Below are positions 1 to 64,000 of a stretch of 64,000 bases of DNA, piece by piece. Origin of the DNA: Marispirochaeta aestuarii (GTDB lineage: Bacteria > Spirochaetota > Spirochaetia > JC444 > Marispirochaetaceae); contig NZ_MWQY01000014.1 in NCBI RefSeq assembly GCF_002087085.1, positions 1 to 64,000 of the forward strand. The letters run 5' to 3'. The notes under the pieces are model-generated. The model was not told the origin of the DNA and made no database searches. It saw only the letters and a list, made by a program, of their open reading frames with translations. Every line of letters begins with the position of its first letter. Position 1 is the first letter of the stretch. A program made the position numbers and the translations under genes.

Positions 1-86
1 GCCGGAGACCGGACTTGAACCGGTACGGGCTTATTAAGCCCGGGGGATTTTAAGTCCCCGGTGTCTACCAATTTCACCACTCCGGC
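1..86 (-). tRNA. tRNA-Leu (UAA)
   Basis: The reverse complement begins GCCGGAG and ends CTCCGGC, forming a full acceptor stem. The T-arm contains GGTTCAAGTCC. The anticodon stem GGGGA/TCCCC encloses the loop CTTAAAA, giving anticodon TAA, so it reads UUA (and possibly UUG) leucine codons. A long variable arm, GGGCTTAATAAGCCC-like, fits a class II tRNA such as Leu. CCA is not encoded. Confidence 0.95.
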
Positions 87-105
87 GTTCTATTTTGCAG
101 AAACG

Positions 106-134
106 ATACTACCCGTCTTGCATCGATCCGTCAA
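106..134 (-). promoter_or_regulatory. Sigma-70-type promoter for tRNA-Leu
   Basis: On the minus strand TTGACG (129-134) is followed after 17 nt by TAGTAT (106-111). The predicted start is near 99, about 13 nt before the mature tRNA 5' end at 86, which fits a short tRNA leader. Confidence 0.65.
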
Positions 135-164
135 GCGCTGATACCATGCGCTGGTCAATCGCCT

Positions 165-974
165 ATGAAGAAGAAAACCGAAGCACCCGATATCAGCGGA
201 TATGTAGATACCCATTTTCATGTACTTCACTCAATCAAAAAAGGTTTGAGCCGGCAGGAGGTTCTTGATTCCTCTTTTGATTCCGGTATGATCTTCGGCA
301 TAGATATTGCCACCGGTCCTGAAGATTTCAACGAACGCCTTGCCTTGTCCCGCGAGTATCCGGGTCTTTTTCTCAGCATTGGGTACTACCCCAGCTGGGC
401 TGAATCCGCTCCGGATTCTTTAGAGGAAACTCTTGCCTCCCAGGCCGGCAGAAGCGACAAGATCGTCGCAATCGGAGAGGCCGGCCTGGACTATTACTGG
501 AAATACGGCACCCCGCAAAAGCAGAAGGAGCTTTTCTCCCGGCAAATTTACACTGCAAACCAGCTTAAACTGCCCATCATTGTTCACTGCAGGGACGCAC
601 AGGAGGATCTTCTCGAGCTTCTTCAGGAAACAAGGGTCGAACACGGCGGAGTGATTCACTGTTTTTCCGGAGACTACTCCTTCGCTTCGGCCTGTATGGA
701 CCTGGGATTTTATATATCCTTTGCCGGGAATCTGACTTACAGAAATGCTCCGGAACTGCGGGATGTTCTAACAAAATTGCCCCTTCACTCCCTTTTGCTT
801 GAAACCGATGCTCCCTATCTTTCACCGGAACCCAGAAGGGGCAGAATAAACAGGCCTTCCAATGTTCGATTCACCTATCAGGCTGCGGCGGACATTCTGG
901 GGCTCGAAACAGAAGAGCTTGTATATACTGTGCGCAGGAATATGGAAAAGCTCTTTAATCTTCCAGGATCATAA
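165..974 (+). CDS. tatD: TatD family metal-dependent DNase
   Basis: 269 aa, the normal length for TatD hydrolases, which are cytosolic metal-dependent TIM-barrel nucleases. Visible metal-site motifs are DTHFH (residues 15-19), GEAGLDY, VHCRD, HCFSGD and ETDAPYLSP, in the family order. The start lacks a clear Shine-Dalgarno site; a weak promoter candidate TTGCAT-18-TACCAT (118-147) lies just upstream, so the leader would be very short. Its 3' end overlaps the convergent OmpA-domain gene by 20 bp. The exact substrate cannot be told from sequence. Confidence 0.9.
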   Translation: MKKKTEAPDISGYVDTHFHVLHSIKKGLSRQEVLDSSFDSGMIFGIDIATGPEDFNERLALSREYPGLFLSIGYYPSWAESAPDSLEETLASQAGRSDKIVAIGEAGLDYYWKYGTPQKQKELFSRQIYTANQLKLPIIVHCRDAQEDLLELLQETRVEHGGVIHCFSGDYSFASACMDLGFYISFAGNLTYRNAPELRDVLTKLPLHSLLLETDAPYLSPEPRRGRINRPSNVRFTYQAAADILGLETEELVYTVRRNMEKLFNLPGS

Positions 975-2142
975 TCTCGACCCGGCGATTCATGGCACGT
1001 CCCTCTTCCGTATCGTTCGATCCGAGCGGTTCGTCGCCCCCCACACCCCGGTAGAGAAAACGTTCCGGAGCGATCCCTTCCTCTGCAAGAAGGCCGACAA
1101 CTGCTTGTGCCCGTTGAATGGATAAATCGTACTGACTATCCCTGCTTCCGACATCCGCTGTGTGACCCGTTACCATGAAGGTTCTATCGGGTATCCGCCG
1201 TAATGCATTTGCCAGGGATTTCAGTTTTCCCATCTCGCCCGGGAGGAGTTGCGGCGAATCCGGATAGAACTGAAGATTCTTCAGGGTAATTGAGACGCCC
1301 TCGTCCCGCTCTTCAATACTTACGTCGTCAAGCTGTTCATCCTGTACAAGGCGGCCCAGATCATCCTTAAGAGCCTTCCGGTCCATACGTGGAAAATCCT
1401 CGAGCCAGGTAAGAATAAAACCTTCCCGTTGAACATTGCTGCCGTCCGCATAGCGGTAGTGTTCCTCCACTACATCACGCATAAAAAGGGCGGAGCCGTG
1501 ATCCACGGGAATATAGATATCAACGATATGACGTCCCTGAAGACTGAGGAGCTCCCGGTCGCCGTAAGGATCCTCTCCCCTTTTATATCGAAGGGCGTAT
1601 TGAGCACGAACAATGTGGGCATCATTACCATTGTACTCACCCGATCCCAGATACTCATATTCGCACAGGAAGGGTATCCGCGTTGCCTCCCGTCGCAGTG
1701 GATTCACCACACGAAGCCCGTAGGATTGCCATTTTTCTCCCTTCGCCACAGGCTCTGCAGGAAAACGGGGAAAATCCCGAAGGAGCGGATAATCAGTATC
1801 CGAGGCGACACGCATTTCTCCGGCGGTGGAAAATGAGAGTGTGACGGCCACCACATCATCGATTTGACGGGCCACATGACGCTGATCCCGGGTCATGGAC
1901 TGAAGAACGTAGAAATTTCCGCTGTATTCCGACGTTTTTCCGCTTTCAAGAAACAGGGTTCCCCGAACCTCATTATGTACAAAACCCCTGTATTTTCCGT
2001 CAACCCGCTGACGCATATTCTCCTTCTCGACGATGCTGTAGCGCGGTTTGACTGCGGGATCAAAGGCATCGGTAAGGCTGATCTGGGAATGGAGAAGCAG
2101 GGGGAAAAGAAAGGGGAGAATTAATAAAAAAATCCCCCGCAT
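955..2142 (-). CDS. OmpA-domain cell-envelope protein
   Basis: The frame is open from 2226. I chose ATG 2142 (395 aa) because it directly opens a signal peptide (MRGIF, then a leucine/phenylalanine-rich core ending LHSQ); ATG 2172 is a possible alternative. About 100 C-terminal residues form an OmpA-like peptidoglycan-binding domain, with motifs such as VTGHTADVG and the closing NRRVEIMI. The middle, rich in aromatic beta-strand-like segments, is unrecognised. OmpA domains anchor outer-membrane or periplasmic proteins to peptidoglycan. It follows two FlaA-family genes on the same strand, so it may share their transcript. No Shine-Dalgarno site is evident at any candidate start. Confidence 0.8.
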   Translation of the reverse strand: MRGIFLLILPFLFPLLLHSQISLTDAFDPAVKPRYSIVEKENMRQRVDGKYRGFVHNEVRGTLFLESGKTSEYSGNFYVLQSMTRDQRHVARQIDDVVAVTLSFSTAGEMRVASDTDYPLLRDFPRFPAEPVAKGEKWQSYGLRVVNPLRREATRIPFLCEYEYLGSGEYNGNDAHIVRAQYALRYKRGEDPYGDRELLSLQGRHIVDIYIPVDHGSALFMRDVVEEHYRYADGSNVQREGFILTWLEDFPRMDRKALKDDLGRLVQDEQLDDVSIEERDEGVSITLKNLQFYPDSPQLLPGEMGKLKSLANALRRIPDRTFMVTGHTADVGSRDSQYDLSIQRAQAVVGLLAEEGIAPERFLYRGVGGDEPLGSNDTEEGRAMNRRVEIMILED

Positions 2143-2203
2143 ATAACGGGGGACAATTCGGCAATTTATCATGACGTCTATACAGAATGCCGGGTGATAT
2201 GCA

Positions 2204-2802
2204 TCACCAGCTGTCCTGCATATCATCTACATCGCGGCTCTCTTCGGAATAGAGGTCCGTAACAGCCCGCATGTCATCAAAATAGATGTAGTAGTCGCCG
2301 TAGGTATCCACGGGATCACAGAGGATCTTGAATCCGTCTACCCGGATACCCATTCTGTTTGCATGGTGATAGTCCCGCTGAATAATATGGGGAGGAATAG
2401 CGACTGTCATCTTCTTCCAGCCGGTGAAGTTCAGACTGCCCATGGTTATTTCCGCACGGTTGCCAAAATAATCACTGATCAGAAGCTTCAGGGTATGGCG
2501 GTTGTTACGCCCCACAACCCATACTGAAATGGTCTTTGTGATTCCTTCAATTGCCATGGGCCGGGCCGGAGTTACCAGGAACTCATGAAACCCTCGTTTG
2601 AAGTATTCAACCTTCACACCGAGAACGTACTTGTCCACTTCGCTCTGGGAAATACCGATCTCTTCTTCCTCAGGAATGGGCTCCTTGTCCAGGGGACCTC
2701 CGGGAAGCCGCCGGATGCTTACACAGCAAACTCCTGAGCTGCCAGGGAAGTCACGGCAAGCAGACATACAATCAGCAGTAAACTCTTCTTAACAAGCTTC
2801 AT
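2204..2802 (-). CDS. FlaA-family sheath protein, apparent frameshift after signal peptide
   Basis: A 187-aa frame (ATG 2767 to 2204) carries a FlaA-like C-terminal domain: ITMGSLNFTGW and YYIYFDDMRAVTD match the neighbouring paralogue's PMGSLNYTGW and DFYMDHVKVLTD. ATG 2767 has no usable ribosome site and encodes no signal peptide. A different frame starting at ATG 2802 begins MKLVKKSLLLIVCLLAV, a typical signal peptide, and stops at TAA after 27 codons (AAQEFAV then stop). The signal peptide and mature domain are therefore in different frames; one extra base near the TTT at codon 25 would join them. Either the gene is broken, the assembly has an error, or the frame changes during expression. 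FlaA proteins sheath the FlaB core of the spirochaetal periplasmic flagellum. Confidence 0.75.
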
Positions 2803-2807
2803 AACTT

Positions 2808-3542
2808 CTATTCCTCTTCCTCGGGCCAGATCTGAGAGCGCGTTTCCGGGCGTACAAACTCGTCGCCATCAAAGCGGCTCTCAAATACGTCTGTAAGTAC
2901 CTTTACATGATCCATGTAAAAGTCAAAACCCGCCACGTTTTCATCCGGTTCGGTGCGGAGCACAAACTTGATCAGTTTGAGGTTCCGGTAGTTGGGAATG
3001 TATACCTGGCTCTGGGGAATGTACGTGGGAATACTGATCCGCAGGTTCTGCCAGCCGGTATAGTTCAGGCTGCCCATGGGCAGAACGTAAACATATCCCC
3101 TGTAATCCTCAACATGAACCTCAAAGGTAAACTTGTACTGGGATCCCCAGGCCCATAAATCCAGCTCTTTCACCCTTCCCGGAAGGGAGATTTTCGCCGG
3201 TACCAGACCGTCGGGGCCCTCTTCCACGGGGAAAATCTCCAGGTAGTTGAATCCCTTGCGGTCAAAGGCCGCCTGCATTCCAAGCACCTGGTGCCCCTGA
3301 CCGTCCCCGGCTCTGCCGTACAGGGCAAAGGGAAAGCCGTCAACAAGCTTGTACTTGGGATAATCCTCAGCGATAAATTTGCTCCCCTGAACATACCATT
3401 CGTAGGCAGAATCCTCACCATCGAAGGTTTCCACAACATCGGATACAATATTCTCAGTGGCTTTATCGGCAAATAGAGAGACCGGTATGGTCAGGATGAA
3501 CAATAAAAGGCAAACAAAGAATAAACGGAAACCGCGTTTCAT
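2808..3542 (-). CDS. FlaA-family flagellar filament outer layer protein
   Basis: 244 aa with a clear signal peptide (MKRGFRLFFVCLLLFILTIP ending at LFA) and a mature domain that resembles spirochaetal FlaA sheath proteins: LDLWAWGSQYKFTFEV, PMGSLNYTGW and FYMDHVKVLTD. It would be exported to the periplasm and coat the flagellar filament. The Shine-Dalgarno AAGGAG precedes ATG by 7 nt. A near-consensus sigma-70 promoter lies 52 nt upstream, matching the known pattern in which flaA is sigma-70 dependent and flaB is sigma-28 dependent. The second, shifted FlaA gene follows 5 nt downstream in the same operon. It is shorter than classical FlaA (about 330-350 aa), so it is more like the FlaA2-type paralogues. 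Confidence 0.85.
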   Translation of the reverse strand: MKRGFRLFFVCLLLFILTIPVSLFADKATENIVSDVVETFDGEDSAYEWYVQGSKFIAEDYPKYKLVDGFPFALYGRAGDGQGHQVLGMQAAFDRKGFNYLEIFPVEEGPDGLVPAKISLPGRVKELDLWAWGSQYKFTFEVHVEDYRGYVYVLPMGSLNYTGWQNLRISIPTYIPQSQVYIPNYRNLKLIKFVLRTEPDENVAGFDFYMDHVKVLTDVFESRFDGDEFVRPETRSQIWPEEEE

Positions 3543-3593
3543 TCTTAACTCCTTTATGTAATAGAAAAACTCACAGGTCCGTCAGCAAGTTGA

Positions 3594-3622
3594 ATTATAT
3601 TTCTATCAAAATACTTTGTCAA
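3594..3622 (-). promoter_or_regulatory. Near-perfect sigma-70 promoter of the flaA operon
   Basis: On the minus strand TTGACA (3617-3622), a 17-nt spacer, then TATAAT (3594-3599): both hexamers are exact consensus. The predicted start near 3587 gives a leader of about 45 nt with an AAGGAG ribosome site before ATG 3542. Confidence 0.9.
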
Positions 3623-3642
3623 ACCTTTTTCCCTTTTTAGGG

Positions 3643-3678
3643 AAAAAGGGTAATTACTGATAAAATCTGTAATTACCC
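3643..3678 (-). terminator. Terminator after lipoprotein gene, with tandem hairpin
   Basis: Reading the minus strand, a perfect 10-bp inverted repeat GGGTAATTAC / GTAATTACCC (3669-3678 and 3648-3657, 11-nt loop) is followed at once by TTTTT. A second hairpin, 11-bp stem of CCTTTTTCCCT (3624-3634) with its complement (3639-3649), overlaps its base and touches the -35 box of the flaA promoter. Together they separate the lipoprotein gene (stop at 3692) from the flaA operon. Confidence 0.7.
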
Positions 3679-3691
3679 CCGTCGGACAAGC

Positions 3692-4492
3692 TTATTGACT
3701 TACACGGTCTGAAACCAGAAACCAGGGAGCTGCCTCCTGGCTTCCCTCGAGCAGAGACCTGTACACCCTTCCCCAGTCTACAGCAAGGGTCCAGGACCTG
3801 ATATTTCCCCCGGAATCGACGGGACGGTCACTGATAATCATCTTTGGAAGCTTTCCCCTCGAATCAGGAGCCGGGTCCTGTGCGATTCCCGGGCTGTATT
3901 CACCCAAAAAAAGAAGAAGTACATCCGTCGCTGCCGCTGTACCAGTCCCGAAATCACGTTGTTTGACCCTTTCCACCGGTACCTGCAGCTCAGAAAAGCG
4001 AAAACGCCCATTCTCCAGGGTAAGCTTCCGGGTCATACTGTTCCAGAGGGTCTCGTCGGTGAATCTGATCAGGGTAATATGTACCGCATCGTCTGCAGGA
4101 AACTGAGACTCCAGAAGGGTGATAATTGCGTCGGCAGCCCCCCGGGTACTCAACTCCACCGCTCTGATCCCGGCCGGTGTCCGGTGGCCCGGAGGTACAA
4201 CTGCGTAGACCGATACACCGGGATCCTCCCGGTGCACGCTTTCTGCAAGATCATAATACAGGGGACTGAAAACAAGAGCTTCAGCATTCTTATCCCCGGC
4301 GGCTTCCAGAATCTCCAGGGGAGAGGGTTTTTTGGAAAATACCTCGAATACTATCGGCCGGGAGGAAAACTCCTCAATCCCGGCCCCTTCCATCTCTCCG
4401 AAACTCGAATCACTGATAAACAGATAGGGTTTCGAACAGGAGAACATAAACAACGTAAAAAGCAGGGATAAAAACATGCCCCGAATCCGCAT
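3692..4492 (-). CDS. Uncharacterised lipoprotein, periplasmic-binding-like
   Basis: 266 aa. The N-terminus MRIRGMFLSLLFTLFMFSC is a spirochaetal-type lipoprotein signal with Cys19 as the likely acylation site. The rest alternates beta-like and helical stretches (ALVFSPLYYDLAE, VYAVVPPGHRT, AADAIITLLESQ) in a manner reminiscent of LacI/periplasmic binding folds, but I do not recognise the family. There is no Shine-Dalgarno site; a TTGACC-17-TAGAGT promoter ends 6 nt before ATG, so the mRNA is probably leaderless. A strong terminator follows. It is divergent from fba. Confidence 0.75.
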   Translation of the reverse strand: MRIRGMFLSLLFTLFMFSCSKPYLFISDSSFGEMEGAGIEEFSSRPIVFEVFSKKPSPLEILEAAGDKNAEALVFSPLYYDLAESVHREDPGVSVYAVVPPGHRTPAGIRAVELSTRGAADAIITLLESQFPADDAVHITLIRFTDETLWNSMTRKLTLENGRFRFSELQVPVERVKQRDFGTGTAAATDVLLLFLGEYSPGIAQDPAPDSRGKLPKMIISDRPVDSGGNIRSWTLAVDWGRVYRSLLEGSQEAAPWFLVSDRVSQ

Positions 4493-4498
4493 GCGGAC

Positions 4499-4527
4499 AC
4501 TCTACGGCTCCGCCTCGTACTGGTCAA
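4499..4527 (-). promoter_or_regulatory. Promoter placed for a leaderless start
   Basis: Minus strand TTGACC (4522-4527), 17-nt spacer, TAGAGT (4499-4504), then only 6 nt (GTCCGC) before ATG at 4492. The transcript should begin at or next to the start codon. Confidence 0.65.
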
Positions 4528-4535
4528 GCCCGCCC

Positions 4536-4564
4536 TTGACATCGACTTTGCCCCTCCCTACAAT
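4536..4564 (+). promoter_or_regulatory. Sigma-70 promoter of fba
   Basis: TTGACA (4536-4541), 17-nt spacer, TACAAT (4559-4564). The predicted start near 4571 gives a leader of about 29 nt containing AAGGAG before ATG 4600. Confidence 0.85.
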
Positions 4565-4599
4565 CATCTGAAAGATTCATTCCATTTAAGGAGCAGAAA

Positions 4600-5592
4600 A
4601 TGACTTCATATAAAGATCTGGGGCTCGTAAACTCCAGAGAGATCTTCAAGAAAGCGGTGGCCGGCGGCTACGCCATTCCCGCCTATAACTTTAACAACAT
4701 GGAGCAGCTGCAGGCGATTATTCAGGCATGTGTGGAAACCAAATCTCCTGTTATTCTTCAGGTATCCTCAGGGGCACGCAAGTACGCCAACTCCACAATG
4801 CTCCGCTACATGGCCCAGGGAGCGGTGGAATACGCAAAAGAACTTGGTTACGCCATCCCGATCGTTCTTCACCTGGACCACGGCGACACCTTTGAACTCT
4901 GCAAGGACTGTATCGACTCCGGATTCTCTTCGGTAATGATCGACGGCAGCCATCACTCCTTTGAAGAGAACATTGCCCTGACCAAAAAGGTTGTGGAGTA
5001 TGCCCACGCCCACGATGTAACCGTGGAAGGCGAACTGGGAGTTCTTGCAGGGATCGAAGACGATGTTGTGGCCGAAAAATCCACCTACACCAAACCGGAA
5101 GAGGTAATCGAGTTCGTAGAACGTACCGGCGTGGACTCCCTGGCAATCTCCATCGGGACCAGCCACGGCGCGAACAAGTTCACCCCTGAGCAGTGTACCC
5201 GTAACGCCGAGGGTGTTCTGGTTCCCCCTCCCCTGCGCTTCGATATTCTGGAAGAGATCGAAAAGCAGCTTCCCGGCTTCCCCATTGTGCTCCACGGCTC
5301 ATCTTCCGTACCTGTCGACAAGGTAGAGACGATCAACAAATTCGGCGGGGCCATCAAGGATGCTGTGGGAATACCCGAGGAACAGCTGAGAAAAGCCGCC
5401 AAGTCAGCGGTCTGCAAAATCAATATCGACTCCGACGGCCGGCTTGCCATGACTGCCGCTGTACGGGAAGTTCTTGCCACTAAACCCGGGGAGTTTGACC
5501 CCCGCAAGTATCTCGGACCAGCCAGGGACTCCCTCAAGGATCTTTACATGCACAAAAACAAGGCTGTTTTGGGATCTGCAGGCCACGCCTGA
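4600..5592 (+). CDS. fba: Class II fructose-bisphosphate aldolase
   Basis: 330 aa. This zinc-dependent enzyme cleaves fructose 1,6-bisphosphate into dihydroxyacetone phosphate and glyceraldehyde 3-phosphate in glycolysis. Family motifs are present in order: PAYNFNNMEQ near the N-terminus, HLDHGDT (zinc ligands), DGSHHSFEENI, EGELGVLAG, SIGTSHGANKF and LHGSSSVP (phosphate and zinc loop). AAGGAG precedes ATG by 8 nt. It has its own promoter upstream and a terminator downstream, so it appears monocistronic. Its proximity to FlaA-type genes also occurs in Treponema, which supports a spirochaetal origin. Confidence 0.96.
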   Translation: MTSYKDLGLVNSREIFKKAVAGGYAIPAYNFNNMEQLQAIIQACVETKSPVILQVSSGARKYANSTMLRYMAQGAVEYAKELGYAIPIVLHLDHGDTFELCKDCIDSGFSSVMIDGSHHSFEENIALTKKVVEYAHAHDVTVEGELGVLAGIEDDVVAEKSTYTKPEEVIEFVERTGVDSLAISIGTSHGANKFTPEQCTRNAEGVLVPPPLRFDILEEIEKQLPGFPIVLHGSSSVPVDKVETINKFGGAIKDAVGIPEEQLRKAAKSAVCKINIDSDGRLAMTAAVREVLATKPGEFDPRKYLGPARDSLKDLYMHKNKAVLGSAGHA

Positions 5593-5621
5593 AAACAAAA
5601 TCACTGAAGAGACACTGTTTC

Positions 5622-5657
5622 AAAAGCTGCCAGGGAATACCCCCGTGCAGCTTTTTT
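5622..5657 (+). terminator. Intrinsic terminator of fba
   Basis: AAAAGCTGC (5622-5630) pairs with GCAGCTTTT (5647-5655) around a 16-nt loop, with the T-run continuing to 5657. It begins 29 nt after the fba stop codon. Confidence 0.85.
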
Positions 5658-5664
5658 ATTCTGT

Positions 5665-5813
5665 GGGCACCTCTAAAAACTACTCTTTTCTCCATATCCT
5701 GCGTCGTCAAGATTTCCCGCGGTCCTCAACTCTTGTTGCCACAAGAGTTTGCGGGCGCTACAAAATCTTTCCTCCTTGACTATGGAAAAAATACCACGTT
5801 TTTAGAGGTGCCC
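5665..5813. mobile_element. MITE-like palindromic element with 4-bp target duplication
   Basis: 149 bp bounded by perfect 16-bp inverted repeats: GGGCACCTCTAAAAAC (5665-5680) and GTTTTTAGAGGTGCCC (5798-5813). The flanking CTGT occurs at 5661-5664 and 5814-5817, a direct 4-bp repeat expected of target-site duplication. Shorter nested repeats continue inward (CTCCATA with TATGGA; GATTT with AAATC), and the centre holds the hairpin AACTCTTGTTG/CCACAAGAGTT. There is no coding capacity, so it would be moved by a transposase elsewhere. It sits between the fba terminator and the last codons of the membrane-protein gene. Confidence 0.75.
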
Positions 5814-5818
5814 CTGTC

Positions 5819-6445
5819 TTATATCAGATGCTGCCGGCGGGAAAGAAGAATACTCCCGGTTCCAATCAACAGGAACACAGCCAGGCTCAGTCCCCAGCGA
5901 AAGCTGTAGAAGAAGGCGGGAACAAGGGCCATGAGCAGAGATACCGGTATAATCAGTATCACGTAAAAGAGACGCAGGGCTCCCCTGGCCTGCAGATACT
6001 GCATCAGAATGAGCACAATGAGCACCAGAAAGAAGAATTCCGTAAGAGGCAAGCCAAAAAGAACGAAGGGATCCTGCACATGAATATACCGGACGCTGTT
6101 TATAGCGCCGGTGGGAATAAGGATTCCCATTGAAAAGGGCATCAGGGTCTCCTCGGAGAGGAAGGCGCTGAAAAAGCCGGAACGGAAGAGCAGCATTCCC
6201 ACCACCGCTGCCAGTCCGAGAGCCAGGTAGGTTCTCAACCCCCATATAAACAGATCGGCGGTGAAGGAAGGTACCATACTTCCGGGAAAGGACAGAATCC
6301 ACGAGAAGAATAGAAAGAGTAAAAAGGACCATACCCCTGCCGCCAGAGATTTCCACCAGTCCAGCTGATCAGGTAATCCGTTTTCTTTCAGGAGTAGCAC
6401 AAAAAACGGCAACAGTAATGGAGAGAACAGCATAAACGCGATCAT
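5819..6445 (-). CDS. Polytopic integral membrane protein, unknown
   Basis: 208 aa, almost entirely hydrophobic, with roughly six predicted membrane segments (for example SLAAGVWSFLLFLFFSWIL, FFFLVLIVLILMQYL, LFYVILIIPVSLLMALV). Conserved-looking loops include MPFSMGILIPTGAINSVRYIHVQDPF. I do not recognise a family. The stop codon lies 2 nt from the duplicated CTGT beside the MITE-like element, so the element inserted immediately after this gene. ATG 6445 lacks a Shine-Dalgarno site; a TACTAT box ends 8 nt upstream. An overlapping frame (5802-6356) is a shadow. Confidence 0.75.
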   Translation of the reverse strand: MIAFMLFSPLLLPFFVLLLKENGLPDQLDWWKSLAAGVWSFLLFLFFSWILSFPGSMVPSFTADLFIWGLRTYLALGLAAVVGMLLFRSGFFSAFLSEETLMPFSMGILIPTGAINSVRYIHVQDPFVLFGLPLTEFFFLVLIVLILMQYLQARGALRLFYVILIIPVSLLMALVPAFFYSFRWGLSLAVFLLIGTGSILLSRRQHLI

Positions 6446-6453
6446 ATGGCAAG

Positions 6454-6482
6454 ATAGTAGCAGGAAAAGGTGCTTCGTGCAA
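6454..6482 (-). promoter_or_regulatory. Weak promoter placed for a leaderless start
   Basis: Minus strand TTGCAC (6477-6482), 17-nt spacer, TACTAT (6454-6459), then 8 nt (CTTGCCAT) before ATG 6445. The -35 box is poor, but the -10 box is good and no ribosome site exists. Confidence 0.4.
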
Positions 6483-6508
6483 TCAACTTTGAGAATGTAT
6501 GAGCGGGG

Positions 6509-6919
6509 TCAGGTCAGGGATTCCAGCTCAAGGCGGCTTTGAACGAGGCCGGCATGCTTTCGTTCATCCAGCGAGTATTGAGTAAAGAATACCCGGCCCT
6601 CCGTCTCCGTTATATTTCCCGCCAAATTTTCAAAGAGGTCAGCCATGGCCTCCTCTCTTCTCATAATATCCTTTAGTCCGGCAATATCGTCCTTCAGGTC
6701 CAGAGGTTTCGAAAGGCTCCGTATCCCCTCTTCCATGCTTTCCCGGGTAATCCCCTCGAAGAAATATTCTTCCAGTTCTTCTATTTCCGATTTATGCTCT
6801 CGTTCCTGATCAATGATTGTGTCCATAAGGCGCTGCAGGGAAGGTTTTTCGAGGGAGTTCCTGTAACGCAGATATTCGTTCATCGAGACATCTATCAGTC
6901 TTAGAATGGTCTCTTTCAT
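6509..6919 (-). CDS. Ferritin-like/rubrerythrin-type four-helix protein
   Basis: 136 aa, predicted all-helical. Candidate diiron-type ligands are Glu15 in the first helix, the EREH motif in the second, the EE pair of RREEAMADL in the third and DERKH in the last, the pattern of rubrerythrin/ferritin-like proteins. There is no rubredoxin-like Cys domain. Such proteins bind two irons and often protect against peroxide; the exact role here is unknown. The start is supported by GAAGGGG upstream. It is divergent from infC and is not obviously part of an operon. Confidence 0.65.
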   Translation of the reverse strand: MKETILRLIDVSMNEYLRYRNSLEKPSLQRLMDTIIDQEREHKSEIEELEEYFFEGITRESMEEGIRSLSKPLDLKDDIAGLKDIMRREEAMADLFENLAGNITETEGRVFFTQYSLDERKHAGLVQSRLELESLT

Positions 6920-7002
6920 ACCGGCAGCCCCTTCGCGTTTACTCTAGGACAGATAAAATATATCAAATTTCCCCCAGGATGCAAATATATTCCTTTCAGC
7001 TA

Positions 7003-7032
7003 TTTACATTCCATCCAAGAGCTTGCTATGTT
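7003..7032 (+). promoter_or_regulatory. Promoter of the infC-rpmI-rplT operon
   Basis: TTTACA (7003-7008), 18-nt spacer, TATGTT (7027-7032). The predicted start near 7039 leaves a leader of about 120 nt before infC. Confidence 0.6.
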
Positions 7033-7038
7033 AGGTGC

Positions 7039-7159
7039 TGATGCCCCGTTGGCTCTCATTCGTGGCGTACTTTCCAGTAAGCTGCCGTGGGTGAGTTATT
7101 GATTCTTTCCACGAGGGATGGTATAGTTCCATCTCATACCAGATATTTTTGGAGGACTA
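7039..7159 (+). promoter_or_regulatory. Possible autoregulatory leader of infC-rpmI-rplT
   Basis: The leader has short helices, including CGTGG/CCACG (7086-7090, 7109-7113) and two mutually exclusive pairings near the ribosome site: GATGG/CCATC (7117-7121, 7129-7133) versus GGTAT/ATACC (7120-7124, 7136-7140). In other bacteria this operon is controlled by L20 binding its leader. That this leader does so is inference; no known L20-site consensus was recognised. Confidence 0.3.
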
Positions 7160-7750
7160 TTGGCTGTTAAAGACCTGCGGATCAATGAACAGATCCGAGT
7201 TCGCGAAGTACGATTGATTGATGGCGACGGAGAACAACGCGGAGTGCTGCCGGTTAATGAGGCAATTCAGCTTGCCCAGGATGCCGGACTCGATTTAGTA
7301 GAAATCGCCCCGAACGCGAATCCGCCGGTCTGTAAGATCCTGGACTACGGAAAATATAAATTCGATCAGGAAAAGCGAAACCGGGAATCAAAAAAGAAGC
7401 AGAAGCTTCTGAAGATGAAAGAAATCCGGATGCAACCCAAGATCGAAAAGCACGACATGGAGTTCAAGGCAAAGCACATTCGGGACTTTCTTGAAGATGG
7501 AAATAAGGTAAAGGTCACGATTCGCTTTCGCGGGCGTGAACTGGCCCATACCGAACTTGGACGTGTGGTACTGGAAAAAATTATGGAGCTTTTAGGCGAT
7601 TCCTTTGTTATCGACCGTCCGCCGGCAATGGAAGGGCGGTTCATGTCGATGATTCTGAACCCGAAGGCATCCAATAAAGCAAAGCAGAAGAAGAGCAAAG
7701 AGAGCGATACGAAGGAGGAGACGGCAGATGCCAAAGATGAAGACGCGTAG
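7160..7750 (+). CDS. infC: Translation initiation factor IF-3
   Basis: 196 aa. IF-3 binds the 30S subunit and discriminates initiator tRNA and start codons. Motifs include [17 protein letters not shown] at the N-terminus, [16 protein letters not shown], and the C-terminal domain beginning [13 protein letters not shown] with [12 protein letters not shown]. The start is TTG (7160) with GGAGG 4 nt upstream; infC is known for non-ATG starts that support feedback control by IF-3 itself. A lysine/glutamate-rich tail follows the core domain. The stop overlaps rpmI by 23 bp. Confidence 0.96.
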
Positions 7751-7925
7751 GGCCGCCGCAAAACGGTACTCCTACACCGGAAGCGGCAAAATCAAGTATA
7801 AGAAACAGGGCCTCAGGCATATTCTGACCAAGAAGAGTACGAAACGGAAGCGCAAACTTCGCAAGACTGGAATACTCAGTGAAGCGGAAACGAAGCGGGC
7901 CCGTGTGCTCATGCCCTATACCTAA
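7728..7925 (+). CDS. rpmI: 50S ribosomal protein L35
   Basis: 65 aa, the standard length. The start [14 protein letters not shown] and the basic core [19 protein letters not shown] identify bL35. Its ATG lies inside the end of infC (23-bp overlap), with AAGGAGGAG about 8 nt upstream within infC, so the two genes are translationally linked. Confidence 0.97.
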
Positions 7926-7944
7926 GCAAAGGAGAACCTAAGAA

Positions 7945-8304
7945 ATGCCACGCGCAGTAGACGGAACCAGACGTCACGACAGACGAAAAAAGATACTCAA
8001 ATCCGCCAAGGGATTTTGGGGTCGACGCAAAAGTAACTTTCGGGCAGCCAAGGATGCCATAGCCAAAGCCGGCGTATATGCCTACAGGGACCGCCGGGCA
8101 AAGAAACGGGAATTCCGCAGACTGTGGATTGCCCGTATTTCTGCGGCCTGCAGAGACAGGGGAATAACCTATTCTCGTTTTATCAACGGTCTTTCAAAAG
8201 CAGAGGTTGAGATTAACCGTAAAGCCCTTTCGAATATGGCTATTGAAGATCCGAAGGCTTTTGATGCGGTTGTGGAAACGGCAAAATCAGCTCTGGGAGT
8301 TTAA
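7945..8304 (+). CDS. rplT: 50S ribosomal protein L20
   Basis: 119 aa. [21 protein letters not shown] and the [17 protein letters not shown] segment are diagnostic of bL20, which binds 23S rRNA early in 50S assembly. AAAGGAG precedes ATG. Third gene of the infC operon; it can act as the repressor of this operon in other bacteria. Confidence 0.97.
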
Positions 8305-8310
8305 ACGCGT

Positions 8311-8706
8311 ATGATTACGCTCGAACAGGTCCGCCTGCTTGATCAGAAGGTCAATCAGGCGGTGGAGCTTATTTCGTCCCTGAAATCCGAAAACCGTATG
8401 CTCAAGGATAAACTTGAGAGCTATCAGAAAAAAATATCCGAGCTTGAAGTCCTGCTGTCCGGCCTGAAAGAAGACCAGTCGGAAGTCGAGGTAGGCTTTC
8501 GAAAGGCCCTGGATACCCTTTCTGCTCTGGAAAAAGCCGGAGAGAACGCAGAAATCGCCCCGGAAGAGGAAAAGAATTTCGAAGCCGATGCAGATTCTGC
8601 CGATGAAGACCCTGAACTCGCCGACGAGGCTGAGCTGGACGAGGAAGAATCCCTTGAAGCTGAAACCGGGTCAGAATCTGAAGACGCGGAACTCGATATA
8701 TTCTAA
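8311..8706 (+). CDS. ZapB-like coiled-coil protein with acidic tail
   Basis: 131 aa. Residues 1-75 form a heptad-rich coiled coil (LEQVRLLDQKVNQAVELISSL and onwards), resembling the small cell-division factor ZapB. Residues 85-131 are almost all acidic and probably disordered. It starts 6 nt after rplT and precedes zapA, so co-expression with a division factor supports a role near FtsZ. The ZapB assignment rests on shape and context, not on conserved residues. Confidence 0.55.
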   Translation: MITLEQVRLLDQKVNQAVELISSLKSENRMLKDKLESYQKKISELEVLLSGLKEDQSEVEVGFRKALDTLSALEKAGENAEIAPEEEKNFEADADSADEDPELADEAELDEEESLEAETGSESEDAELDIF

Positions 8707-8727
8707 AAGCCGCAACAGGCACTGATA

Positions 8728-9018
8728 ATGGGAAAGGAACCGCTGATGATCGATATTCTCGGCACGACTCTCAAGGTCAATACCGACGAGGATCCACGGT
8801 ACCTTTCCCAGCTTATTAATTATCTCCATGAAAAAACCCATGAAGTCCGAAGCTCTACCCAGTTAAACGACCCTTTGAAAATTTCCATTCTTACATCCCT
8901 CTTTCTTATTGACGAGCTCTACAAGGAGCGCTCGGGCATTGAAAAAGCCGGAGAGAATGGGGATCTTTCAGTTCTTGCCGAAGGGATGATCAAAAAGCTG
9001 GAAGAGAGCCTCGATTAA
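8728..9018 (+). CDS. zapA: Cell division protein ZapA
   Basis: 96 aa. The N-terminal IDILGTTLKVNTDEDPRYLSQLINYL block, followed by helices with LTSLFLIDELYKE, fits ZapA, which crosslinks FtsZ filaments at the division ring. ATG 8728 has only a weak ribosome site; ATG 8746 is preceded by AAAGGA at 7-nt spacing and may be the true start, shortening the protein by six residues. It follows the ZapB-like coiled-coil gene by 21 bp. Confidence 0.8.
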   Translation: MGKEPLMIDILGTTLKVNTDEDPRYLSQLINYLHEKTHEVRSSTQLNDPLKISILTSLFLIDELYKERSGIEKAGENGDLSVLAEGMIKKLEESLD

Positions 9019-9082
9019 CGGGGCTAAATACCGCTTCTCCAATCTTTATTGTACTCTCCTTGCTTTTCTGCAGGCGCTGTGA

Positions 9083-9112
9083 TTGACAACAGGGACAGGC
9101 AAAAGTTACTAT
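9083..9112 (+). promoter_or_regulatory. Promoter placed for a leaderless start (PilZ gene)
   Basis: TTGACA (9083-9088), 18-nt spacer, TACTAT (9107-9112), then 10 nt before ATG 9123. With a start 5-10 nt after the -10 box, the leader is 0-5 nt long. Confidence 0.7.
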
Positions 9113-9122
9113 CCCTAGCTGT

Positions 9123-9944
9123 ATGGCCTTAATTACAAGTCAGCAGCTTTCGCGCTTCTTTGAAAGATACAACGATGTTAACCTGACCTTCACCAAGGAC
9201 GTTGTTCGTGCAACAAGACTGCTGCAACGTAATACCCATATAAAGTGCCTTGGCGATCATTGGCCGTGCGTGCTGTATTCCTGTTCAATGAAAGGGGCCA
9301 AGGTTATCGCAAGCTTGAGTAAAAGCTTTTATGAAAAGCTGAAAAGCGCCAACAATCTCGTTACCCTGCATCTGGCTTTTGCTCAGGAAGACAAGAGTAC
9401 TCCTTTGAGTTTTTTCGTTACCAGCAAGATCAATGGTTTTACTCCCTACGATAAATCCAAGCCGAACCTCAATTTTCTCAGCCTTGAATATACCCAGAGG
9501 CCTCCGGACGATCTCATCGTCATCCTCGGAACCCTGGCGGAGGCCAATATAAACTCCTCCCAGCGAAGAGAGGAACGCATCGAGATAACCGCCGATACAA
9601 TCCGAAAACTCGGCCTGAAATCCAAGACGGGCCTGATTTACATTGATGGAATTCCGAGGAAATGCATCATCCGGGACCTCTCCTTCTCCGGCTCAAAACT
9701 GATTCTCCCCGGTATAGGGAAATTTCTTCTCAACAAAAACGCCCTGCTTCGTTTTGAGCTGTCCGAACGCAACAAGCAGATAAGTCTTGACGGTTCAGTG
9801 GTTCGAACGGAAAATGTGGCCGGACGCAAGGACCTGATTGCGGCTGCCGTCAAGTTTGAAGAACCGAAGGTTCCCTACGAATATAAACTTCTGATCAATG
9901 ATTATCTCAACACCCTGCGCAGCAAGAAAGGAAACTTCAGCTGA
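9123..9944 (+). CDS. PilZ-domain c-di-GMP-binding protein
   Basis: 273 aa. The C-terminal ~120 residues form a PilZ domain: RREER gives the RxxxR motif and RDLSFSGSKL the DxSxxG motif, both used for c-di-GMP binding. The N-terminal ~140 residues are a separate domain (VLYSCSMKGAKVIASL), reminiscent of YcgR-type architecture but not clearly matched. No signal peptide. Such proteins often link c-di-GMP level to flagellar output, consistent with flagellin genes downstream. No Shine-Dalgarno site is present, and the promoter position suggests a leaderless mRNA. Confidence 0.8.
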   Translation: MALITSQQLSRFFERYNDVNLTFTKDVVRATRLLQRNTHIKCLGDHWPCVLYSCSMKGAKVIASLSKSFYEKLKSANNLVTLHLAFAQEDKSTPLSFFVTSKINGFTPYDKSKPNLNFLSLEYTQRPPDDLIVILGTLAEANINSSQRREERIEITADTIRKLGLKSKTGLIYIDGIPRKCIIRDLSFSGSKLILPGIGKFLLNKNALLRFELSERNKQISLDGSVVRTENVAGRKDLIAAAVKFEEPKVPYEYKLLINDYLNTLRSKKGNFS

Positions 9945-9946
9945 TT

Positions 9947-11038
9947 ATGCCTGGAAAGCCCCTTGATTCAGTCTATTTCATTTCCATTCCGGAACAGTTC
10001 AGCCTTTCTGTGGGAGATTTTTCCGTCGATCCCGCCATCCTGCTCCCTGTGGAACTGCAGTCGCCTGCGGAGAAGCTGGATGTATCATCCATCAGCTGGG
10101 AAATGATCGTCTCCGGTATGTTGAGGGTGATTACATTTTCACCGGAACATGAAAACGCCGATTATTACCGCCGATTTGTTCTGGCGGTAAAACCTGATAT
10201 TGAATCGGAGCTTGTCAGGGCAGGAATCGAAAAAGCCAGACATCACGATTACGACCTCGCCGAAGAGCTTTTTGCCACCGCTGCTGCGGTCAATCCCGAA
10301 TCACTGGCCTCCTGGTTCAACCGTGCCCAGGTTTACGAGAGCCGGGCACGGTCGTATCAGCAGCTGGGAAATGACAGCCTTTGCCAGACCTTTCTTGAAA
10401 AAACGCGTCTGGCCTATGAGGCGGCTCTGAATATAGAACCCCGTTCCGTACAGGCCCTCAGGTCGGCGGGAGAGTTCTATCTTCGAATCGGAAACCATGA
10501 AAAGGCCCTGATCACCTTCAAGGAGCTGGCGGAACAGGAAGACAGCACCGGGGTGAGGGATATCATTGAAGAACTGACTACGCGGAAACGGCTGGATGCA
10601 AAGTTTCAGGAGGCCTACGCTGCCATTCTTGATGGCAGAGAGGAAGATGCCATCAGGTTTATCGACAACTTTCTTGCCGAATCCAATGCCACCTGGACCG
10701 CATGGTTCCTCCGGGGATGGGCGCTCAGGCGTATGGGTAACTATTCCGAAGCTGAAAAGAACTTTCGAACCGCCCTGGACTTGAGTGAACCCCAGACAGA
10801 CATACTGAACGAACTGGCCATCTGCACAATGGAAAACGGTAAATTTGATGAAAGTCGCGGCTTTCTTGAAAAGGCACTGGAACTGGAACCCGAAAACGTA
10901 AAAATCCTCTCGAATATGGGAATAATCGCCCTGAAGCAGGGTAATCCTTCGGAAAGCGAAAATCATTTCAGACGAGTCCTCGAGATTGACCCGAAGGATC
11001 CCATCGCCCTGAATTTCCTGAATTACCTGGATTCATAA
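9947..11038 (+). CDS. TPR-repeat protein
   Basis: 363 aa, beginning 2 nt after the PilZ gene stop, so co-transcribed with it. From about residue 90 onward several tetratricopeptide repeats are visible, for example YDLAEELFATAAAVNPES, ALITFKELAEQ, YSEAEKNFRTALDLS, FDESRGFLEKALELEPEN and PSESENHFRRVLEIDPKD. The first 90 residues are not repeat-like. No signal peptide is seen. TPR arrays mediate protein binding; the partner is unknown, though the pairing with PilZ suggests motility or c-di-GMP output. The stop codon is followed at once by a C10-A7 tract. Confidence 0.8.
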   Translation: MPGKPLDSVYFISIPEQFSLSVGDFSVDPAILLPVELQSPAEKLDVSSISWEMIVSGMLRVITFSPEHENADYYRRFVLAVKPDIESELVRAGIEKARHHDYDLAEELFATAAAVNPESLASWFNRAQVYESRARSYQQLGNDSLCQTFLEKTRLAYEAALNIEPRSVQALRSAGEFYLRIGNHEKALITFKELAEQEDSTGVRDIIEELTTRKRLDAKFQEAYAAILDGREEDAIRFIDNFLAESNATWTAWFLRGWALRRMGNYSEAEKNFRTALDLSEPQTDILNELAICTMENGKFDESRGFLEKALELEPENVKILSNMGIIALKQGNPSESENHFRRVLEIDPKDPIALNFLNYLDS

Positions 11039-11040
11039 TT

Positions 11041-11072
11041 CCCCCCCCCCAAAAAAAGCATAATTTTTTTTT
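11041..11072 (+). repeat. Homopolymer cluster C10-A7-T9 upstream of flagellin promoter
   Basis: Ten C (11041-11050), seven A (11051-11057), GCATAA, then nine T (11064-11072). The A and T runs can pair as a weak terminator for the TPR gene or act as a bent AT-rich element; the tract ends 10 nt before the flaB -35 box. Long homopolymers are prone to slippage. Confidence 0.6.
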
Positions 11073-11082
11073 GTTTTCTCTC

Positions 11083-11110
11083 TAAAGTTTAAGACCCGGG
11101 GTACCGAAGG
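11083..11110 (+). promoter_or_regulatory. Sigma-28 (FliA) promoter of first flagellin gene
   Basis: TAAAGTTT (11083-11090), 12-nt spacer, ACCGAAGG (11103-11110), compared with the FliA consensus TAAAGTTT-11-GCCGATAA. The -35 box is exact; the -10 box keeps CCGA. The fliA gene is in this window at 57177-57965. Confidence 0.7.
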
Positions 11111-11222
11111 TGTGAGTAAGGTAAAGTAGGCTTTACTGTGGTGCGTCGGGGTACTACTCCCCCTTATTCTGTTTATCGGAATTGCGTATTCAGGGTTTAG
11201 CAAAACTTTCCTTAAAAAAGGA

Positions 11223-11270
11223 AAAAAGGCACGGAGGCCTTTTTCTACCATTCTTTTCATGGAGGAAGAG
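11223..11270 (+). promoter_or_regulatory. Putative CsrA-binding leader of flaB copy 1
   Basis: A perfect 8-bp hairpin AAAAAGGC/GCCTTTTT (11223-11230, 11237-11244) exposes the loop ACGGAG, with a second GGA in the Shine-Dalgarno GGAGG at 11261-11265. One looped GGA plus one GGA over the ribosome site is the arrangement described for CsrA control of flagellin in Bacillus subtilis. csrA and fliW are at 20248-20948. Confidence 0.6.
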
Positions 11271-12131
11271 ATGATCATTAATCACAACATGAGTGCGATC
11301 TACGCGAACAATCGCCTCAACCAGACGAACCGAACTGTTCAGAACAACATGGAAAAGCTGTCTTCCGGACTGCGGATCAACCGCGCCGGCGACGATGCAT
11401 CCGGACTGGCGGTATCGGAAAAGATGCGTTCCCAGATCCGCGGTCTGAATCAGGCTGCAGACAACGCTGAGAACGGCATCTCCTTTATCCAGACCACGGA
11501 AGGTTACCTGCAGGAATCCCAGGATATACTGCACCGGATGAGGGAACTGGCTGTTCAGTCCGCCAACGGCATCTACTCCGACGAAGACCGCATGCAGATC
11601 CAGGTTGAGATTTCCCAGCTCGTCGACGAAATCGACCGAATCGCAAGTCATGCCCAGTTCAACGGTATGAACATGCTGACCGGACGCTTCGCAGCAGACA
11701 TGGGAGAAAACGTTGTTACAGCCTCCATGTGGTTCCACATCGGCGCCAACATGGATCAGCGGGAACGGGTTTTTATCGGTACCATGACCTCCAACGCCCT
11801 GGGTGTTCGGGACATCGGTTCAAACGAAATCATCAGCATGTCCTCTCCGGACAATGCAAACCGGGCCATCGGAACCCTTGATGCGGCACTCAAGAAGATC
11901 AACAAACAGCGGGCCGATCTGGGTGCCTACCAGAACCGCCTTGAGCACGCAGTTGTTGGTATTACCGTAGGGGCTGAAAACCTCCAGGCTGCGGAATCCC
12001 GCATCCGGGACGTAGACATGGCATCTGAGATGGTTGACTACTCCAAGAACCAGATTCTGGTACAGGCTGGAACCGCAATGCTGGCCCAGGCCAACATGAA
12101 GACACAGTCTGTGTTGCAACTTCTGGGATAG
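11271..12131 (+). CDS. flaB: Flagellin, FlaB type (copy 1)
   Basis: 286 aa, typical length of spirochaetal core flagellins. ATG 11271 ([16 protein letters not shown]) follows GGAGG by 5 nt; an in-frame ATG at 11259 would overlap the ribosome site. The N-terminal D0/D1 helices ([20 protein letters not shown]) and C-terminal helices ([20 protein letters not shown], ending QSVLQLL) are classical flagellin; the variable D2/D3 domains are absent, as in other spirochaetes. Its centre ([17 protein letters not shown]) differs from copy 2. Exported through the flagellar type III apparatus to the periplasmic filament core. A FliA promoter and a putative CsrA leader precede it. Confidence 0.95.
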
Positions 12132-12289
12132 AGGGTTATATTAATAAGGTAAAACCGTCAGTTCTTTGAAAAAAACCCTCCGGGTTTAGTATGTTCGGTA
12201 TGGGGAGTTCTTCCCTCTCCGGGTAAAATCGGGGATGAGGAAGACCTCCCTGTTACGTCGGATGGCATAACGGAGCGAAAGGCGCGCGG

Positions 12290-12317
12290 AAAGAGAAGCC
12301 TTTCGGCTGTCCGATAG
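12290..12317 (+). promoter_or_regulatory. Possible sigma-28 promoter of second flagellin gene
   Basis: TCCGATAG (12310-12317) resembles the FliA -10 box GCCGATAA. At the right distance upstream lies only AAAGAGAA, a poor -35 match. The 246-bp intergenic region otherwise holds a short hairpin AAACCC/GGGTTT (12173-12187) but no clear terminator, so read-through from copy 1 is also possible. Confidence 0.4.
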
Positions 12318-12334
12318 TGACATACTTGCTTATA

Positions 12335-12378
12335 AGAGAGGCAAAGGATGCCTCTCTCAATCGATCCAGGAGGGTTAT
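12335..12378 (+). promoter_or_regulatory. Putative CsrA-binding leader of flaB copy 2
   Basis: A perfect 8-bp hairpin AGAGAGGC/GCCTCTCT (12335-12342, 12350-12357) exposes the loop AAAGGAT with GGA, and a second GGA lies in the Shine-Dalgarno AGGAGGG (12368-12374) before ATG 12379. The stem sequence differs from that of copy 1 while the architecture is the same, which points to selection on structure. Confidence 0.6.
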
Positions 12379-13227
12379 ATGATAATAAATCACAACATGT
12401 CAGCCATGTACGCCAACCGGAATCTCGCTGTAAAAGGCAAAGAGTTAAACAGCAACATAGAGAAACTCAGCTCCGGTATGCGTATCAATCGGGCCGGCGA
12501 CGATGCTTCCGGGCTTGCGGTATCCGAAAAGCTGCGGAGCCAGATTCGTGGACTCAACCAGGCAGAACGCAACATTGAAAACGGCGTGTCCTTTATCCAG
12601 ACTACTGAGGGTTACCTTCAGGAGACCCAGGATATTCTGCACCGTCTGCGGGAACTGTCTGTACAATCTGCCAACGGTATCTACTCTGATGAGGACCGTA
12701 TGCAGATCCAGGTTGAAGTCTCTCAGCTGGTTGATGAAATCAACCGGATTGCGAGCCACGCGCAGTTCAACGGCATGAATATGCTGACCGGCGCTTTTGC
12801 CCAGGAATCCGACCGGGTCATGCAGTTCCAGGTAGGAGCTAACATGGACCAGAACGAGCGGGTATACATCGGAACAATGACCGCTCAGGCACTCGGTCTG
12901 CAAGGCGCTCAGGGAGCGGCAGGAGAGATGATCTCTATTTCCACCCCTGATTCGGCGAACATGGCTATCGGTATGGTAGATAGCGCTCTGAGGACCGTCT
13001 CTAAACAGCGGGCCGACCTGGGTGCCTATCAGAACAGGTTTGAAGAAGCCTCTAAAGGCGTCGCTATCGCTGCTGAGAACCTTCAGGCTGCGGAGTCACG
13101 GATTCGTGACGTCGACATGGCCACAGAAATGGTTGATTACGCGAAAAACCAGATCCTGACACAGGCTGGTTCGGCGATGCTGGCACAGGCTAACATGAAG
13201 ACCCAATCTGTTCTTCAGCTTCTTTAG
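12379..13227 (+). CDS. flaB: Flagellin, FlaB type (copy 2)
   Basis: 282 aa. It shares with copy 1 the [16 protein letters not shown] start, the [20 protein letters not shown] core, and the [21 protein letters not shown]-terminal helix. The middle region ([20 protein letters not shown]) looks more like the usual spirochaetal FlaB. AGGAGGG precedes ATG by 4 nt. Multiple FlaB isoforms in one filament are normal for spirochaetes. A terminator follows, separating it from flaG. Confidence 0.95.
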
Positions 13228-13255
13228 TATTTATCATGCTCCGTTTACTGCAGTT

Positions 13256-13324
13256 CAAGAGATTTCTGGACGTCATCTCTTGAGGCAAGGGGGTCGGGAA
13301 GAAACCGCGCTTCTTCCCTTCTCT
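13256..13324 (+). terminator. Tandem hairpins and terminator after flaB copy 2
   Basis: First hairpin CAAGAGAT/ATCTCTTG (13256-13263, 13275-13282). Second hairpin GGGAAGAA/TTCTTCCC (13296-13303, 13311-13318) with a 7-nt loop, followed by the pyrimidine-rich TTCTCTCTATT. The second has the form of an intrinsic terminator. Confidence 0.65.
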
Positions 13325-13416
13325 CTATTATCATAGTTGTTCCTACTTCATTGTTCTTCATCGACGTGAACTGACATAGAGCCTGGTATTAATGGAGTAA
13401 TCCAGGGAGAAAAACA

Positions 13417-13779
13417 ATGGACCTTGACATTAACGCAATCAGTCATGGGGGAGCTGTTCAGGGACGCCTGAACGACGCAAAAGCATGGAAGCAAAAGCGT
13501 CCGGCAGACACCAGGACTGAACAACCACGAACGATTCCCATGGAAAAGGGCCCGAGTCCTGATGAGGTACAGCGGATGCTCAGGGAAATCGTTAATTTCA
13601 GCAACACTTTTAACCGTCGGCTCAAGTTCTCTGTCAACAGGGATCTGAACCAGGTAGTGGTAAAGGTGATTGATCGGGACACCGATAAAGTAATTAAGGA
13701 AATCCCTCACGAAGGGCTGCAGCGACTGCATATGCGGCTCAAGGAGGCCATCGGGTTGCTCTTCGACGAGGAGATTTAA
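13417..13779 (+). CDS. flaG: FlaG family flagellar protein
   Basis: 120 aa. The C-terminal half (NTFNRRLKFSVNRDLNQVVVKVIDRDTDKVIKEIP followed by a helical tail) is the FlaG domain, which in other bacteria limits filament length and is encoded next to fliD, as here. The N-terminal 50 residues are charged and probably flexible. AGGGAGAA precedes ATG. It starts 190 bp after the second flagellin and 30 bp before fliD. Confidence 0.88.
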   Translation: MDLDINAISHGGAVQGRLNDAKAWKQKRPADTRTEQPRTIPMEKGPSPDEVQRMLREIVNFSNTFNRRLKFSVNRDLNQVVVKVIDRDTDKVIKEIPHEGLQRLHMRLKEAIGLLFDEEI

Positions 13780-13809
13780 AACCAGTCTTTGTAGAGGACG
13801 CAACGCCTA

Positions 13810-15822
13810 ATGTCCGACTTCTCGATCCCGGGTGTCTCAAGCAAATATAATACCGACAAAATGATAGAAGATCTCATGAAGCTTGAACGCGTTCCCCTTA
13901 CCCGGGCCGAGGAGCGCATCGAGACTTTCGAGCTTCAAAAGCGCAACTGGCAGGAGATAAACAGAGGCCTTGCCCGGGTCCAGGACAGTGCAAAAAAGCT
14001 CTTTGGCTTTGAAAACCCTTTTATGGAACGCCTGGCCGTTTCCGGCGACGAAAGCATACTCGGAGCAAGCGCTTCCAGAGAGGCTGTTGAAGAGACCAGA
14101 TCCGTCCTGGTAAAGAAAGTCGCCAGGGCCGACCGGTTTTTATCCGACAGTCTGGACAATGATTTTCGGGTAGCCAAAGGCATCTACGGTTTCAGTATCG
14201 GTGACCGGGAATTTTCCTTTTCCTATAACGGCGGAACCCTTGCGGATTTTGCCGCTACCCTGCAGCGGCGTTCCAACGGACTTTTACGCAGTTCCGTTGT
14301 AAAGAATACCCCCTCCACACAGGTTCTGATGATAGAAGGAACCCGTACCGGCAGTTCGAATACAATCAGTTTTCTCGAAGATTCCCGGCGTCTTGCCCTG
14401 GACGCAGGTATCCTGAAGCAGGCAGCCGCCGGTTCCCGCACCGTCGAACCGACCCCCGAGACGGTAAAGACTCCGGCGGGAGCCGTTTCGGGGTCTGCCG
14501 CCATCAGCGAGGGAAAGCTCGTTCTCGAACCTCAGACCCGCAGGGAGCTGCAGTTCAGCCCTCCCATACGGCCCGAAGCAGGCTTTATGCTCGAGTTTAC
14601 CGTGGAGATTGAAAAGCTCCCCGAAGATGAATATGTCCCTCCCGAGCCGCCCTCCGGACCGGCTTCACCCGATCCGGGCGGGGTAACCCTCGATGATGTG
14701 ACGGTACGCAACTTTGGAACGAATCCGGCATTGCCTTCATGGTCGCCTCCTCCCCCGCCGGTAAAAACCCTGGACATGAACATTCTGAGTCTCCGGCAGA
14801 GCGGAAGCTCGGTCAGGCTCCCTCCCCTTCGGGACCAGGAAGGTACCCAGACTGTCCAGGTTCCCCTGGAACCCGGCAGCGGAAGCATACAGGCCTTGAT
14901 TGTTGATAATATCAATACCCATCGCAGGGTCAGTGTTTCAGCGGTCCGTTTTTACGATCCCGATTCCCGGGGAGATCTCGAACCGAAGAACCCTGTGGCC
15001 ACAGCCTCAGATGCAGTTATCGAGGTTGATGGAATCGAGGTAATCCGGGAATCCAACGAGATCGACGATGTGATTCAGGGGGTAACCCTTGATCTTCGAC
15101 GTCCCGGGGATCAGGCGATCGACCTGGAAATAACCCCGGACAGAAAGACCGCAAAGGATTCCATTATCGAGTTTGTCGGGTACTATAATCAGCTGATAAG
15201 CCAGATAAACATCTACACCAGTCGTGACGAGACGGTTGTCAATGAACTTGATTATCTCAGCGACGATGAACGCGAGCAGGCCCTTGAGAAACTCGGGCTT
15301 TTTCAGGGAGAAACAAGCCTGACCCAGATGAAAAACCGTCTTCAGCGCATTATGATGGACCCCTACACCACCCGTTCAGGCAGTGAACTTGCCCTGCTGG
15401 CACAAATCGGGATTTCAACCAACAGCAGAACAGGAGGAGCATTGCGGGCCTCAAGGCTCCGGGGATATCTGGAAATAGATGAAGCCGCCCTGGACAAGGC
15501 ACTTGAATCCCGGCTGGAAAGCGTAAAAGACCTCTTCGGCTACGATTCCGACGGAGACCTGATTGTCGACCAGGGTGCAGCGGTCTCCATCGATAACTAT
15601 ATCCGGCCCTATGTCCAGACCGGAGGCATAATTGCCTATAAAACCTCGGCCATCGATGGTCAGATCGACAGAACCAACCGCGAAATCGTCAATCTTGAAC
15701 GCAGCCTGGAACGGAAAGAGCAGCAGTTACGCCGTGAGTATGGTATGATGGAAGGAGCATTACAGCAGCTTGAAGACAATTCCAGATCTCTGGAGAGCTT
15801 TAACAACCGTAATCAGGATTAA
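13810..15822 (+). CDS. fliD: Flagellar filament cap protein FliD
   Basis: 670 aa. The N-terminal MSDFSIPGVSSKYNTDKMIEDLMKLER matches the FliD N domain (binding to filament end), and the C-terminal coiled coil (IDRTNREIVNLERSLERKEQQLRREY) matches the C domain. The cap folds exported flagellin at the filament tip. Between residues 215 and 330 a proline-rich insertion (EPPSGPASPDPGG, PSWSPPPPP) is unusual and may be a flexible exposed domain. A GAGG sequence precedes the start. The neighbour order flaG-fliD-orf-PilZ is like that in Treponema. Confidence 0.94.
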   Translation: MSDFSIPGVSSKYNTDKMIEDLMKLERVPLTRAEERIETFELQKRNWQEINRGLARVQDSAKKLFGFENPFMERLAVSGDESILGASASREAVEETRSVLVKKVARADRFLSDSLDNDFRVAKGIYGFSIGDREFSFSYNGGTLADFAATLQRRSNGLLRSSVVKNTPSTQVLMIEGTRTGSSNTISFLEDSRRLALDAGILKQAAAGSRTVEPTPETVKTPAGAVSGSAAISEGKLVLEPQTRRELQFSPPIRPEAGFMLEFTVEIEKLPEDEYVPPEPPSGPASPDPGGVTLDDVTVRNFGTNPALPSWSPPPPPVKTLDMNILSLRQSGSSVRLPPLRDQEGTQTVQVPLEPGSGSIQALIVDNINTHRRVSVSAVRFYDPDSRGDLEPKNPVATASDAVIEVDGIEVIRESNEIDDVIQGVTLDLRRPGDQAIDLEITPDRKTAKDSIIEFVGYYNQLISQINIYTSRDETVVNELDYLSDDEREQALEKLGLFQGETSLTQMKNRLQRIMMDPYTTRSGSELALLAQIGISTNSRTGGALRASRLRGYLEIDEAALDKALESRLESVKDLFGYDSDGDLIVDQGAAVSIDNYIRPYVQTGGIIAYKTSAIDGQIDRTNREIVNLERSLERKEQQLRREYGMMEGALQQLEDNSRSLESFNNRNQD

Positions 15823-15845
15823 AATCCGTATCAGAATCAGTAAGG

Positions 15846-16766
15846 ATGACCATGGAAGTTATAATAAACAGCAATCCCGTAGATGTACATCTTGAAGAAG
15901 AAAAGAACGCCTGGGAGGTTGTCCGGCAGCTGGATACCTGGCTTGTGGCGGAAGGCTTTTTTATTACCGGACTGCTTGTTAACGGAAAGGCCGCTTCAAT
16001 CTCCGACGATGATGCCCTGAAAGGGATTAGCATTAATTCCATCGGGAACCTGGAAATCCTTGCCCAGCCCCTCAATGAACTCAGCATAGAACGCTATTCC
16101 ACGCTGCTGCAGTATTTTTCCTATATGTATCGGGCTCTTCAGGAGGGTGATGTAAAGCTCCTCAAGGATTTATCCTCCGAAGCAGGTCCCGTCATCAACA
16201 ATATGGATTCAATACTCAGGCTGAAGGTCGGAGATAAACCTGTGTCGGAGGTTTTCTCCCGACTCATCTCGGAGATGAACTTTGATGGAGACTCCCCGAC
16301 TGTTCCCGCCGATCTCAAGAACTTTACAGCCAATCTCTGTATTTTTATAGAGAGCCGTGCCAGGGAAATCGCGAATCCTCTGCTGGAACTCCGTTCTACC
16401 GCATCCTTGCTTGAATCCTACATTCCAAAACTCGAAGAAATCCCTATTCTGCTTCAGACCGGCAAGGAAAAAGAGGCCATGGAGATGGTCATAGCCTTCT
16501 CCGAGATAAGTGAAAAGCTTACCCGGCTGTATCCTCTCCTCAAGGAACGGGACAGTGAAAACCTGATGACCCAGGAGATAGACGGGGTATCCTTCGAAGA
16601 GTTTTACATCGATCTGAACGCCAAATTTCAGGAACTCACCGAGGCATTGGAAGCCGAGGATTCGATCCTGATAGGCGATCTTCTGGAATATGAGATTGCT
16701 CCGAAAATTCGGGAACTGACCGGTTCCATAGAAAATTTACCGGCCTTCGCGGACAGCAGCCTATGA
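15846..16766 (+). CDS. Conserved spirochaetal protein downstream of fliD, unknown
   Basis: 306 aa. An in-frame ATG at 15852 (MEVIINSNPVDVH) has AAGGA at better spacing and may be the true start. Residues 1-75 look like a small beta-rich, ubiquitin-like domain (VDVHLEEEKNAWEVVRQLDTWL); the rest is helical, with ISEKLTRLYPLLKERD and FIESRAREIANPLLELRS. No signal peptide or membrane segment is seen. Its position between fliD and a PilZ gene, with a 4-bp ATGA overlap downstream, suggests a motility function, perhaps a cytoplasmic chaperone or regulator, but this is inference only. Confidence 0.7.
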   Translation: MTMEVIINSNPVDVHLEEEKNAWEVVRQLDTWLVAEGFFITGLLVNGKAASISDDDALKGISINSIGNLEILAQPLNELSIERYSTLLQYFSYMYRALQEGDVKLLKDLSSEAGPVINNMDSILRLKVGDKPVSEVFSRLISEMNFDGDSPTVPADLKNFTANLCIFIESRAREIANPLLELRSTASLLESYIPKLEEIPILLQTGKEKEAMEMVIAFSEISEKLTRLYPLLKERDSENLMTQEIDGVSFEEFYIDLNAKFQELTEALEAEDSILIGDLLEYEIAPKIRELTGSIENLPAFADSSL

Positions 16767-17857
16767 GGATACTCATACAGACGACCTTTCAATGGAAGGA
16801 GACCGACCCTGTCTCCATGGTGATCGCAGGGCTTATCTTTGCCGGTTTTATTGTTTTTCTTTTTATCGCCAATGCTGCTTCCCGGAATTCCACAGGCAGA
16901 CCCTCTTCCGGCGGAAACAGGCGCTTCAGCAGACGGTCTTTCTACGTCCGGGCCAAGAGCCTGGGTCTGAATCATGTCCAGATCAAGACCCTGCAGAACC
17001 TGATCAAACGCTTCCAGCCTGTCAATCCCAACAATATTCTGTACAACTCATCCCAGCTTGACTCCCTCCTCAGGCGGGGAATTCAGAGTATTGACGGCCT
17101 GAGCGCTTCGGATCAGCAGAAGGAAAACCAGAAGCTCCAATTGTATCGTATAAAACAGAGTATTGAACGTAATTCAAGCCGCAAGACCCTCTATTCGAAC
17201 ACGAAACAGCTGACCGCGGGGATACAGCTTGTCCTTACCCCGGAACATGGGGGACGCTTTCAGAGCAAGCTCCTGACCAATCTCAAGGGCTCTCTGGCGG
17301 CCTCTGTTCCCCTGGATGCCGAGGGACACCAGATACGATGGAAACGCTGGACGAAACTCAATGTTTTTTTCTGGCGCTCCAACGGACAGGGATACTTCTT
17401 TACTACAAAAATCAGCGGCTATGGAAAGGTCCGGTCCGCGGATGCCCTTTTATTGAACCACACATCCTCTATAACCCAGGCCCAGCAGCGTAAATACCGG
17501 CGACGCAGCATAGAACGTCCCGCCTACTTTTTTCCCGTCCGAATCATGACCGAGGGCATTGGAAAGGATGCCAAAAAGCGGGCCTACGTGGAAGGCAACC
17601 GGGGAACCCTGGCAACCATGCTGGACATTTCCAGCGGCGGCTGCAGCATTCGTACATCCAGACCGCTGTCAAAGGGTGACCTTATCAAAGTTGATTTCGA
17701 GACCGACCAGCGATCGAAAATTTCCTTTTACGGCAAGGTAATGCACACCAGAAAAGCGCGTCCCTTCGGCGGGGTAATGCATATAATGTTCACCCGTATC
17801 AGCAAACGTAACCTTAATAACATCAACGCCTACATTTACAACTACAGTACCTCCTGA
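16763..17857 (+). CDS. Membrane-anchored PilZ-domain protein
   Basis: 364 aa, overlapping the previous gene by 4 bp (ATGA). One membrane helix near residues 18-38 (SMVIAGLIFAGFIVFLFI) is followed by a basic region, a helical region and a C-terminal PilZ domain with RKYRR (RxxxR) and DISSGGCSIR (DxSxxG), the residues that bind c-di-GMP. The architecture of an N-terminal membrane anchor, a central YcgR-N-like region and PilZ suggests a c-di-GMP receptor acting on the flagellar motor. It is the second PilZ protein in the motility region. Confidence 0.85.
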   Translation: MRILIQTTFQWKETDPVSMVIAGLIFAGFIVFLFIANAASRNSTGRPSSGGNRRFSRRSFYVRAKSLGLNHVQIKTLQNLIKRFQPVNPNNILYNSSQLDSLLRRGIQSIDGLSASDQQKENQKLQLYRIKQSIERNSSRKTLYSNTKQLTAGIQLVLTPEHGGRFQSKLLTNLKGSLAASVPLDAEGHQIRWKRWTKLNVFFWRSNGQGYFFTTKISGYGKVRSADALLLNHTSSITQAQQRKYRRRSIERPAYFFPVRIMTEGIGKDAKKRAYVEGNRGTLATMLDISSGGCSIRTSRPLSKGDLIKVDFETDQRSKISFYGKVMHTRKARPFGGVMHIMFTRISKRNLNNINAYIYNYSTS

Positions 17858-17874
17858 TTCCCTGCTTCCTGATA

Positions 17875-17903
17875 TTGACCTCTCACATTTTTTTGCCTAC
17901 AGT
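17875..17903 (+). promoter_or_regulatory. Promoter placed for a leaderless start (86-aa gene)
   Basis: TTGACC (17875-17880), 17-nt spacer, TACAGT (17898-17903), then 7 nt before ATG 17911. It would drive the small gene together with tsaE-tsaB. Confidence 0.65.
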
Positions 17904-17910
17904 TATGTTC

Positions 17911-18171
17911 ATGAAAATTCATGAGATTCGCAATCTCACCAAGAAAGAGACCCCCCTTCATTACAGGAATGAATACACCGGTTCGCTGGTGTATTCCGCC
18001 GGAAAGATTGAAGAAGAGGCTGTCGTTGAATTTACCCTGGAGCGTACAGCTACCGGAAATGTCGATATATCCGTCTCTTTTCCCTCTTCCATCCATTACC
18101 CCCTTGTTCCCGCGGTAAAAAAGGTGAAAGCCTACATAACTGGTCTGGAAAAAACCGGGAGACTGCTCTGA
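17911..18171 (+). CDS. Small conserved protein, unknown
   Basis: 86 aa from ATG 17911 (MKIHEIRNLTKKETPLHYRN); the frame is open from 17875, but upstream codons lie inside the promoter. The sequence is mostly beta-like (GSLVYSAGKIEEEAVVEFTLERT, NVDISVSFPSS), ending in a short helix. I do not recognise the family. It has no signal peptide. It is coupled to tsaE by a 4-bp overlap (CTGA), so it is probably co-translated with tRNA-modification genes. No Shine-Dalgarno site lies before its start. Confidence 0.65.
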   Translation: MKIHEIRNLTKKETPLHYRNEYTGSLVYSAGKIEEEAVVEFTLERTATGNVDISVSFPSSIHYPLVPAVKKVKAYITGLEKTGRLL

Positions 18172-18602
18172 ATTCCCACAGATGCAGCTCTCCTGAAGAG
18201 ACCATCTCCTTTGGCCGCAGTGTAGGCGCTTCCCTGACGGCGGGAGATATTGTTTCTCTGGAGGGCAGCCTGGGCGCCGGCAAAACAACCATGGCCAAGG
18301 GTATTATCGAAGCCCTGGGCGTGGCAGAAACCGTAACAAGCCCGACCTTTACCATAATTTCTGAGTACTCCGGCAGGCTTCCGGTGTATCATATGGATCT
18401 GTACCGTATAGAGGACGAGGAAGAGCTCATTCATCTGGGCATCGATGAAATCATTTACGCCGGGGGAATATCCATAATCGAATGGATCGATCGCCTTCCA
18501 GAGTTGCCCTCCCGGTACCTGCGGGTCCTGCTGGAGGTTGTTCAGCCCTCGGGAGACAGGCTTGTCACGGTAGAAACTATCGAAGGACCGAGCCCCTCAT
18601 GA
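18168..18602 (+). CDS. tsaE: tRNA threonylcarbamoyladenosine biosynthesis ATPase TsaE, apparent CTG start
   Basis: 144 aa if started at CTG 18168. TsaE is the ATPase that supports TsaB-TsaD in making t6A37 in tRNAs. The Walker A motif LEGSLGAGKTT, then SPTFTIISEY, YHMDLYRI and IIEWIDRL are family signatures. The only downstream ATG (18291) lies after the Walker A, so it cannot be the start. Upstream, no ATG, GTG or TTG is in frame across the 3' half of the preceding gene; a GGGAG ribosome site sits exactly 6 nt before CTG 18168, which overlaps the previous stop as CTGA. Initiation at CTG, or a mutated ATGA junction, is therefore inferred. Confidence 0.85.
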   Translation: MNSHRCSSPEETISFGRSVGASLTAGDIVSLEGSLGAGKTTMAKGIIEALGVAETVTSPTFTIISEYSGRLPVYHMDLYRIEDEEELIHLGIDEIIYAGGISIIEWIDRLPELPSRYLRVLLEVVQPSGDRLVTVETIEGPSPS

Positions 18603-19270
18603 AAATCCTGGCCTTTGACACCTCCGGTCCTGTGCTGTCCGTCGCCCTTGAGACCCCGCGGGGAAGATATGCCCTGATCCGTGATATCGGTCTGCGCCAC
18701 GGGGAAATTCTGGCCTCCCTTATTCAGCAGCTCTGCACTGATGGGGAAACATCAATACGGGACCTGGATCTTATTGTCTGTGCCCGCGGTCCGGGCTCCT
18801 TCACCGGTCTTCGTATAGGCATGTCCCTGGCCAAGGGGCTTTCCGCCGGAAGCGGAGTTCCCCTGGTTTCCCTTCCGGTACCGGATATTCTTGTTCACCC
18901 CTACTCCTTTTACGCGTCCCCGGTAATTCCGGTAATCGATGCCAAAAAAGGACGCTTTTACGGGGCATGCTACATCGGCGGAACCAGGAAAAGCGAATAT
19001 TTTGATCTGGATGCAGAAACGATTGTACGACGTTATAATTCAGCCGAAGGGATTCTTATAGCTGGCCCCGATGCGGAACTTTTCAAATCCGGACTCTCCG
19101 AGACCGGGAATGTTTCCTTTGCCCCTTACTCTCCGACAGCGGTTTTTGATATGCTTTCCATGGGACCGGTTCAGCTTGAAACGACCGGTCCGGATGCTCC
19201 CGGGCAGGGTCCCCTGTATATACGGAAAAGTGAAGCAGAACTGGGAATGGAGAAGGATAATGGAGGATGA
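18599..19270 (+). CDS. tsaB: tRNA threonylcarbamoyladenosine biosynthesis protein TsaB
   Basis: 223 aa. MKILAFDTSGPVLSVAL, RHGEILASLIQQL and ARGPGSFTGLRIGMSLAKGL are typical of TsaB, the inactive ASKHA-fold partner that pairs with TsaD to transfer threonylcarbamoyl to A37 of tRNA. The ATG overlaps the tsaE stop by 4 bp (ATGA). Its end overlaps the HD-GYP gene by 11 bp. No tsaD is seen in the window. Confidence 0.95.
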   Translation: MKILAFDTSGPVLSVALETPRGRYALIRDIGLRHGEILASLIQQLCTDGETSIRDLDLIVCARGPGSFTGLRIGMSLAKGLSAGSGVPLVSLPVPDILVHPYSFYASPVIPVIDAKKGRFYGACYIGGTRKSEYFDLDAETIVRRYNSAEGILIAGPDAELFKSGLSETGNVSFAPYSPTAVFDMLSMGPVQLETTGPDAPGQGPLYIRKSEAELGMEKDNGG

Positions 19271-20282
19271 CAGGACGGGCATCATCCGTTTTAAGGAGAA
19301 TCATCATAAGCGGAGTGCAGTTCCCCAGGCAGTTCTGGGATCCGATCTTCACACGACCTGGGTAAATAAGGCCTTCAAGGATCTTTTTCACCACCAGGAT
19401 ACCTGTACCGGCGAACATATAGCGACTTTTGCACACCTGACCGGACTCGATGGGAGATCCCTCTTCCATCAACTGAAAGATCCTTCGACGGGCTACTCCT
19501 TTACCGGTAATGGAGAAAGCAGATTCCAGCATTACCCGCGGCTCATTACCAATGTTCATATTGTTCCCATATTCCAGGAACCCTATGCCGATGAAATCAT
19601 CGAAGGATACTGTGCCTATTTTCACGATGCCACACAAAGTCACAAACAAAGCTTAAGGGCGATCTTTTTGAGTCTTCTGGAAGCATCCCGGATGAAGGAC
19701 AATGATACCGGCCGTCATATTGAGCGGGTTAATCGTTACTCCGCTCTTATGGCTGAATACATGTACAAGGATGGTACGGATTTACAGGTAGACCGTGATT
19801 TTGTGGATAACATATCCTTCCTGGCTGCCATGCATGATGTAGGAAAGATAGGTGTTCCCGATGACATCCTCAATAAAGCGGGCCCTCTGGCGGACTGGGA
19901 ATGGGAAATCATGACCACCCACACCTTGAACGGGGCCTATATTCTCGGGGCCTATCCTGATTCCATGGCGGTCGAAATTGCCAGGAGTCATCATGAACGC
20001 TGGGACGGTTCCGGGTATCCCTATGGCCTTATGGAAGATATGATTCCCTTGAGCGCCCGTATCGTTACCATTGCGGATGTCTACGATGCCCTGCGCAGCA
20101 GGCGTGCGTACAAGGATGAGATGAGTCACGAGCAAGCTTCAGAATTGATTATACTCGGGAGCAGAACTCAGTTCGACCCTGACCTGGTGGAAATATTCCG
20201 GGTCCTCAAGGATAATTTCGCCGATATCTACAATGAACTCGACGACGCTAGTCATCCTCACTCTTCCGGGACGAAGAGGTAA
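19260..20282 (+). CDS. HD-GYP domain c-di-GMP phosphodiesterase with N-terminal PAS-like domain
   Basis: 340 aa from ATG 19260, preceded by AAGGA and overlapping tsaB by 11 bp. Residues about 20-125 resemble a PAS sensor domain ([16 protein letters not shown]). Residues 140-335 are an HD-GYP domain: [27 protein letters not shown] (HD) and [11 protein letters not shown] (GYP), followed by [16 protein letters not shown]. Such enzymes hydrolyse c-di-GMP to GMP. With two PilZ receptors nearby it completes a local c-di-GMP circuit. Its last 35 bp overlap the convergent csrA gene. Confidence 0.92.
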
Positions 20283-20496
20283 AAAAATCCGCCAGGCTTC
20301 CAAGGTCCGAGGGACTTTTTGAGGCTGCCCTGTTCTCACTCTGGATTGCCTCATAGACTTCGTGGCGATAGACCTTTACAGTTTTTGGTGCAAGGATTCC
20401 CAGCTTTACATGGTCTCCCTTGATTTCAACGACGGAGACCTCGATGGTATCATTTATTATGATCTTCTCATTCAGTTTTCGCGAGAGTATCAGCAT
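20248..20496 (-). CDS. csrA: Carbon storage/translation regulator CsrA
   Basis: 82 aa. [34 protein letters not shown] is the CsrA beta-fold core; the RNA-contacting basic residues and [14 protein letters not shown] helix follow. The tail is longer than in short CsrA forms. CsrA binds GGA motifs in mRNA leaders and blocks ribosome access. The start lies within the end of fliW (7-bp overlap). Its final 35 bp run antisense to the end of the HD-GYP gene. Likely targets are the two flagellin leaders in this window. Confidence 0.95.
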
Positions 20497-20948
20497 GCGG
20501 TATCCTCCCCCGCATGTTTCATCTCTTCGATGATGCTGTGCCGCACGTGCCAGCGTTCGTCCCCCGAGATAATCTGCCGGCCCTGCCGGGTCTGACGATT
20601 AATCAGGAGCGGCCCCTGCAGGTTGGCGGTCATTCTTTTCTGATCCTCAGGAATGGTAACTATGGAAAAAACGAGAAGGTTCGCATCCCCCTCTTTGAGG
20701 ATCCCCAGGGCTTCAAGGTCTTCAGTGGAAACAGCGGGAGAATAATCAGGCCGGAATACCCGGGGGTCTATCAGAACAAAGGCTATGTCCCGTTCATCCA
20801 GCGATTGGAACCAGTAGAAAGGGGGATGTTCAGAGTCCATCAAGGCGAATTCAGTAAAACCCTCGAATCCGAAGAGCCCTTTTTGCAGGGTAATTCTCTG
20901 TCTTTCGTCAATGTCCAGTTCCCCGTAAGCTTTGGTATCAATCATCAT
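20490..20948 (-). CDS. fliW: Flagellar assembly factor FliW
   Basis: 152 aa (a second ATG follows at 20945). [20 protein letters not shown] and the C-terminal [28 protein letters not shown] are FliW signatures. FliW binds CsrA, releasing flagellin mRNA, and is itself titrated by unexported flagellin. GGAG lies 9 nt upstream. It is the gene before csrA and follows flgL by 27 bp, in the same order as in Bacillus and other spirochaetes. Confidence 0.95.
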
Positions 20949-20975
20949 GCCGGTACACTCCTTTCAGACTGGGCC

Positions 20976-22226
20976 TTAACGCAGGAAATCCATCAAAGTG
21001 GGCTGCAGAATGCGTCCGGCGGTCTGAAGGGCCGCCTTGTGGGTGTATTCAAGCATCTTGAGCTCCAGAATGGCCTCCGCCATGTCGATATCAGAAGCCA
21101 GTGAGTTCTGTTCCTGAGTCTGGGGGATTTCACGGTTCAGACGGTTCCAGACAATCTCCATCCGTTCATCAACGGATCCCAGTTTGGCGATCTCCTGGAC
21201 CAGGTTATTCTGGGCTGTGGTGATTCCCTGGATACCACGTCCGCCGATATCGAGGGTATCCCCCGAGTAGAGACTGTCACGCAGGGATATTACCATGTCA
21301 AATACCGAACCGCCGGATTCCCGGGCATCCGAAGCGATATTGAAAGGAGGTCGTCCGTTTCCGGAAACAACACCCAGATCCTGCAGTACTGTACCCCCCT
21401 GTTCGTCTTCCAGAAGAATCTGGTGGGGCACAGTACTGCGAATATTCAGAGAATTTGAGACGGGATCCAGGTAGGCATCCACCGCCGCATCGGAATCCTT
21501 TATTTTGGCGATAATGCCGTGAATATTGTCTCCCGCAGCAAGAGGAACACGTACCCCGTCTATCAGGATCGCGGTATCCTCCGCAACCGTATAAGTTTCG
21601 GCGTTCACACCGGAGAAGATCTGATGCTGCTCCGCCCAGAAAATATTGTTGCCCCGGAACCCTGCGGGAATCAGATTTTCATCGGATATCTCCACAAAGT
21701 TGTCTTTGTTGCCCCCCACATAGTCGACCTTGGAAATAACCCTTCCATTGATTTCCGGATGCCTGGATTCCAGAGCACGGAAGGGCTCGGTGATATTCCG
21801 GTCTCCTCCGAATAGTTTGCTTCCGTCTGCACCGGAGGAGTTGGCTACTTCCACCAGCTCCTTCAGAAGCTCATTGACCTCCTGGCCCATAATCTTTTTG
21901 TCATCCTTTGTAAAGGTGCCGGTGGCTCCCTGGACGGCGATTTCCCGTATCCGGTGGAGAATCTGATTGGCCTCGTTCATGTAACCCTCGGCCACCCGGC
22001 GGAAGCTCTGGACATTCTCCACGTTCTCCTGGAAACGTTCCAGCCGGGAAATCCGGGAGAGAAAGCGGGCTGAATGGGCTGCGGCTACCGGTGCATCCCG
22101 CAGTTCCTTGATCCTCGTCTGTTCCGCCATCTTGTTCTGAAGGTCATTCATCAGCTTCTGCCGGCGGTAGGTGTGGTAGATCATGTCGTTGTTTGCCTGG
22201 TTCGTGCTAACTCTGTTCATTATCAA
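20976..22226 (-). CDS. flgL: Flagellar hook-associated protein FlgL (HAP3)
   Basis: 416 aa. The N-terminal MNRVSTNQANNDMIYHTYRRQKLMNDLQNKMA and C-terminal SLASDIDMAEAILELKMLEYTHKAALQTAGRILQPTLMDFL are flagellin-like helical ends of FlgL, which joins hook and filament. The start overlaps the flgK stop by 4 bp. Exported by the flagellar type III system with FlgN help. Confidence 0.95.
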   Translation of the reverse strand: MIMNRVSTNQANNDMIYHTYRRQKLMNDLQNKMAEQTRIKELRDAPVAAAHSARFLSRISRLERFQENVENVQSFRRVAEGYMNEANQILHRIREIAVQGATGTFTKDDKKIMGQEVNELLKELVEVANSSGADGSKLFGGDRNITEPFRALESRHPEINGRVISKVDYVGGNKDNFVEISDENLIPAGFRGNNIFWAEQHQIFSGVNAETYTVAEDTAILIDGVRVPLAAGDNIHGIIAKIKDSDAAVDAYLDPVSNSLNIRSTVPHQILLEDEQGGTVLQDLGVVSGNGRPPFNIASDARESGGSVFDMVISLRDSLYSGDTLDIGGRGIQGITTAQNNLVQEIAKLGSVDERMEIVWNRLNREIPQTQEQNSLASDIDMAEAILELKMLEYTHKAALQTAGRILQPTLMDFLR

Positions 22227-24100
22227 ACTCCAAGGCGGTTAATGATTGTGTCGAGCATGGAATTAAAGGTGCTGATAAATCTGGCTGCAGCGTTGTATCC
22301 GTGCTGAAATTTAATAAGCTGAGAGAACTCTTCGTCTATATTTACCCCGGAGAGGGCCTGTTTCATTCCTTCAAGCTCCTTCATTACCAGGTTCTCCGTT
22401 TCGAAGGTCCGCTGAGCCTGTTCACCCCTCAAGCCGGCATCGGCTATGGTTTCTGCAAAAAAGTCGTCGAAGCTCATCAGGTTTCCCAGCATTACAGGGC
22501 GCGTTCTCAGCTGGGCTACAGAGAGGGCAGCGCTCCCGTCTCCGGGATTCGCAGGCCTGCCGTTTTCACCGAACCCGGCGGCAAGGCGATTGATATCGTT
22601 TTTCAAGGCCCCTGAGATTTCTATCCAGCCCGATGGGTGGGCCACCGGAGCTACGGCATAATTATCTCCACCGCCGCGGAAAGCCAGAACCGCGTCGGCC
22701 TGTTCCCAGTCATAGGCTCCCTCGGCTCCCGAGCCCTGAAGAATGCCGGCATAGCCCACGAGAAACTGTCCGGAATCCTCGATGTGGCGGATAACAAAAT
22801 CGGGATTTTCAAGCTCCGTCGCCGGCAGAGCCTTCATGGCCATTCTTCCGGACTGGTCAAGCCGTGCCACGACTTCGGCCCCTGAGCGGTTGATTCTGCT
22901 GATTACATCCCCTACGGTATCCGTGGGATTATAGGGGATTTCTATATTTCCCTGCGGACCGGACAGCGTAATAGTGCCCTGCAGGCCCAGATGATCCTGA
23001 GGATTGAGATTGTTTGTTCCGCTGACCCGGAAAATGTAGGAGGAATCGAACTCCCCGTCTCCGTTACGGTCGTAGTTTCCCGCCACATCTGTAACAAAGG
23101 GAACTTCTTCAAAAAAGGCCCGGCCATTCTGTCCGTCCAGACCATAGGCGGAACGATGGATCTCGTTAACAAGATCGATATAATTCATGGCCAGGACATC
23201 GAGCTTCTGAATCTCCCCGCGGATGTCTCCGTCCCGCAAATCCAGCAGGGCCTGGAGTTTTCCTCCGGTAAAATAGGCCTCTTCGCCGCTCTCCGCCCAG
23301 CGGACGGTGGAGTAGCCTTCGTTCAGGGGATTCGGGTCGGTTCGCAGGGGGGTAAGGACCCTCCCCTGCATCAGATGCCGCCCCTGGGTATGAATGGAAA
23401 ACTCGTCGGGGTCGCGGTTATCCACGGTAATATTGATGAGGCCCGAAAGCTCCTTGACAAGAAGATCACGGCGGTCAAGCAGATCGTTGGGGTTGTCCCC
23501 CAGGGCTTCCACCTTAAGAATCTCCTCGTTCAGGGATCGTACATCGTTGAGTATTGCGTTAACCCTGCCCACGGTGGCGGTCAGATCATCCTCCACCATG
23601 TTGCGGATCTCCTTCATCCGGGAGTACTGGCGATGGATACCGTCCATCAGAGCCTCGCCTCTCTGTACCACCGCCTGCCGGGCAGCTCCCTCCTGGGGGT
23701 GTATGGACAACTCCTGCCAGGAGTCCCAGAAACGGTCCATCAGGGTTCGGACCGAAGATTCTGTGGGCTCGTTATACACCTGTTCGAGCTGCAGCATATA
23801 GGAGTCCCTGGCCTCCCAGTACCCCCTTCCGTTTGCCCGGGAGACAATCTTGCCCTCCAGGAGTTCGTCATGGACCCGCTCTATCCGGGTAATATCCACC
23901 CCCTGGCCTATCTGCCCAGGGGTATTCTCCCGGTTCAACTGTGGCATATAGAGGGCATCGGTGGGTTTGAAATGGACCCGCTGACGGGAGTAACCTTCGA
24001 CAGAAGCGTTGCTCAGGTTGTGTCCCACCGTTGTCATGCCCTGGGTATGGGCTATCAGGCTTCGTTTGCCGATTTCAATGCCGGAAAAGGTTGATTGCAT
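22223..24100 (-). CDS. flgK: Flagellar hook-associated protein FlgK (HAP1)
   Basis: 625 aa. The N-terminus STFSGIEIGKRSLIAHTQGMTTVGHNLSNASVEGYSRQR is the FlgK/flagellar-rod motif, and the end GVNIDEEFSQLIKFQHGYNAAARFISTFNSMLDTIIN is the matching C-terminal helix. GGAG precedes ATG by 8 nt. It follows flgN by 12 bp and overlaps flgL. An antisense open frame along it (22991-24094) is a codon-usage shadow. Confidence 0.96.
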   Translation of the reverse strand: MQSTFSGIEIGKRSLIAHTQGMTTVGHNLSNASVEGYSRQRVHFKPTDALYMPQLNRENTPGQIGQGVDITRIERVHDELLEGKIVSRANGRGYWEARDSYMLQLEQVYNEPTESSVRTLMDRFWDSWQELSIHPQEGAARQAVVQRGEALMDGIHRQYSRMKEIRNMVEDDLTATVGRVNAILNDVRSLNEEILKVEALGDNPNDLLDRRDLLVKELSGLINITVDNRDPDEFSIHTQGRHLMQGRVLTPLRTDPNPLNEGYSTVRWAESGEEAYFTGGKLQALLDLRDGDIRGEIQKLDVLAMNYIDLVNEIHRSAYGLDGQNGRAFFEEVPFVTDVAGNYDRNGDGEFDSSYIFRVSGTNNLNPQDHLGLQGTITLSGPQGNIEIPYNPTDTVGDVISRINRSGAEVVARLDQSGRMAMKALPATELENPDFVIRHIEDSGQFLVGYAGILQGSGAEGAYDWEQADAVLAFRGGGDNYAVAPVAHPSGWIEISGALKNDINRLAAGFGENGRPANPGDGSAALSVAQLRTRPVMLGNLMSFDDFFAETIADAGLRGEQAQRTFETENLVMKELEGMKQALSGVNIDEEFSQLIKFQHGYNAAARFISTFNSMLDTIINRLGV

Positions 24101-24112
24101 TACAGGGACTCC

Positions 24113-24619
24113 TTACAGGTGCTGGTTTACCACCAGCGGTTCAGTGTCAGCAGTCCTGGTCTTTCCATGGCGGGAATAAATCCGCCCCTTGCGGTAGGGA
24201 AAGAGTTCGTTCAGGACAGCCTGCATTGTATCGCTGACACTTCGTATATGGCTGTCCAGGCTCCAGGTAACTCCCTTGATTTTAACGGTAGTGAATTTCA
24301 GGCTGCGGTACAGTTCCGCACATTCGCAGCGCATATCCTCGGGCAGACTCATTATTGCCTGGTAAAAGGGAATTGAATCGTCTGCATCAAAATCCGCGCA
24401 CAGGGCGGAATAGGCATCCCGGCGTTTTTTTTCTGTTGTATCAATCCAGTCGGCGATCTGCCCCATACGTTCCATATGATCCGACAGGGAAGTCCAGTCG
24501 CTCTGCTTGAGGGCATCTCGAAGCTTTTCTTCGTTGCACCGGAACTCCTCCATAAGGGAGATTTCCTGTTTCATGATTTGAACTAGTTCTTTAGCAGTTT
24601 TTAAACCCTTGGTGGACAT
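24113..24619 (-). CDS. FlgN-like export chaperone
   Basis: 168 aa from ATG 24619, which has GGAG 6 nt upstream; the open frame extends further but without a ribosome site. The protein is helical with long coiled-coil-like stretches (TAKELVQIMKQEISLMEEFRCNEEKLRDALK), matching FlgN chaperones, which hold FlgK and FlgL before export. Position directly before flgK is the classical location. Sequence similarity within FlgN is low, so the call leans on shape and context. A FliA-type promoter lies just upstream. Confidence 0.75.
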   Translation of the reverse strand: MSTKGLKTAKELVQIMKQEISLMEEFRCNEEKLRDALKQSDWTSLSDHMERMGQIADWIDTTEKKRRDAYSALCADFDADDSIPFYQAIMSLPEDMRCECAELYRSLKFTTVKIKGVTWSLDSHIRSVSDTMQAVLNELFPYRKGRIYSRHGKTRTADTEPLVVNQHL

Positions 24620-24638
24620 AGATACTCCTCTTCTTCTA

Positions 24639-24665
24639 TATTCGGCTGTTTGCCTGCGCCGGTTA
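24639..24665 (-). promoter_or_regulatory. Sigma-28 (FliA) promoter candidate for flgN-flgK-flgL-fliW-csrA
   Basis: Minus strand TAAC (24662-24665), 15 nt, GCCGAATA (24639-24646), against the FliA consensus TAAA-15-GCCGATAA. The leader of about 15 nt contains GGAG before ATG 24619. Confidence 0.55.
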
Positions 24666-24738
24666 AGAAGAAAATGGAGTCCCCTTACCATGGAAAAAAC
24701 GGGGAAACCCTTTCTGCAACTTTCGCTGCACTAATCTA

Positions 24739-24888
24739 TTGGTGTCCCGAATCGTGGGGATAAAAAGTTCCCGGAACGCGAATATACCGGAAAACAGGAT
24801 AAAATCCATGAAATGCATGAGCGTTACCAGTAAATCCCGGGGGGTGGAGGTGTTACTGCAAACTCATCCCCACGGTTCTGAACACTAA
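24739..24888. mobile_element. Second MITE-like element (imperfect 25-bp inverted repeats)
   Basis: Left arm 24739-24763 and the reverse complement of 24864-24888 agree at about 20 of 25 positions, including an identical CGTGGGGAT block. The 100-bp core has no coding potential. The total of 150 bp is close to the element at 5665-5813, but the ends are unrelated. No target duplication was found. The right end is 7 bp from the stop codon of the transglutaminase-like gene. Confidence 0.45.
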
Positions 24889-24895
24889 ACACGTA

Positions 24896-26320
24896 TCAGG
24901 GGTTCTGAGCCTGCCTGAGAATCTGCTGGTCCCTCAGCAGCAGGGGATTACCCGATAACTCGTCAAGACCTTCCTGGATAAGATTCCCCGCCTCCCTGTA
25001 TCGTTTTTCCCGGAAAAGTGCCACAAAGCGGTTATGGTAAAAGGCCGCAGCATTATGGGTGAATATCTCGAAAGCCTGACGTATCCGCTGGTCCGTCGAT
25101 TTCTGAAGCTCATGATCCCGGAAGTACTCCAGAGCTGCCAGATCCCCCTGGTCCAGGGCTATCTCTTTTGCCCGCCGTATATGAAGAACAGCAAGATACT
25201 CACTGTAGGTAGCATCCGAAATCAACCCATCATCGTGCAGGCGTTCCAGCTCCGTCAGGGAATCAAGGGGACCCCTTGTGGTACTGTAGCGGTAGATCAG
25301 TCCGTCCCCCAGAATATGGCGGTATTTCAGGAAGCTCTCTTCCGAAAGATCCCCCATTCCGTGCCGGAAGGAGAGCCGCGCCAGGGCCTCCTCTTCCCGC
25401 CCATCCCGACCGGCGATTACCGAAGAATTGTACAGAAGGGTATCCAGAATATTCGAATATTCATCATTCTCCCCCCAGCGAAGCCTCACCGCGTCGAGAA
25501 ATTCCAAAGCCTCATCGAATCGCCGTTCTCCATTCAGAACAGATGTGTAATTGATAAACTCTTTTCTCATCTCCGCTTCGGTCCGTTCGGTCCGTGTCAT
25601 GGCGTAGCGGTCCACCGCAAGCGGTACGGCCAGGTCGATTCTGTTTTCCCGCTGCAGCCTGGATATCCTGTTCTGCAGGATGAGACCGACAAGCTCCCTT
25701 TCATCGATGCCGGTCCGCAGGTGGTAATTTCCCGGGGGGACGTAGGTGAATCCCGTCTGGCCGAAGGCGTTGATAAACTCCCGTTTCTGTCCGGGATTAT
25801 ACCCGTAGGGATTGGTCGTCTCCACATCGGTTCCGGTACCGTTTTCGATTACCCTGCAGAAAGCGTGGTCAGGAGTAACGACCCCCTCAACCTGCAGACC
25901 CGCGAAGCGCGCCGCAATGGCATATAGAACGGCGGAAGAAACGCAGTTGTACCGACCCGTATTCAGGCTTACATGAATCAGTGTCTGGGGTTCAGCATAG
26001 CGGGTAAAAAGTTTCTCGTGAAGGTAATGAAGCACCGCTTCTCCCGCCGGAAGGGCACCGCTTTTTTCCCGCACATACCCGGGCAAACCGGAAAGCAGGC
26101 TGTGTATCCGGTTCCGGTACTCAGGAAAATCCTGCTCCCCGAGCCCGGAGGCGAACAGAGACGCTTCAATGAGCTGTGAAACCGCCGGGGGTCCGTCCAG
26201 ACTTCCGATTCCGGAGGTCCAGGGAGACGGTTCAATACGGGGATAATCCTCAGCTCCCAGGCCTGCATTAACCAGTATATAGAGCAGAGTTAATAAAGCC
26301 GCTTTTTTTCCTCTTTTCAT
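24896..26320 (-). CDS. Secreted transglutaminase-like protein with helical repeat C-terminus
   Basis: 474 aa. The N-terminal signal peptide MKRGKKAALLTLLYILVNAGLG suggests export. Residues about 120-200 contain GRYNCVSSAVLYAIAARFAG, TPDHAFCRVI and DVETTNPYGYN, the Cys-His-Asp order of transglutaminase-like/SirB1-type domains. The C-terminal half is helical with TPR-like segments (RRFDEALEFLDAVRLRW, RYREAGNLIQEGLDEL). Substrate unknown. GAAGG precedes ATG. It is divergent from trxB, from which it is separated by facing promoters. Confidence 0.7.
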   Translation of the reverse strand: MKRGKKAALLTLLYILVNAGLGAEDYPRIEPSPWTSGIGSLDGPPAVSQLIEASLFASGLGEQDFPEYRNRIHSLLSGLPGYVREKSGALPAGEAVLHYLHEKLFTRYAEPQTLIHVSLNTGRYNCVSSAVLYAIAARFAGLQVEGVVTPDHAFCRVIENGTGTDVETTNPYGYNPGQKREFINAFGQTGFTYVPPGNYHLRTGIDERELVGLILQNRISRLQRENRIDLAVPLAVDRYAMTRTERTEAEMRKEFINYTSVLNGERRFDEALEFLDAVRLRWGENDEYSNILDTLLYNSSVIAGRDGREEEALARLSFRHGMGDLSEESFLKYRHILGDGLIYRYSTTRGPLDSLTELERLHDDGLISDATYSEYLAVLHIRRAKEIALDQGDLAALEYFRDHELQKSTDQRIRQAFEIFTHNAAAFYHNRFVALFREKRYREAGNLIQEGLDELSGNPLLLRDQQILRQAQNP

Positions 26321-26338
26321 AGCCTTCCCATAGTCAGA

Positions 26339-26367
26339 ATATTACGAGTATACTACATGCGAATCAA
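26339..26367 (-). promoter_or_regulatory. Promoter of the transglutaminase-like gene
   Basis: Minus strand TTGATT (26362-26367), 17-nt spacer, TAATAT (26339-26344), 18 nt before ATG 26320 with GAAGG between. Confidence 0.65.
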
Positions 26368-26374
26368 GGAATAC

Positions 26375-26402
26375 TTGATCTTCCTTATATGGAATATGTA
26401 AT
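26375..26402 (+). promoter_or_regulatory. Promoter candidate of trxB, facing the divergent promoter
   Basis: TTGATC (26375-26380), 16-nt spacer, TGTAAT (26397-26402). Its -35 box forms with that of the opposite promoter the 17-bp dyad ATCAAG-5-CTTGAT (26363-26379), a possible operator. Confidence 0.5.
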
Positions 26403-26426
26403 AGAACGGAAGAAGGAGCTTGAACT

Positions 26427-27353
26427 ATGCAGCCCCAGCGAGACCTCATAATAGTTGGCGCAGGAGCAGCGGGATTGAGCGCAGCTGTATATGCCCTGGA
26501 AGAACGTCTGGACACTCTGGTAATAGAGGAAATGGCCGCCGGGGGACAATCACTGGTAGTAAACGAACTTATCAATTATCCCGGATTCCCGAACCCGGTA
26601 AGCGGGGTCGACTTTTCCATGCGAATGGAGATGCAGGCCCGTAACCTTGGGGTGGAGATCCTCAATACCAGCGTCATTTCCCTTGAGCGTAATGGTTCCG
26701 GCTTTGTTATGGAGACCGCAAAAGGAACAATGGAGGCAAGGGCCATAATTCTCGCCACCGGTTCGAAACCAAAGCAGCTTGAGGTGCCCGGGGAAAAGGA
26801 GTTCTCCGGCAGGGGAGTCTCCTACTGTGCCACCTGTGACGGTCCTTTCTTTAAAAACAGACGTATAACAGTAGTGGGAAGCGGTGATTCTGCCTGCGAC
26901 GAAGCCCTGTACCTCTCGGGTCTTTCTGAGAGAATCAGTATCGTTCACCGGGGAGAAACCATGAGCGCCCGTTTGGGTCTTGTTGAAAAGGTAGAAAAGA
27001 ACCCCCATATACGGCGCTTTCCGTACAGTGAGATAATCAGAATACAGGGACAGCAGAAGCTGCATTCCGTCACTCTCAAGGATGAGAAAACAGGCGAAAT
27101 CTGTGAGCATGAAACGGACGCCCTCTTTGTTTTTATAGGTTCTGTTCCCCGCACCGAACTTGCCATGGGTGCCAGAAAAGATCGTCATGGCAAGCTGCTT
27201 ACCAACGAAAAGATGGAAACAAGTATTCCAGGACTCTTTGCTGCCGGAGAAGTACGCAACACGCCGTTCCGTCAGATAGTTGTTGCCGCCGGAGAAGGTG
27301 CTGTGGCAGCCAGGAGCGCCGCCGAGTATATTGATTCCAGGGCTCTGCACTGA
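26427..27353 (+). CDS. trxB: Thioredoxin-disulfide reductase-like flavoprotein
   Basis: 308 aa. The FAD motif IVGAGAAGLSAAVYALEE is at the N-terminus, the redox-active CATC is in GVSYCATCDGPFF, the NADPH motif VVGSGDSACDEALYLS follows, and FAAGEVRNTPFRQIVVAAGEGAVAA closes the FAD domain. All are in thioredoxin-reductase order. It reduces thioredoxin with NADPH in the cytosol. AAGGAG precedes ATG. The stop overlaps the next gene by 1 bp (TGATG), so it shares an operon with the glycosidase. Confidence 0.92.
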   Translation: MQPQRDLIIVGAGAAGLSAAVYALEERLDTLVIEEMAAGGQSLVVNELINYPGFPNPVSGVDFSMRMEMQARNLGVEILNTSVISLERNGSGFVMETAKGTMEARAIILATGSKPKQLEVPGEKEFSGRGVSYCATCDGPFFKNRRITVVGSGDSACDEALYLSGLSERISIVHRGETMSARLGLVEKVEKNPHIRRFPYSEIIRIQGQQKLHSVTLKDEKTGEICEHETDALFVFIGSVPRTELAMGARKDRHGKLLTNEKMETSIPGLFAAGEVRNTPFRQIVVAAGEGAVAARSAAEYIDSRALH

Positions 27354-29047
27354 TGATATTCTCGAAGAGACTGGCATTTCTGCTTGTTCTCGCGTTGCTT
27401 ACCCCTGGTATTCACGGGGCACAGGCGGAAACCGTCTCCTGGCAGGACAGGGATTTAGGGAAATCCCAGGCTTTTTCCATGGCCTCATCCATGAGCGACG
27501 AAGAACTCCTGGGTCAGGTTTTCATGATAGGCTTCAAGGGACCCGGGGCGGATTCCACAATTCTTAGGTGGATCCGGGAGAAACATATCGGCGGGGTCAA
27601 GATCTTCGGATGGAACGGCGAGGACCTCAAGGTCCTTGCAGGGGCTGCGGGAACCATGCAGCAAACAGCGGCGGAGAGCGGCCAGGGAATTCCCCTCTTT
27701 ATTGCCACTGACCAGGAAGGGGGGTGGGTACGCCACGTCAAGGGAGAAACCTCCATTACCCCGGGCAATATGGGAATTGCTGCCGGGGGACTCCCCTACG
27801 ATGCATACCGGACGGGAAAACTCATCGGGGCGGAGCTCAGGGCCCTGGGAATCAACATGAATTTCGCTCCCACCGTGGATGTCTATGTCAATCCGGAGGC
27901 CCACGTTATAGGTCCCAGATCTTTTTCCTCGAACCCCTCAACCGTAGCTGTTATGGCCCAGGCCTACTATCACGGTATGCGTTCGGAGGGAATCATATCC
28001 ACGGCCAAACATTTCCCCGGACACGGAAACGCCGATGAGGACTCCCACGGATTCCTTCCAATAATTAACGACGATATCGAGACCCTCATGGAGCGGGACC
28101 TTCTGCCTTACAGGATGCTCATTCCCGAAGGGCTGCCCGCGATAATGACCGGACACCTTGCTTTTCCGGCGCTTACCGGTGACGCTACACCTGCTTCACT
28201 ATCGAAAAAGCTCATCCATGACCTGCTTCGTCTGCGTCTCGGCTTCAACGGACTTGTTATTACCGACGACCTGAGGATGAGCGGGGCTCAGCAGGGGGGT
28301 GAAAGCATTCCCCAGGCGGCGGAGGCTGCCCTGCGTGCCGGAAACGACATGATCATGATCTCCCTGGATTCCCGCCTGCATCAAAGGGTATGGGACCATC
28401 TTCACCGGGTACTTGAGACGGATCCCGATTTCCGCGAGATCCTCAGGAACGCGGTTACCAGGATTCTCACGATCAAGGAAGAATACCTGAACCGCCCCTG
28501 GTCGGTACCTCTGGAACCTGACCCCACGATCCTGGACAAGGCAATTCCCGCGGATACGGAGTATCTTTTTCAGCAGGCCTGCAGGGCAATCACGGCGGTG
28601 GCAGATAAGAGTCTGCCCCTGGATCCTTCCGCGAAGATCCTTCTTGCAGGTCAGCTCGGGGGATTTTTCCGGGAGGGGAAACGGCGCTTTCCCGCTTCCG
28701 ACAGCTTCGACTTCGCCTATACCCCCTTCTATTCCGCTCCCCCTGGAGCGGTGGAAGGAATAATCAGCCGGGCAGGCCGTTACGAGTACCTGGTGTTTCT
28801 TCTTGCAACGCCGGGGAGCGCGGAGGTTCTCAGCGAAGTTGTTCGAAAGGCCCCTGAACTGAAACCCCGCATTGTGATCATCTCCGTACTTACCCCGGTT
28901 TATCTTTTTTCCATGGACTGGGTTGATACCGCCCTCGCCGCCTATGGCACCGGGGATGAATCCTTCGCTGCCGCCTTTGCCGCCCTTGCCGGGGAGTTTA
29001 TTCCCAGGGGCAAACTCCCTGTAAGTAAAGCTTCCTTTGGAGAATAA
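27353..29047 (+). CDS. Exported glycoside hydrolase family 3 (NagZ-like beta-N-acetylhexosaminidase)
   Basis: 564 aa. The N-terminus MIFSKRLAFLLVLALLTPGIHG is a signal peptide, so the enzyme is likely periplasmic, unlike cytosolic NagZ. The GH3 barrel shows ATDQEGGWVRH, TAKHFPGHGNADEDSH (catalytic His loop of NagZ-type GH3) and ITDDLRMSG with the nucleophile Asp. The family removes terminal N-acetylglucosamine from peptidoglycan fragments or chitin oligomers. A C-terminal ~160-residue domain follows. ATG overlaps the trxB stop. Confidence 0.85.
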   Translation: MIFSKRLAFLLVLALLTPGIHGAQAETVSWQDRDLGKSQAFSMASSMSDEELLGQVFMIGFKGPGADSTILRWIREKHIGGVKIFGWNGEDLKVLAGAAGTMQQTAAESGQGIPLFIATDQEGGWVRHVKGETSITPGNMGIAAGGLPYDAYRTGKLIGAELRALGINMNFAPTVDVYVNPEAHVIGPRSFSSNPSTVAVMAQAYYHGMRSEGIISTAKHFPGHGNADEDSHGFLPIINDDIETLMERDLLPYRMLIPEGLPAIMTGHLAFPALTGDATPASLSKKLIHDLLRLRLGFNGLVITDDLRMSGAQQGGESIPQAAEAALRAGNDMIMISLDSRLHQRVWDHLHRVLETDPDFREILRNAVTRILTIKEEYLNRPWSVPLEPDPTILDKAIPADTEYLFQQACRAITAVADKSLPLDPSAKILLAGQLGGFFREGKRRFPASDSFDFAYTPFYSAPPGAVEGIISRAGRYEYLVFLLATPGSAEVLSEVVRKAPELKPRIVIISVLTPVYLFSMDWVDTALAAYGTGDESFAAAFAALAGEFIPRGKLPVSKASFGE

Positions 29048-29052
29048 GGTTC

Positions 29053-29901
29053 ATGCTCCGCCCTTGTCATCCAGGTTATGTATCTGTTGTCTCCGACTTT
29101 CTGCTGGCCCACGAGGAGCTTTGGACGGCCCTGACGGACAGGCTTTTTTTCAAGGGACGACTCCGGACGTCCAGGAAACTCGAGGATCTGTACCTGCTGG
29201 AGGGAACTCAGGGACTCCGGGGCCTGATTTACCATGAATCGGCCGGATTCACCTTCCCTGCAGTCATTCCTCCCCTTGATACTGTCGATATGAATACCCT
29301 GGGAGAAGCACTGCGTTCCTTCGGGAAGATTACAACCCTCATGGGAAATTCACGGGTTATAGACGTCTGCACGGCGGCTGTCGGCAGAGCCCCGGCCTAC
29401 CGGGTGGATTATCTGCACATGGTCCGTCCCTGCAGAGCCGGCTGTTTTTCAGCTGAGAACCCTGTTCCCCGGGAGATTTACGAACACCTCAAACCGGGAC
29501 AGGTCCGGGAGGTATATCCTCTGCAGCGGGCCTACGAAATAGAAGAAGTCCTGCTGGAACCGGAAAAGTTTAATCCCCTTATCTGCATGAACCACCTGCG
29601 GGAGGCCCTTAAAAAGCAGCAGATATACGGAACCCGAATAAACGGCAGTCTGGCCGCGAAGGCGGGAACAAACGCCCTGGGTGTGAACTGGGTACAACTG
29701 GGAGGAATCTTTACTCTCCCGGGCTTCCGTGGACGGGGTGTTGCCCGCCGGCTTATGGCCCGGCTTCTGGAAAATCTTGACGAACAGGGACTGGGCTCGA
29801 CACTCTTTGTAAAACCGGAAAACATCCCCGCCGTAAGTCTTTACAGAAGAGTCGGTTTTACCGACACCGGGCCTTTTTCCATCGCCTATTATCTGCGCTG
29901 A
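29053..29901 (+). CDS. GNAT family N-acetyltransferase
   Basis: 282 aa. The C-terminal 90 residues hold a GNAT fold with the acetyl-CoA loop VQLGGIFTLPGFRGRGVARRL and the usual terminal strand FVKPENIPAVSLYRRVGF. The first 180 residues are an unrecognised domain with two Cys pairs in DYLHMVRPCRAGC. The substrate is unknown. It starts 5 nt after the glycosidase gene with GGAGAATAAGG upstream, so it is the third gene of the trxB operon. Confidence 0.8.
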   Translation: MLRPCHPGYVSVVSDFLLAHEELWTALTDRLFFKGRLRTSRKLEDLYLLEGTQGLRGLIYHESAGFTFPAVIPPLDTVDMNTLGEALRSFGKITTLMGNSRVIDVCTAAVGRAPAYRVDYLHMVRPCRAGCFSAENPVPREIYEHLKPGQVREVYPLQRAYEIEEVLLEPEKFNPLICMNHLREALKKQQIYGTRINGSLAAKAGTNALGVNWVQLGGIFTLPGFRGRGVARRLMARLLENLDEQGLGSTLFVKPENIPAVSLYRRVGFTDTGPFSIAYYLR

Positions 29902-29934
29902 ACCGTCCATCCCTCCCGGGACACTACTGCCCCT

Positions 29935-29962
29935 TTTCCATGGCCTGGAAGCAGGATATACT
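29935..29962 (+). promoter_or_regulatory. Weak promoter before glgA, leaderless arrangement
   Basis: TTTCCA (29935-29940), 16-nt spacer, TATACT (29957-29962), then 7 nt before ATG 29970. The -10 box is good, the -35 box weak, and there is no Shine-Dalgarno site. Confidence 0.35.
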
Positions 29963-29969
29963 CCTATCG

Positions 29970-31484
29970 ATGCCCTCACGAAATGTACTTAAAATACTGA
30001 TGGTCTCCAGCGAAGCGGTACCCTTCGCAAAATCCGGAGGCCTTGCCGACATGGTCGGTTCCCTTGCCAAGCATTTAGCCGGTCTTGGTCATGATGTTAA
30101 AATGCTGATTCCCGCGTACAGAGGCGTAGACTATACCAGAGAGGAAAGCATCAATGTATCGGTGAATGTCGGATTCAGAACCGAGAACACCGTATGCGGG
30201 AGAACCACCCTTGCAGGTTCAAATGTATCGGTGTATCTCCTGGAACATCCCTACTTTACCGAACGAAAGGGTATCTACGGGAACGAAGAGGAGGAGTTCT
30301 TCGCGGATAATGCGAAACGCTTCGCCCTTCTCTCCCGGGCCGCCTTTTCCCTGCTCAGGGCCATAGACTGGAAACCTGATGTAATTCACAGCCATGACTG
30401 GCCCACGGCCCTGGTTCCGGTATACCTCAGAACCCTGGAACGAAATCAAGGTTTCGAGGGAACAATTTCTCTTTTTACCATTCACAATATCGGCTATCAG
30501 GGAATCTTTTCTCTTCATGATCTGCACTACACCAGGCTTCGTCTGAAGGATGTCTGCCTGGAGAAAGGCGAACACCTGGAACAGCTTAACTTCCTGCGGG
30601 GAGGGATACGCTGCGCCGACTATGTGAGTACCGTCTCGCCTCAGTACGCCCGGGAAATCCGTACAACCCGTTTTGGGCATGGTCTTGAAGCTGAACTGGA
30701 GAAGAGACGGGAAGATCTTTTCGGCATTCTAAACGGCATAGATGCGGAGATCTGGAATCCTGAGACCGACTCATACCTGCCTCTGAACTACTCGAAAACA
30801 AGCCTGGAGAAAAAACTGCAGGTCAAGACAATCCTGCAGGAGGAGTCCGGCCTGTCTGTCGATCCGGGGATTCCTCTTATCGGCATCGTCTCCCGGCTGG
30901 TTGAACAGAAGGGATTCCGGGAGCTCTGCGGCCCGGGAGAAACGGCTCTTAAGGACATCCTTGACCGCGGAGACTGCCAGATAGTAATCCTGGGGACAGG
31001 GGAAAAGTGGTGCGAAGAGGTCCTGAGATCTCTGGCCGCAGAATATGAGAACCTCCGGGTAAGAATAGGATTCGATGAGAAGCTGGCACACATGATCGAA
31101 GGCGGCAGCGACTTTTTTCTCATGCCCTCCAGATATGAACCCTGCGGGCTGAATCAGATGTATTCCCTGCGCTACGGGACTGTCCCCATTGTCAGGAGGA
31201 CCGGAGGCCTCGCGGACACGGTTATCAGTCGCGAAGAGGATCCGGCACGGGAGAACGGCTTTCTTTTTGAAGAAATAACCGGCGAAGCCATCCGCTCCGC
31301 CGTGGCTGAGGCCGTCAGGATATACCGGGAAGAACCTGACAGAATCCTCAGGATGCGCATGAATGGAATGTCCGAGGATTTCTCCTGGAACCACTCGGCT
31401 GAACGCTACGTTGAACTGTACCGCTACGGATTGCGGCGTGGCAGGCACCCCGATACCGAAGAGTCCTTCGATATTCAGGCCTGA
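29970..31484 (+). CDS. glgA: Glycogen synthase (ADP-glucose type)
   Basis: 504 aa from ATG 29970; an upstream ATG at 29940 is possible but lies inside the -35 region and has no ribosome site. GlgA (GT5) extends alpha-1,4-glucan chains from ADP-glucose. The KxGGL motif appears as FAKSGGLADMVGSL; VIHSHDW, PLIGIVSRLVEQKGF and the C-terminal PSRYEPCGLNQMYSLRYG are family signatures. Its substrate maker glgC is 3.5 kb downstream, with the mrfAB pair between. It ends overlapping mrfB by 10 bp tail to tail. Confidence 0.95.
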   Translation: MPSRNVLKILMVSSEAVPFAKSGGLADMVGSLAKHLAGLGHDVKMLIPAYRGVDYTREESINVSVNVGFRTENTVCGRTTLAGSNVSVYLLEHPYFTERKGIYGNEEEEFFADNAKRFALLSRAAFSLLRAIDWKPDVIHSHDWPTALVPVYLRTLERNQGFEGTISLFTIHNIGYQGIFSLHDLHYTRLRLKDVCLEKGEHLEQLNFLRGGIRCADYVSTVSPQYAREIRTTRFGHGLEAELEKRREDLFGILNGIDAEIWNPETDSYLPLNYSKTSLEKKLQVKTILQEESGLSVDPGIPLIGIVSRLVEQKGFRELCGPGETALKDILDRGDCQIVILGTGEKWCEEVLRSLAAEYENLRVRIGFDEKLAHMIEGGSDFFLMPSRYEPCGLNQMYSLRYGTVPIVRRTGGLADTVISREEDPARENGFLFEEITGEAIRSAVAEAVRIYREEPDRILRMRMNGMSEDFSWNHSAERYVELYRYGLRRGRHPDTEESFDIQA

Positions 31485-32620
31485 CCCTGGATCTTCCTTT
31501 CCAGACGACGGATCCGCCGGCGGAACTCCCTGATCCTTGTCTCCGAAGCGGTACCCCGGACTGCGGCGCCCATTCCCAGGCTAGCCCAGCGGAGGGCCGC
31601 TTCGTAGTCTCCCGTCCGATGCTCGTAGTATTTTGCGAGCTCTTCATATACTCCGGGATCTGCCCCGGAAGCCATACTGAGCCAGAGATCAAGAGCCGAG
31701 TCCGTTCTGCCCCTGCGCTTGTACTGTAAGGCAAGCAGACGACCCGCCCGGAAATCTCCCTTGTGCCAGGCCAGGCGAAGAAGCTCCTCGCCCCTTTCGT
31801 CCCCCCGGGAAATAAGGTGAAGCCCCAGGGCCCGGGGATCGGCGTCTCCGCGGCTTTCATGGCTGAAGGGATCCAGAAACAGCTCCTCCAGGCGTTTCCA
31901 CAGCATTGCAAGGCTCAGGATGTCCTGCCGGTGATGCCTGAAGATATCCTCCAGCAGCCGCGGGTCAGCACTCCTCAGAAAGCTGAACCAGCGCTCCGGG
32001 ACCTCCCTTCCCGGAAGATCTCCGTCCCTTTCCAGGCGCAGAATACTCCGTTCGATGTTTCCCAAAGAGCAGGACCCGAGAGCATCGCGCCAAAGCCTGC
32101 GGCTTATATAGAGAAGATCCAGATGACGGGAAAAATTGAACTTGATCCCATGCAGAATGCCCCGGGTTTTCAGCAGGGAGGCATCGAAAGACCGGCCGTT
32201 GTAGCTTACGAAATATGGGGCCTGTACCAGTCGTTCACGGATTTTTTCCAGGAACTCCGCCTCCCCGGGATAATCGGAAAGAAAGAACTGTTCCAGAAGA
32301 AACGTTCCCCCACGGAAGCAGCCGAAACCTGCCAGAAAGGCCAGGGTTCCTGCCCCGGATGAGAGGCCGCTGGTCTCCAGGTCAAAAAACAGAAGCTCCT
32401 CCGGGTCCTGAGCGGCAGAGAGCAGCAGTCCCGACAGAGATACCGGGGGACCTGCAGTTTCAATAAGCTCCCGGCGGTAATGGGTGTAGTCCCCGATCCT
32501 GCTGAACCTGGGAATGCACAGATTCCGGGAGGTCTCGGCCTCATCCCTGGAATGCAGGTCCGGGGGCTCCCGCAGGGCACGGAGCTGTTTCAGCCGCGAA
32601 GTAAGTCCGCTGCGCGGCAT
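31475..32620 (-). CDS. YprB/MrfB-like RNase H-fold exonuclease with TPR tail
   Basis: 381 aa. FFDLETSGLSSGAGT gives the DxE metal site, SYNGRSFDASLL the second Asp, and HHRQDILSLAML the final His-x-x-x-Asp of DEDDh exonucleases; the YprB family has this arrangement. The C-terminal 120 residues form TPR-like helices. In Bacillus subtilis YprB is MrfB, a nuclease working with helicase MrfA in repair of mitomycin-type damage. Here it overlaps the mrfA-like gene by 1 bp (TGATG), so the pair is conserved. Confidence 0.82.
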   Translation of the reverse strand: MPRSGLTSRLKQLRALREPPDLHSRDEAETSRNLCIPRFSRIGDYTHYRRELIETAGPPVSLSGLLLSAAQDPEELLFFDLETSGLSSGAGTLAFLAGFGCFRGGTFLLEQFFLSDYPGEAEFLEKIRERLVQAPYFVSYNGRSFDASLLKTRGILHGIKFNFSRHLDLLYISRRLWRDALGSCSLGNIERSILRLERDGDLPGREVPERWFSFLRSADPRLLEDIFRHHRQDILSLAMLWKRLEELFLDPFSHESRGDADPRALGLHLISRGDERGEELLRLAWHKGDFRAGRLLALQYKRRGRTDSALDLWLSMASGADPGVYEELAKYYEHRTGDYEAALRWASLGMGAAVRGTASETRIREFRRRIRRLERKIQGQA

Positions 32621-34920
32621 CAGCCGGAACTCCTCCAGGCGGTGAGGAAATCCCGGATTATGGTCTTGCGGTTCATATGTTCCGGAAGTTCGGCCTCATC
32701 ACTCTCCACGGGTCCGATACAGGACGGGCATCCCTCCTGGCATCCGCAGCGTCGGACCACCTCTTCGGCTGCATCGAGAATACCGGGCAGGTGCTGCCCC
32801 AGGGCCTCGGCAAGACCGGTACCGCCGGGGTAGCGGTCGAAGAGAAACAGGGATGGCATCATGAGGTGCGGGTCCTTCAGACGTTCAGCCACGCCGAGAT
32901 CGTTTCTGTCGCAGAGCAGAAAAACCGGAGCCACGTTCTTCATCAGGGTACCTATCCGGGCAATCACCTGTTCCCGGGCCTCCCGGGGGATTCCGGAAAA
33001 CGCCAGCCCCGCCGGAGTGTCCGGGGAAAAAGCGATAATTGCTCCCCGGGTGTGCATCTGCTCCTCGGGAAGATGGATTTCTCCATAGCCTACATTCTCA
33101 TGGCTGTGAAAGCGCAGTTTCTTGAATTTCGCCACCTGGCTCCGGACAAGAATATCTCCCAGAATCAGAACGGCGCCTTCTCTTTCCTGACGGCTGTCCT
33201 CCTGCAGAATCTTTATGTCCGTCTTTACCACAGCATCGGTATAGTAGTTTACCCTGCTCGCCTCCACGTAACAGCGGCGGTTCTCTATATCCAGATTCTT
33301 GACCACGTACTGGTTTCCCCGGTGCATGTATATGGCGTTATCGAAAATCAGTTCCTTTGCGGACGGCCGGTCCATCTCCCCGATCACCCGATGGGCACCT
33401 TTTGTGGTATCCACAATGACGATGTTGTCCGCAGTGGCGGAGCGAAGACTTATCTCCTCGGAGGGGTAGGAACGGTCAGCCCAGTACCATTTTCCGCCGG
33501 TGTGCCGCACTACTCCCTCGCTCTGAAGTTCCGCCAGCAAATCCTCAACGGGGCCTCCGAAATCATCCCCGTCGCTGAAGGGAAGCTCGAAAACAGCGCA
33601 CTTCATGTGATCCATCAGAATGTAGAGGTTGTCCGGATCCAGATGGGCGGATTCCGGCGGCCGGGAGAGAAAATACTCCGGATGCGCCATAATGTACTGA
33701 TCGATTGGTCCTGATGAGGCGATCATCAGCGCCACCGAGAGAGCCGCGCTGCGCCCCGCCCTTCCCGCCTGCTGCCAGGAAGAGGCAATGGAACCGGGAA
33801 AACCCGCCATGATGGAGGCGTCAAGGCCGCCGATATCGATCCCGAGCTCGAGGGCGTTGGTGGAGACGACTCCCATGATACTGCCGTCTCTCAATCCCTT
33901 TTCTATCTCCCGTCGTTCCGAAGGCAGGTAGCCCCCCCGGTAGGCCTCCACCCGTGGGATTTCCCCCTGGAGGTAGTGGTTGGCCAGGGCCTTGTTTATG
34001 TAATCGGCGATCAGTTCGACCCTCAGCCGGGAGCGGGCGAATACAATTGTCTTAACCCCTCCGCGAATAAACTTCAGGGCCAGCCGCTGGGATTCATTTA
34101 CCGTTCCCCTGCGAATACCCTGGACCTTGTCCACGTAGGGCGGATTGTAGAGGATCAGCTGCTTCTCCCCGGCGGGCGCCCCGTTTTCATCTATCAGCAC
34201 CGTCTCTTCCTCGAGAATACGCTCTGCAAGCTCTCCGGGATTACCGATGGTGGCGGAACAGCAGATGAATACGGGATCCGAACCGTAGAAGCGGGCTATC
34301 CGTTTAAGCCGGCGTATAACATTGGTCATGTGGGAGCCAAAAACCCCCCGGTAGGTGTGTACCTCGTCGATGACCACATAGCTGAGGGAACTGAAAAAAC
34401 GAATCCACTTGGGATGATTCGGAAGCACACCGGAGTGAAGCATGTCCGGGTTCGAGATTATGATTCTCCCTTCGTCCCGGGCGGAAACCCGGACCGATGA
34501 GGGGGTATCGCCGTCATAGGTGGAGATCTTTATACCCACCTCCCCGGCCAGAACAATCTCGTTCAGAGCGGACTGCTGATCCTGACTCAGGGCCTTGGTC
34601 GGAAAAAGATAGAGTCCCCGGGATTCCGGATTCTCCAACAGGCCCTGCAGTACCGGCAGATTGTAGCTGAGGGTCTTGCCCGAGGCCGTAGGGGTGACAA
34701 CGACGACATTGCATCCCCGCCGCACCTGATCGTAGGTCCGGCCCTGATGGCTGTAGAGACGGGTTATTCCTCTGCGGGAGAGTACCTCCCGCAGACGGGG
34801 ATCTATATCCGGAGGAAAATCAACGTAACGGCCTTCCCGTGCGGGTATAGTCTCCCAACGGACAACCTGCTCCATAAAGTCCGTGTCCGCTTTGAGGGTT
34901 CTCAGTATCGCTTCTTCCAT
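32620..34920 (-). CDS. MrfA/YprA-like DEAD/DEAH-box DNA helicase with C-terminal Cys cluster
   Basis: 766 aa from ATG 34920. Motifs: TPTASGKTLSYNL (Walker A), VIDEVHTYRG (DEVH, Walker B), CCSATIGNP (III), STNALELGIDIGGLD and QQAGRAGRS (V/VI). The C-terminus carries CGCQEGCPSC in the MZB (formerly DUF1998) domain, as in MrfA. This ATP-driven translocase acts with the MrfB nuclease in repair. The open frame continues antisense through glgC to 35892, but that part is a shadow. No Shine-Dalgarno site precedes ATG; a TACTAT box (34928-34933) ends 7 nt upstream. Confidence 0.9.
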   Translation of the reverse strand: MEEAILRTLKADTDFMEQVVRWETIPAREGRYVDFPPDIDPRLREVLSRRGITRLYSHQGRTYDQVRRGCNVVVVTPTASGKTLSYNLPVLQGLLENPESRGLYLFPTKALSQDQQSALNEIVLAGEVGIKISTYDGDTPSSVRVSARDEGRIIISNPDMLHSGVLPNHPKWIRFFSSLSYVVIDEVHTYRGVFGSHMTNVIRRLKRIARFYGSDPVFICCSATIGNPGELAERILEEETVLIDENGAPAGEKQLILYNPPYVDKVQGIRRGTVNESQRLALKFIRGGVKTIVFARSRLRVELIADYINKALANHYLQGEIPRVEAYRGGYLPSERREIEKGLRDGSIMGVVSTNALELGIDIGGLDASIMAGFPGSIASSWQQAGRAGRSAALSVALMIASSGPIDQYIMAHPEYFLSRPPESAHLDPDNLYILMDHMKCAVFELPFSDGDDFGGPVEDLLAELQSEGVVRHTGGKWYWADRSYPSEEISLRSATADNIVIVDTTKGAHRVIGEMDRPSAKELIFDNAIYMHRGNQYVVKNLDIENRRCYVEASRVNYYTDAVVKTDIKILQEDSRQEREGAVLILGDILVRSQVAKFKKLRFHSHENVGYGEIHLPEEQMHTRGAIIAFSPDTPAGLAFSGIPREAREQVIARIGTLMKNVAPVFLLCDRNDLGVAERLKDPHLMMPSLFLFDRYPGGTGLAEALGQHLPGILDAAEEVVRRCGCQEGCPSCIGPVESDEAELPEHMNRKTIIRDFLTAWRSSG

Positions 34921-34965
34921 CGGCAAAATAGTAGCACAAGAGATCACTATTTTAATAGATCTTCC

Positions 34966-34994
34966 TTGACCACGAAGAGGGGGTGAAATACTAT
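34966..34994 (+). promoter_or_regulatory. Sigma-70 promoter of glgC
   Basis: TTGACC (34966-34971), 17-nt spacer, TACTAT (34989-34994). The short leader contains GGAAGGAG before ATG 35014. Confidence 0.75.
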
Positions 34995-35013
34995 TGAGAA
35001 GGAAGGAGTTTTT

Positions 35014-36294
35014 ATGCCGGAGATTCTGGCCATTGTTCTTGGCGGGGGTAAAGGAACCCGTCTGTATCCGTTGACGCAGCAGCGAGCAAAACCGGCTGTT
35101 CCTTTCGGCGGCAAATACCGGCTCGTCGATATACCCATATCGAATTGTATCAATTCGGATATGAAGCAGATCTATATTCTGACTCAGTTCAATTCTGTTT
35201 CCCTGCATAATCACCTTGCACGGACCTATATCTTTGACGTTTTCAGCCGCGGTTTCGTGGAAATTCTTGCGGCGGAACAGACCTTCGAAAATACCAGCTG
35301 GTACGAGGGAACCGCAGATGCGGTGAGGAAGAATTTTCCCCATTTCAACGTCCAGAAACCCACCCATTACATAATCCTGTCGGGAGACCAGCTCTACCGG
35401 ATGGACTTCAGGGAGATGTTCCGAACCCATATTGACAGCAAAGCCGAAATCACCATCGCATCTACCCCGGTCGACCGGCTGGCCGCCACATCCCTGGGGA
35501 TACTGCAGGCGGACAGGAAGGGACGGATCAGCAGTTTCCTGGAAAAGCCTCCCCTGGATGTGGACATCGAACACCTGAGAATCCCGGAGAACCTGCATCC
35601 CGACCAGGCAATGAAGGATGCGGGGAAGAATTATCTGGCCAGCATGGGAATGTACATCTTCGATGCCCATGTCCTCGAACAGATGCTGAATAATGATAAA
35701 GCCGACTTCGGCAAAGAGATCATTCCGTTGGCCATCGAGTCCAGAAAGGTACAGTCCTATATTTTTACCGGCTTCTGGGAGGACATCGGAACCATCAAGA
35801 ACTTCTACGAAACAAATATAAATCTGGCAAGCTTGAATCCCGCCTTCAATTTTTATGATGAAAATATGCCCATTTATACCCATCGCCGTCATTTACCGGC
35901 TACGAAAATCAACTACTGCAATTTTTCTCTCTCCCTGGCTGCGGAAGGAAGCATCATAACCGATGCCAAGATCGGTAATTCCATAATCGGTATACGCACG
36001 ATAATTGAACCCGGCTCCGATCTGAACGGTGTAATCGTCATGGGGGCCAGCGAGTACGAGACACCGGAAGAACGAAAACAGAACCGGGAGCTCGGCCGTC
36101 CGGATATCGGCATAGGCAGAGGGACTCATATACACAGGGCAATCATAGACCAGAACTGTCGTATCGGCGACGGCTGCCGTATCGGGGTTGATGAGATGGA
36201 AAGAAAGGACGGCGACTACGGACGTTACCATATCCGCGACGGGATCATAGTGATCCCGAAAAATACGGTGATACCATCGGGGACGATTATCTAG
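35014..36294 (+). CDS. glgC: Glucose-1-phosphate adenylyltransferase
   Basis: 426 aa. GlgC makes ADP-glucose, the committed step of glycogen synthesis. LGGGKGTRLYPLTQQRAKPAVPFGGKYRLVDIP is the nucleotide-binding and substrate region; HYIILSGDQLYRMD and GFWEDIGTI are family motifs, and the C-terminal left-handed helix (hexapeptide) region binds allosteric effectors. GGAAGGAG precedes ATG. It has its own promoter. Together with glgA it gives a glycogen synthesis pathway; no branching enzyme is seen here. Confidence 0.96.
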   Translation: MPEILAIVLGGGKGTRLYPLTQQRAKPAVPFGGKYRLVDIPISNCINSDMKQIYILTQFNSVSLHNHLARTYIFDVFSRGFVEILAAEQTFENTSWYEGTADAVRKNFPHFNVQKPTHYIILSGDQLYRMDFREMFRTHIDSKAEITIASTPVDRLAATSLGILQADRKGRISSFLEKPPLDVDIEHLRIPENLHPDQAMKDAGKNYLASMGMYIFDAHVLEQMLNNDKADFGKEIIPLAIESRKVQSYIFTGFWEDIGTIKNFYETNINLASLNPAFNFYDENMPIYTHRRHLPATKINYCNFSLSLAAEGSIITDAKIGNSIIGIRTIIEPGSDLNGVIVMGASEYETPEERKQNRELGRPDIGIGRGTHIHRAIIDQNCRIGDGCRIGVDEMERKDGDYGRYHIRDGIIVIPKNTVIPSGTII

Positions 36295-36305
36295 GGGTAA
36301 AGTAA

Positions 36306-36686
36306 TCAGGAAGCGAGAAGAAAGGTCAGGATCTGGCGGTCCGAGTCCGCCATGGGCAGGGATTGCAGGGCTGTGAGATCGATCCACTGCACCTTCTGAT
36401 GTTCCTTCAGCCGGAATTCTTCGGACTCGAGCTCCACGTTGTAGGCGTGCAGAAGGTAGTCCTGCCCGCGGTTTGAGAACCTGCCTTCAAAAATCAGCGT
36501 TCCCACCTCCACGCCGATTCCCAGCTCTTCCCGGAACTCCCGCTGCAGGGCTTCAACCGGCCTCTCCCCTCGTTTCACCTTGCCTCCAGGGAACTCCCAG
36601 CTTTCACCTATGCTCGTACCGGGTTTTCTCAGGGCAACCAGGACTTTTTCGCCCCGCAGTACAACCCCGGCGGTGGAAATCCTCAT
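36306..36686 (-). CDS. MutT-like Nudix hydrolase
   Basis: 126 aa. The Nudix box is seen as GGKVKRGERPVEALQREFREELGI, broken into GGKVKRGE, then REFREELG; ISTAGVVLRGEKVLVALR and SWEFPGG are typical of the MutT (8-oxo-dGTPase) branch. It would hydrolyse oxidised or unusual nucleotides. It lies 7 bp downstream of a small membrane-protein gene and ends 11 bp from the convergent glgC. Confidence 0.85.
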   Translation of the reverse strand: MRISTAGVVLRGEKVLVALRKPGTSIGESWEFPGGKVKRGERPVEALQREFREELGIGVEVGTLIFEGRFSNRGQDYLLHAYNVELESEEFRLKEHQKVQWIDLTALQSLPMADSDRQILTFLLAS

Positions 36687-36693
36687 GCAGAAA

Positions 36694-37107
36694 CTACAGA
36701 AGAATCATGCGGGGAAGAATAAAATGGACCAGACCCGAAAGGGCTGTGAGAATACCGATAATATCGCGGTATCTGTAGACATACTTGTCCATGAAGGAAG
36801 TTGTCCCTGAATCGATGTCGGAAACCTTTTTATAGTAACCGTAAAAAAGGCTGATTCCGCATATAATGGCCAGCAGCGCGGGTACAAGATCCTGGGCCAC
36901 CGAAGCGGCAGGGGAAGCCGGAATAATGAGCTTCAGCACGCCGATTATGATCAGCGCCAGAGACAGCATGGTCACATAGGCCTTGTTGTCTGTCAGAAAC
37001 TTCTCCAGCTCCTCAAGGGAGGGAAACTTTTCCTTAAAGAATCCAGAGGCCAGTAGAATACCGCCGAAAATATTAATGATTACTGTGAGAAGATAAACCT
37101 GATACAT
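36694..37107 (-). CDS. Four-helix membrane protein, unknown
   Basis: 137 aa with about four membrane segments: LLTVIINIFGGILLASGFF, VTMLSLALIIIGVLKLII, LVPALLAIICGISLFYGYY and the C-terminal DIIGILTALSGLVHFILP. A short basic/acidic loop (DIDSGTTSFMDKYVYRYRD) sits between the last two. I do not recognise the family. GGGGAAGC precedes ATG, with a TTGATT-17-TATTCT promoter upstream; likely co-transcribed with the Nudix gene. Confidence 0.7.
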   Translation of the reverse strand: MYQVYLLTVIINIFGGILLASGFFKEKFPSLEELEKFLTDNKAYVTMLSLALIIIGVLKLIIPASPAASVAQDLVPALLAIICGISLFYGYYKKVSDIDSGTTSFMDKYVYRYRDIIGILTALSGLVHFILPRMILL

Positions 37108-37137
37108 ATGCTTCCCCCTTGTGTTTTCCTGTTGAAA

Positions 37138-37166
37138 AGAATACCCAAGGAGGATGCAAAAATCAA
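37138..37166 (-). promoter_or_regulatory. Promoter of the membrane protein/Nudix pair
   Basis: Minus strand TTGATT (37161-37166), 17-nt spacer, TATTCT (37138-37143); predicted start near 37131, 24 nt before ATG 37107. Confidence 0.6.
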
Positions 37167-37172
37167 TAGGAC

Positions 37173-37682
37173 TTATTCCGGAGGGATTGTTTCTTCCATG
37201 ATAAGGGTTTCATTGTTGAAGGATATTTCCGCTCTGACCAGTTCGTCCCCTTCCCGAAGCGGCATACGCCCGCGGATCAGGTTCTCCCGGTCCGGCTGCA
37301 GATAATCATATACGCGCATCTGTCGCCCTTCCGGCAACACCCGAAAGGTAACGGTCACATCCGATGCCGAGGCGGCCACGTCGTCTTCAGGGTTCGCCTC
37401 TGCCTTCAGGCTTGTGAGAATCATTCCGTCGAAGTTGACAACCTTCATGGAGAAACTGTAGCCGCCAAGCACATGCTTGCCCTGCCGGATGTAGGGCAGC
37501 AGAAACATGAATACCAGGGAAATTACCAGAATATCGATAAAGATAATCATAAGATGGCGATTTCTTCCCCAGAACCCCTTCTTCCGCTCCTCCCGCATGT
37601 AGTCGGGGAGGCGGGCTTCCCGCTCTTCACGGTTATAGTGATAGGCAAAGTCTCCGGGACTGCGGCTTTCAGGACCTTTCAT
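37173..37682 (-). CDS. Single-pass membrane protein, unknown
   Basis: 169 aa. A charged cytoplasmic N-terminus (REEREARLPDYMREERKKGFWGR) is followed by one membrane helix (HLMIIFIDILVISLVFMFLLPYI) and an external beta-rich domain of about 90 residues (DVTVTFRVLPEGRQMRVYDYL). No family recognised. The start overlaps the end of the NAD(P)HX gene by 14 bp, so it is the last gene of a three-gene operon. Confidence 0.65.
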   Translation of the reverse strand: MKGPESRSPGDFAYHYNREEREARLPDYMREERKKGFWGRNRHLMIIFIDILVISLVFMFLLPYIRQGKHVLGGYSFSMKVVNFDGMILTSLKAEANPEDDVAASASDVTVTFRVLPEGRQMRVYDYLQPDRENLIRGRMPLREGDELVRAEISFNNETLIMEETIPPE

Positions 37683-39165
37683 ATCGATATTCCCCGATAA
37701 GTCGGGAGAGGCTTTTCAGCAGATCTTCGGCAAGAAAAACCCCGTCCTCAAGAGCTGCGGCTCTTCCCGCCTGCTGGTGAAGGAAGCATCCCGCGGCAGC
37801 GGCATCGAAGGGATCAAGACCGGTATCGGCCAGAAGTCCGCCGATAAAACCGCATAGGATATCCCCGCTGCCGCCGGTACCCATTAGTGGGTTCATGCCG
37901 TCAATCAGGGCGGTACGCCCGTCCGGGGTCCGCAGACAGCTTACGTGGCTCTTGAGGAGAACAACGGCATTATACCTGCGGGAAACCTCCGCCGCGGCGC
38001 CGAAGGGATCCTCGAGGATCTCCCGGGAAGAGCAGTCCAGAAGCCGGGCGCACTCACCCGGATGGGGCGTCAGGATCCACTCCCCTTCCAGGGCTCTCTT
38101 TGTTCCGGAGAGCAGGCTCAGTCCGTCGGCATCGATGACACCCCGCCGAGAGCTTTCCAGAAGCTTTTTGAACACACCTGCCCGTCCGTCAATGCCCCAG
38201 CCGGGTCCTATTACGCAGGACTGATACTTTTCCGGGTTTTCGGGCTCATCCCCATTCCAGGGACGTACCATTACCGAACGCATCCGGGATGCAGCGGCGG
38301 TGTATACTGCGGTATCACAGAACAGAGTCACAAGGCCTGCTCCGCCGCGCCCCGCAGCTTCCGCGGCAAGCAGCCCCGCACCCAGGGTTCCCGGAGAACC
38401 TGCGTATACTGCGGTATGACCCCGGCGGTTTTTATAGGAATCCGGTGCAAAGGGAGGGAGTCTCTTTATTAGCTCCTCCCTGTCCATCAGCACCCAGCCC
38501 GGAACAGCCTCGACAGCCTGGGGAGGAAAACCGATTAAGACAGGAAGAATCTTTCCGCAGTGAAGCCTGGCGGCAGGATTGAAAAGGGCTGATTTTGCCG
38601 GGAAAACACTCAGGGTCAAACCGGCGGAAAGAACCGGGTAACCTGTCCGAAAATCATCTCCGATTCCGGAAGGCGCATCCACAGCGACTATTTTTTCAGA
38701 GATTCCAAGGCGGTTAACCGCCTCAACACACTCCGCAGCTTTACCCCGTAAGGGACCGGAAAGGCCGGTACCGGTAATGCCGTCGATTATCAGAGCCGCA
38801 CCGGAGATTCGTTCCATGGAGCTTTCGAACTCATCTTCAAAGGAGAGAATCTCAAGACCCAGCCGATGCACAACATCGAGCCATTTTGCGGCCAGCCCCC
38901 TGGCTTCCTTTTTAACCAGTACGATGCTGAGCTTCCGGAACCCCCGAACAAAGGCCTGCCTGGCCATGACCAGGGCGTCCCCCGCGTTGTTGCCTCCCCC
39001 TGCAAGAAATACCAGGGGCGTATTCGGTCCGGGATGAAACTCCCCGACCAGGGCGTCGAAAATCCGGATACCGGCGTTCTCCATCAGGATATCGCCGGGA
39101 ATCCCGTATTTTTCCTGGGCGATCCTGTCTATCTCGCGGGCTCCCTCGTTATCTACGAGTTTCAT
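37669..39165 (-). CDS. nnr: Bifunctional NAD(P)HX epimerase/dehydratase
   Basis: 498 aa from ATG 39165 (GGAGG lies 12 nt upstream; an ATG at 39177 touches it). The N-terminal ~210 residues are the NnrE/YjeF-N epimerase (REIDRIAQEKYGIPGDILMENAG, LAGGGNNAGDALVMAR). The C-terminal half is the NnrD/YjeF-C ADP-dependent dehydratase with ILTPHPGECARLL and MGTGGSGDILCGFIGG. Together they repair hydrated NADH/NADPH. The start lies within the 3' end of the upstream lipoprotein gene. Confidence 0.93.
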   Translation of the reverse strand: MKLVDNEGAREIDRIAQEKYGIPGDILMENAGIRIFDALVGEFHPGPNTPLVFLAGGGNNAGDALVMARQAFVRGFRKLSIVLVKKEARGLAAKWLDVVHRLGLEILSFEDEFESSMERISGAALIIDGITGTGLSGPLRGKAAECVEAVNRLGISEKIVAVDAPSGIGDDFRTGYPVLSAGLTLSVFPAKSALFNPAARLHCGKILPVLIGFPPQAVEAVPGWVLMDREELIKRLPPFAPDSYKNRRGHTAVYAGSPGTLGAGLLAAEAAGRGGAGLVTLFCDTAVYTAAASRMRSVMVRPWNGDEPENPEKYQSCVIGPGWGIDGRAGVFKKLLESSRRGVIDADGLSLLSGTKRALEGEWILTPHPGECARLLDCSSREILEDPFGAAAEVSRRYNAVVLLKSHVSCLRTPDGRTALIDGMNPLMGTGGSGDILCGFIGGLLADTGLDPFDAAAAGCFLHQQAGRAAALEDGVFLAEDLLKSLSRLIGEYRYERS

Positions 39166-40390
39166 TCCCTGTTTCATCCTCCAAAAGTCTGTCCGTCCGC
39201 CACCAGACGACATCTGCGCGGAAATCCCTGACCAGTATGGCGGTTAACAGGCCATTACGGCTCAAATGAAAATCCCGGAAGAATATCTCCCTGTCCTGAA
39301 GATTGATCCTGGGACGGGCTATTACCACCCCCTGCCTGTCCACCACGAGGAGCTGATACTGGTCCGGACCGAAGGGTCCCATAAGAAAGAAAAAACCTCC
39401 ATGGGCTACGCCGAGGAATTCATGCAGGACTTCTTCATCCTGGCTGTTCTGCAGTCCCGGGATATCCTGCTTTCGAACGACATGGGGCACCTCCAGGGAA
39501 CCTTCATATTCGCCGCTTGCCGGATTAAGCCAGTAGAAGTAGGAGGCAAAGTATTCTATGCTCGATCCCGTACCGCTCAGGGATTCACGGGACTCTTTGT
39601 AGGTGTCGATCTTTATGTAGAGGGTATCTTCCTCGGGATCGGGGACTATCCGCTCCAGGGTTGTAAGAATACCCGGCTCATCCGGAGAAGGCAGATCCGT
39701 AAGAGGAATGGTTACCTTGTACTTCAGATTGCCCGCAGGACTGAACCAGAAAACGAGCCAGGCCCGCTCTGCGCGGCATACAACGATTGTATCGTTCGAC
39801 GAATTGACGTAAAGGGCGTTTATGTAGGGAAAGGGTGTTCCCCCCACTCCCTCCTGTCCAAGGTAATCGAGGTAGATTCCTGAACGGTCGAAGCGGCGGA
39901 CAACCCGGTCAAGATACGCCTTCTGCTCTTCGTCGTATTCGGCCCTGTTTTCCGGAATGGCGTCCTCCACAAAGAGGATTCCCGAATCGGAAACCGCTAT
40001 TTCTCCCACATCCAGAAAGGGAAATGAAAGAGCCGCTCTGCTTGAGACCCGGTTTCCATCATTGGCGCTCTGCAGCAGCACGGGAATCGGGTTCTGCGAC
40101 TGGTTGTAATAGAGGCTCAACAGATCGCCGTAGGAGGAAAACTCCATCACCTTCCTTCCCCGGCTGTTGGCGATAAAAATAATGCCCTCCTGCATTACGA
40201 TCCGGACCTTGTCGTCGAAGGCCGAAACTCCGTCATAATAGATATCCAGCTGGTCTTCCATGCGGCCAATGGGAAGGGAAAACAACTGCTGCTGTTCGAG
40301 GCTTGCTGAAGAACCGGAGGTACAGGAGCTAAACAGTATCCCGAAACTCAGAATGAGAAGGAATACTCCGATGGTGCTGCGGCGAATCAT
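39149..40390 (-). CDS. Lipoprotein with beta-propeller-like domain, unknown
   Basis: 413 aa from ATG 40390 (the frame is open from 40417). MIRRSTIGVFLLILSFGILFSSC is a lipoprotein signal with Cys23 as lipidation site. The rest has repeated strand patterns such as IIFIANSRGRKVMEFSSYGDLL and VVRRFDRSGIYLDYLGQEG, like NHL or propeller blades. Function unknown; probably membrane-anchored and facing the periplasm. No Shine-Dalgarno site; a TTGACC-17-TAGAAT promoter ends 8 nt before ATG, implying a leaderless mRNA. It overlaps the nnr start. Confidence 0.75.
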   Translation of the reverse strand: MIRRSTIGVFLLILSFGILFSSCTSGSSASLEQQQLFSLPIGRMEDQLDIYYDGVSAFDDKVRIVMQEGIIFIANSRGRKVMEFSSYGDLLSLYYNQSQNPIPVLLQSANDGNRVSSRAALSFPFLDVGEIAVSDSGILFVEDAIPENRAEYDEEQKAYLDRVVRRFDRSGIYLDYLGQEGVGGTPFPYINALYVNSSNDTIVVCRAERAWLVFWFSPAGNLKYKVTIPLTDLPSPDEPGILTTLERIVPDPEEDTLYIKIDTYKESRESLSGTGSSIEYFASYFYWLNPASGEYEGSLEVPHVVRKQDIPGLQNSQDEEVLHEFLGVAHGGFFFLMGPFGPDQYQLLVVDRQGVVIARPRINLQDREIFFRDFHLSRNGLLTAILVRDFRADVVWWRTDRLLEDETGNETRR

Positions 40391-40398
40391 TGTCTGGG

Positions 40399-40427
40399 AT
40401 TCTACAACCGGTACCATAAAAGGTCAA
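40399..40427 (-). promoter_or_regulatory. Promoter placed for a leaderless start (lipoprotein operon)
   Basis: Minus strand TTGACC (40422-40427), 17-nt spacer, TAGAAT (40399-40404), then 8 nt before ATG 40390. Confidence 0.75.
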
Positions 40428-40457
40428 CAAAGCCCTTTCAAGCCTCACCGGGACCGG

Positions 40458-40486
40458 CTGACGTAAGCTTCAGATTTATGTATAGT
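40458..40486 (+). promoter_or_regulatory. Promoter of secA
   Basis: CTGACG (40458-40463), 17-nt spacer, TATAGT (40481-40486). The leader to ATG 40515 is about 22 nt and includes GGGAGG. Confidence 0.6.
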
Positions 40487-40514
40487 AGAAAAATAAAGGG
40501 AGGCACCGTACGTA

Positions 40515-43232
40515 ATGATACAGAAAATACTGAATGCCTTTTTCGGCTCACAGCATGAACGGGATCTGAAACAGCTGCTGCCTGTTTTACATAGAATCAA
40601 CGCCCTCGAATCCTGGGCCATGGGACTGGAAAACAGTCAGTTTGCCGGTCAGACGGAGACGTTCAAAAACAGACTGAAACAGGGAGAAAGTCTGGAAGAC
40701 ATTCTTCCCGAGGCCTTCGCCCTGGCCAGAGAAGCCGCCCGACGCGTCCTGGGGGAACGCCACTACGACGTCCAGCTCCTGGGGGGAATAGTCCTTCATC
40801 ACGGTAAAATCATGGAAATGAAGACCGGAGAGGGAAAAACTCTGTCCTCCGTAACCGCCGCCTATCTGAACTCCCTCACCGGAAAGGGTGTGCATATAAT
40901 CACCGTCAACGATTATCTGGCTGAGCGGGATGCCGCCTGGATGCGTCCTGTCTACCAACTTCTCGGTGTCTCCGTCGGCTCGATCCTCTCAAACATGGAT
41001 ACCGAGGCCCGCAAGGAAGCCTATGGCAAGGATATAACCTATGGGACCAACAACGAGTTCGGTTTCGACTACCTGCGGGACAACATGGCCTGGGACATTG
41101 CGTCAAAGGTCCAGCGGAACCATCACTTCTGCATAATCGACGAAATAGACTCCATACTCATAGACGAGGCCAGAACCCCGCTGATCATCTCAGGTCAGGC
41201 GGAGGACGATACCCGCATGTTCACCGAGGTAAACCGCCTGGTCGGCCGCCTTCAGGAGTGTGATAAGGATCCTGAGACCGGAGATTATCCGGAAGAACCC
41301 GAAGGAGATTACAAGATCGATGAGAAATCCAAGCGGGTAACCTTTACCGACCAGGGAATGAACAACATCGAGAAGCTTCTGCTTCAGGGCAAGCTTATAT
41401 CCGGCAGCCTTTTTACCGAGGACAACTTCGAGTATATCCACTACTTTACCCAGGCCCTGAAAGCTCACCGCCTCTTCAAGCTGGACCGTGACTATGTCGT
41501 ACAGGAAGGTCAGGTCCAGATCGTCGATGAGTTTACCGGACGCATTCTCCACGGGCGCAGATATTCCGACGGACTTCACCAGGCCATCGAAGCCAAGGAA
41601 GGCATCCGCATAGCCCGGCGCAACAAGACCCTGGCTACCATAACCTTTCAGAACTTTTTCCGCATGTACGACAAGATTTCCGGTATGACCGGTACGGCGG
41701 ATACCGAGGCTAAGGAGTTCGGCAAGATCTACAGTCTCGATGTTGTGGTGATTCCCACCAACCGTCCGGTTGTCAGAAAAGATGAAAACGACGCCATCTA
41801 CTTTAACGAAGATTTCAAGTTCAATGCCATCTGCGACGAGATCCAGCGTGTAAACGAGATAGGTCAGCCGATTCTCGTGGGAACAGTATCCATCGAAAAG
41901 TCTGAACGCCTCTCGTCAATGCTGACAAAGCGGGGCATACGCCACGAGGTACTCAACGCGAAGAACCACCACCGGGAGGCAATGATCGTTGCGGAGGCCG
42001 GCGCCAAAGGGTCGGTAACGATAGCAACGAACATGGCCGGCCGGGGTACGGACATAAAACTCGGGGGAAACCCGGAGTTCCGGACCCGCAAGGAGGTGGG
42101 GACGGAGGCGAGCGGCGAAGAATACGAGAAGGCGTATAAAAGGATTTATGCCAAAACCCGCCTGGATTATGAAGAGGTAAAATCCCTTGGCGGACTCTAT
42201 ATACTCGGTACCGAACGCCACGAATCCCGCCGGATCGACAACCAGCTGCGGGGGCGTTCCGGGCGCCAGGGCGACCCCGGGGTCAGCCGGTTTTTCCTCT
42301 CCCTGGACGACGATCTCATGCGCCTCTTTGCAAACGACAACATGAAGAACATCATGGGAAAGCTCGGCATGTCTTCCGGAGAGCCACTGTTCCATCCGTG
42401 GCTCAATAAAACAATAGAACGGGCCCAGACCCGGGTGGAGGACCGGAACTTTGAAATCCGGAAGCACCTCCTTGAATATGACGACGTTCTCAATGAGCAG
42501 CGTACCTTCATCTACAATCAGCGGGACGAAATCCTGAAGGATGATTCCCTCTACAAGAGAATCCTGGGGGCTGCGGAAGAGATTATCGATGATCTGCTGG
42601 CAAATTATGCCTCGGATCGCAGCGAGACGGGCATAACGGAACTCCTGGAAGGTCTGCAGGAACGTTTTTTCTACTCCCCCGATCTGGAACGGGACCGGCT
42701 TCTGGAGATGCCCGTCCAGGACCTCAGGGATTTCTTCCTCTCCAGCTTCGAGGCGGATATCCGGGAAAAGGAAGACAAAGTAGGAAAAGTGAATTTCAAC
42801 TCCTTTATCCGCTTTGAATATCTCCGGCTTATCGATTCAAAATGGCAGGACCATCTGGAGAACCTCGAATCCCTCAGGGAAGCTGTTTATCTGAGGGCCT
42901 ATGGTCAGAAGAATCCTCTTCTGGAATACAAACTTGAAGGCTTTCAGATTTTCGATACCCTGATCCAGGAGATTCGTGAGGGGCTGGCGAAAAAGGTGAT
43001 TTCCGTGCGTATTGAACGGGCTGACTCACCCCGACGGGTTCCGTCGGCATCGGCGGTTACAGAGAGCCACCGGCAGCTTGGGCAGTTTGCAGCGGGTTCC
43101 CGTCCGGCACAGCCGAAGGGCGACATGGGTACGGGAACTGTAACGGTGAAACGCTCAGTACCCAAGGTGGGGAGAAATGATCCCTGTCCCTGCGGCAGCG
43201 GGAAAAAGTATAAACACTGCCACGGGAGCTGA
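40515..43232 (+). CDS. secA: Preprotein translocase ATPase SecA
   Basis: 905 aa. [11 protein letters not shown] (Walker A), [21 protein letters not shown] (Walker B/DEAD region), [13 protein letters not shown] and [18 protein letters not shown] are SecA signatures. The C-terminus ends in the zinc-binding SEC-C motif [17 protein letters not shown]. SecA drives export of signal-peptide proteins through SecYEG, including FlaA and lipoproteins here. Monocistronic, divergent from the lipoprotein gene. Confidence 0.98.
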
Positions 43233-43237
43233 GAAAA

Positions 43238-43366
43238 TCAGACTTCAGATTTCTGATACATGCTGCCGGAGGAGGCGGCCTTCTGGGCCGCCATCTCGTC
43301 GGTATAGGCGCGGATAAAGGTAAACAGGGCAACCAGGGCCATCAATATCAAAACAAGCTTGCGCAT
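43238..43366 (-). CDS. Small 42-residue membrane protein
   Basis: ATG 43366, stop TGA 43238-43240. The peptide begins MRKLVLILMALVALFTFIRA, a single hydrophobic helix (or uncleaved signal), then a short polar tail TDEMAAQKAASSGSMYQKSEV. GAGGAG lies 8 nt before ATG, a good ribosome site. It begins 27 bp after the stop of the LysM/M23 peptidase on the same strand, so it should be co-transcribed. No family recognised. Evidence for it being a real gene is the ribosome site, the coherent membrane-protein composition and the tight spacing. Confidence 0.55.
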   Translation of the reverse strand: MRKLVLILMALVALFTFIRAYTDEMAAQKAASSGSMYQKSEV

Positions 43367-43393
43367 TCTCTGCTCCTCGCTTCAGATGATCTG

Positions 43394-44464
43394 TCAATGC
43401 AGAACGGACAGTGGATCCACAGGTCGGTTATTCTTGTACAGTGCAAAATGCAGATGGGAACCGGTACTTCTTCCGGTATTTCCCATGGTACCAAGGCTCT
43501 GGCCCTGGCGAACCCTCTGACCTTCCCGTACTGCAACGGTGTTCATGTGCCCGTAGAGTGTCTGGTATCCCCTCTCGTGCTTAATAACCACGTACCTTCC
43601 GTAACCTGCCGGACGGTTCTCCACACTCAGCACCACTCCGTCCATGGCGGAGATAATTACTGTTCCCGTTGCATTCGCTATATCAATACCATAATGGAAA
43701 CGCCGCAGTCCGGTAAAGGGGTCCGAACGATACCCATAGGGCGAGGTGAGTCGTCCTTTTGTCGGGTAGATAATCAGGGTTCCCGTGGCTTTCTTGTACT
43801 CATAATCACTGATAGCCGCACCGGGAAGGAAAAGCACGTCCCCGGGCTTGATAAGGGCGCTTTCCAGATTGTTTGCGTCGAGAATCTGATTTACGCTGAT
43901 ACTTTTCGTGGCGGCGATATTTGAGAGATTGTCCCCGGGGCGCACTACATAGCGGACGCCGTCGTAGGAAGGTATTTTCAGACGGGTTCCCGGAACAATC
44001 CGGCGAACGTCTTCTATTCCATTATAGCTTATGAGGGTACCGATCTTTACGTCATACCTGAGAGCGATCTCTGAAAGAGTATCACCCCGTGTCACGGTAT
44101 GAACATTTTCCTTGATTCCTCCAAGATAGCTTGCCAGGGGGGGAAGGTCGGAAACCAGTTCCTCTTCCGAGGCCTGGCTCCCCTCGAGGTACGAAACCAT
44201 ACTGGCATACAACTGATCATCCGCAGGAAGATGAAGGAGCTCTACGTCTTTCGTATTCAGGGAAGGGACAAGGGAATAGAGCATAGCCGTTACAGCCAGA
44301 CTCACACCGAGAAACAGTGAAAGCCAGGCGATCTTTTCAGGGGTTTCCCGGATCTTCTCTATTCCCAGAGAAAGCCGGTTCCTCAGTTCAAGGCCTTCAA
44401 GGAATCCTGAGTGAGACGGTTTTCTGCGTTTACGTATAGTCTGCTGTTGTATCAGTTCAATCAT
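43394..44464 (-). CDS. LysM-M23 peptidoglycan endopeptidase
   Basis: 356 aa from ATG 44464; GTG 44473 is an alternative. A basic cytoplasmic N-terminus is followed by a membrane helix (AWLSLFLGVSLAVTAMLYSLV), two LysM peptidoglycan-binding repeats (HTVTRGDTLSEIALRYDVKIGTL and VVRPGDNLSNIAATKSISV, about 45 residues each) and an M23 domain with HYGIDIAN (His and Asp metal ligands), YGHMN and GSHLHFALY. All metal ligands of active lysostaphin-type peptidases are present. It acts on cell-wall cross-links or regulates septal splitting. Divergent from the PBP gene. Confidence 0.93.
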   Translation of the reverse strand: MIELIQQQTIRKRRKPSHSGFLEGLELRNRLSLGIEKIRETPEKIAWLSLFLGVSLAVTAMLYSLVPSLNTKDVELLHLPADDQLYASMVSYLEGSQASEEELVSDLPPLASYLGGIKENVHTVTRGDTLSEIALRYDVKIGTLISYNGIEDVRRIVPGTRLKIPSYDGVRYVVRPGDNLSNIAATKSISVNQILDANNLESALIKPGDVLFLPGAAISDYEYKKATGTLIIYPTKGRLTSPYGYRSDPFTGLRRFHYGIDIANATGTVIISAMDGVVLSVENRPAGYGRYVVIKHERGYQTLYGHMNTVAVREGQRVRQGQSLGTMGNTGRSTGSHLHFALYKNNRPVDPLSVLH

Positions 44465-44481
44465 AACCTTCACTATTCATA

Positions 44482-44510
44482 TCGACAATAAGGCACCAAC
44501 ATATTACTAT
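44482..44510 (+). promoter_or_regulatory. Promoter of the transpeptidase gene
   Basis: TCGACA (44482-44487), 17-nt spacer, TACTAT (44505-44510). Predicted leader to ATG 44547 is about 30 nt; no strong Shine-Dalgarno site is visible. Confidence 0.6.
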
Positions 44511-44546
44511 AATGATCGTTCCCGGGGCCCGGAACTCGTTGAAATT

Positions 44547-46400
44547 ATGATAGAAAAGCAGCGTCTGACCAGATTCATCATCTTCGCAATCCTTACGGCA
44601 ATGGTTATCGTTTTCGTTGTCTGGCGATACACCGCAATAATGCTCTTTTCCTCCTCCGATGGGGCTGCACAGCACCGGACCCAGGGAATAGTAGAGCGAG
44701 GCCCGATTCTCGACAGGGACGGACGCATACTTGCCATTCAGACTCAGCTGGATACGGTGACCGCCTGGATGCCCAGCGTCAGCGATCCGGAAAAAACCTA
44801 CAATTCCCTTGTCCGGGTTCTCGACCTGGACAAAGAGGAATTGCAGAGCAAGTTTGAAACACGCAGCGGTTTTTTCTATGTTAAAAGAAAGATTTCCCGC
44901 AGCGAAAGCCGATCCATGCAGGAACTTTTATCCACCGAGGATCTCAAGGGAATATCCCTTATACCTGAATACGGAAGGGCGTACCCGGAAAAGAAACTGG
45001 CATCCCACGTAGTCGGATATGCCGGAACGGACAATGTCGGTCTGCTGGGGATCGAATATACCTACGACAAGATCCTGTATCCCCCCCCCGAGCCTGGAAG
45101 AACACGCTACGGAAACCAGCTGTTTTTAACCATCGATGTCAATCTTCAGCATATTCTGGAAGAACTTGCCACCGAGTCCTTTGAAGAGAACAAACCGGAA
45201 TCAATCACCCTCATAGCCGCGGAAGCAAAGACCGGAGAGATACTGGCGTATGTATCGATTCCCGGCTTTGATCCCAATACCTTTTCCGACTTCTCGCCCC
45301 AGGAACGGGTAAATGTTCCCGCCACAACGGCCTATGAACCCGGTTCGGTTTTTAAAGTCTTTTCCATAGCATCATTTCTCGAACTGGGAGGAATAGCTCC
45401 TGAAACCACCTTTTTCTGCGGTGGAAGCTACGATAACGTCGAACCCCACATCAACTGTCTGGGTTACCACGGGCTGGTGAATGCCGAGGAGATACTGAAA
45501 AAATCCTGCAATGCCGGAGCGGGATACGCCTCCGAAACAGTAACGGAAGAGGATTTTTACAGCCTGCTTACGGCTTTCGGTTTTGGTACGGAAACAGGAA
45601 TCCCCTTTCCTGGAGAAACAAACGGAATCTTCCGGAATCCCCAGAACTGGTCGGAGAGAACCAAACCCACCATAGCAATGGGCCAGGAGATTTCCGTCTC
45701 CGCTCTGCAGATTATCCAGGCCGCCAGCACCTTTGCCAATGACGGGGTAATGCTGCGTCCCATGCTGGTAAAAAAGATCGTCAGTCCGGAGGGAAAGACC
45801 CTGCAGGAGTTCCAGAGAGAACCGGTTCGACAGGTAGTATCGTCCCACGTGGCCAGGGAGATACTCATGATGATGGAGTCTGTAACCCAGTCCGACGGAA
45901 CCGCCCATCGTGCGGCCGTAGAGGGTATGAGGATTTCTGCGAAAACCGGGACGGCCCAGCTCATCGATCCCAGTACGGGAAAATATTCCGAGGAAGACTA
46001 TGTAGCCAGCTGTCTTGCCCTTTTTCCCAGCGACGACCCCAGGATCATTCTCTACGCGGCGATACATAAACCCAAAGGTCCGTCGACTTTTGGCGGTCGC
46101 ATAGCCGCTCCCCTGGTGGGAAAAGCCGCTGAAGAGGTTATCCGGCACCTGGGGATCCCCCGGGAAGGAGACAGACAGATAGACCATCCCGGCAGGGTCC
46201 AGATAAATGTTCCCTCTCCCCTACGCATAACAGACACCCTGCCGGATTTAACGGGCAGGCCCAAACGGGACCTGCTTCCCCTGTATAAGATCCCGGGGGC
46301 TGTAATTGAGATTCGCGGAGAGGGATGGGTCAGCGGACAGTCCCCGGCCCCCGGTACACCCATACGCGAAGGTATGCATATTGTGGTGGAGCTTGAATAA
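44547..46400 (+). CDS. Class B penicillin-binding protein (FtsI/PBP2-like) with PASTA domain
   Basis: 617 aa. One N-terminal membrane helix (FIIFAILTAMVIVFVVW), a dimerisation domain (RGPILDRDGRILA), then the transpeptidase with PGSVFKVF (SxxK), KKSCNAG (SxN) and AKTGTAQL (KTG). A C-terminal PASTA domain (PDLTGRPKRDLLPLYKIPGA, GQSPAPGTPI) is typical of FtsI-like enzymes. It cross-links peptidoglycan, probably at the septum. The Maf-like gene begins at the base after its stop codon. Confidence 0.93.
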   Translation: MIEKQRLTRFIIFAILTAMVIVFVVWRYTAIMLFSSSDGAAQHRTQGIVERGPILDRDGRILAIQTQLDTVTAWMPSVSDPEKTYNSLVRVLDLDKEELQSKFETRSGFFYVKRKISRSESRSMQELLSTEDLKGISLIPEYGRAYPEKKLASHVVGYAGTDNVGLLGIEYTYDKILYPPPEPGRTRYGNQLFLTIDVNLQHILEELATESFEENKPESITLIAAEAKTGEILAYVSIPGFDPNTFSDFSPQERVNVPATTAYEPGSVFKVFSIASFLELGGIAPETTFFCGGSYDNVEPHINCLGYHGLVNAEEILKKSCNAGAGYASETVTEEDFYSLLTAFGFGTETGIPFPGETNGIFRNPQNWSERTKPTIAMGQEISVSALQIIQAASTFANDGVMLRPMLVKKIVSPEGKTLQEFQREPVRQVVSSHVAREILMMMESVTQSDGTAHRAAVEGMRISAKTGTAQLIDPSTGKYSEEDYVASCLALFPSDDPRIILYAAIHKPKGPSTFGGRIAAPLVGKAAEEVIRHLGIPREGDRQIDHPGRVQINVPSPLRITDTLPDLTGRPKRDLLPLYKIPGAVIEIRGEGWVSGQSPAPGTPIREGMHIVVELE

Positions 46401-48173
46401 ATGTTTGAATCCAACATCCGCAGCCTCTGCAGTATGTGGCCGGGTTTTCGAAGAGAGATTGCAGACAAATACGCTCCACACCCCGCTGTACGGATCATTC
46501 CCACCGAAACGGGGGAATCAGCCTTAAGCCTCGAAGGCCGCTTCCTCAGCACCCGGAGAGACCCGGTCCGGGAAGCGGAAAGGATAATAGAGGCCCGTTT
46601 TCCCGCCGCCCCCGATATTGCGGTATTTCTCCACTTTGGTCTCGGCTACGAACTGGAGGCTTTCTTTCGACGATATCCCGATACCCCCGTTATTCTGCTG
46701 GAACCCGATATTCCCCTCTTCATGACAGCCCTTGACGCCAGGGATTTCAGTAGGCTTTTCAGAAAGAAAGGTCTCGTACTGCTTCTTGATACCCCCCCCT
46801 CTTCTCTGGCGACTGTTCTGAACGACCGCTGCAACGATACAGTGGAGCTGTTTCCCATAAAGAGCATAGCCAGGCTCCACCCCGACTATCTGGAGGCTTT
46901 GAACGAATGGTTTCACCGCTTTCAGTCCCGAAGGGAGATAAACAGAAACACCCTGAAACGCTTCGGCCGCGTCTGGGTCCGCAACCTCCTCTCGAATCTG
47001 CAGGTTCTGGCGGAAGCCGTCCCCCTGGGGGAGCTTGAGGGAATATTGGACGGACGGCCCTGTCTCGTTCTTGCAGCGGGCCCCAGCCTGGATACCTTGT
47101 CCGATCATATCCACGAACTCAGAAAGAGAATGGTCCTTGTGGCGGTGGACACCTCAGCTGCATGGTGCAGACAGCGGAATATTCAGCCGGATTTTCTTGT
47201 GGTTGTGGACCCCCAGTACTGGAACACACGGCATCTTGATCCCGTGGACCGGGAACAGATACTGGTATCAGAATCATCCACCCATCCCGCCGTATTCAGA
47301 AGAATCGACGGACCCCGTTTTTTCTGTTCCTCTCTTTTCCCTCTGGGAAGCTTTCTGGAAAAGGACCTCGACATCCACGGGAACCTCGGGGCCGGGGGAT
47401 CCGTTTCAACCACGGCCTGGGATCTTGCGCGCTTTCTCGGCGCTGGAAAAATCTTCTGCGCCGGTCTGGATCTCGGTTATCCCGACAACCGAACCCATTA
47501 TTCCGGGAGTCTCTTCGAAGAGCTCTCCCATATCTGGTCCTGCCGTACGAACCCCTCCATGACACAGCATTTTCGTTACATCCGGGATGGAAGCCCCTTA
47601 ACAACCGAGTCCAATTCCGGGGAACCGGTTTTAAGCGACAGACGGCTCTCCCTGTATCGATGGTGGTTCGAGAACCGGATGAGTGAACCCGAATCCCCCG
47701 AGACCTTCACCCTGTCCCGGAAGGGGGTTCTGATCCGGGGAATGGAACATGCCGGCCCCCTGGAACTTCTGAAACTTCCGGAGATTCGGAATGAACTCGA
47801 CATGCTTCTTCCCGGAAAGGATTACCGAAGCCTGCGGGGAAATCCTGATACATCTGCAGTAATTATCAAGGGCCTGACCGAGCTGGATACGTCCCTCATG
47901 GAGATGGAAATCCTCTGCCGCCGGGCGCTGGACGCCCTGGATAATCCCGCCGGCAGCCGCTCGGAACTGCTGGCTGCCCTCGGAACGCTGGACGCGGAAA
48001 TCATGGCAAATCCGGCCAAGGATATAGCCGGTTTCCTCCTTGATGCCGAGCCTGAGGCATCGGAAGATCCCCTCGTGGCTTCCAGAAAAGTCTACACATC
48101 TATTCTTGATTCGGTGCTGTATCACCGGGAACATCTTCAGCGGGCCCGGGGAATGATCAGTACCGGACCCTAA
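46401..48173 (+). CDS. DUF115/Maf-like protein, candidate flagellin glycosyltransferase
   Basis: 590 aa. The core LDGRPCLVLAAGPSLDTLSDHI, then VAVDTSAAWCRQRNIQPDFLVVVDPQYW and FCAGLDLGYPDNRTHYSG, matches the DUF115 (MAF_flag10) domain of motility accessory factors. In Campylobacter and others, Maf proteins transfer nonulosonic sugars onto flagellin. N-terminal 150 residues are an additional Maf-associated domain (VFLHFGLGYELEAFF). GGAG precedes ATG by 9 nt. It follows the PBP without a gap. Glycosylation of FlaB is known in Treponema, but the link to this gene is inference. Confidence 0.8.
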   Translation: MFESNIRSLCSMWPGFRREIADKYAPHPAVRIIPTETGESALSLEGRFLSTRRDPVREAERIIEARFPAAPDIAVFLHFGLGYELEAFFRRYPDTPVILLEPDIPLFMTALDARDFSRLFRKKGLVLLLDTPPSSLATVLNDRCNDTVELFPIKSIARLHPDYLEALNEWFHRFQSRREINRNTLKRFGRVWVRNLLSNLQVLAEAVPLGELEGILDGRPCLVLAAGPSLDTLSDHIHELRKRMVLVAVDTSAAWCRQRNIQPDFLVVVDPQYWNTRHLDPVDREQILVSESSTHPAVFRRIDGPRFFCSSLFPLGSFLEKDLDIHGNLGAGGSVSTTAWDLARFLGAGKIFCAGLDLGYPDNRTHYSGSLFEELSHIWSCRTNPSMTQHFRYIRDGSPLTTESNSGEPVLSDRRLSLYRWWFENRMSEPESPETFTLSRKGVLIRGMEHAGPLELLKLPEIRNELDMLLPGKDYRSLRGNPDTSAVIIKGLTELDTSLMEMEILCRRALDALDNPAGSRSELLAALGTLDAEIMANPAKDIAGFLLDAEPEASEDPLVASRKVYTSILDSVLYHREHLQRARGMISTGP

Positions 48174-48213
48174 AGTTTCTGCCCCCTGCAGCCGAACAGT
48201 AAAGTAAGAAGGA

Positions 48214-48230
48214 AACAAGAACTTCTTGTT
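48214..48230 (-). terminator. Possible terminator of the long flagellar/kinase operon
   Basis: AACAAGAA-C-TTCTTGTT (48214-48230) is an 8-bp dyad beginning 3 nt after the hybrid-kinase stop codon on the minus strand, followed by a pyrimidine-rich TCCTTCTT. Weak but well placed. Confidence 0.35.
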
Positions 48231-48232
48231 AA

Positions 48233-50347
48233 TTAAACGGTATGCTTATCTGACGTCCAGGCATACCGTTTTTTTATTGCCTCCAGGATCTGGTACTCCC
48301 GGAAGGGTTTGACGATAACCGCATTGCCTCCTGCATTCATAAACTCCTGTGCCTCGTCGCTTCCGGAATGAGCTGTCAGGGCGATAACAGGCACCCGGGA
48401 AAAATCTTCCCGGGCTTTAAGAATGCGGGTGGCTTCCTTACCATCCATGACTGGAAGCCCGATATCCATAAAAATAAGGTCGGGTTTATCCTCTATGGCC
48501 CTGTCTACCGCTTCCTGTCCGTTTGAGGCCTCCAGTACCGTATACCCGGCACTTTCCAGAACTCTTCGAAGGTACAGCATGTTTATACTCTCATCTTCAA
48601 CAATCAGGATCCTCTCTACAGAATCATTTCCGTCGGCGTTCACGGATACTTCGCTCTCTCCGCTTGTTTCCGGTCCATCCGGTTTATCACTTTTCCCCGG
48701 AGGGATGCTTAGCGTAAAGGTTGATCCTTTTCCTTCGACGGATTCAACATTCAGACGCCCTTTCATGAGTCCCACAAGGGATTTGACAATAGCCAATCCC
48801 AGACCTGCACCCTGGTGCGTTTTTGTATAGGGATTCTCGAGCTGTCGAAAGGAGTCGAAAATGCTGGACAGTTTCTCCTCCGGAATGCCCAGGCCCTCAT
48901 CTGCGACTGAAATTACAAGCTCCGAATCCACATGAGCCCTTACAGTAACGGTTCCTCCCTCGGAGTATTTAACAGCATTGGATACAAGGTTAATTATCAC
49001 CTGTCCAATTCGCGTCCGGTCTCCGGGAAAAAGGATTGCAGGATCCGGAAGTTCGGAGATTATTTTTATACCCTTTTCTCCTGCCGGTTTCTCCACCATC
49101 CTGATACAGTTTTCAATCACCTCCCTGGGACTGAAATTCTCTATCAGCAGGCGCAGACGGGAATTCTCCAGACGAGCTGTATCCAGAAGATCATCAATAA
49201 GCTTCAGCAGATATTCAGCTGAATAATCAGCCATATCGACGTACTCGGACTGTACTTCCGAGAGTTCGGTATTTCTCAGGAGAGCTGTCATACCCAGAAA
49301 ACCATTCACCGGTGTACGCAGTTCATGGCTTATATTTGCAAGAAAAAGGGTCTTTGCCCTGACAGCCTTTTCGAGGTTCTCCTGGATCTCTCTGCTCCGG
49401 ACCAGTTCCCGGTTCAGGGCAGCGGTTTTCTGTGAAACCTGTCGACGGAGTGTAAGAGTCCAGGATAATCCGATGAGAAAGAGGGCTCCCACACTTATGA
49501 GTACAAGGCGGGCTATTCTCGATCCCAGCAGTCGTCTCTCCTCGATCAGCCCGAACCACTTTTCATAAATCCTGTCATATTCACCATTGATTTTTATCAG
49601 GTTAAGTCCCTCGTTCAATATGGCGAGCAGCTTTGTATCGCCCTTTCGAACGGCAATGCAGTATGATCCGGTCAAAACCGATTCAGGAATAACCTTAAGG
49701 GATGTAATATCGTAGCGGTCAAGGATGATTCCCCCTTGAGTAAGGGATGCCAGGGCACAGTCGCCCTCTCCCTCAGCAAGACCGCGGATTACTTCTGTGA
49801 CGGAATCCTTTACAACAAGGGATTTTTCATAGCCCTTCTCCAGCAGATAATCATGAGCCAGGTCTCCCCGCTGTACCAGTATTCTGGAGTCCCTTGCATC
49901 CTCCATAACCCTGATATCTGAATTCCGGGGAACAAAGAGATTATAGGAAGCTATGAAATGGGGTATGGTGAAATCTGCTTTCCTGGCCCTTTCGGGGGTC
50001 CTGAACATTCCCATAAGAACATGAATCTCTCCTTCCTCAAGTTCCTCCCGGACCTCATGCCATGGGCCAAGATCGATAATCATCTCCAGCCCCAGGACTT
50101 CCTGTATGGCCTTCATGATATCCACATTGAAGCCTGATGGTTCGCCGTCTCCGTCAAGGAATTCAAAAGGCGGATATTGCCAGTCTCCTTTTACAACGAG
50201 GGTGGTGGTACCCGCCTCCTGAATAGAGACGGTTTGAACTCTGGAAGGTGTTTCATAAATAGCGTATTCTTCAGCACATCCGGATAATATGATTAAAAAA
50301 GTAGTAAAAATCAGCAATATCCGGAGCTTACTCCCTGAAGTGTTCAT
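48233..50347 (-). CDS. Hybrid sensor histidine kinase with solute-binding sensor domain and lipobox
   Basis: 704 aa. Residues 1-24 form a lipoprotein-like signal (LLIFTTFLIILSGC, Cys24). Residues 45-270 are a family 3 solute-binding domain (WQYPPFEFLDGDGEPSGFNVDIM), as in BvgS-type sensors. A membrane helix spans 281-300, then HisKA with ANISHELRTP (His341), HATPase (NLVSNAVKYSEGG, GAGLGLAIVKSLV) and a receiver domain (FMDIGLPVMDG, Asp628). It is the last gene of the minus-strand operon, overlapping the CheA-like gene by 4 bp, so it could exchange phosphate with that protein's HPt domain. Confidence 0.9.
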   Translation of the reverse strand: MNTSGSKLRILLIFTTFLIILSGCAEEYAIYETPSRVQTVSIQEAGTTTLVVKGDWQYPPFEFLDGDGEPSGFNVDIMKAIQEVLGLEMIIDLGPWHEVREELEEGEIHVLMGMFRTPERARKADFTIPHFIASYNLFVPRNSDIRVMEDARDSRILVQRGDLAHDYLLEKGYEKSLVVKDSVTEVIRGLAEGEGDCALASLTQGGIILDRYDITSLKVIPESVLTGSYCIAVRKGDTKLLAILNEGLNLIKINGEYDRIYEKWFGLIEERRLLGSRIARLVLISVGALFLIGLSWTLTLRRQVSQKTAALNRELVRSREIQENLEKAVRAKTLFLANISHELRTPVNGFLGMTALLRNTELSEVQSEYVDMADYSAEYLLKLIDDLLDTARLENSRLRLLIENFSPREVIENCIRMVEKPAGEKGIKIISELPDPAILFPGDRTRIGQVIINLVSNAVKYSEGGTVTVRAHVDSELVISVADEGLGIPEEKLSSIFDSFRQLENPYTKTHQGAGLGLAIVKSLVGLMKGRLNVESVEGKGSTFTLSIPPGKSDKPDGPETSGESEVSVNADGNDSVERILIVEDESINMLYLRRVLESAGYTVLEASNGQEAVDRAIEDKPDLIFMDIGLPVMDGKEATRILKAREDFSRVPVIALTAHSGSDEAQEFMNAGGNAVIVKPFREYQILEAIKKRYAWTSDKHTV
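48238..48275 (+). terminator. Intrinsic terminator of the PBP-Maf operon
   Basis: CGGTATGC (48238-48245) pairs with GCATACCG (48261-48268), followed by seven T (48269-48275). It lies inside the final codons of the convergent hybrid-kinase gene. Confidence 0.85.
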
Positions 50348-52209
50348 TCGTTCTGCATAACCGGGTTCTTAAGATTCAACAGGTCATCACTGGAAAGAAA
50401 ACTGATACCTGTTTTCAGACCACCAATCGAAAGCTGCGACAGGGGTTCTCCCCCCTCAGCTTCCGAGAGTACGAACAGATCGGCTGGAAATGACTCAATG
50501 AAAAGCAGCTTATCAACCAGAAGATAGTAATCCTCCCGGCTGTTTCTGATCTTTATCAGGGTATCCTCGGAAACAAAATTGTCGCTCCAGAAAAGATACC
50601 CCTCACAGGTATAGACCGGACAGCCCCGATACCGGACCCGTCCATCCCCGTCGTCCCGGAACCCTGTTTTCTCCGGTTTCTCATGCTCGAGAAAGACTGT
50701 ACCGTCCACAGCAATTGTGTGCCGCTTGTACCGGGCAAAATAGATCTTTCTCACGGATGCTTCCACCGGAATGCTGATACAGAACCGGGCTCCCTGATTC
50801 TCCCTGTTCTCAAGGCTGACGGTGGCGCCGGGTATACGTCCAATCTCCTCGGCAACGATATCGAGGCCTATACCTCTTCCCGCTTCCAGGGAAATAATCT
50901 CACTGGTGGAAAACCCCGGGGAGGTAATTATTCTGAACAGTGAAGCAGAGGAATCCAGACCGTGCTCCAGAGCCTTGTTCCGGATGGCTTTTTCATCCAT
51001 TCCTCTGCCGTCATCCTGAATATCGATACGGATCTCCTTGTCGCTCCGCTGGTACCGGACGGTGACCTCTCCCCGGGGGGATTTTCCCTCTTTCAGACGT
51101 GCGGCAGGCACTTCGATACCGTGACTTACGGCATTTCGCAGAAGCTGAACCAGGGGTCCCCTCAACCTGGGGACAAAGCAGCTCTCAAGCAGCTGTTCCC
51201 CGCCCTGCAGCAGACAACGGGCGTCTTTTCCCTGCTCCGCCGCGCTGTGATGAACTATTTCAGGCAAATCGTGAAAGATCGTTTCGAAAGGAACAAAACG
51301 GGTTGCCTGAAGGGCCTGACCGATACCGTCAAAGACCTCCGTAAGGCCGGAAGAGCCGCCTTTTATCGATTGGTCAGTCAGCTGTGTATGTATTTTCCCT
51401 TTGAGGTAATTAAACCAGATAGAGATAAGTTCATGGCGATTAATAATCAGCTGAGAATCGTCTTTGCCGGCTTTATCCCTGCTTTTCCGCGCCGGGGTAT
51501 CCGGCAGATACTGGTCCCAGTTCAGCCTGGTAAGGAAAACCCTTTTTACCTGGTCTACCTTGACCGCGTTAAAAAGATCCTTCTCGGGCCGGTGGGTGGT
51601 AAAAAAATATTCAGGGCTTATGTTTTCTTCCTCAAAGCCCTGGGACAGGTCCGGAAAGCTCCGTATAACATTGACAATCTGTTCCAGGTTATTCAGTATC
51701 AATACGGCTTTTGGATACAGCATCTCCGTCGGATCCTCAAATTCACAGATCATCCGGTAGAGGTACTCGCCCCTGTCCCGGGCCTCCCTGAGAAGCACGA
51801 GCTGGAACTCATTCAGGACTTCGAATCCCGCAAGCTTTTCTTCAGCCCTTCCCGCCGGGCTTGAGCCGGATTCATGAAGCGACGAAGGGGTATCACCGGA
51901 AGCGATACCTTCCCGGGAAACTGTATCTTCGATCCGCGAAACGGATTCGAAGAGTCGATTGAGATGTCCCTCGTACTGCGGTTCCTCTTTCAATTCCTGG
52001 AGTACCGATTCTGCTACATGCGTAAGATCCGCGATACTCTTTTTGCCCAAATGGGCCGCTTCCGATTTTATGCTGTGCATGAGACGGAAGGCATTGTCTA
52101 TGTCATCCCCCGTTGCGGTCCTGGACTCCAGCCTGGACAGAAGGGGATTCAGCCTCGCTAGATAATCCCGGGTGTCCCGTATAAACATCTTCTGATAATA
52201 GGCTGTCAC
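50344..52209 (-). CDS. Atypical CheA-like histidine kinase
   Basis: 621 aa, starting at GTG 52209 (AGGAG 6 nt upstream; GTGA overlap with the J-domain gene). The N-terminal HPt domain has LMHSIKSEAAHLG with phosphorylatable His45. After about 170 unrecognised residues comes a CheA-type ATPase: LVQLLRNAVSHGIE (N box), DDGRGMDEKAIRNKALEHGL (G1) and GRGIGLDIVAEEI (G2), preceded by the CheA-like RFVPFETIFHDLP. The C-terminal ~150 residues occupy the place of the CheW-like P5 domain but are divergent (VRKIYFARYKRHTIAVDG). This is not a canonical chemotaxis CheA; no cheW, cheY or receptor gene is nearby. Confidence 0.85.
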   Translation of the reverse strand: MTAYYQKMFIRDTRDYLARLNPLLSRLESRTATGDDIDNAFRLMHSIKSEAAHLGKKSIADLTHVAESVLQELKEEPQYEGHLNRLFESVSRIEDTVSREGIASGDTPSSLHESGSSPAGRAEEKLAGFEVLNEFQLVLLREARDRGEYLYRMICEFEDPTEMLYPKAVLILNNLEQIVNVIRSFPDLSQGFEEENISPEYFFTTHRPEKDLFNAVKVDQVKRVFLTRLNWDQYLPDTPARKSRDKAGKDDSQLIINRHELISIWFNYLKGKIHTQLTDQSIKGGSSGLTEVFDGIGQALQATRFVPFETIFHDLPEIVHHSAAEQGKDARCLLQGGEQLLESCFVPRLRGPLVQLLRNAVSHGIEVPAARLKEGKSPRGEVTVRYQRSDKEIRIDIQDDGRGMDEKAIRNKALEHGLDSSASLFRIITSPGFSTSEIISLEAGRGIGLDIVAEEIGRIPGATVSLENRENQGARFCISIPVEASVRKIYFARYKRHTIAVDGTVFLEHEKPEKTGFRDDGDGRVRYRGCPVYTCEGYLFWSDNFVSEDTLIKIRNSREDYYLLVDKLLFIESFPADLFVLSEAEGGEPLSQLSIGGLKTGISFLSSDDLLNLKNPVMQNE

Positions 52210-52880
52210 CTGGCACTCCTCTTCTGCTGCATGGAATTAAAAAGGCGTAATGATTTTCTGCGGATAACAGAACTGGTATCCTGCATACCTTTGATGATGA
52301 TCTCCCTGAAAGCGGAATAGTTATCTATCGCCATAAGGGTTTCCAGAATAGAGCTCTTTACTGCAATATCACCACGACGAAAAAGCGAAAAGAGATCCTG
52401 AGTTGCATAATCAATCTTGAGCTTCCCTATGGCGCGAACAGAAGATATCACGACCTGGGGATCCTTATCCTGGAGCGCCTTCCGCAGATAGACGTAACTG
52501 CTTTTCTGTCCACTGTTTCCAAGACGCAGGGCTGCAAAGGATCGCTGGTAGGGAGTTTTTCCATTCAGCAGGGTATTCCCCAGGCTGTGAAGACTCTCAT
52601 TTTTACCCCAGTTTCTTTCCGGTTGTGTCTTTTTTACCCCCTGACTTTTACGAAAGCCTGAGGCTTCCGGACGTGGAGGAAAATCGAGAATTCTCCTGGC
52701 AGACTTGAAACTGGAGATTGATCGATAGGCCTCCACTACCCTGGAAAAAGCAAGGTTGTCCGGCCGCTGGCCGGTATCCGGATGCAGCTCCATAACCATT
52801 CGCCGGTAGGCCCTTTTAATCTCCGAGTCAGGTGCCGATTCAGGGACACCCAGGATTCTAAAACACTCCCTAGCCAGCAC
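52206..52880 (-). CDS. J-domain protein with HEAT-like repeats
   Basis: 224 aa from GTG 52880, which has GGGAGG 6 nt upstream; the in-frame ATG 52901 has no ribosome site. Residues 1-65 are a J domain: CFRILGVPESAPDSEIKRAYRRMVMELHPDTG with the essential HPD triad. Residues 105-220 are HEAT-like helices (SFAALRLGNSGQKSSYVYLRKAL, DPQVVISSVRAIGKL). J proteins stimulate Hsp70 ATPase; here the partner is surely the Hsp70-like protein encoded just upstream, with overlapping ends. The HEAT part may bind the client or the CheA-like kinase downstream. Confidence 0.85.
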   Translation of the reverse strand: MLARECFRILGVPESAPDSEIKRAYRRMVMELHPDTGQRPDNLAFSRVVEAYRSISSFKSARRILDFPPRPEASGFRKSQGVKKTQPERNWGKNESLHSLGNTLLNGKTPYQRSFAALRLGNSGQKSSYVYLRKALQDKDPQVVISSVRAIGKLKIDYATQDLFSLFRRGDIAVKSSILETLMAIDNYSAFREIIIKGMQDTSSVIRRKSLRLFNSMQQKRSAR

Positions 52881-54330
52881 AATCAGCCTCCCTGCCCGCA
52901 TCCAGGGACTTGATCTCCTTCAGAATACTCCATAAAGCAATCGAACATTCCCGCCTGAGCCCTGGATCAGCTGATTTTTTTTGCCTGCGGGCAAGCTCCA
53001 GTATAGCATTGATATCCTCGGAAAACTCAGGATCGATAAAGAATCTTCGTCCCCGGTATTCCCGTTCAACCCGGGAAATAAGAATATCCATATCCTTGAT
53101 GCCGGAACCACACTTATCCCCGACCGCTTCCTTTATCATGATCTTCATGGTTTCAGAGATCCTTCCTGAAGGACTCTGCACGGTAACAGTCAGCATGCCG
53201 CTGGAGTGAAGAACGAACTGTATTTCGATTTTCGGTCGGCCCTGGAGAGCGGGAGGAATTTGGGGAAGCATAATCCGGCTGAGAGAAACAGTCCGGGACG
53301 GGTCTTCTGTGCTTCTCTGAATAACATGGATTTCTGCCCGTCGCTGATTATCCGCAAGGGTGGTAAAAATCCTTTTCTCCAGGGCCGGGAGAGGTCTGTC
53401 CTTTTGCATCATCCAGAACGGTCTGCCCCAGTCGATCTCCAGTCCGAAATCCGACGGAGATATCCCGACAGTTCCCTGCACCGGAGCCGTTCTCCTCTGA
53501 AACAGAAGCAGGGCACCCCTGGCTGCCGTATCCGCAGGACAAATTCTTACAGGTACCGATTCACGGAAGATCCTGCTGACACAGCTTTGAATGCACGGAA
53601 TATGAGATCCGCCTCCCGCAAGAAGGACGGTATCGATCTCTGATGTCCGGTGTCCCGATGACCGTAACAGCTGCCGCACAAGATCTTCTATGCGGCCGAT
53701 CCTGCTTCCAAGTATTTTCTCATAGTCCCGGCGATCAAGGCTCACCTGTACACCCTGCACGGAGGAGGTATATTCCGATGAAGAGCTCAGTGCGATCTTG
53801 AAGGCGTCGGAAACATTCTGTAATTTTCCGATTATGTTTCCCGTCTTCTTTTTAAGAAGTCCGCACATGTCCCGGGTAAAGCTGCCTCCCCCTGTGGAGC
53901 TATCGCTTAAACATCGATTCAGGCTGATATCATTGCCTTTAATCTCTACAAGGGATGCTTTGAAACTGCTCTCTCCGAAATCGAGAACCAGTACCGTACC
54001 GGTTGTACCATGCAACATGGCGGCCGCCGTTGCTTCTGCCTGGGGGATCAAACGTATCCGATGGAAACCGGCTTTTTTTGCGGCATCAGTAATCTCCCGG
54101 GATTGAATATCTCCGATACCTGCCGGAACAGCCACAACAGCGGTATCCGCATAGCCTGCAGTCTGCGCTTCGACGAGGGACTTAATCTGTTTGAAGCGCA
54201 TTTCCGTACTGCAGCCGGGCGCTGCCGGATGACTGGAGGATCCGTACCTGTCAAGAAACGTTTTTATTTTTTTGCCGTCAATTATCGTAACCGATGTATT
54301 CGCTGTACCAAAATCTATGCCTACTACCAT
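52870..54330 (-). CDS. Divergent Hsp70/DnaK-like protein
   Basis: 486 aa, shorter than DnaK (about 640). MVVGIDFGTANTSVTIIDGK (phosphate 1), VLVLDFGESSFKASLVEI (phosphate 2) and VLLAGGGSHIPCIQSCVSRIF (adenosine motif) define the Hsp70 ATPase. A shortened substrate-binding beta region follows (TPVQG... DFGLEIDWGRPFWMMQKDRPLP) and a reduced helical tail. Compared with DnaK the ATPase is compact and the lid is incomplete, so this is a specialised paralogue. Starts 5 bp after the upstream gene; its end overlaps the J-domain gene. Housekeeping dnaK is expected elsewhere. Confidence 0.85.
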   Translation of the reverse strand: MVVGIDFGTANTSVTIIDGKKIKTFLDRYGSSSHPAAPGCSTEMRFKQIKSLVEAQTAGYADTAVVAVPAGIGDIQSREITDAAKKAGFHRIRLIPQAEATAAAMLHGTTGTVLVLDFGESSFKASLVEIKGNDISLNRCLSDSSTGGGSFTRDMCGLLKKKTGNIIGKLQNVSDAFKIALSSSSEYTSSVQGVQVSLDRRDYEKILGSRIGRIEDLVRQLLRSSGHRTSEIDTVLLAGGGSHIPCIQSCVSRIFRESVPVRICPADTAARGALLLFQRRTAPVQGTVGISPSDFGLEIDWGRPFWMMQKDRPLPALEKRIFTTLADNQRRAEIHVIQRSTEDPSRTVSLSRIMLPQIPPALQGRPKIEIQFVLHSSGMLTVTVQSPSGRISETMKIMIKEAVGDKCGSGIKDMDILISRVEREYRGRRFFIDPEFSEDINAILELARRQKKSADPGLRRECSIALWSILKEIKSLDAGREADCAG

Positions 54331-54335
54331 ACCTT

Positions 54336-54902
54336 TTATCTATCGGTTTTTTCCGACAGCGAGATTATCAGTTCTACCTCCCCAAGAGGCCGTCCAACCT
54401 TGCCTGCTATTATTTTGGCGTCTATTCCCTTTCTTTTCAGCTCGAGTATTTCTTCTTTTATACCGGCCCCGCCGGTATTTTCACGGGAAGTATCGGTTTT
54501 TGTTTGCACAGCGTCTTTCCCCTCATTCCCGGTGGAAGATGAAGGTTCCGCGGATTTCTTGACCGGTTCCTCGATGACCTCGATGCTGAGGGGTTTATGC
54601 CGTGCCAGATGCAGATAATCTGTCCGGGAGCTGTCATCCCGTTTCTGGATCTCCCCCTGAAGAATTCGGATTCTCTTGTCGGCCTTTGACACTTCGTCCT
54701 TCAGACGGCGGATACTCTCTTCGATAAGCCGGATATTCCGGTCTGTTGTACCGTTCATTTCGACCAGAAGCGAGTCCAGTTCTGATTCAATTTCCATCAA
54801 CAGCTTTTTAGGCCTCACCGTCCTCTTATGTACTATCCGGAAAACCAGGATAAAAAGGATCCATGCAAGACCGTTTACGAGCAGGATTATTCCAAGAGTC
54901 AT
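54336..54902 (-). CDS. SwrB-like membrane-anchored coiled-coil protein
   Basis: 188 aa. One N-terminal membrane helix (LGIILLVNGLAWILFILVF), a coiled coil of about 75 residues (LLMEIESELDSLLVEMNG, IRRLKDEVSKADKRIRIL), a polar linker, then a small C-terminal helix-turn-helix-like domain (IKEEILELKRKGIDAKIIAGKVGRPLGEVELIISL). This layout resembles SwrB of Bacillus subtilis, encoded beside sigD at the end of the fla/che operon and promoting flagellar basal-body maturation. Location here, downstream of fliA and fapA, is comparable. Homology is suggested, not shown. Confidence 0.65.
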   Translation of the reverse strand: MTLGIILLVNGLAWILFILVFRIVHKRTVRPKKLLMEIESELDSLLVEMNGTTDRNIRLIEESIRRLKDEVSKADKRIRILQGEIQKRDDSSRTDYLHLARHKPLSIEVIEEPVKKSAEPSSSTGNEGKDAVQTKTDTSRENTGGAGIKEEILELKRKGIDAKIIAGKVGRPLGEVELIISLSEKTDR

Positions 54903-54904
54903 AT

Positions 54905-55231
54905 TTATCCGCTTATGTCTATTTTCTTGCCCAGGTCAGGGTCGCTGTAGTAGTTGCGGGATTCGTCCTTCGTTTCATTTTTTTCCTCTTTGCCTTTTTT
55001 ACGCTTTCTCCCTCCCCGGGATTCCTCGTCATCATCGTGAATCTTCTCGGGACCGTCGGAAAGAGGATTGGTCTGGTTGACACTTGAATCCTTCTGCTCG
55101 GTTTCACGGACCAGTTCACTGCCCGCTATAACCTGCTGCAGGTGCAGGCCCTGCTTCTGCTGGGCCTGATCCCTTCCTACCTGATTCATATGCATAAATA
55201 GTGTCTGCAGATCGATTGGTTTAATGGACAT
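54905..55231 (-). CDS. Small charged protein of the flagellar operon, unknown
   Basis: 108 aa. The N-terminal helix MSIKPIDLQTLFMHMNQVGRDQAQQKQGLHLQQ is followed by a very acidic then basic low-complexity region (HDDDEESRGGRKRKKGKEEKNE). Probably largely disordered. It overlaps the fapA stop by 1 bp and is 2 bp from the SwrB-like gene. No known family; similar small proteins occur in this position in spirochaetal flagellar operons, as far as I recall. Confidence 0.65.
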   Translation of the reverse strand: MSIKPIDLQTLFMHMNQVGRDQAQQKQGLHLQQVIAGSELVRETEQKDSSVNQTNPLSDGPEKIHDDDEESRGGRKRKKGKEEKNETKDESRNYYSDPDLGKKIDISG

Positions 55232-57174
55232 CAGTGGTTTTTGGAAAAGTCCTCCTCAAGGGCTTCGTACTTCGTAACCTTTACCTCATTCAACTCGTTG
55301 ATAAAGGTGACGTTTTTAAACTCATTCCGAATCTTAAGGCTCGCATCTTTGATAACCACTTTAACGCCGGGATATACCTTCCCTGAAGCGGAAACCTTTC
55401 CGTTTACCTTGAGAGATGCGAGATACTCCTGGATTTTTTTTATCTCTTCCTTTTTTTCATCCCGTTTTACTTCAATCTTTCGCTGCTGTCCCTGAAGTTC
55501 CTCAAGATACTGCTCCTTTTCTTCAGGCAGCGCCTTTTTCATTTTCTTGATATTCTCCAGGGTGTGGATATTCAGCTCGATCTCTTCCAGCTGATCATCA
55601 AAGGTCTTTATCTCTTTTTCCAGTCGCTGAATACTCTCGATACTCTTCGGATCGTAACCAACCTCGACGACAGTCTCCGCACCGGCCACTGAACCGATGT
55701 TCTTCGCATGGACCTCTTCACTGGCCCGCAGATGACCGCCTACGATGGTCGCCCGTTTTCCCTGGCAGATAATACGCTGATTAGCATCCACGGAACTGTT
55801 AATGATTCCGTCGCTGACAACGACGTTTTCACCGGATTCAACGTTGGAGTTTTCTATGAACTTTGCCCACACCGTGCGGCCGGCCCGGACAGTGCCGCCG
55901 CCCCGGCCGTTGACACCCTGATGGATGATGATATCCCCTTCAGCGTCCAGTTCGCATTTTCCGACGTTTCCGACAACCTCAATATTACCCGCGGCTTTAA
56001 CTTTAAAACCGTCTTCCACACCGCCTTTTACATAGACGGTCCCCAGGAATACCACGTTACCGCCGGTTTTCAGATTGACGCTTCCGTTGACAACGTGAAT
56101 CGGTTCCACATTCAGCTTGTCGTTCACGATGACAACCTGGCCGTTTATGGCCGCCACGGCGGTCATACCGTCTTCAGAAAGATTGACGTTCTTGCCTATT
56201 CCAAGGTTGACATCTTTTCCGTTTTTGGCCGGCAGCAGTTTTCCGGTTACGCTTCGTCCGTTTTTGCCTTCGCCGGCGGGTACCTTCCGGGCAAGAACCT
56301 GACCTTCGACTACATTCTGAACAATATTCTGTTCCTTGAAATCGACTTTACCGTTCTTCTCTTTCAGCTGGATCTTGTTGGAATCCCGTTCAAAATTATA
56401 CAGGATTCGAGCGTCTTCTCCATCCTGAGGTTTCGTACCCTCCGCCACCAGTATCGACTCGTTGTATACGGGACGATCGATAAATGCATTAATAGTCTCA
56501 TCCCTGAGACCATGGATGATGCCGTTGTTTTTGAGAAAATTTTCTATTACTTCATAGCTGAGATCTGAACCGCCCTCTCCCGGAGGCCGTACAACTATAT
56601 AGGCCTTCATCTCGAAATCGGTGATATCCACTGTCATGATAGGATCATTAGCCGGATTGTATGCGTATTCGCCAACCGGGATGTAATCTCCCGAGGCCTG
56701 CTTTACCACCTGGGCTATCATGTTTTTATCGAAATGGCTGACCCCTCGGCGATCAAGAGCATCAAGGGCCTGTCGTTCAGTCGCCTTTTTCCCCCCGCCC
56801 ACTGGAGGGCTGACCTTTAATAATATACCCTCAGGAGATAAACGGACAAAAACATCCCCGTTTCGAGTCTCCTCTTTTCCGTCGTCATCTCCGGCAAAAC
56901 CGAGATCGATGTCAAGGGCCTCTTCCTCTGGCAGCTGTTCTTCTGCTTTTTTATAGGCGATAAGGATGCAATCCTTCCTGCCGATACCGAAGGTCCCCCG
57001 GCTGCCGGGTTCGAGGAGTTCATATTCTATGTCTTTAAGCGGAATGCCCAGTTCAATGGAAGCCTGAGTCAGTGCATCTTCGATACTGGGACCGCTCACA
57101 TTGACGGATCTGCGGGTCTTATCCTCTTCCGCCTGGCTTCGCATGTACTCCCGGATACGGGACAATCCGACCAT
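55231..57174 (-). CDS. FapA (DUF342) family protein
   Basis: 647 aa. The first 65 residues form a Jag-N-like domain (SGPSIEDALTQASIELGIPLKDIEYELLEPGSRGTFGIGRK). The following ~450 residues are the DUF342/FapA beta-helix-like region with many glycine-rich turns (GNIEVVGNVGKCELDAEGDIIIHQGVNGRGG). A coiled coil (about 530-600; RLEKEIKTFDDQLEEIELNIHTL) precedes the end. FapA in Vibrio links glucose/PTS signals to FlhF; in spirochaetes it sits between fliA and small flagellar genes as here. Function here is not established. Starts 2 bp after fliA. Confidence 0.85.
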   Translation of the reverse strand: MVGLSRIREYMRSQAEEDKTRRSVNVSGPSIEDALTQASIELGIPLKDIEYELLEPGSRGTFGIGRKDCILIAYKKAEEQLPEEEALDIDLGFAGDDDGKEETRNGDVFVRLSPEGILLKVSPPVGGGKKATERQALDALDRRGVSHFDKNMIAQVVKQASGDYIPVGEYAYNPANDPIMTVDITDFEMKAYIVVRPPGEGGSDLSYEVIENFLKNNGIIHGLRDETINAFIDRPVYNESILVAEGTKPQDGEDARILYNFERDSNKIQLKEKNGKVDFKEQNIVQNVVEGQVLARKVPAGEGKNGRSVTGKLLPAKNGKDVNLGIGKNVNLSEDGMTAVAAINGQVVIVNDKLNVEPIHVVNGSVNLKTGGNVVFLGTVYVKGGVEDGFKVKAAGNIEVVGNVGKCELDAEGDIIIHQGVNGRGGGTVRAGRTVWAKFIENSNVESGENVVVSDGIINSSVDANQRIICQGKRATIVGGHLRASEEVHAKNIGSVAGAETVVEVGYDPKSIESIQRLEKEIKTFDDQLEEIELNIHTLENIKKMKKALPEEKEQYLEELQGQQRKIEVKRDEKKEEIKKIQEYLASLKVNGKVSASGKVYPGVKVVIKDASLKIRNEFKNVTFINELNEVKVTKYEALEEDFSKNH

Positions 57175-57176
57175 TA

Positions 57177-57965
57177 CTACATAATCCCCTTCTTGATATT
57201 CGTAAGCTTGGCCCTCAGGCGCATGATCGCCTTGGTATGCAACTGGGAAATTCGCGATTCAGTCACCTCCAGGACCTTTCCTATCTCCTTCAGAGTGAGA
57301 TCTTCATAATAGTAGAGTACAAGAACCTTTTTTTCTTTTTCCGGCAATTCATTTATCGCTTCGATAATTACCTTTTTAATCTCTTCTTTTTCTACAATAA
57401 TGTCCGGATTCAGACTCTGGGGTGACTCAATACTGTCGACAATCGATATTTTGTCGTTTTCCTCCCCGGAATACCAGACATCATTCAGGGACATTATGGA
57501 AGTACCGCTGATCTTGACCATCGCCCGGTGATACTCGTCAATATCCATACCCATTTCCGCGGCTATCTCCTGATCGGAAGCACTTCGTCCCAGGGAGGCT
57601 TCGAGACGCTGAACGGTATCCTCTATCTCCCGTGCTTTCTGACGCACCGACCGCGGAACCCAGTCGATGGACCTGAGCTCATCGAAGATTGCCCCCCTGA
57701 TGCGGGTTACCGCATAGGTTTTGAATTTCACGTGCTTTTCAGGGTCAAACTTGTTTATCGCATCAATCAGTCCAAAAACTCCGAAACCCACCAGGTCATC
57801 GAACTCAACGTTATGCGGCATTCCCATGGCGACCTTTCCGGCAACGTATTTAACCAGAGGCGCATACTGCTTTACAAAAGCATCGCGTATTTTTGGATCC
57901 CGGTTTTTCTTGTAAAGGGCCCAGAGTTCTTCTTCAGTTTTTCCCTGCAATGCGGTCTCTGCCAT
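57177..57965 (-). CDS. fliA: RNA polymerase sigma-28 factor (FliA/WhiG type)
   Basis: 262 aa. Regions 2, 3 and 4 are visible: [66 protein letters not shown] (2), then [11 protein letters not shown], and [40 protein letters not shown] (4), in the FliA/WhiG order. It recognises TAAA-15-GCCGATAA promoters; candidates here precede flaB copy 1 and flgN. It lies 3 bp after the two-helix protein gene and 2 bp before fapA. No anti-sigma flgM was found in the window. Confidence 0.95.
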
Positions 57966-57968
57966 ATC

Positions 57969-58601
57969 TTATCCTTCCTGGTCCCGTTTCATCATCGTTT
58001 TCACAGCCCTGGCTACATCTCCCGGATTCTGGGTCTCCCCAAGTATATCCACCTCAGACTCCCTTCCTCCGGACGAAGGTTCCTCGTCGGATTCGGAACC
58101 CCAGCCGGAATCGAAGGAATCGCTGAAGGCGTCCAGACTGGGAAGACCATCTAGCTCTTCAACCGAATCTACCGCTTCCTCGCCTTCGTCATCGGAAACA
58201 GAACCATCAGGTTCCGATGAAGTGGAAGCCTGAATTTCCTCAACAAAACCGTCACCTTCGGAAAAGAGATCACCAGCTCCGGAGGCAGTATCGAATTTTC
58301 TCCCGGTCTCATCATCCTCGAGGGTAATATCAACGCTTCCACCCGGGCTTTTCTCAGGCTCATCCTCAGTGCCTGCATCCTGGTCCACCGATTTTTTATT
58401 CTCAGGGATAAGCTCCGGAAACAATGTTCTTCCCAGGAGAGCTACCCCCATTCCCAGGCCGGCAAAAACAAGCCCGGACAGGAAGGCCCTGACAATAATA
58501 CTCAGAAAGCCAACCCCGCTTATAAGTCCGATTAAAAACGATGCAATAAACGCGAAACCGGCAGGGCCGGCCGCAAACAGCCAGGACACCACTTTATGCA
58601 C
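57969..58601 (-). CDS. Two-helix membrane protein with acidic domain, unknown
   Basis: 210 aa. The N-terminus has two membrane helices (VVSWLFAAGPAGFAFIASFLIGLISGVGFLSIIVRAFL and SGLVFAGLGMGVALLG). The rest is strongly acidic with repeated DDE and SD segments (DEPEKSPGGSVDITLEDDE, GSVSDDEGEEAVDS), ending GDVARAVKTMMKRDQ. Likely a short cytoplasmic tether. It sits between flhG and fliA in the flagellar operon, a position occupied by a similar gene in other spirochaetes. Role unknown. Confidence 0.65.
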   Translation of the reverse strand: MHKVVSWLFAAGPAGFAFIASFLIGLISGVGFLSIIVRAFLSGLVFAGLGMGVALLGRTLFPELIPENKKSVDQDAGTEDEPEKSPGGSVDITLEDDETGRKFDTASGAGDLFSEGDGFVEEIQASTSSEPDGSVSDDEGEEAVDSVEELDGLPSLDAFSDSFDSGWGSESDEEPSSGGRESEVDILGETQNPGDVARAVKTMMKRDQEG

Positions 58602-58661
58602 ACCTACCCTTATTACAGATTATGGGAAATGACTCCGGCAGTCAAGGTTTCCTTTTTTCGC

Positions 58662-59522
58662 CTAGTCTTTGCCCAGAAGCTTCCGGATAAAATTTCCAAT
58701 ACCGCTCCCCTCACGGTACTCAACCTTCTCAAGACGTCCGACAATATGCTTGACGCAGATAGCGGCTTTGCTGTTTGGGTCCACCACCATAAAAGGTTTC
58801 TGCTTCAATACGGAAGAACTGACCACCGGGTCGTCATATACATACCCGAGATAATCAACCTTCAGATTCAGAAACTGACCTGCTATGCTGATTACCCGCT
58901 CAGAAACCTTTTTGCCCTCAGTAACCGACTTGACCCGGTTGACAATCAACTTGAGTCCCAGGTTCATGTTGTCTATTTCCGTAGCGATTATCTTGATAAT
59001 ACCATAGGCATCGGTGATGGCGGTGGGCTCGGGAGTTGTTACGATAAGGGCCTCATCCGCGGCGGCAATAAAATCCAGTACATTGTGAGACACTCCGGCG
59101 CTCGTATCTATGACGATTACATCCGCCTCCGAGAGCCCCGAAAGTTCTTCAATAAAGTGCTCCCGTTCCTCATCAGAAAGATTGGCGATCTTGGAAAATC
59201 CGGAAGCCCCCGCGATTATCTGAATACCATAGTTGGTATCCAGAAGGATTTCCTGCAGGTTCTTCTGCTTTCGAATCAAATGGTAGAGATTATATTTCGG
59301 GATAATTCCCAGTACCACATTGACATTCGCCAGTCCGAGGTCGGCATCCATTACGATGACCTTTTTCCCCAGCCGGGCATAGGCAAGGGCAATATTTATG
59401 GACAGATTCGTTTTGCCGACCCCACCCTTTCCGCTCGCCACGGCGATTATCCGGGTTTTCTGATTCCCGGCACCGTTTTTCGAACGCATGATTTCCCGCA
59501 GCTGTTCCGCTTGATCCGTCAT
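58662..59522 (-). CDS. flhG: FlhG/FleN flagellar number regulator (MinD-like ATPase)
   Basis: 286 aa from ATG 59522, which overlaps the flhF stop as ATGA and has GGAG 7 nt upstream; ATG 59528 is less likely. VASGKGGVGKTNLSINIALAYARLGKKVIVMDADLGLANVNVVLG is the deviant Walker A plus switch I of the MinD/ParA family. The N-terminal DQAEQLREIMRS is a FlhF-activating DQAxxLR motif of FlhG. It regulates flagellar number and placement by stimulating FlhF GTPase. Confidence 0.93.
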   Translation of the reverse strand: MTDQAEQLREIMRSKNGAGNQKTRIIAVASGKGGVGKTNLSINIALAYARLGKKVIVMDADLGLANVNVVLGIIPKYNLYHLIRKQKNLQEILLDTNYGIQIIAGASGFSKIANLSDEEREHFIEELSGLSEADVIVIDTSAGVSHNVLDFIAAADEALIVTTPEPTAITDAYGIIKIIATEIDNMNLGLKLIVNRVKSVTEGKKVSERVISIAGQFLNLKVDYLGYVYDDPVVSSSVLKQKPFMVVDPNSKAAICVKHIVGRLEKVEYREGSGIGNFIRKLLGKD

Positions 59523-60730
59523 TCCCATACTCCGTTCTTGACATATTCAGCCCCCGACGGGGTACCACTTGCCCGTCCTTCCCTGGGACGTAAACTCATT
59601 TTAGCAGATTTAAAACCATCGAGATTCATCAACAGCCGGGGTACGGATGCTTCATGTATGTCCTGAGGTACAGATTGTCCGTCGGTAAGAAAAGCAACCG
59701 GTTTGTTGTGCTCGGTGATGACACTGATAACATTTCCAATGCGCTGGGTCTCATCAAGCTTTGTCAGAATTATAGCCTGGTACCCGAAGGGTTCAAAGGT
59801 TTTGAAAAGATCCTTTATGTCAGAAATCTTGGTGGTGGAACTCAAGGTAAGAAAGACTTCGGCATCGTGACCACAGGCATCCAGCATCTCCCGCATCTCG
59901 GCGAGTTTCATATAGTCCCTGGGACTCTTTCCTATGGTATCGATAAGTATCAGGTCCGCTCCCTCGTACAGGGCCAGGGTCTTCTTCAGGTCCTGAAAAC
60001 TCTCGACACCGCTTACCGGAATATTCATGATGCTCCCGTAGGTGTCGATCTGCTGTTTGGCACCTATACGGTAATTGTCGATGGTTATCATGCGGACATC
60101 CACAGGCTTCCCGCCCTTGTGTCCCAGTCCATAGATGGCGGCGAGTTTCGCGATTGTCGTCGTTTTTCCCACCCCGGTGGGACCAACCAGAATCATAATT
60201 TTCGGAGTTACCCTGGGCTCGTATATTTTGATCTTCTCACCGATCCACTGAAACACCGAGGACTCCACAATATCCTGACGGTCCAGATCTTCCAGGGACA
60301 TCTCACGACGCAATCGGTTACTCATTTCACGGATAAACCCGGCGCTGAACTCATTTTCCTCGAGGAGCTGTTCCATCGCCACAATCGAGGGATGAAGCTC
60401 CTCCTGTTTCTGGGGTTCATGGGTATCCAGACGTTCCTGTATGGCGTTAACTGCTTTGAGAACCTGCTGCAGGGTTCCGTCGCTGCTTCCCTTGACGCTT
60501 TCCAGAATCTTTTTTCGTTCCTCTTCCGGATCAAGCATCTTCCTCGGCGGCTTGGGTGCTTCCTTTGCAATATATCCCGTTACCTCTATGCCCTCCCGGG
60601 CGAACATTCCCAGGAAACCGCCCACACGTACACTTCGCTGGGTAAGCACACGGGCTCTTTCGCCATAACGGTCCCGTATTTTTTGCAGTACTTCACGGTG
60701 CGAAGCCGCCCGCTCAGTAAAATACTCCAT
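59519..60730 (-). CDS. flhF: Flagellar biosynthesis GTPase FlhF
   Basis: 403 aa. The N-terminal B domain (FTERAASHREVLQKIRDRYGERARVLTQRSV) precedes an N-G SRP-type GTPase: VGPTGVGKTTTIAKLAAIY (G1), DVRMITIDNYRIGAKQQIDTYG (G2), ILIDTIGKSPRD (G3) and ILTKLDET (G4). It is paralogous to FtsY/Ffh. FlhF recruits the export apparatus to the cell pole, matching subpolar flagella in spirochaetes. flhG overlaps its end; a 74-bp gap separates it from flhA. Confidence 0.95.
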   Translation of the reverse strand: MEYFTERAASHREVLQKIRDRYGERARVLTQRSVRVGGFLGMFAREGIEVTGYIAKEAPKPPRKMLDPEEERKKILESVKGSSDGTLQQVLKAVNAIQERLDTHEPQKQEELHPSIVAMEQLLEENEFSAGFIREMSNRLRREMSLEDLDRQDIVESSVFQWIGEKIKIYEPRVTPKIMILVGPTGVGKTTTIAKLAAIYGLGHKGGKPVDVRMITIDNYRIGAKQQIDTYGSIMNIPVSGVESFQDLKKTLALYEGADLILIDTIGKSPRDYMKLAEMREMLDACGHDAEVFLTLSSTTKISDIKDLFKTFEPFGYQAIILTKLDETQRIGNVISVITEHNKPVAFLTDGQSVPQDIHEASVPRLLMNLDGFKSAKMSLRPREGRASGTPSGAEYVKNGVWE

Positions 60731-60804
60731 GCCTGCTCCTTATATTCGGTCGCCTGTCCGGTCGCCATCGGACCTGTCTCTTCCGGCGCCGGCGTATCTC
60801 AAAA

Positions 60805-62904
60805 TCAGGCGCTTTCGCGCTCATCCAGGCTTATTTCTCCCAGAGGTTCAATGTTTATGTCCGTCGGTATCTCCGGAACCGACAGGACCGCTACTTCCGG
60901 CAGATCCCGCAGAAGACTTGCCCGGACCAGGGGCCGGGCAGCTTCGGAACAGAGGATCAGGGGAACATAGCCCTGACGCTGTACGCTGTGAACGGCATTC
61001 GCGACAGCGTTAATCCAGCGACGATAGAGCCCCGGTTCCAGCGCTGCCGTGACTCCTGATGCCGTTTCCGTTCTCGAATCGATAATCTCCCCTTCCATCT
61101 CAGGATTTATCGTCAGCACGTGCAGAATCTTGTTGCCATCACTGAACTGCAGGCAGATCTGCCGTCCCAGAATCTGCCGCGCCTTTTCTGTCAGGAAGGT
61201 CGTATCCTTCGATACCGGGGCATAATCCGCCAGGGCCTCGAGAATGGGTACCATATTCCGTATGGAAACGTGTTCAGCCAGCAGGGATTGCAGGACCTTT
61301 TGAATCTCTCCCAGGGAGAGGACCTTGGTAACCTCATCCACAACGGCCGAGTAATCGCGCTTGAGCTCATCCAGGATCTTCCGCATCTCCTGACGTCCCA
61401 GCATCTCCCAGGCATGGGATTTGATGATTTCCGTCAGATGCGTTGCGATTATCGAAGGACTGTCCACGACAGTATAGCCGGCACGCTCCGCCTTGTCCCG
61501 CAAGTCCTCGGTTATCCAGAGGGCGGGAAGTCCGAAAGCCGGATCCCTGGTGGATTCTCCCTGCAGCTCCGTCTCAACGCCTCCGGGATTGATGGCAAGG
61601 AACTGCCCCGTCCGTATCGTTCCCCGGCCGACCTCGACACCCTTTATCTTTATGCAGTATTCAGAGGGTTCGAGGCGCATGTTGTCGATAATCCGTATCC
61701 GCGGAACCGCCAGACCCAGTTCCAGGGCGGTCTCGCGGCGGATGCGGGTGATTCTATCCAGCAGCTCCGCCCCCTGGTCCCTGTCGACCAGGGGTATAAG
61801 TCCGTATCCGAGTTCCAGCGAAAGGGGATCCACCGGAACGACGGGAGCGAACTCCGTCGGTCCTTCGGGTGCCCGCTCCTTCTCCGCCGCCTCTTCCGCC
61901 TGTTCCCGGAAGCGGACCTCCTTACGGGTAAGCCGGAAAGCCACGATCCCGGTAAGTATCCCCAGGGGTATCATGATGTACCAGGGGAAGCCCGGCAGGA
62001 GTCCCAGAAGGATTAAAGCAACAGCGGCGATCCAGTATACCCTGGACTGCTGAGAGAACTGCTTTGATACATCCGAGCCGAAAGTACCGTCTGATATTGC
62101 TCGGGTAACGATAAGACCGGTGGCGACGGAGACCAGCAGGGCCGGGAACTGGGTTACCAGTCCGTCGCCGACAGTCAGGGAAACATAGTTGTTCAGGGCT
62201 GCCGCAAAGGGTTCCCCGTGGATCGACATGCCCACGATCAGTCCGCCGATCATGTTTATCAGTGTAATGAGAATTCCGACTTTGACGTTACCCGAGACAA
62301 ACTTCGTCGAACCGTCCATGGCCCCGTAAAAGTCAACTTCCCGCTGCAGGTCGTTCTTCTTTTTCTGGGCCTCCTCCTCCGTCAGGGAACCGGAATTGTA
62401 CTCCGCTTCAATTGCCATCTGTTTTCCCGGCAGGGAATCAAGGGTAAAACGGGCGGCGACTTCCGCGACCCTGGTTGCACCCTTGGTAATTACAATGAAC
62501 TGGACCGCGATTATTATGATGAATATGATAAGCCCGATAACAAGACCCTCGGAACCGGAAGTTCCGACGACAAAGGTCGCAAAGGCCCTGACTATTCGTC
62601 CGTCAAAATTGATTCCCTGGGAAAGAATCAAGCGGGTGGAAGAAATATTCAAGCCGAGACCGAACACGGTGGTTATAAGCAGTAAAGTCGGGAACACCGA
62701 AAAATCCAGTGCCCTGTGGGTATACAGAACAATGAGGATAACCACAAGGCTGAGCATCAGGTTCAATGCCATGAGAAGGTCAAGAATGAATGTGGGCAGG
62801 GGAATGATCAGCATCATTACAAAGAACAGAACACCCACGGCTACAAAAACATCACTGCGATTATTCAGAAAAGAGGTGGAGAGTATTTTCTGTACATCCG
62901 ACAT
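60805..62904 (-). CDS. flhA: Flagellar type III export gate protein FlhA
   Basis: 699 aa. The N-terminal half has about eight membrane helices (DVFVAVGVLFFVMMLIIPLPTFILDLLMALN); the FHIPEP-like loop is seen as RFTLDSLPGKQMAIEAEYNSGSLTEEEA, and the large C-terminal domain (LGYGLIPLVDRDQGAELLDRI, WITEDLRDKAERAGYTVVDSPSIIATHL) docks substrates and chaperones. FlhA is the proton-using core of the flagellar export gate. Its start overlaps the flhB stop by 1 bp. Confidence 0.97.
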   Translation of the reverse strand: MSDVQKILSTSFLNNRSDVFVAVGVLFFVMMLIIPLPTFILDLLMALNLMLSLVVILIVLYTHRALDFSVFPTLLLITTVFGLGLNISSTRLILSQGINFDGRIVRAFATFVVGTSGSEGLVIGLIIFIIIIAVQFIVITKGATRVAEVAARFTLDSLPGKQMAIEAEYNSGSLTEEEAQKKKNDLQREVDFYGAMDGSTKFVSGNVKVGILITLINMIGGLIVGMSIHGEPFAAALNNYVSLTVGDGLVTQFPALLVSVATGLIVTRAISDGTFGSDVSKQFSQQSRVYWIAAVALILLGLLPGFPWYIMIPLGILTGIVAFRLTRKEVRFREQAEEAAEKERAPEGPTEFAPVVPVDPLSLELGYGLIPLVDRDQGAELLDRITRIRRETALELGLAVPRIRIIDNMRLEPSEYCIKIKGVEVGRGTIRTGQFLAINPGGVETELQGESTRDPAFGLPALWITEDLRDKAERAGYTVVDSPSIIATHLTEIIKSHAWEMLGRQEMRKILDELKRDYSAVVDEVTKVLSLGEIQKVLQSLLAEHVSIRNMVPILEALADYAPVSKDTTFLTEKARQILGRQICLQFSDGNKILHVLTINPEMEGEIIDSRTETASGVTAALEPGLYRRWINAVANAVHSVQRQGYVPLILCSEAARPLVRASLLRDLPEVAVLSVPEIPTDINIEPLGEISLDERESA

Positions 62905-64000
62905 CAGCCTACCTCCCTTTCACGCCCGGCCATGCCGTAAACCTGGGCAAGGATAATGGCGGTTACTTCGTAATATGTTTCGGGAATCTCATCCCCTATT
63001 TCCACCTCGGCGTACAGGGCCCGGGCGAGAGGTTTATTTTCGATTACCGGAACACTGTTCTCCCGGGCAATCTCCCTTATTCTCAGGGCCATGTTGTCCT
63101 GCCCCTTGGCGCTGACCGTGGGGGCGGACATGGTTTCCCGCTTCCACTGCAGTGCTATGGCAAAGTGCGTCGGGTTAGTAATGACCACATCCGCCTCGGG
63201 TACCGCACGCATCATATTCTGGGAGAGAATCTGCTGCATCCGTTCCCTCAGCCTGCTCTTTATTAGGGGATCTCCCTCGGTCATCTTCCGTTCTTCCTTC
63301 AACTCCTGCTTGCTCATTTTCAGGGATTCCCGGTGCTGATGACGCTGGAACATGTAATCGGGAAACGAGAGTGCAAGCATCAGCAGTGCAGCCTCTATAA
63401 GAATCTTGAGAGCTGCAAGGGCTATTGCCTGCAGGGACATGAAGAAGGGGACATCCACGAAGCGTACAATCCTGTCCATCTCCATTCGTATATTGATATA
63501 GGCGACAAGACCGATGGCAATGACTTTGAAGAAAGTCTTCCCCAGGTTGAAAAGAGCTTCCGTGGAAAAGAAGGATCTCTGCAGGAATTTCCCCAGGTTC
63601 GGAACAATCTTGTTCATATCAGGGGTAATGGTCTTTGTGGTAAACAGAAAGCCCACCTGCAGAAGGTTCGCCATTATGGCGGAAACGAAGGCGATTCCAA
63701 AAACCGGCAGGGTAAGACGGGCGGAATACCGGACAAAAACGGGGAAGATTCCATTATCGCCCACTATATTCGTTTCCACCGACACCGTAAAAAAGTATTG
63801 AATCATCTCGAGCATTGTTTTCAGCGTATAGGATCCCAGAAGTGCGATGGCGAGAATGGGAAAAAGCAGGACTATGGCTGCGGAGAATTCGGAGGATTTG
63901 GCGACCTTGCCCTCTTCCCGGGCTTTTCGAATCTTATGCTCCGTCGGGTCCTCGGTTCTTCCTTCATCCTCCGCGGCAAACCAGTTTAAAGGAATCTCCC
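62904..64000 (-). CDS. flhB: Flagellar export switch protein FlhB (5' end beyond window)
   Basis: The frame stays open to the window end; reading from 63998 gives EIPLNWFAAEDEGRTEDPTEHKIRKAREEGKVAKS, the classical FlhB N-terminus, so only a few residues lie outside. Four membrane helices follow (FAVLLLF-, GIAFVSAIMANLLQ-type segments). The C-terminal cytoplasmic domain has the self-cleavage motif VVITNPTHFAIALQW (NPTH). FlhB switches export from hook to filament substrates. It overlaps flhA by 1 bp. Confidence 0.96.
   Translation of the reverse strand, partial: EIPLNWFAAEDEGRTEDPTEHKIRKAREEGKVAKSSEFSAAIVLLFPILAIALLGSYTLKTMLEMIQYFFTVSVETNIVGDNGIFPVFVRYSARLTLPVFGIAFVSAIMANLLQVGFLFTTKTITPDMNKIVPNLGKFLQRSFFSTEALFNLGKTFFKVIAIGLVAYINIRMEMDRIVRFVDVPFFMSLQAIALAALKILIEAALLMLALSFPDYMFQRHQHRESLKMSKQELKEERKMTEGDPLIKSRLRERMQQILSQNMMRAVPEADVVITNPTHFAIALQWKRETMSAPTVSAKGQDNMALRIREIARENSVPVIENKPLARALYAEVEIGDEIPETYYEVTAIILAQVYGMAGREREVG

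Follow-up and report, generated by a model that had tools for sequence, protein, structure and literature searches.

An Hsp70/J-HEAT gene pair conserved at the end of the spirochete flagellar operon, with a CheA-like kinase and, in two Marispirochaeta genomes, a hybrid kinase

We analyzed a 64,000-nucleotide stretch of the Marispirochaeta aestuarii genome (contig NZ_MWQY01000014.1, positions 1 to 64,000; hereafter, the window) using a list of its open reading frames and a Pfam scan. From flhB to a hybrid kinase gene, 13 genes follow one another on the minus strand:

62904..63998, minus strand, flhB, which runs off the window
60805..62904, minus strand, flhA
59519..60730, minus strand, flhF
58662..59528, minus strand, flhG
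57969..58601, minus strand, flgV, homologous to Borrelia BB0268 and in the equivalent position
57177..57965, minus strand, fliA, encoding sigma-28
55231..57174, minus strand, fapA with a Jag_N domain
54905..55231, minus strand, orf108, in the YjfB position (by position only; no Pfam match)
54336..54902, minus strand, orf188, a transmembrane (TM) and HTH-like protein (DUF6115-like)
52870..54330, minus strand, Hsp70-like protein of 486 aa
52206..52880, minus strand, protein with a J-domain and HEAT repeats (preferred start GTG at 52880; possible alternative ATG at 52901)
50344..52209, minus strand, CheA-like kinase
48233..50347, minus strand, hybrid kinase, a recent addition

The last four genes, placed after the flhB to fapA series, encode in order an Hsp70-like protein (Pfam Hsp70), a J-domain/HEAT protein (DnaJ and HEAT; hereafter, J-HEAT), a CheA-like kinase (Hpt, P2, and HATPase), and a hybrid kinase (SBP_bac_3, HisKA, HATPase, and Response_reg), and they are joined by overlaps or by gaps of no more than 5 bp. 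The initial annotation of this locus had described a 13-gene minus-strand run with tight junctions, and the open reading frames and Pfam matches bear this out, with gaps that range from −32 or −11 bp, depending on the J-HEAT start, up to 74 bp. The most likely J-HEAT start is the GTG at 52880, which we prefer because the motif AGGGAGG lies upstream and close orthologues start there. The positions of orf108 and orf188 match those of YjfB and of the TM and HTH protein described in PMC11607428. Because a plus-strand gene at 46401-48173 converges on the operon, we place the end of the transcription unit at 48233; scans for promoters and terminators gave a signal barely above that of shuffled sequence. 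Of the two converging genes (44547-48173, plus strand), one encodes a SpoVD/FtsI-like penicillin-binding protein and the other a 590-aa protein weakly similar to PseD (flagellin modification); this convergent pair is found again in numerous relatives, at L073, L074, L077, L080, L083, L093, L115, L127, L129, L133, and L138.

We searched 395 genomes of the class Spirochaetia with a J-HEAT profile and annotated the surroundings of approximately 60 loci with profiles. Wherever the contig was long enough, the J-HEAT locus lay directly after flhA-flhF-flhG-flgV-fliA-fapA-orf108-orf188. The pair of Hsp70 and J-HEAT genes occupies the end of the flagellar superoperon in about 20 families of Spirochaetia, and also in other classes; because this order is kept in dozens of genomes, the arrangement is not due to chance. 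At four loci (L223, L224, L229, and L230, from families f40 and f47 of another class), the pair has no recognized flagellar neighbor, and these genomes have flhA. We also drew a sample that was picked via fliA rather than via the chaperones. In this sample, 15 loci have both Hsp70 and J-HEAT, none has Hsp70 alone, one has J-HEAT alone, and 41 have neither (p = 7e-13); related genomes were counted singly, therefore this p value overstates the evidence, but the pairing is still plain. Within a 198-genome sample of the class, 35 of the 165 genomes that have flhA also have J-HEAT, against 0 of 33 flagella-less genomes, defined as those without flhA (p = 0.002). Treponema and many other genomes with flagella do without the pair, indicating that it is not essential for flagella. 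To judge from gene order and distribution, the chaperone pair is an old and little-noticed part of spirochete motility gene clusters.

The CheA-like gene follows a different pattern. Our combined locus table contains 36 loci with Hsp70, J-HEAT, and CheA, 12 with Hsp70 and J-HEAT and no CheA, 28 with CheA and neither chaperone gene, five with CheW and CheA, eight with none of these genes (several of them Treponema), and two with Hsp70 alone (Borrelia), the remainder being reduced forms. In all, 33 genomes have CheA but neither chaperone gene at the locus, and 16 have Hsp70 and/or J-HEAT but no CheA there. The presence of CheA is independent of the pair in the combined table, part of which was chosen by J-HEAT (p = 0.48), and the corresponding value in the fliA sample alone is p = 0.09. 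Families f4, f6, f8, and f13 retain the pair at the flagellar operon and have no CheA there. Since CheA is found with or without the chaperones, they are not obligate assemblers of a relay. In other classes, locus L225 reads fapA-orf108-orf188-Hsp70-J/HEAT-cheW-cheR-orf-cheD-cheA-cheY-cheB and L227 reads Hsp70-J/HEAT-cheW-cheR-cheA; L228 has equal spacing, with a putative cheR. The recurrence of the order fliA-fapA-Hsp70-J/HEAT-che in another class places the pair at the junction of flagellar and chemotaxis genes. Between flgV and fliA, L225 additionally carries a gene for a 362-aa protein without a Pfam match (16493-17581).

The Hsp70-like protein of the window retains the N-terminal phosphate loop (GIDxGTxN, present as GIDFGTAN). 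Alignment showed a loss of catalytic residues that the initial annotation had missed: the region around DnaK Lys70 (subdomain IB) is absent, Glu171 is lost, and GESSFK replaces GGGTFD, so that GESS stands for GGGT in the Thr199 motif. The beta substrate-binding domain and the helical tail, or lid, are kept, as seen in the alignment, an AlphaFold model, and Foldseek matches to DnaK. Among 55 long orthologues, the catalytic residues Lys70, Glu171, and Thr199 are intact in 53; their loss is limited to the window species and its sister L073, and the third congener, L074, is intact. Judged by its residues, the Hsp70 of the window species and one sister species is therefore ATPase-dead. Between these two species, the frame stays open over approximately 490 codons, the C-terminal tail is 62% identical, and dN is 0.44, the fastest among the genes compared. 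With dS saturated, dN/dS values are rough; the value of about 0.18 for Hsp70 indicates that the dead-ATPase protein remains under purifying selection rather than drifting freely. In a tree whose rooting was confined to the DnaK clade, DnaK forms a separate, fully supported clade apart from the operon Hsp70s. The operon Hsp70 is reduced or gone in L080, L082, L083, L106, L127, L128, and L131, and what survives of it in L080 and L127 is the substrate-binding part. The window genome has a housekeeping DnaK, and there is no GrpE at the window locus.

The J-domain of the window J-HEAT protein (Pfam DnaJ, 7e-12) has an intact HPD motif at residues 40 to 42 of the 231-aa reading. Of 61 orthologues, 58 have an intact HPD. 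The three exceptions, L127, L128, and L131, have lost the Hsp70 ATPase domain as well; because L127 and L128 belong to one genus, these losses represent about two events. The Hsp70 substrate-binding piece and the HEAT repeats are retained in L127. This pattern of loss fits a J-domain and an ATPase domain that act jointly, with the substrate-binding and HEAT parts being useful in their own right. At L131 (9646-10173), an apparent deletion has taken out the J-domain together with most of Hsp70, leaving the first ~44 aa of the Hsp70-like part of this ORF fused to the HEAT portion of J-HEAT. Candidate Hsp70-J gene fusions in family f4 (open reading frames of 773 to 790 aa) proved to be long overlapping frames and were rejected. 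In the lineage with the dead Hsp70, no part of J-HEAT is more constrained than the J-domain (86% identity, dN/dS about 0.05). This conservation beside a dead Hsp70 suggests that another Hsp70 is recruited. Most J domains are intact even where Hsp70 is dead or missing, which would fit recruitment of DnaK.

In the CheA-like kinase, the phosphorylatable His45 of the HPt domain is invariant in 29 aligned CheA-like proteins. The N, G1, F, and G2 boxes of the P4 ATPase domain are intact (HATPase, 5e-14), and the G1 motif is kept in 43 of 44 CheA-like proteins. P2, with a Pfam match (1e-4) just under the Pfam cutoff, is the most constrained part of the protein between the window and its sister lineage (79% identity). 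Pfam finds no P3, and the AlphaFold model has two helices at 258 to 304, partly at low confidence; the P5 fold is seen in the model and by Foldseek (matches 1b3q, 2ch4, and 6s1k), and a Pfam CheW match is absent. There is no cheW gene in the window block by Pfam, and neither CheW nor CheY adjoins the CheA-like gene. At L184, L197, L201, and L127, the operon ends in cheW-cheA-cheY. Together with the che clusters of other classes, these relatives make the window gene best read as a remnant of a chemotaxis cluster; it is a diverged chemotaxis CheA that has lost CheW and CheY. Two further ideas were rejected. The operon CheAs were not recovered as one clade apart from canonical CheA, because those of L127, L184, and L197 fall together with the window genome's three canonical CheAs. 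A conserved fifth gene after CheA was also not found; the neighbors differ among families (ABC, AMP-binding, SBP5, and TetR), except for cheY in L184, L197, L201, and L127. At L084 (1839-2834), a caspase-domain (Peptidase_C14) gene is convergent to the CheA-like gene.

The hybrid kinase, of 704 residues, has a lipobox (LSGC, residues 21 to 24), one family-3 solute-binding domain, HisKA and HATPase domains, and a receiver (residues 580 to 692), after which it ends with no C-terminal HPt. The receiver aspartate is Asp627 rather than Asp628, the residue given earlier alongside a correctly numbered HPt His45. Two of the three Marispirochaeta genomes have the gene, those of the window species and of L073 (70% identical); it is absent from the third, L074, and from all other families examined. 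By its distribution, it is a recent addition that stands outside the conserved block, a point that the initial annotation had also missed. A partnership between this kinase and the CheA-like HPt is possible; the window genome has 13 HPt matches, one of which is the CheA-like protein. In family f4 and relatives without CheA (L102, L107, L108, L110, L111, L113, L114, L116, and L117), two convergent genes downstream of J-HEAT match the hybrid-kinase profile: a kinase of approximately 400 to 780 aa and a protein of approximately 455 aa that matches weakly over approximately 100 aa.

The arrangement is thus real and conserved, and the reading of it as a four-gene machine is only partly right. The initial annotation had inferred that the chaperone pair may assemble or gate a CheA/hybrid-kinase relay that senses a solute outside the cell and influences motility. 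What stands is that the flagellar cluster includes a dedicated Hsp70/J pair and a CheA-type kinase; a four-gene solute-reading relay is very unlikely, even though the four genes are adjacent and overlapping in the window, the CheA-like protein carries an HPt, which the hybrid kinase, with its receiver, lacks, and other classes have the pair directly before a full che cluster. Against it, CheA and the chaperones occur apart too often (33 and 16 genomes, with p = 0.48 for association), 12 further HPt matches are available in the genome, and the residues through which J-proteins act are lost from the window Hsp70. A survey for scattering had been proposed as the check, and it found that Hsp70, J-HEAT, and CheA are not scattered; the hybrid kinase is absent from the third congener and from other families rather than scattered, which in effect refutes its place as a shared member of the relay. 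It is extremely improbable that all four genes stand together merely because the operon end gathers unrelated genes. The variable gene after CheA shows that such additions happen, and this explanation holds for the hybrid kinase; for Hsp70, J-HEAT, and CheA it is already disfavored, given that the adjacency and position of Hsp70 and J-HEAT are kept across families and classes.

Two other explanations concern what the pair does. It could be a chaperone of chemotaxis arrays (CheA, CheW, and receptors) rather than of the flagellum, lying between both gene sets and having traveled with the che genes. The gene order of L225, L227, and L228 and the 36 loci in which Hsp70 and J-HEAT precede CheA are consistent with this, but in f4, f6, f8, and f13 the pair stays at a flagellar operon that has no CheA, and the Borrelia Hsp70 has no adjoining che gene; we regard an array chaperone as unlikely. 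We are similarly doubtful that the window Hsp70 is a functionless, decaying remnant, with J-HEAT serving DnaK alone. The loss of ATPase residues and subdomain IB, the high dN, and the seven loci where Hsp70 is reduced or gone would all be expected of decay; however, a frame that has stayed open in the two species at saturated dS, a dN/dS of about 0.18, and a conserved tail would not, and the fragments surviving in L080 and L127 are specifically the substrate-binding part.

We consider it somewhat probable that the locus joins two old modules, a dedicated flagellar Hsp70/J-HEAT pair and a diverged CheA, to a newcomer hybrid kinase, and that the Hsp70 of the window acts as an adaptor. The gene content, order, conservation, co-occurrence, and residue status on which this reading rests come directly from the analysis. 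All three parts would ride the flagellar transcript. The HEAT repeats may pick a flagellar client (basal body, export, or motor) and hand it to the Hsp70 substrate-binding domain, and in most relatives the J-domain HPD would then drive Hsp70 ATP hydrolysis. In the window species and its sister, the loss of ATPase residues under continued purifying selection suggests that Hsp70 is probably a non-hydrolyzing adaptor, with the intact J-domain recruiting the housekeeping DnaK. The diverged CheA would be the leftover of a cheW-cheR-cheD-cheA-cheY-cheB cluster that once lay behind the pair; it probably still autophosphorylates His45 and, through P2, probably donates the phosphate to a CheY-type regulator whose gene lies elsewhere. 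The solute-binding hybrid kinase would have been added in the Marispirochaeta lineage. What we infer from these data are the clients, the ATPase activities, the targets of phosphotransfer, and the handover to DnaK. A broader proposal, possible but rather doubtful, is that a phylum-wide Hsp70/J-HEAT system of the fla/che superoperon assembles the endoflagellar motor, with the Marispirochaeta version being a RAC-like triad (a dead Hsp70 adaptor and a J-protein commanding DnaK).

We know of no Hsp70 system dedicated to flagellar assembly or to chemotaxis. A literature search, with subscription journals mostly outside its scope, returned none either; it found no paper treating the operon Hsp70 or the J-HEAT protein and none describing the pair, and for bb0264 it found FlgV work only. 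The arrangement as a whole likewise seems undescribed in the literature, in agreement with the initial annotation, which knew of no described system with this gene set. Its main interest is that an Hsp70 system dedicated to the flagellum, seemingly undescribed so far, can now be tested. Gene order gives the uncharacterized flagellar-operon Hsp70 of Borrelia a testable role, the dead-ATPase lineage offers a bacterial natural experiment on an Hsp70 becoming an adaptor, and the locus illustrates a chemotaxis kinase stripped of its partners inside an operon.

Several known systems resemble parts of this locus. The flgB superoperon of Borrelia burgdorferi ends (bb0265-bb0264) in a short orf188-like protein and then an Hsp70-like protein, after flhB-flhA-flhF-flhG-flgV-fapA, and bb0272-bb0264 are reported to be cotranscribed (PMC11607428). 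Unlike in the window, neither J-HEAT nor CheA is found there, and the Hsp70, which from its position would be BB0264, keeps its ATPase residues. With DnaK-DnaJ, the window pair shares the Hsp70 fold and a J-domain with HPD; however, J-HEAT bears HEAT repeats where DnaJ has zinc and substrate domains, the operon Hsp70s fall outside the DnaK clade, the locus has no GrpE, and the window ATPase residues are lost. The CheA-like kinase has the HPt, P2, and P4 of the CheA of fla/che operons (Thermotoga, E. coli, and B. subtilis) and, in its model, a P5 fold, but lacks Pfam P3 and CheW matches and an adjoining CheW or CheY. The hybrid kinase, like those of the BvgS/EvgS type, joins a family-3 solute-binding domain to a hybrid kinase, but it has one binding domain, an N-terminal lipobox, and no C-terminal HPt. 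By its residues, the window lineage resembles yeast Ssz1-Zuo1 with Ssb in having a non-hydrolyzing Hsp70, a J-protein with an intact HPD, and a canonical Hsp70 at hand. Ssz1 binds ATP and is without the alpha lid (PMC8476630, PMC7083937), whereas the window Hsp70 lacks subdomain IB and keeps its helical tail, and the ribosome-binding parts are absent from the window pair. As an analogy only, and not as a claim of membership, Ssz1-Zuo1-Ssb would be the closest working parallel for the window lineage.
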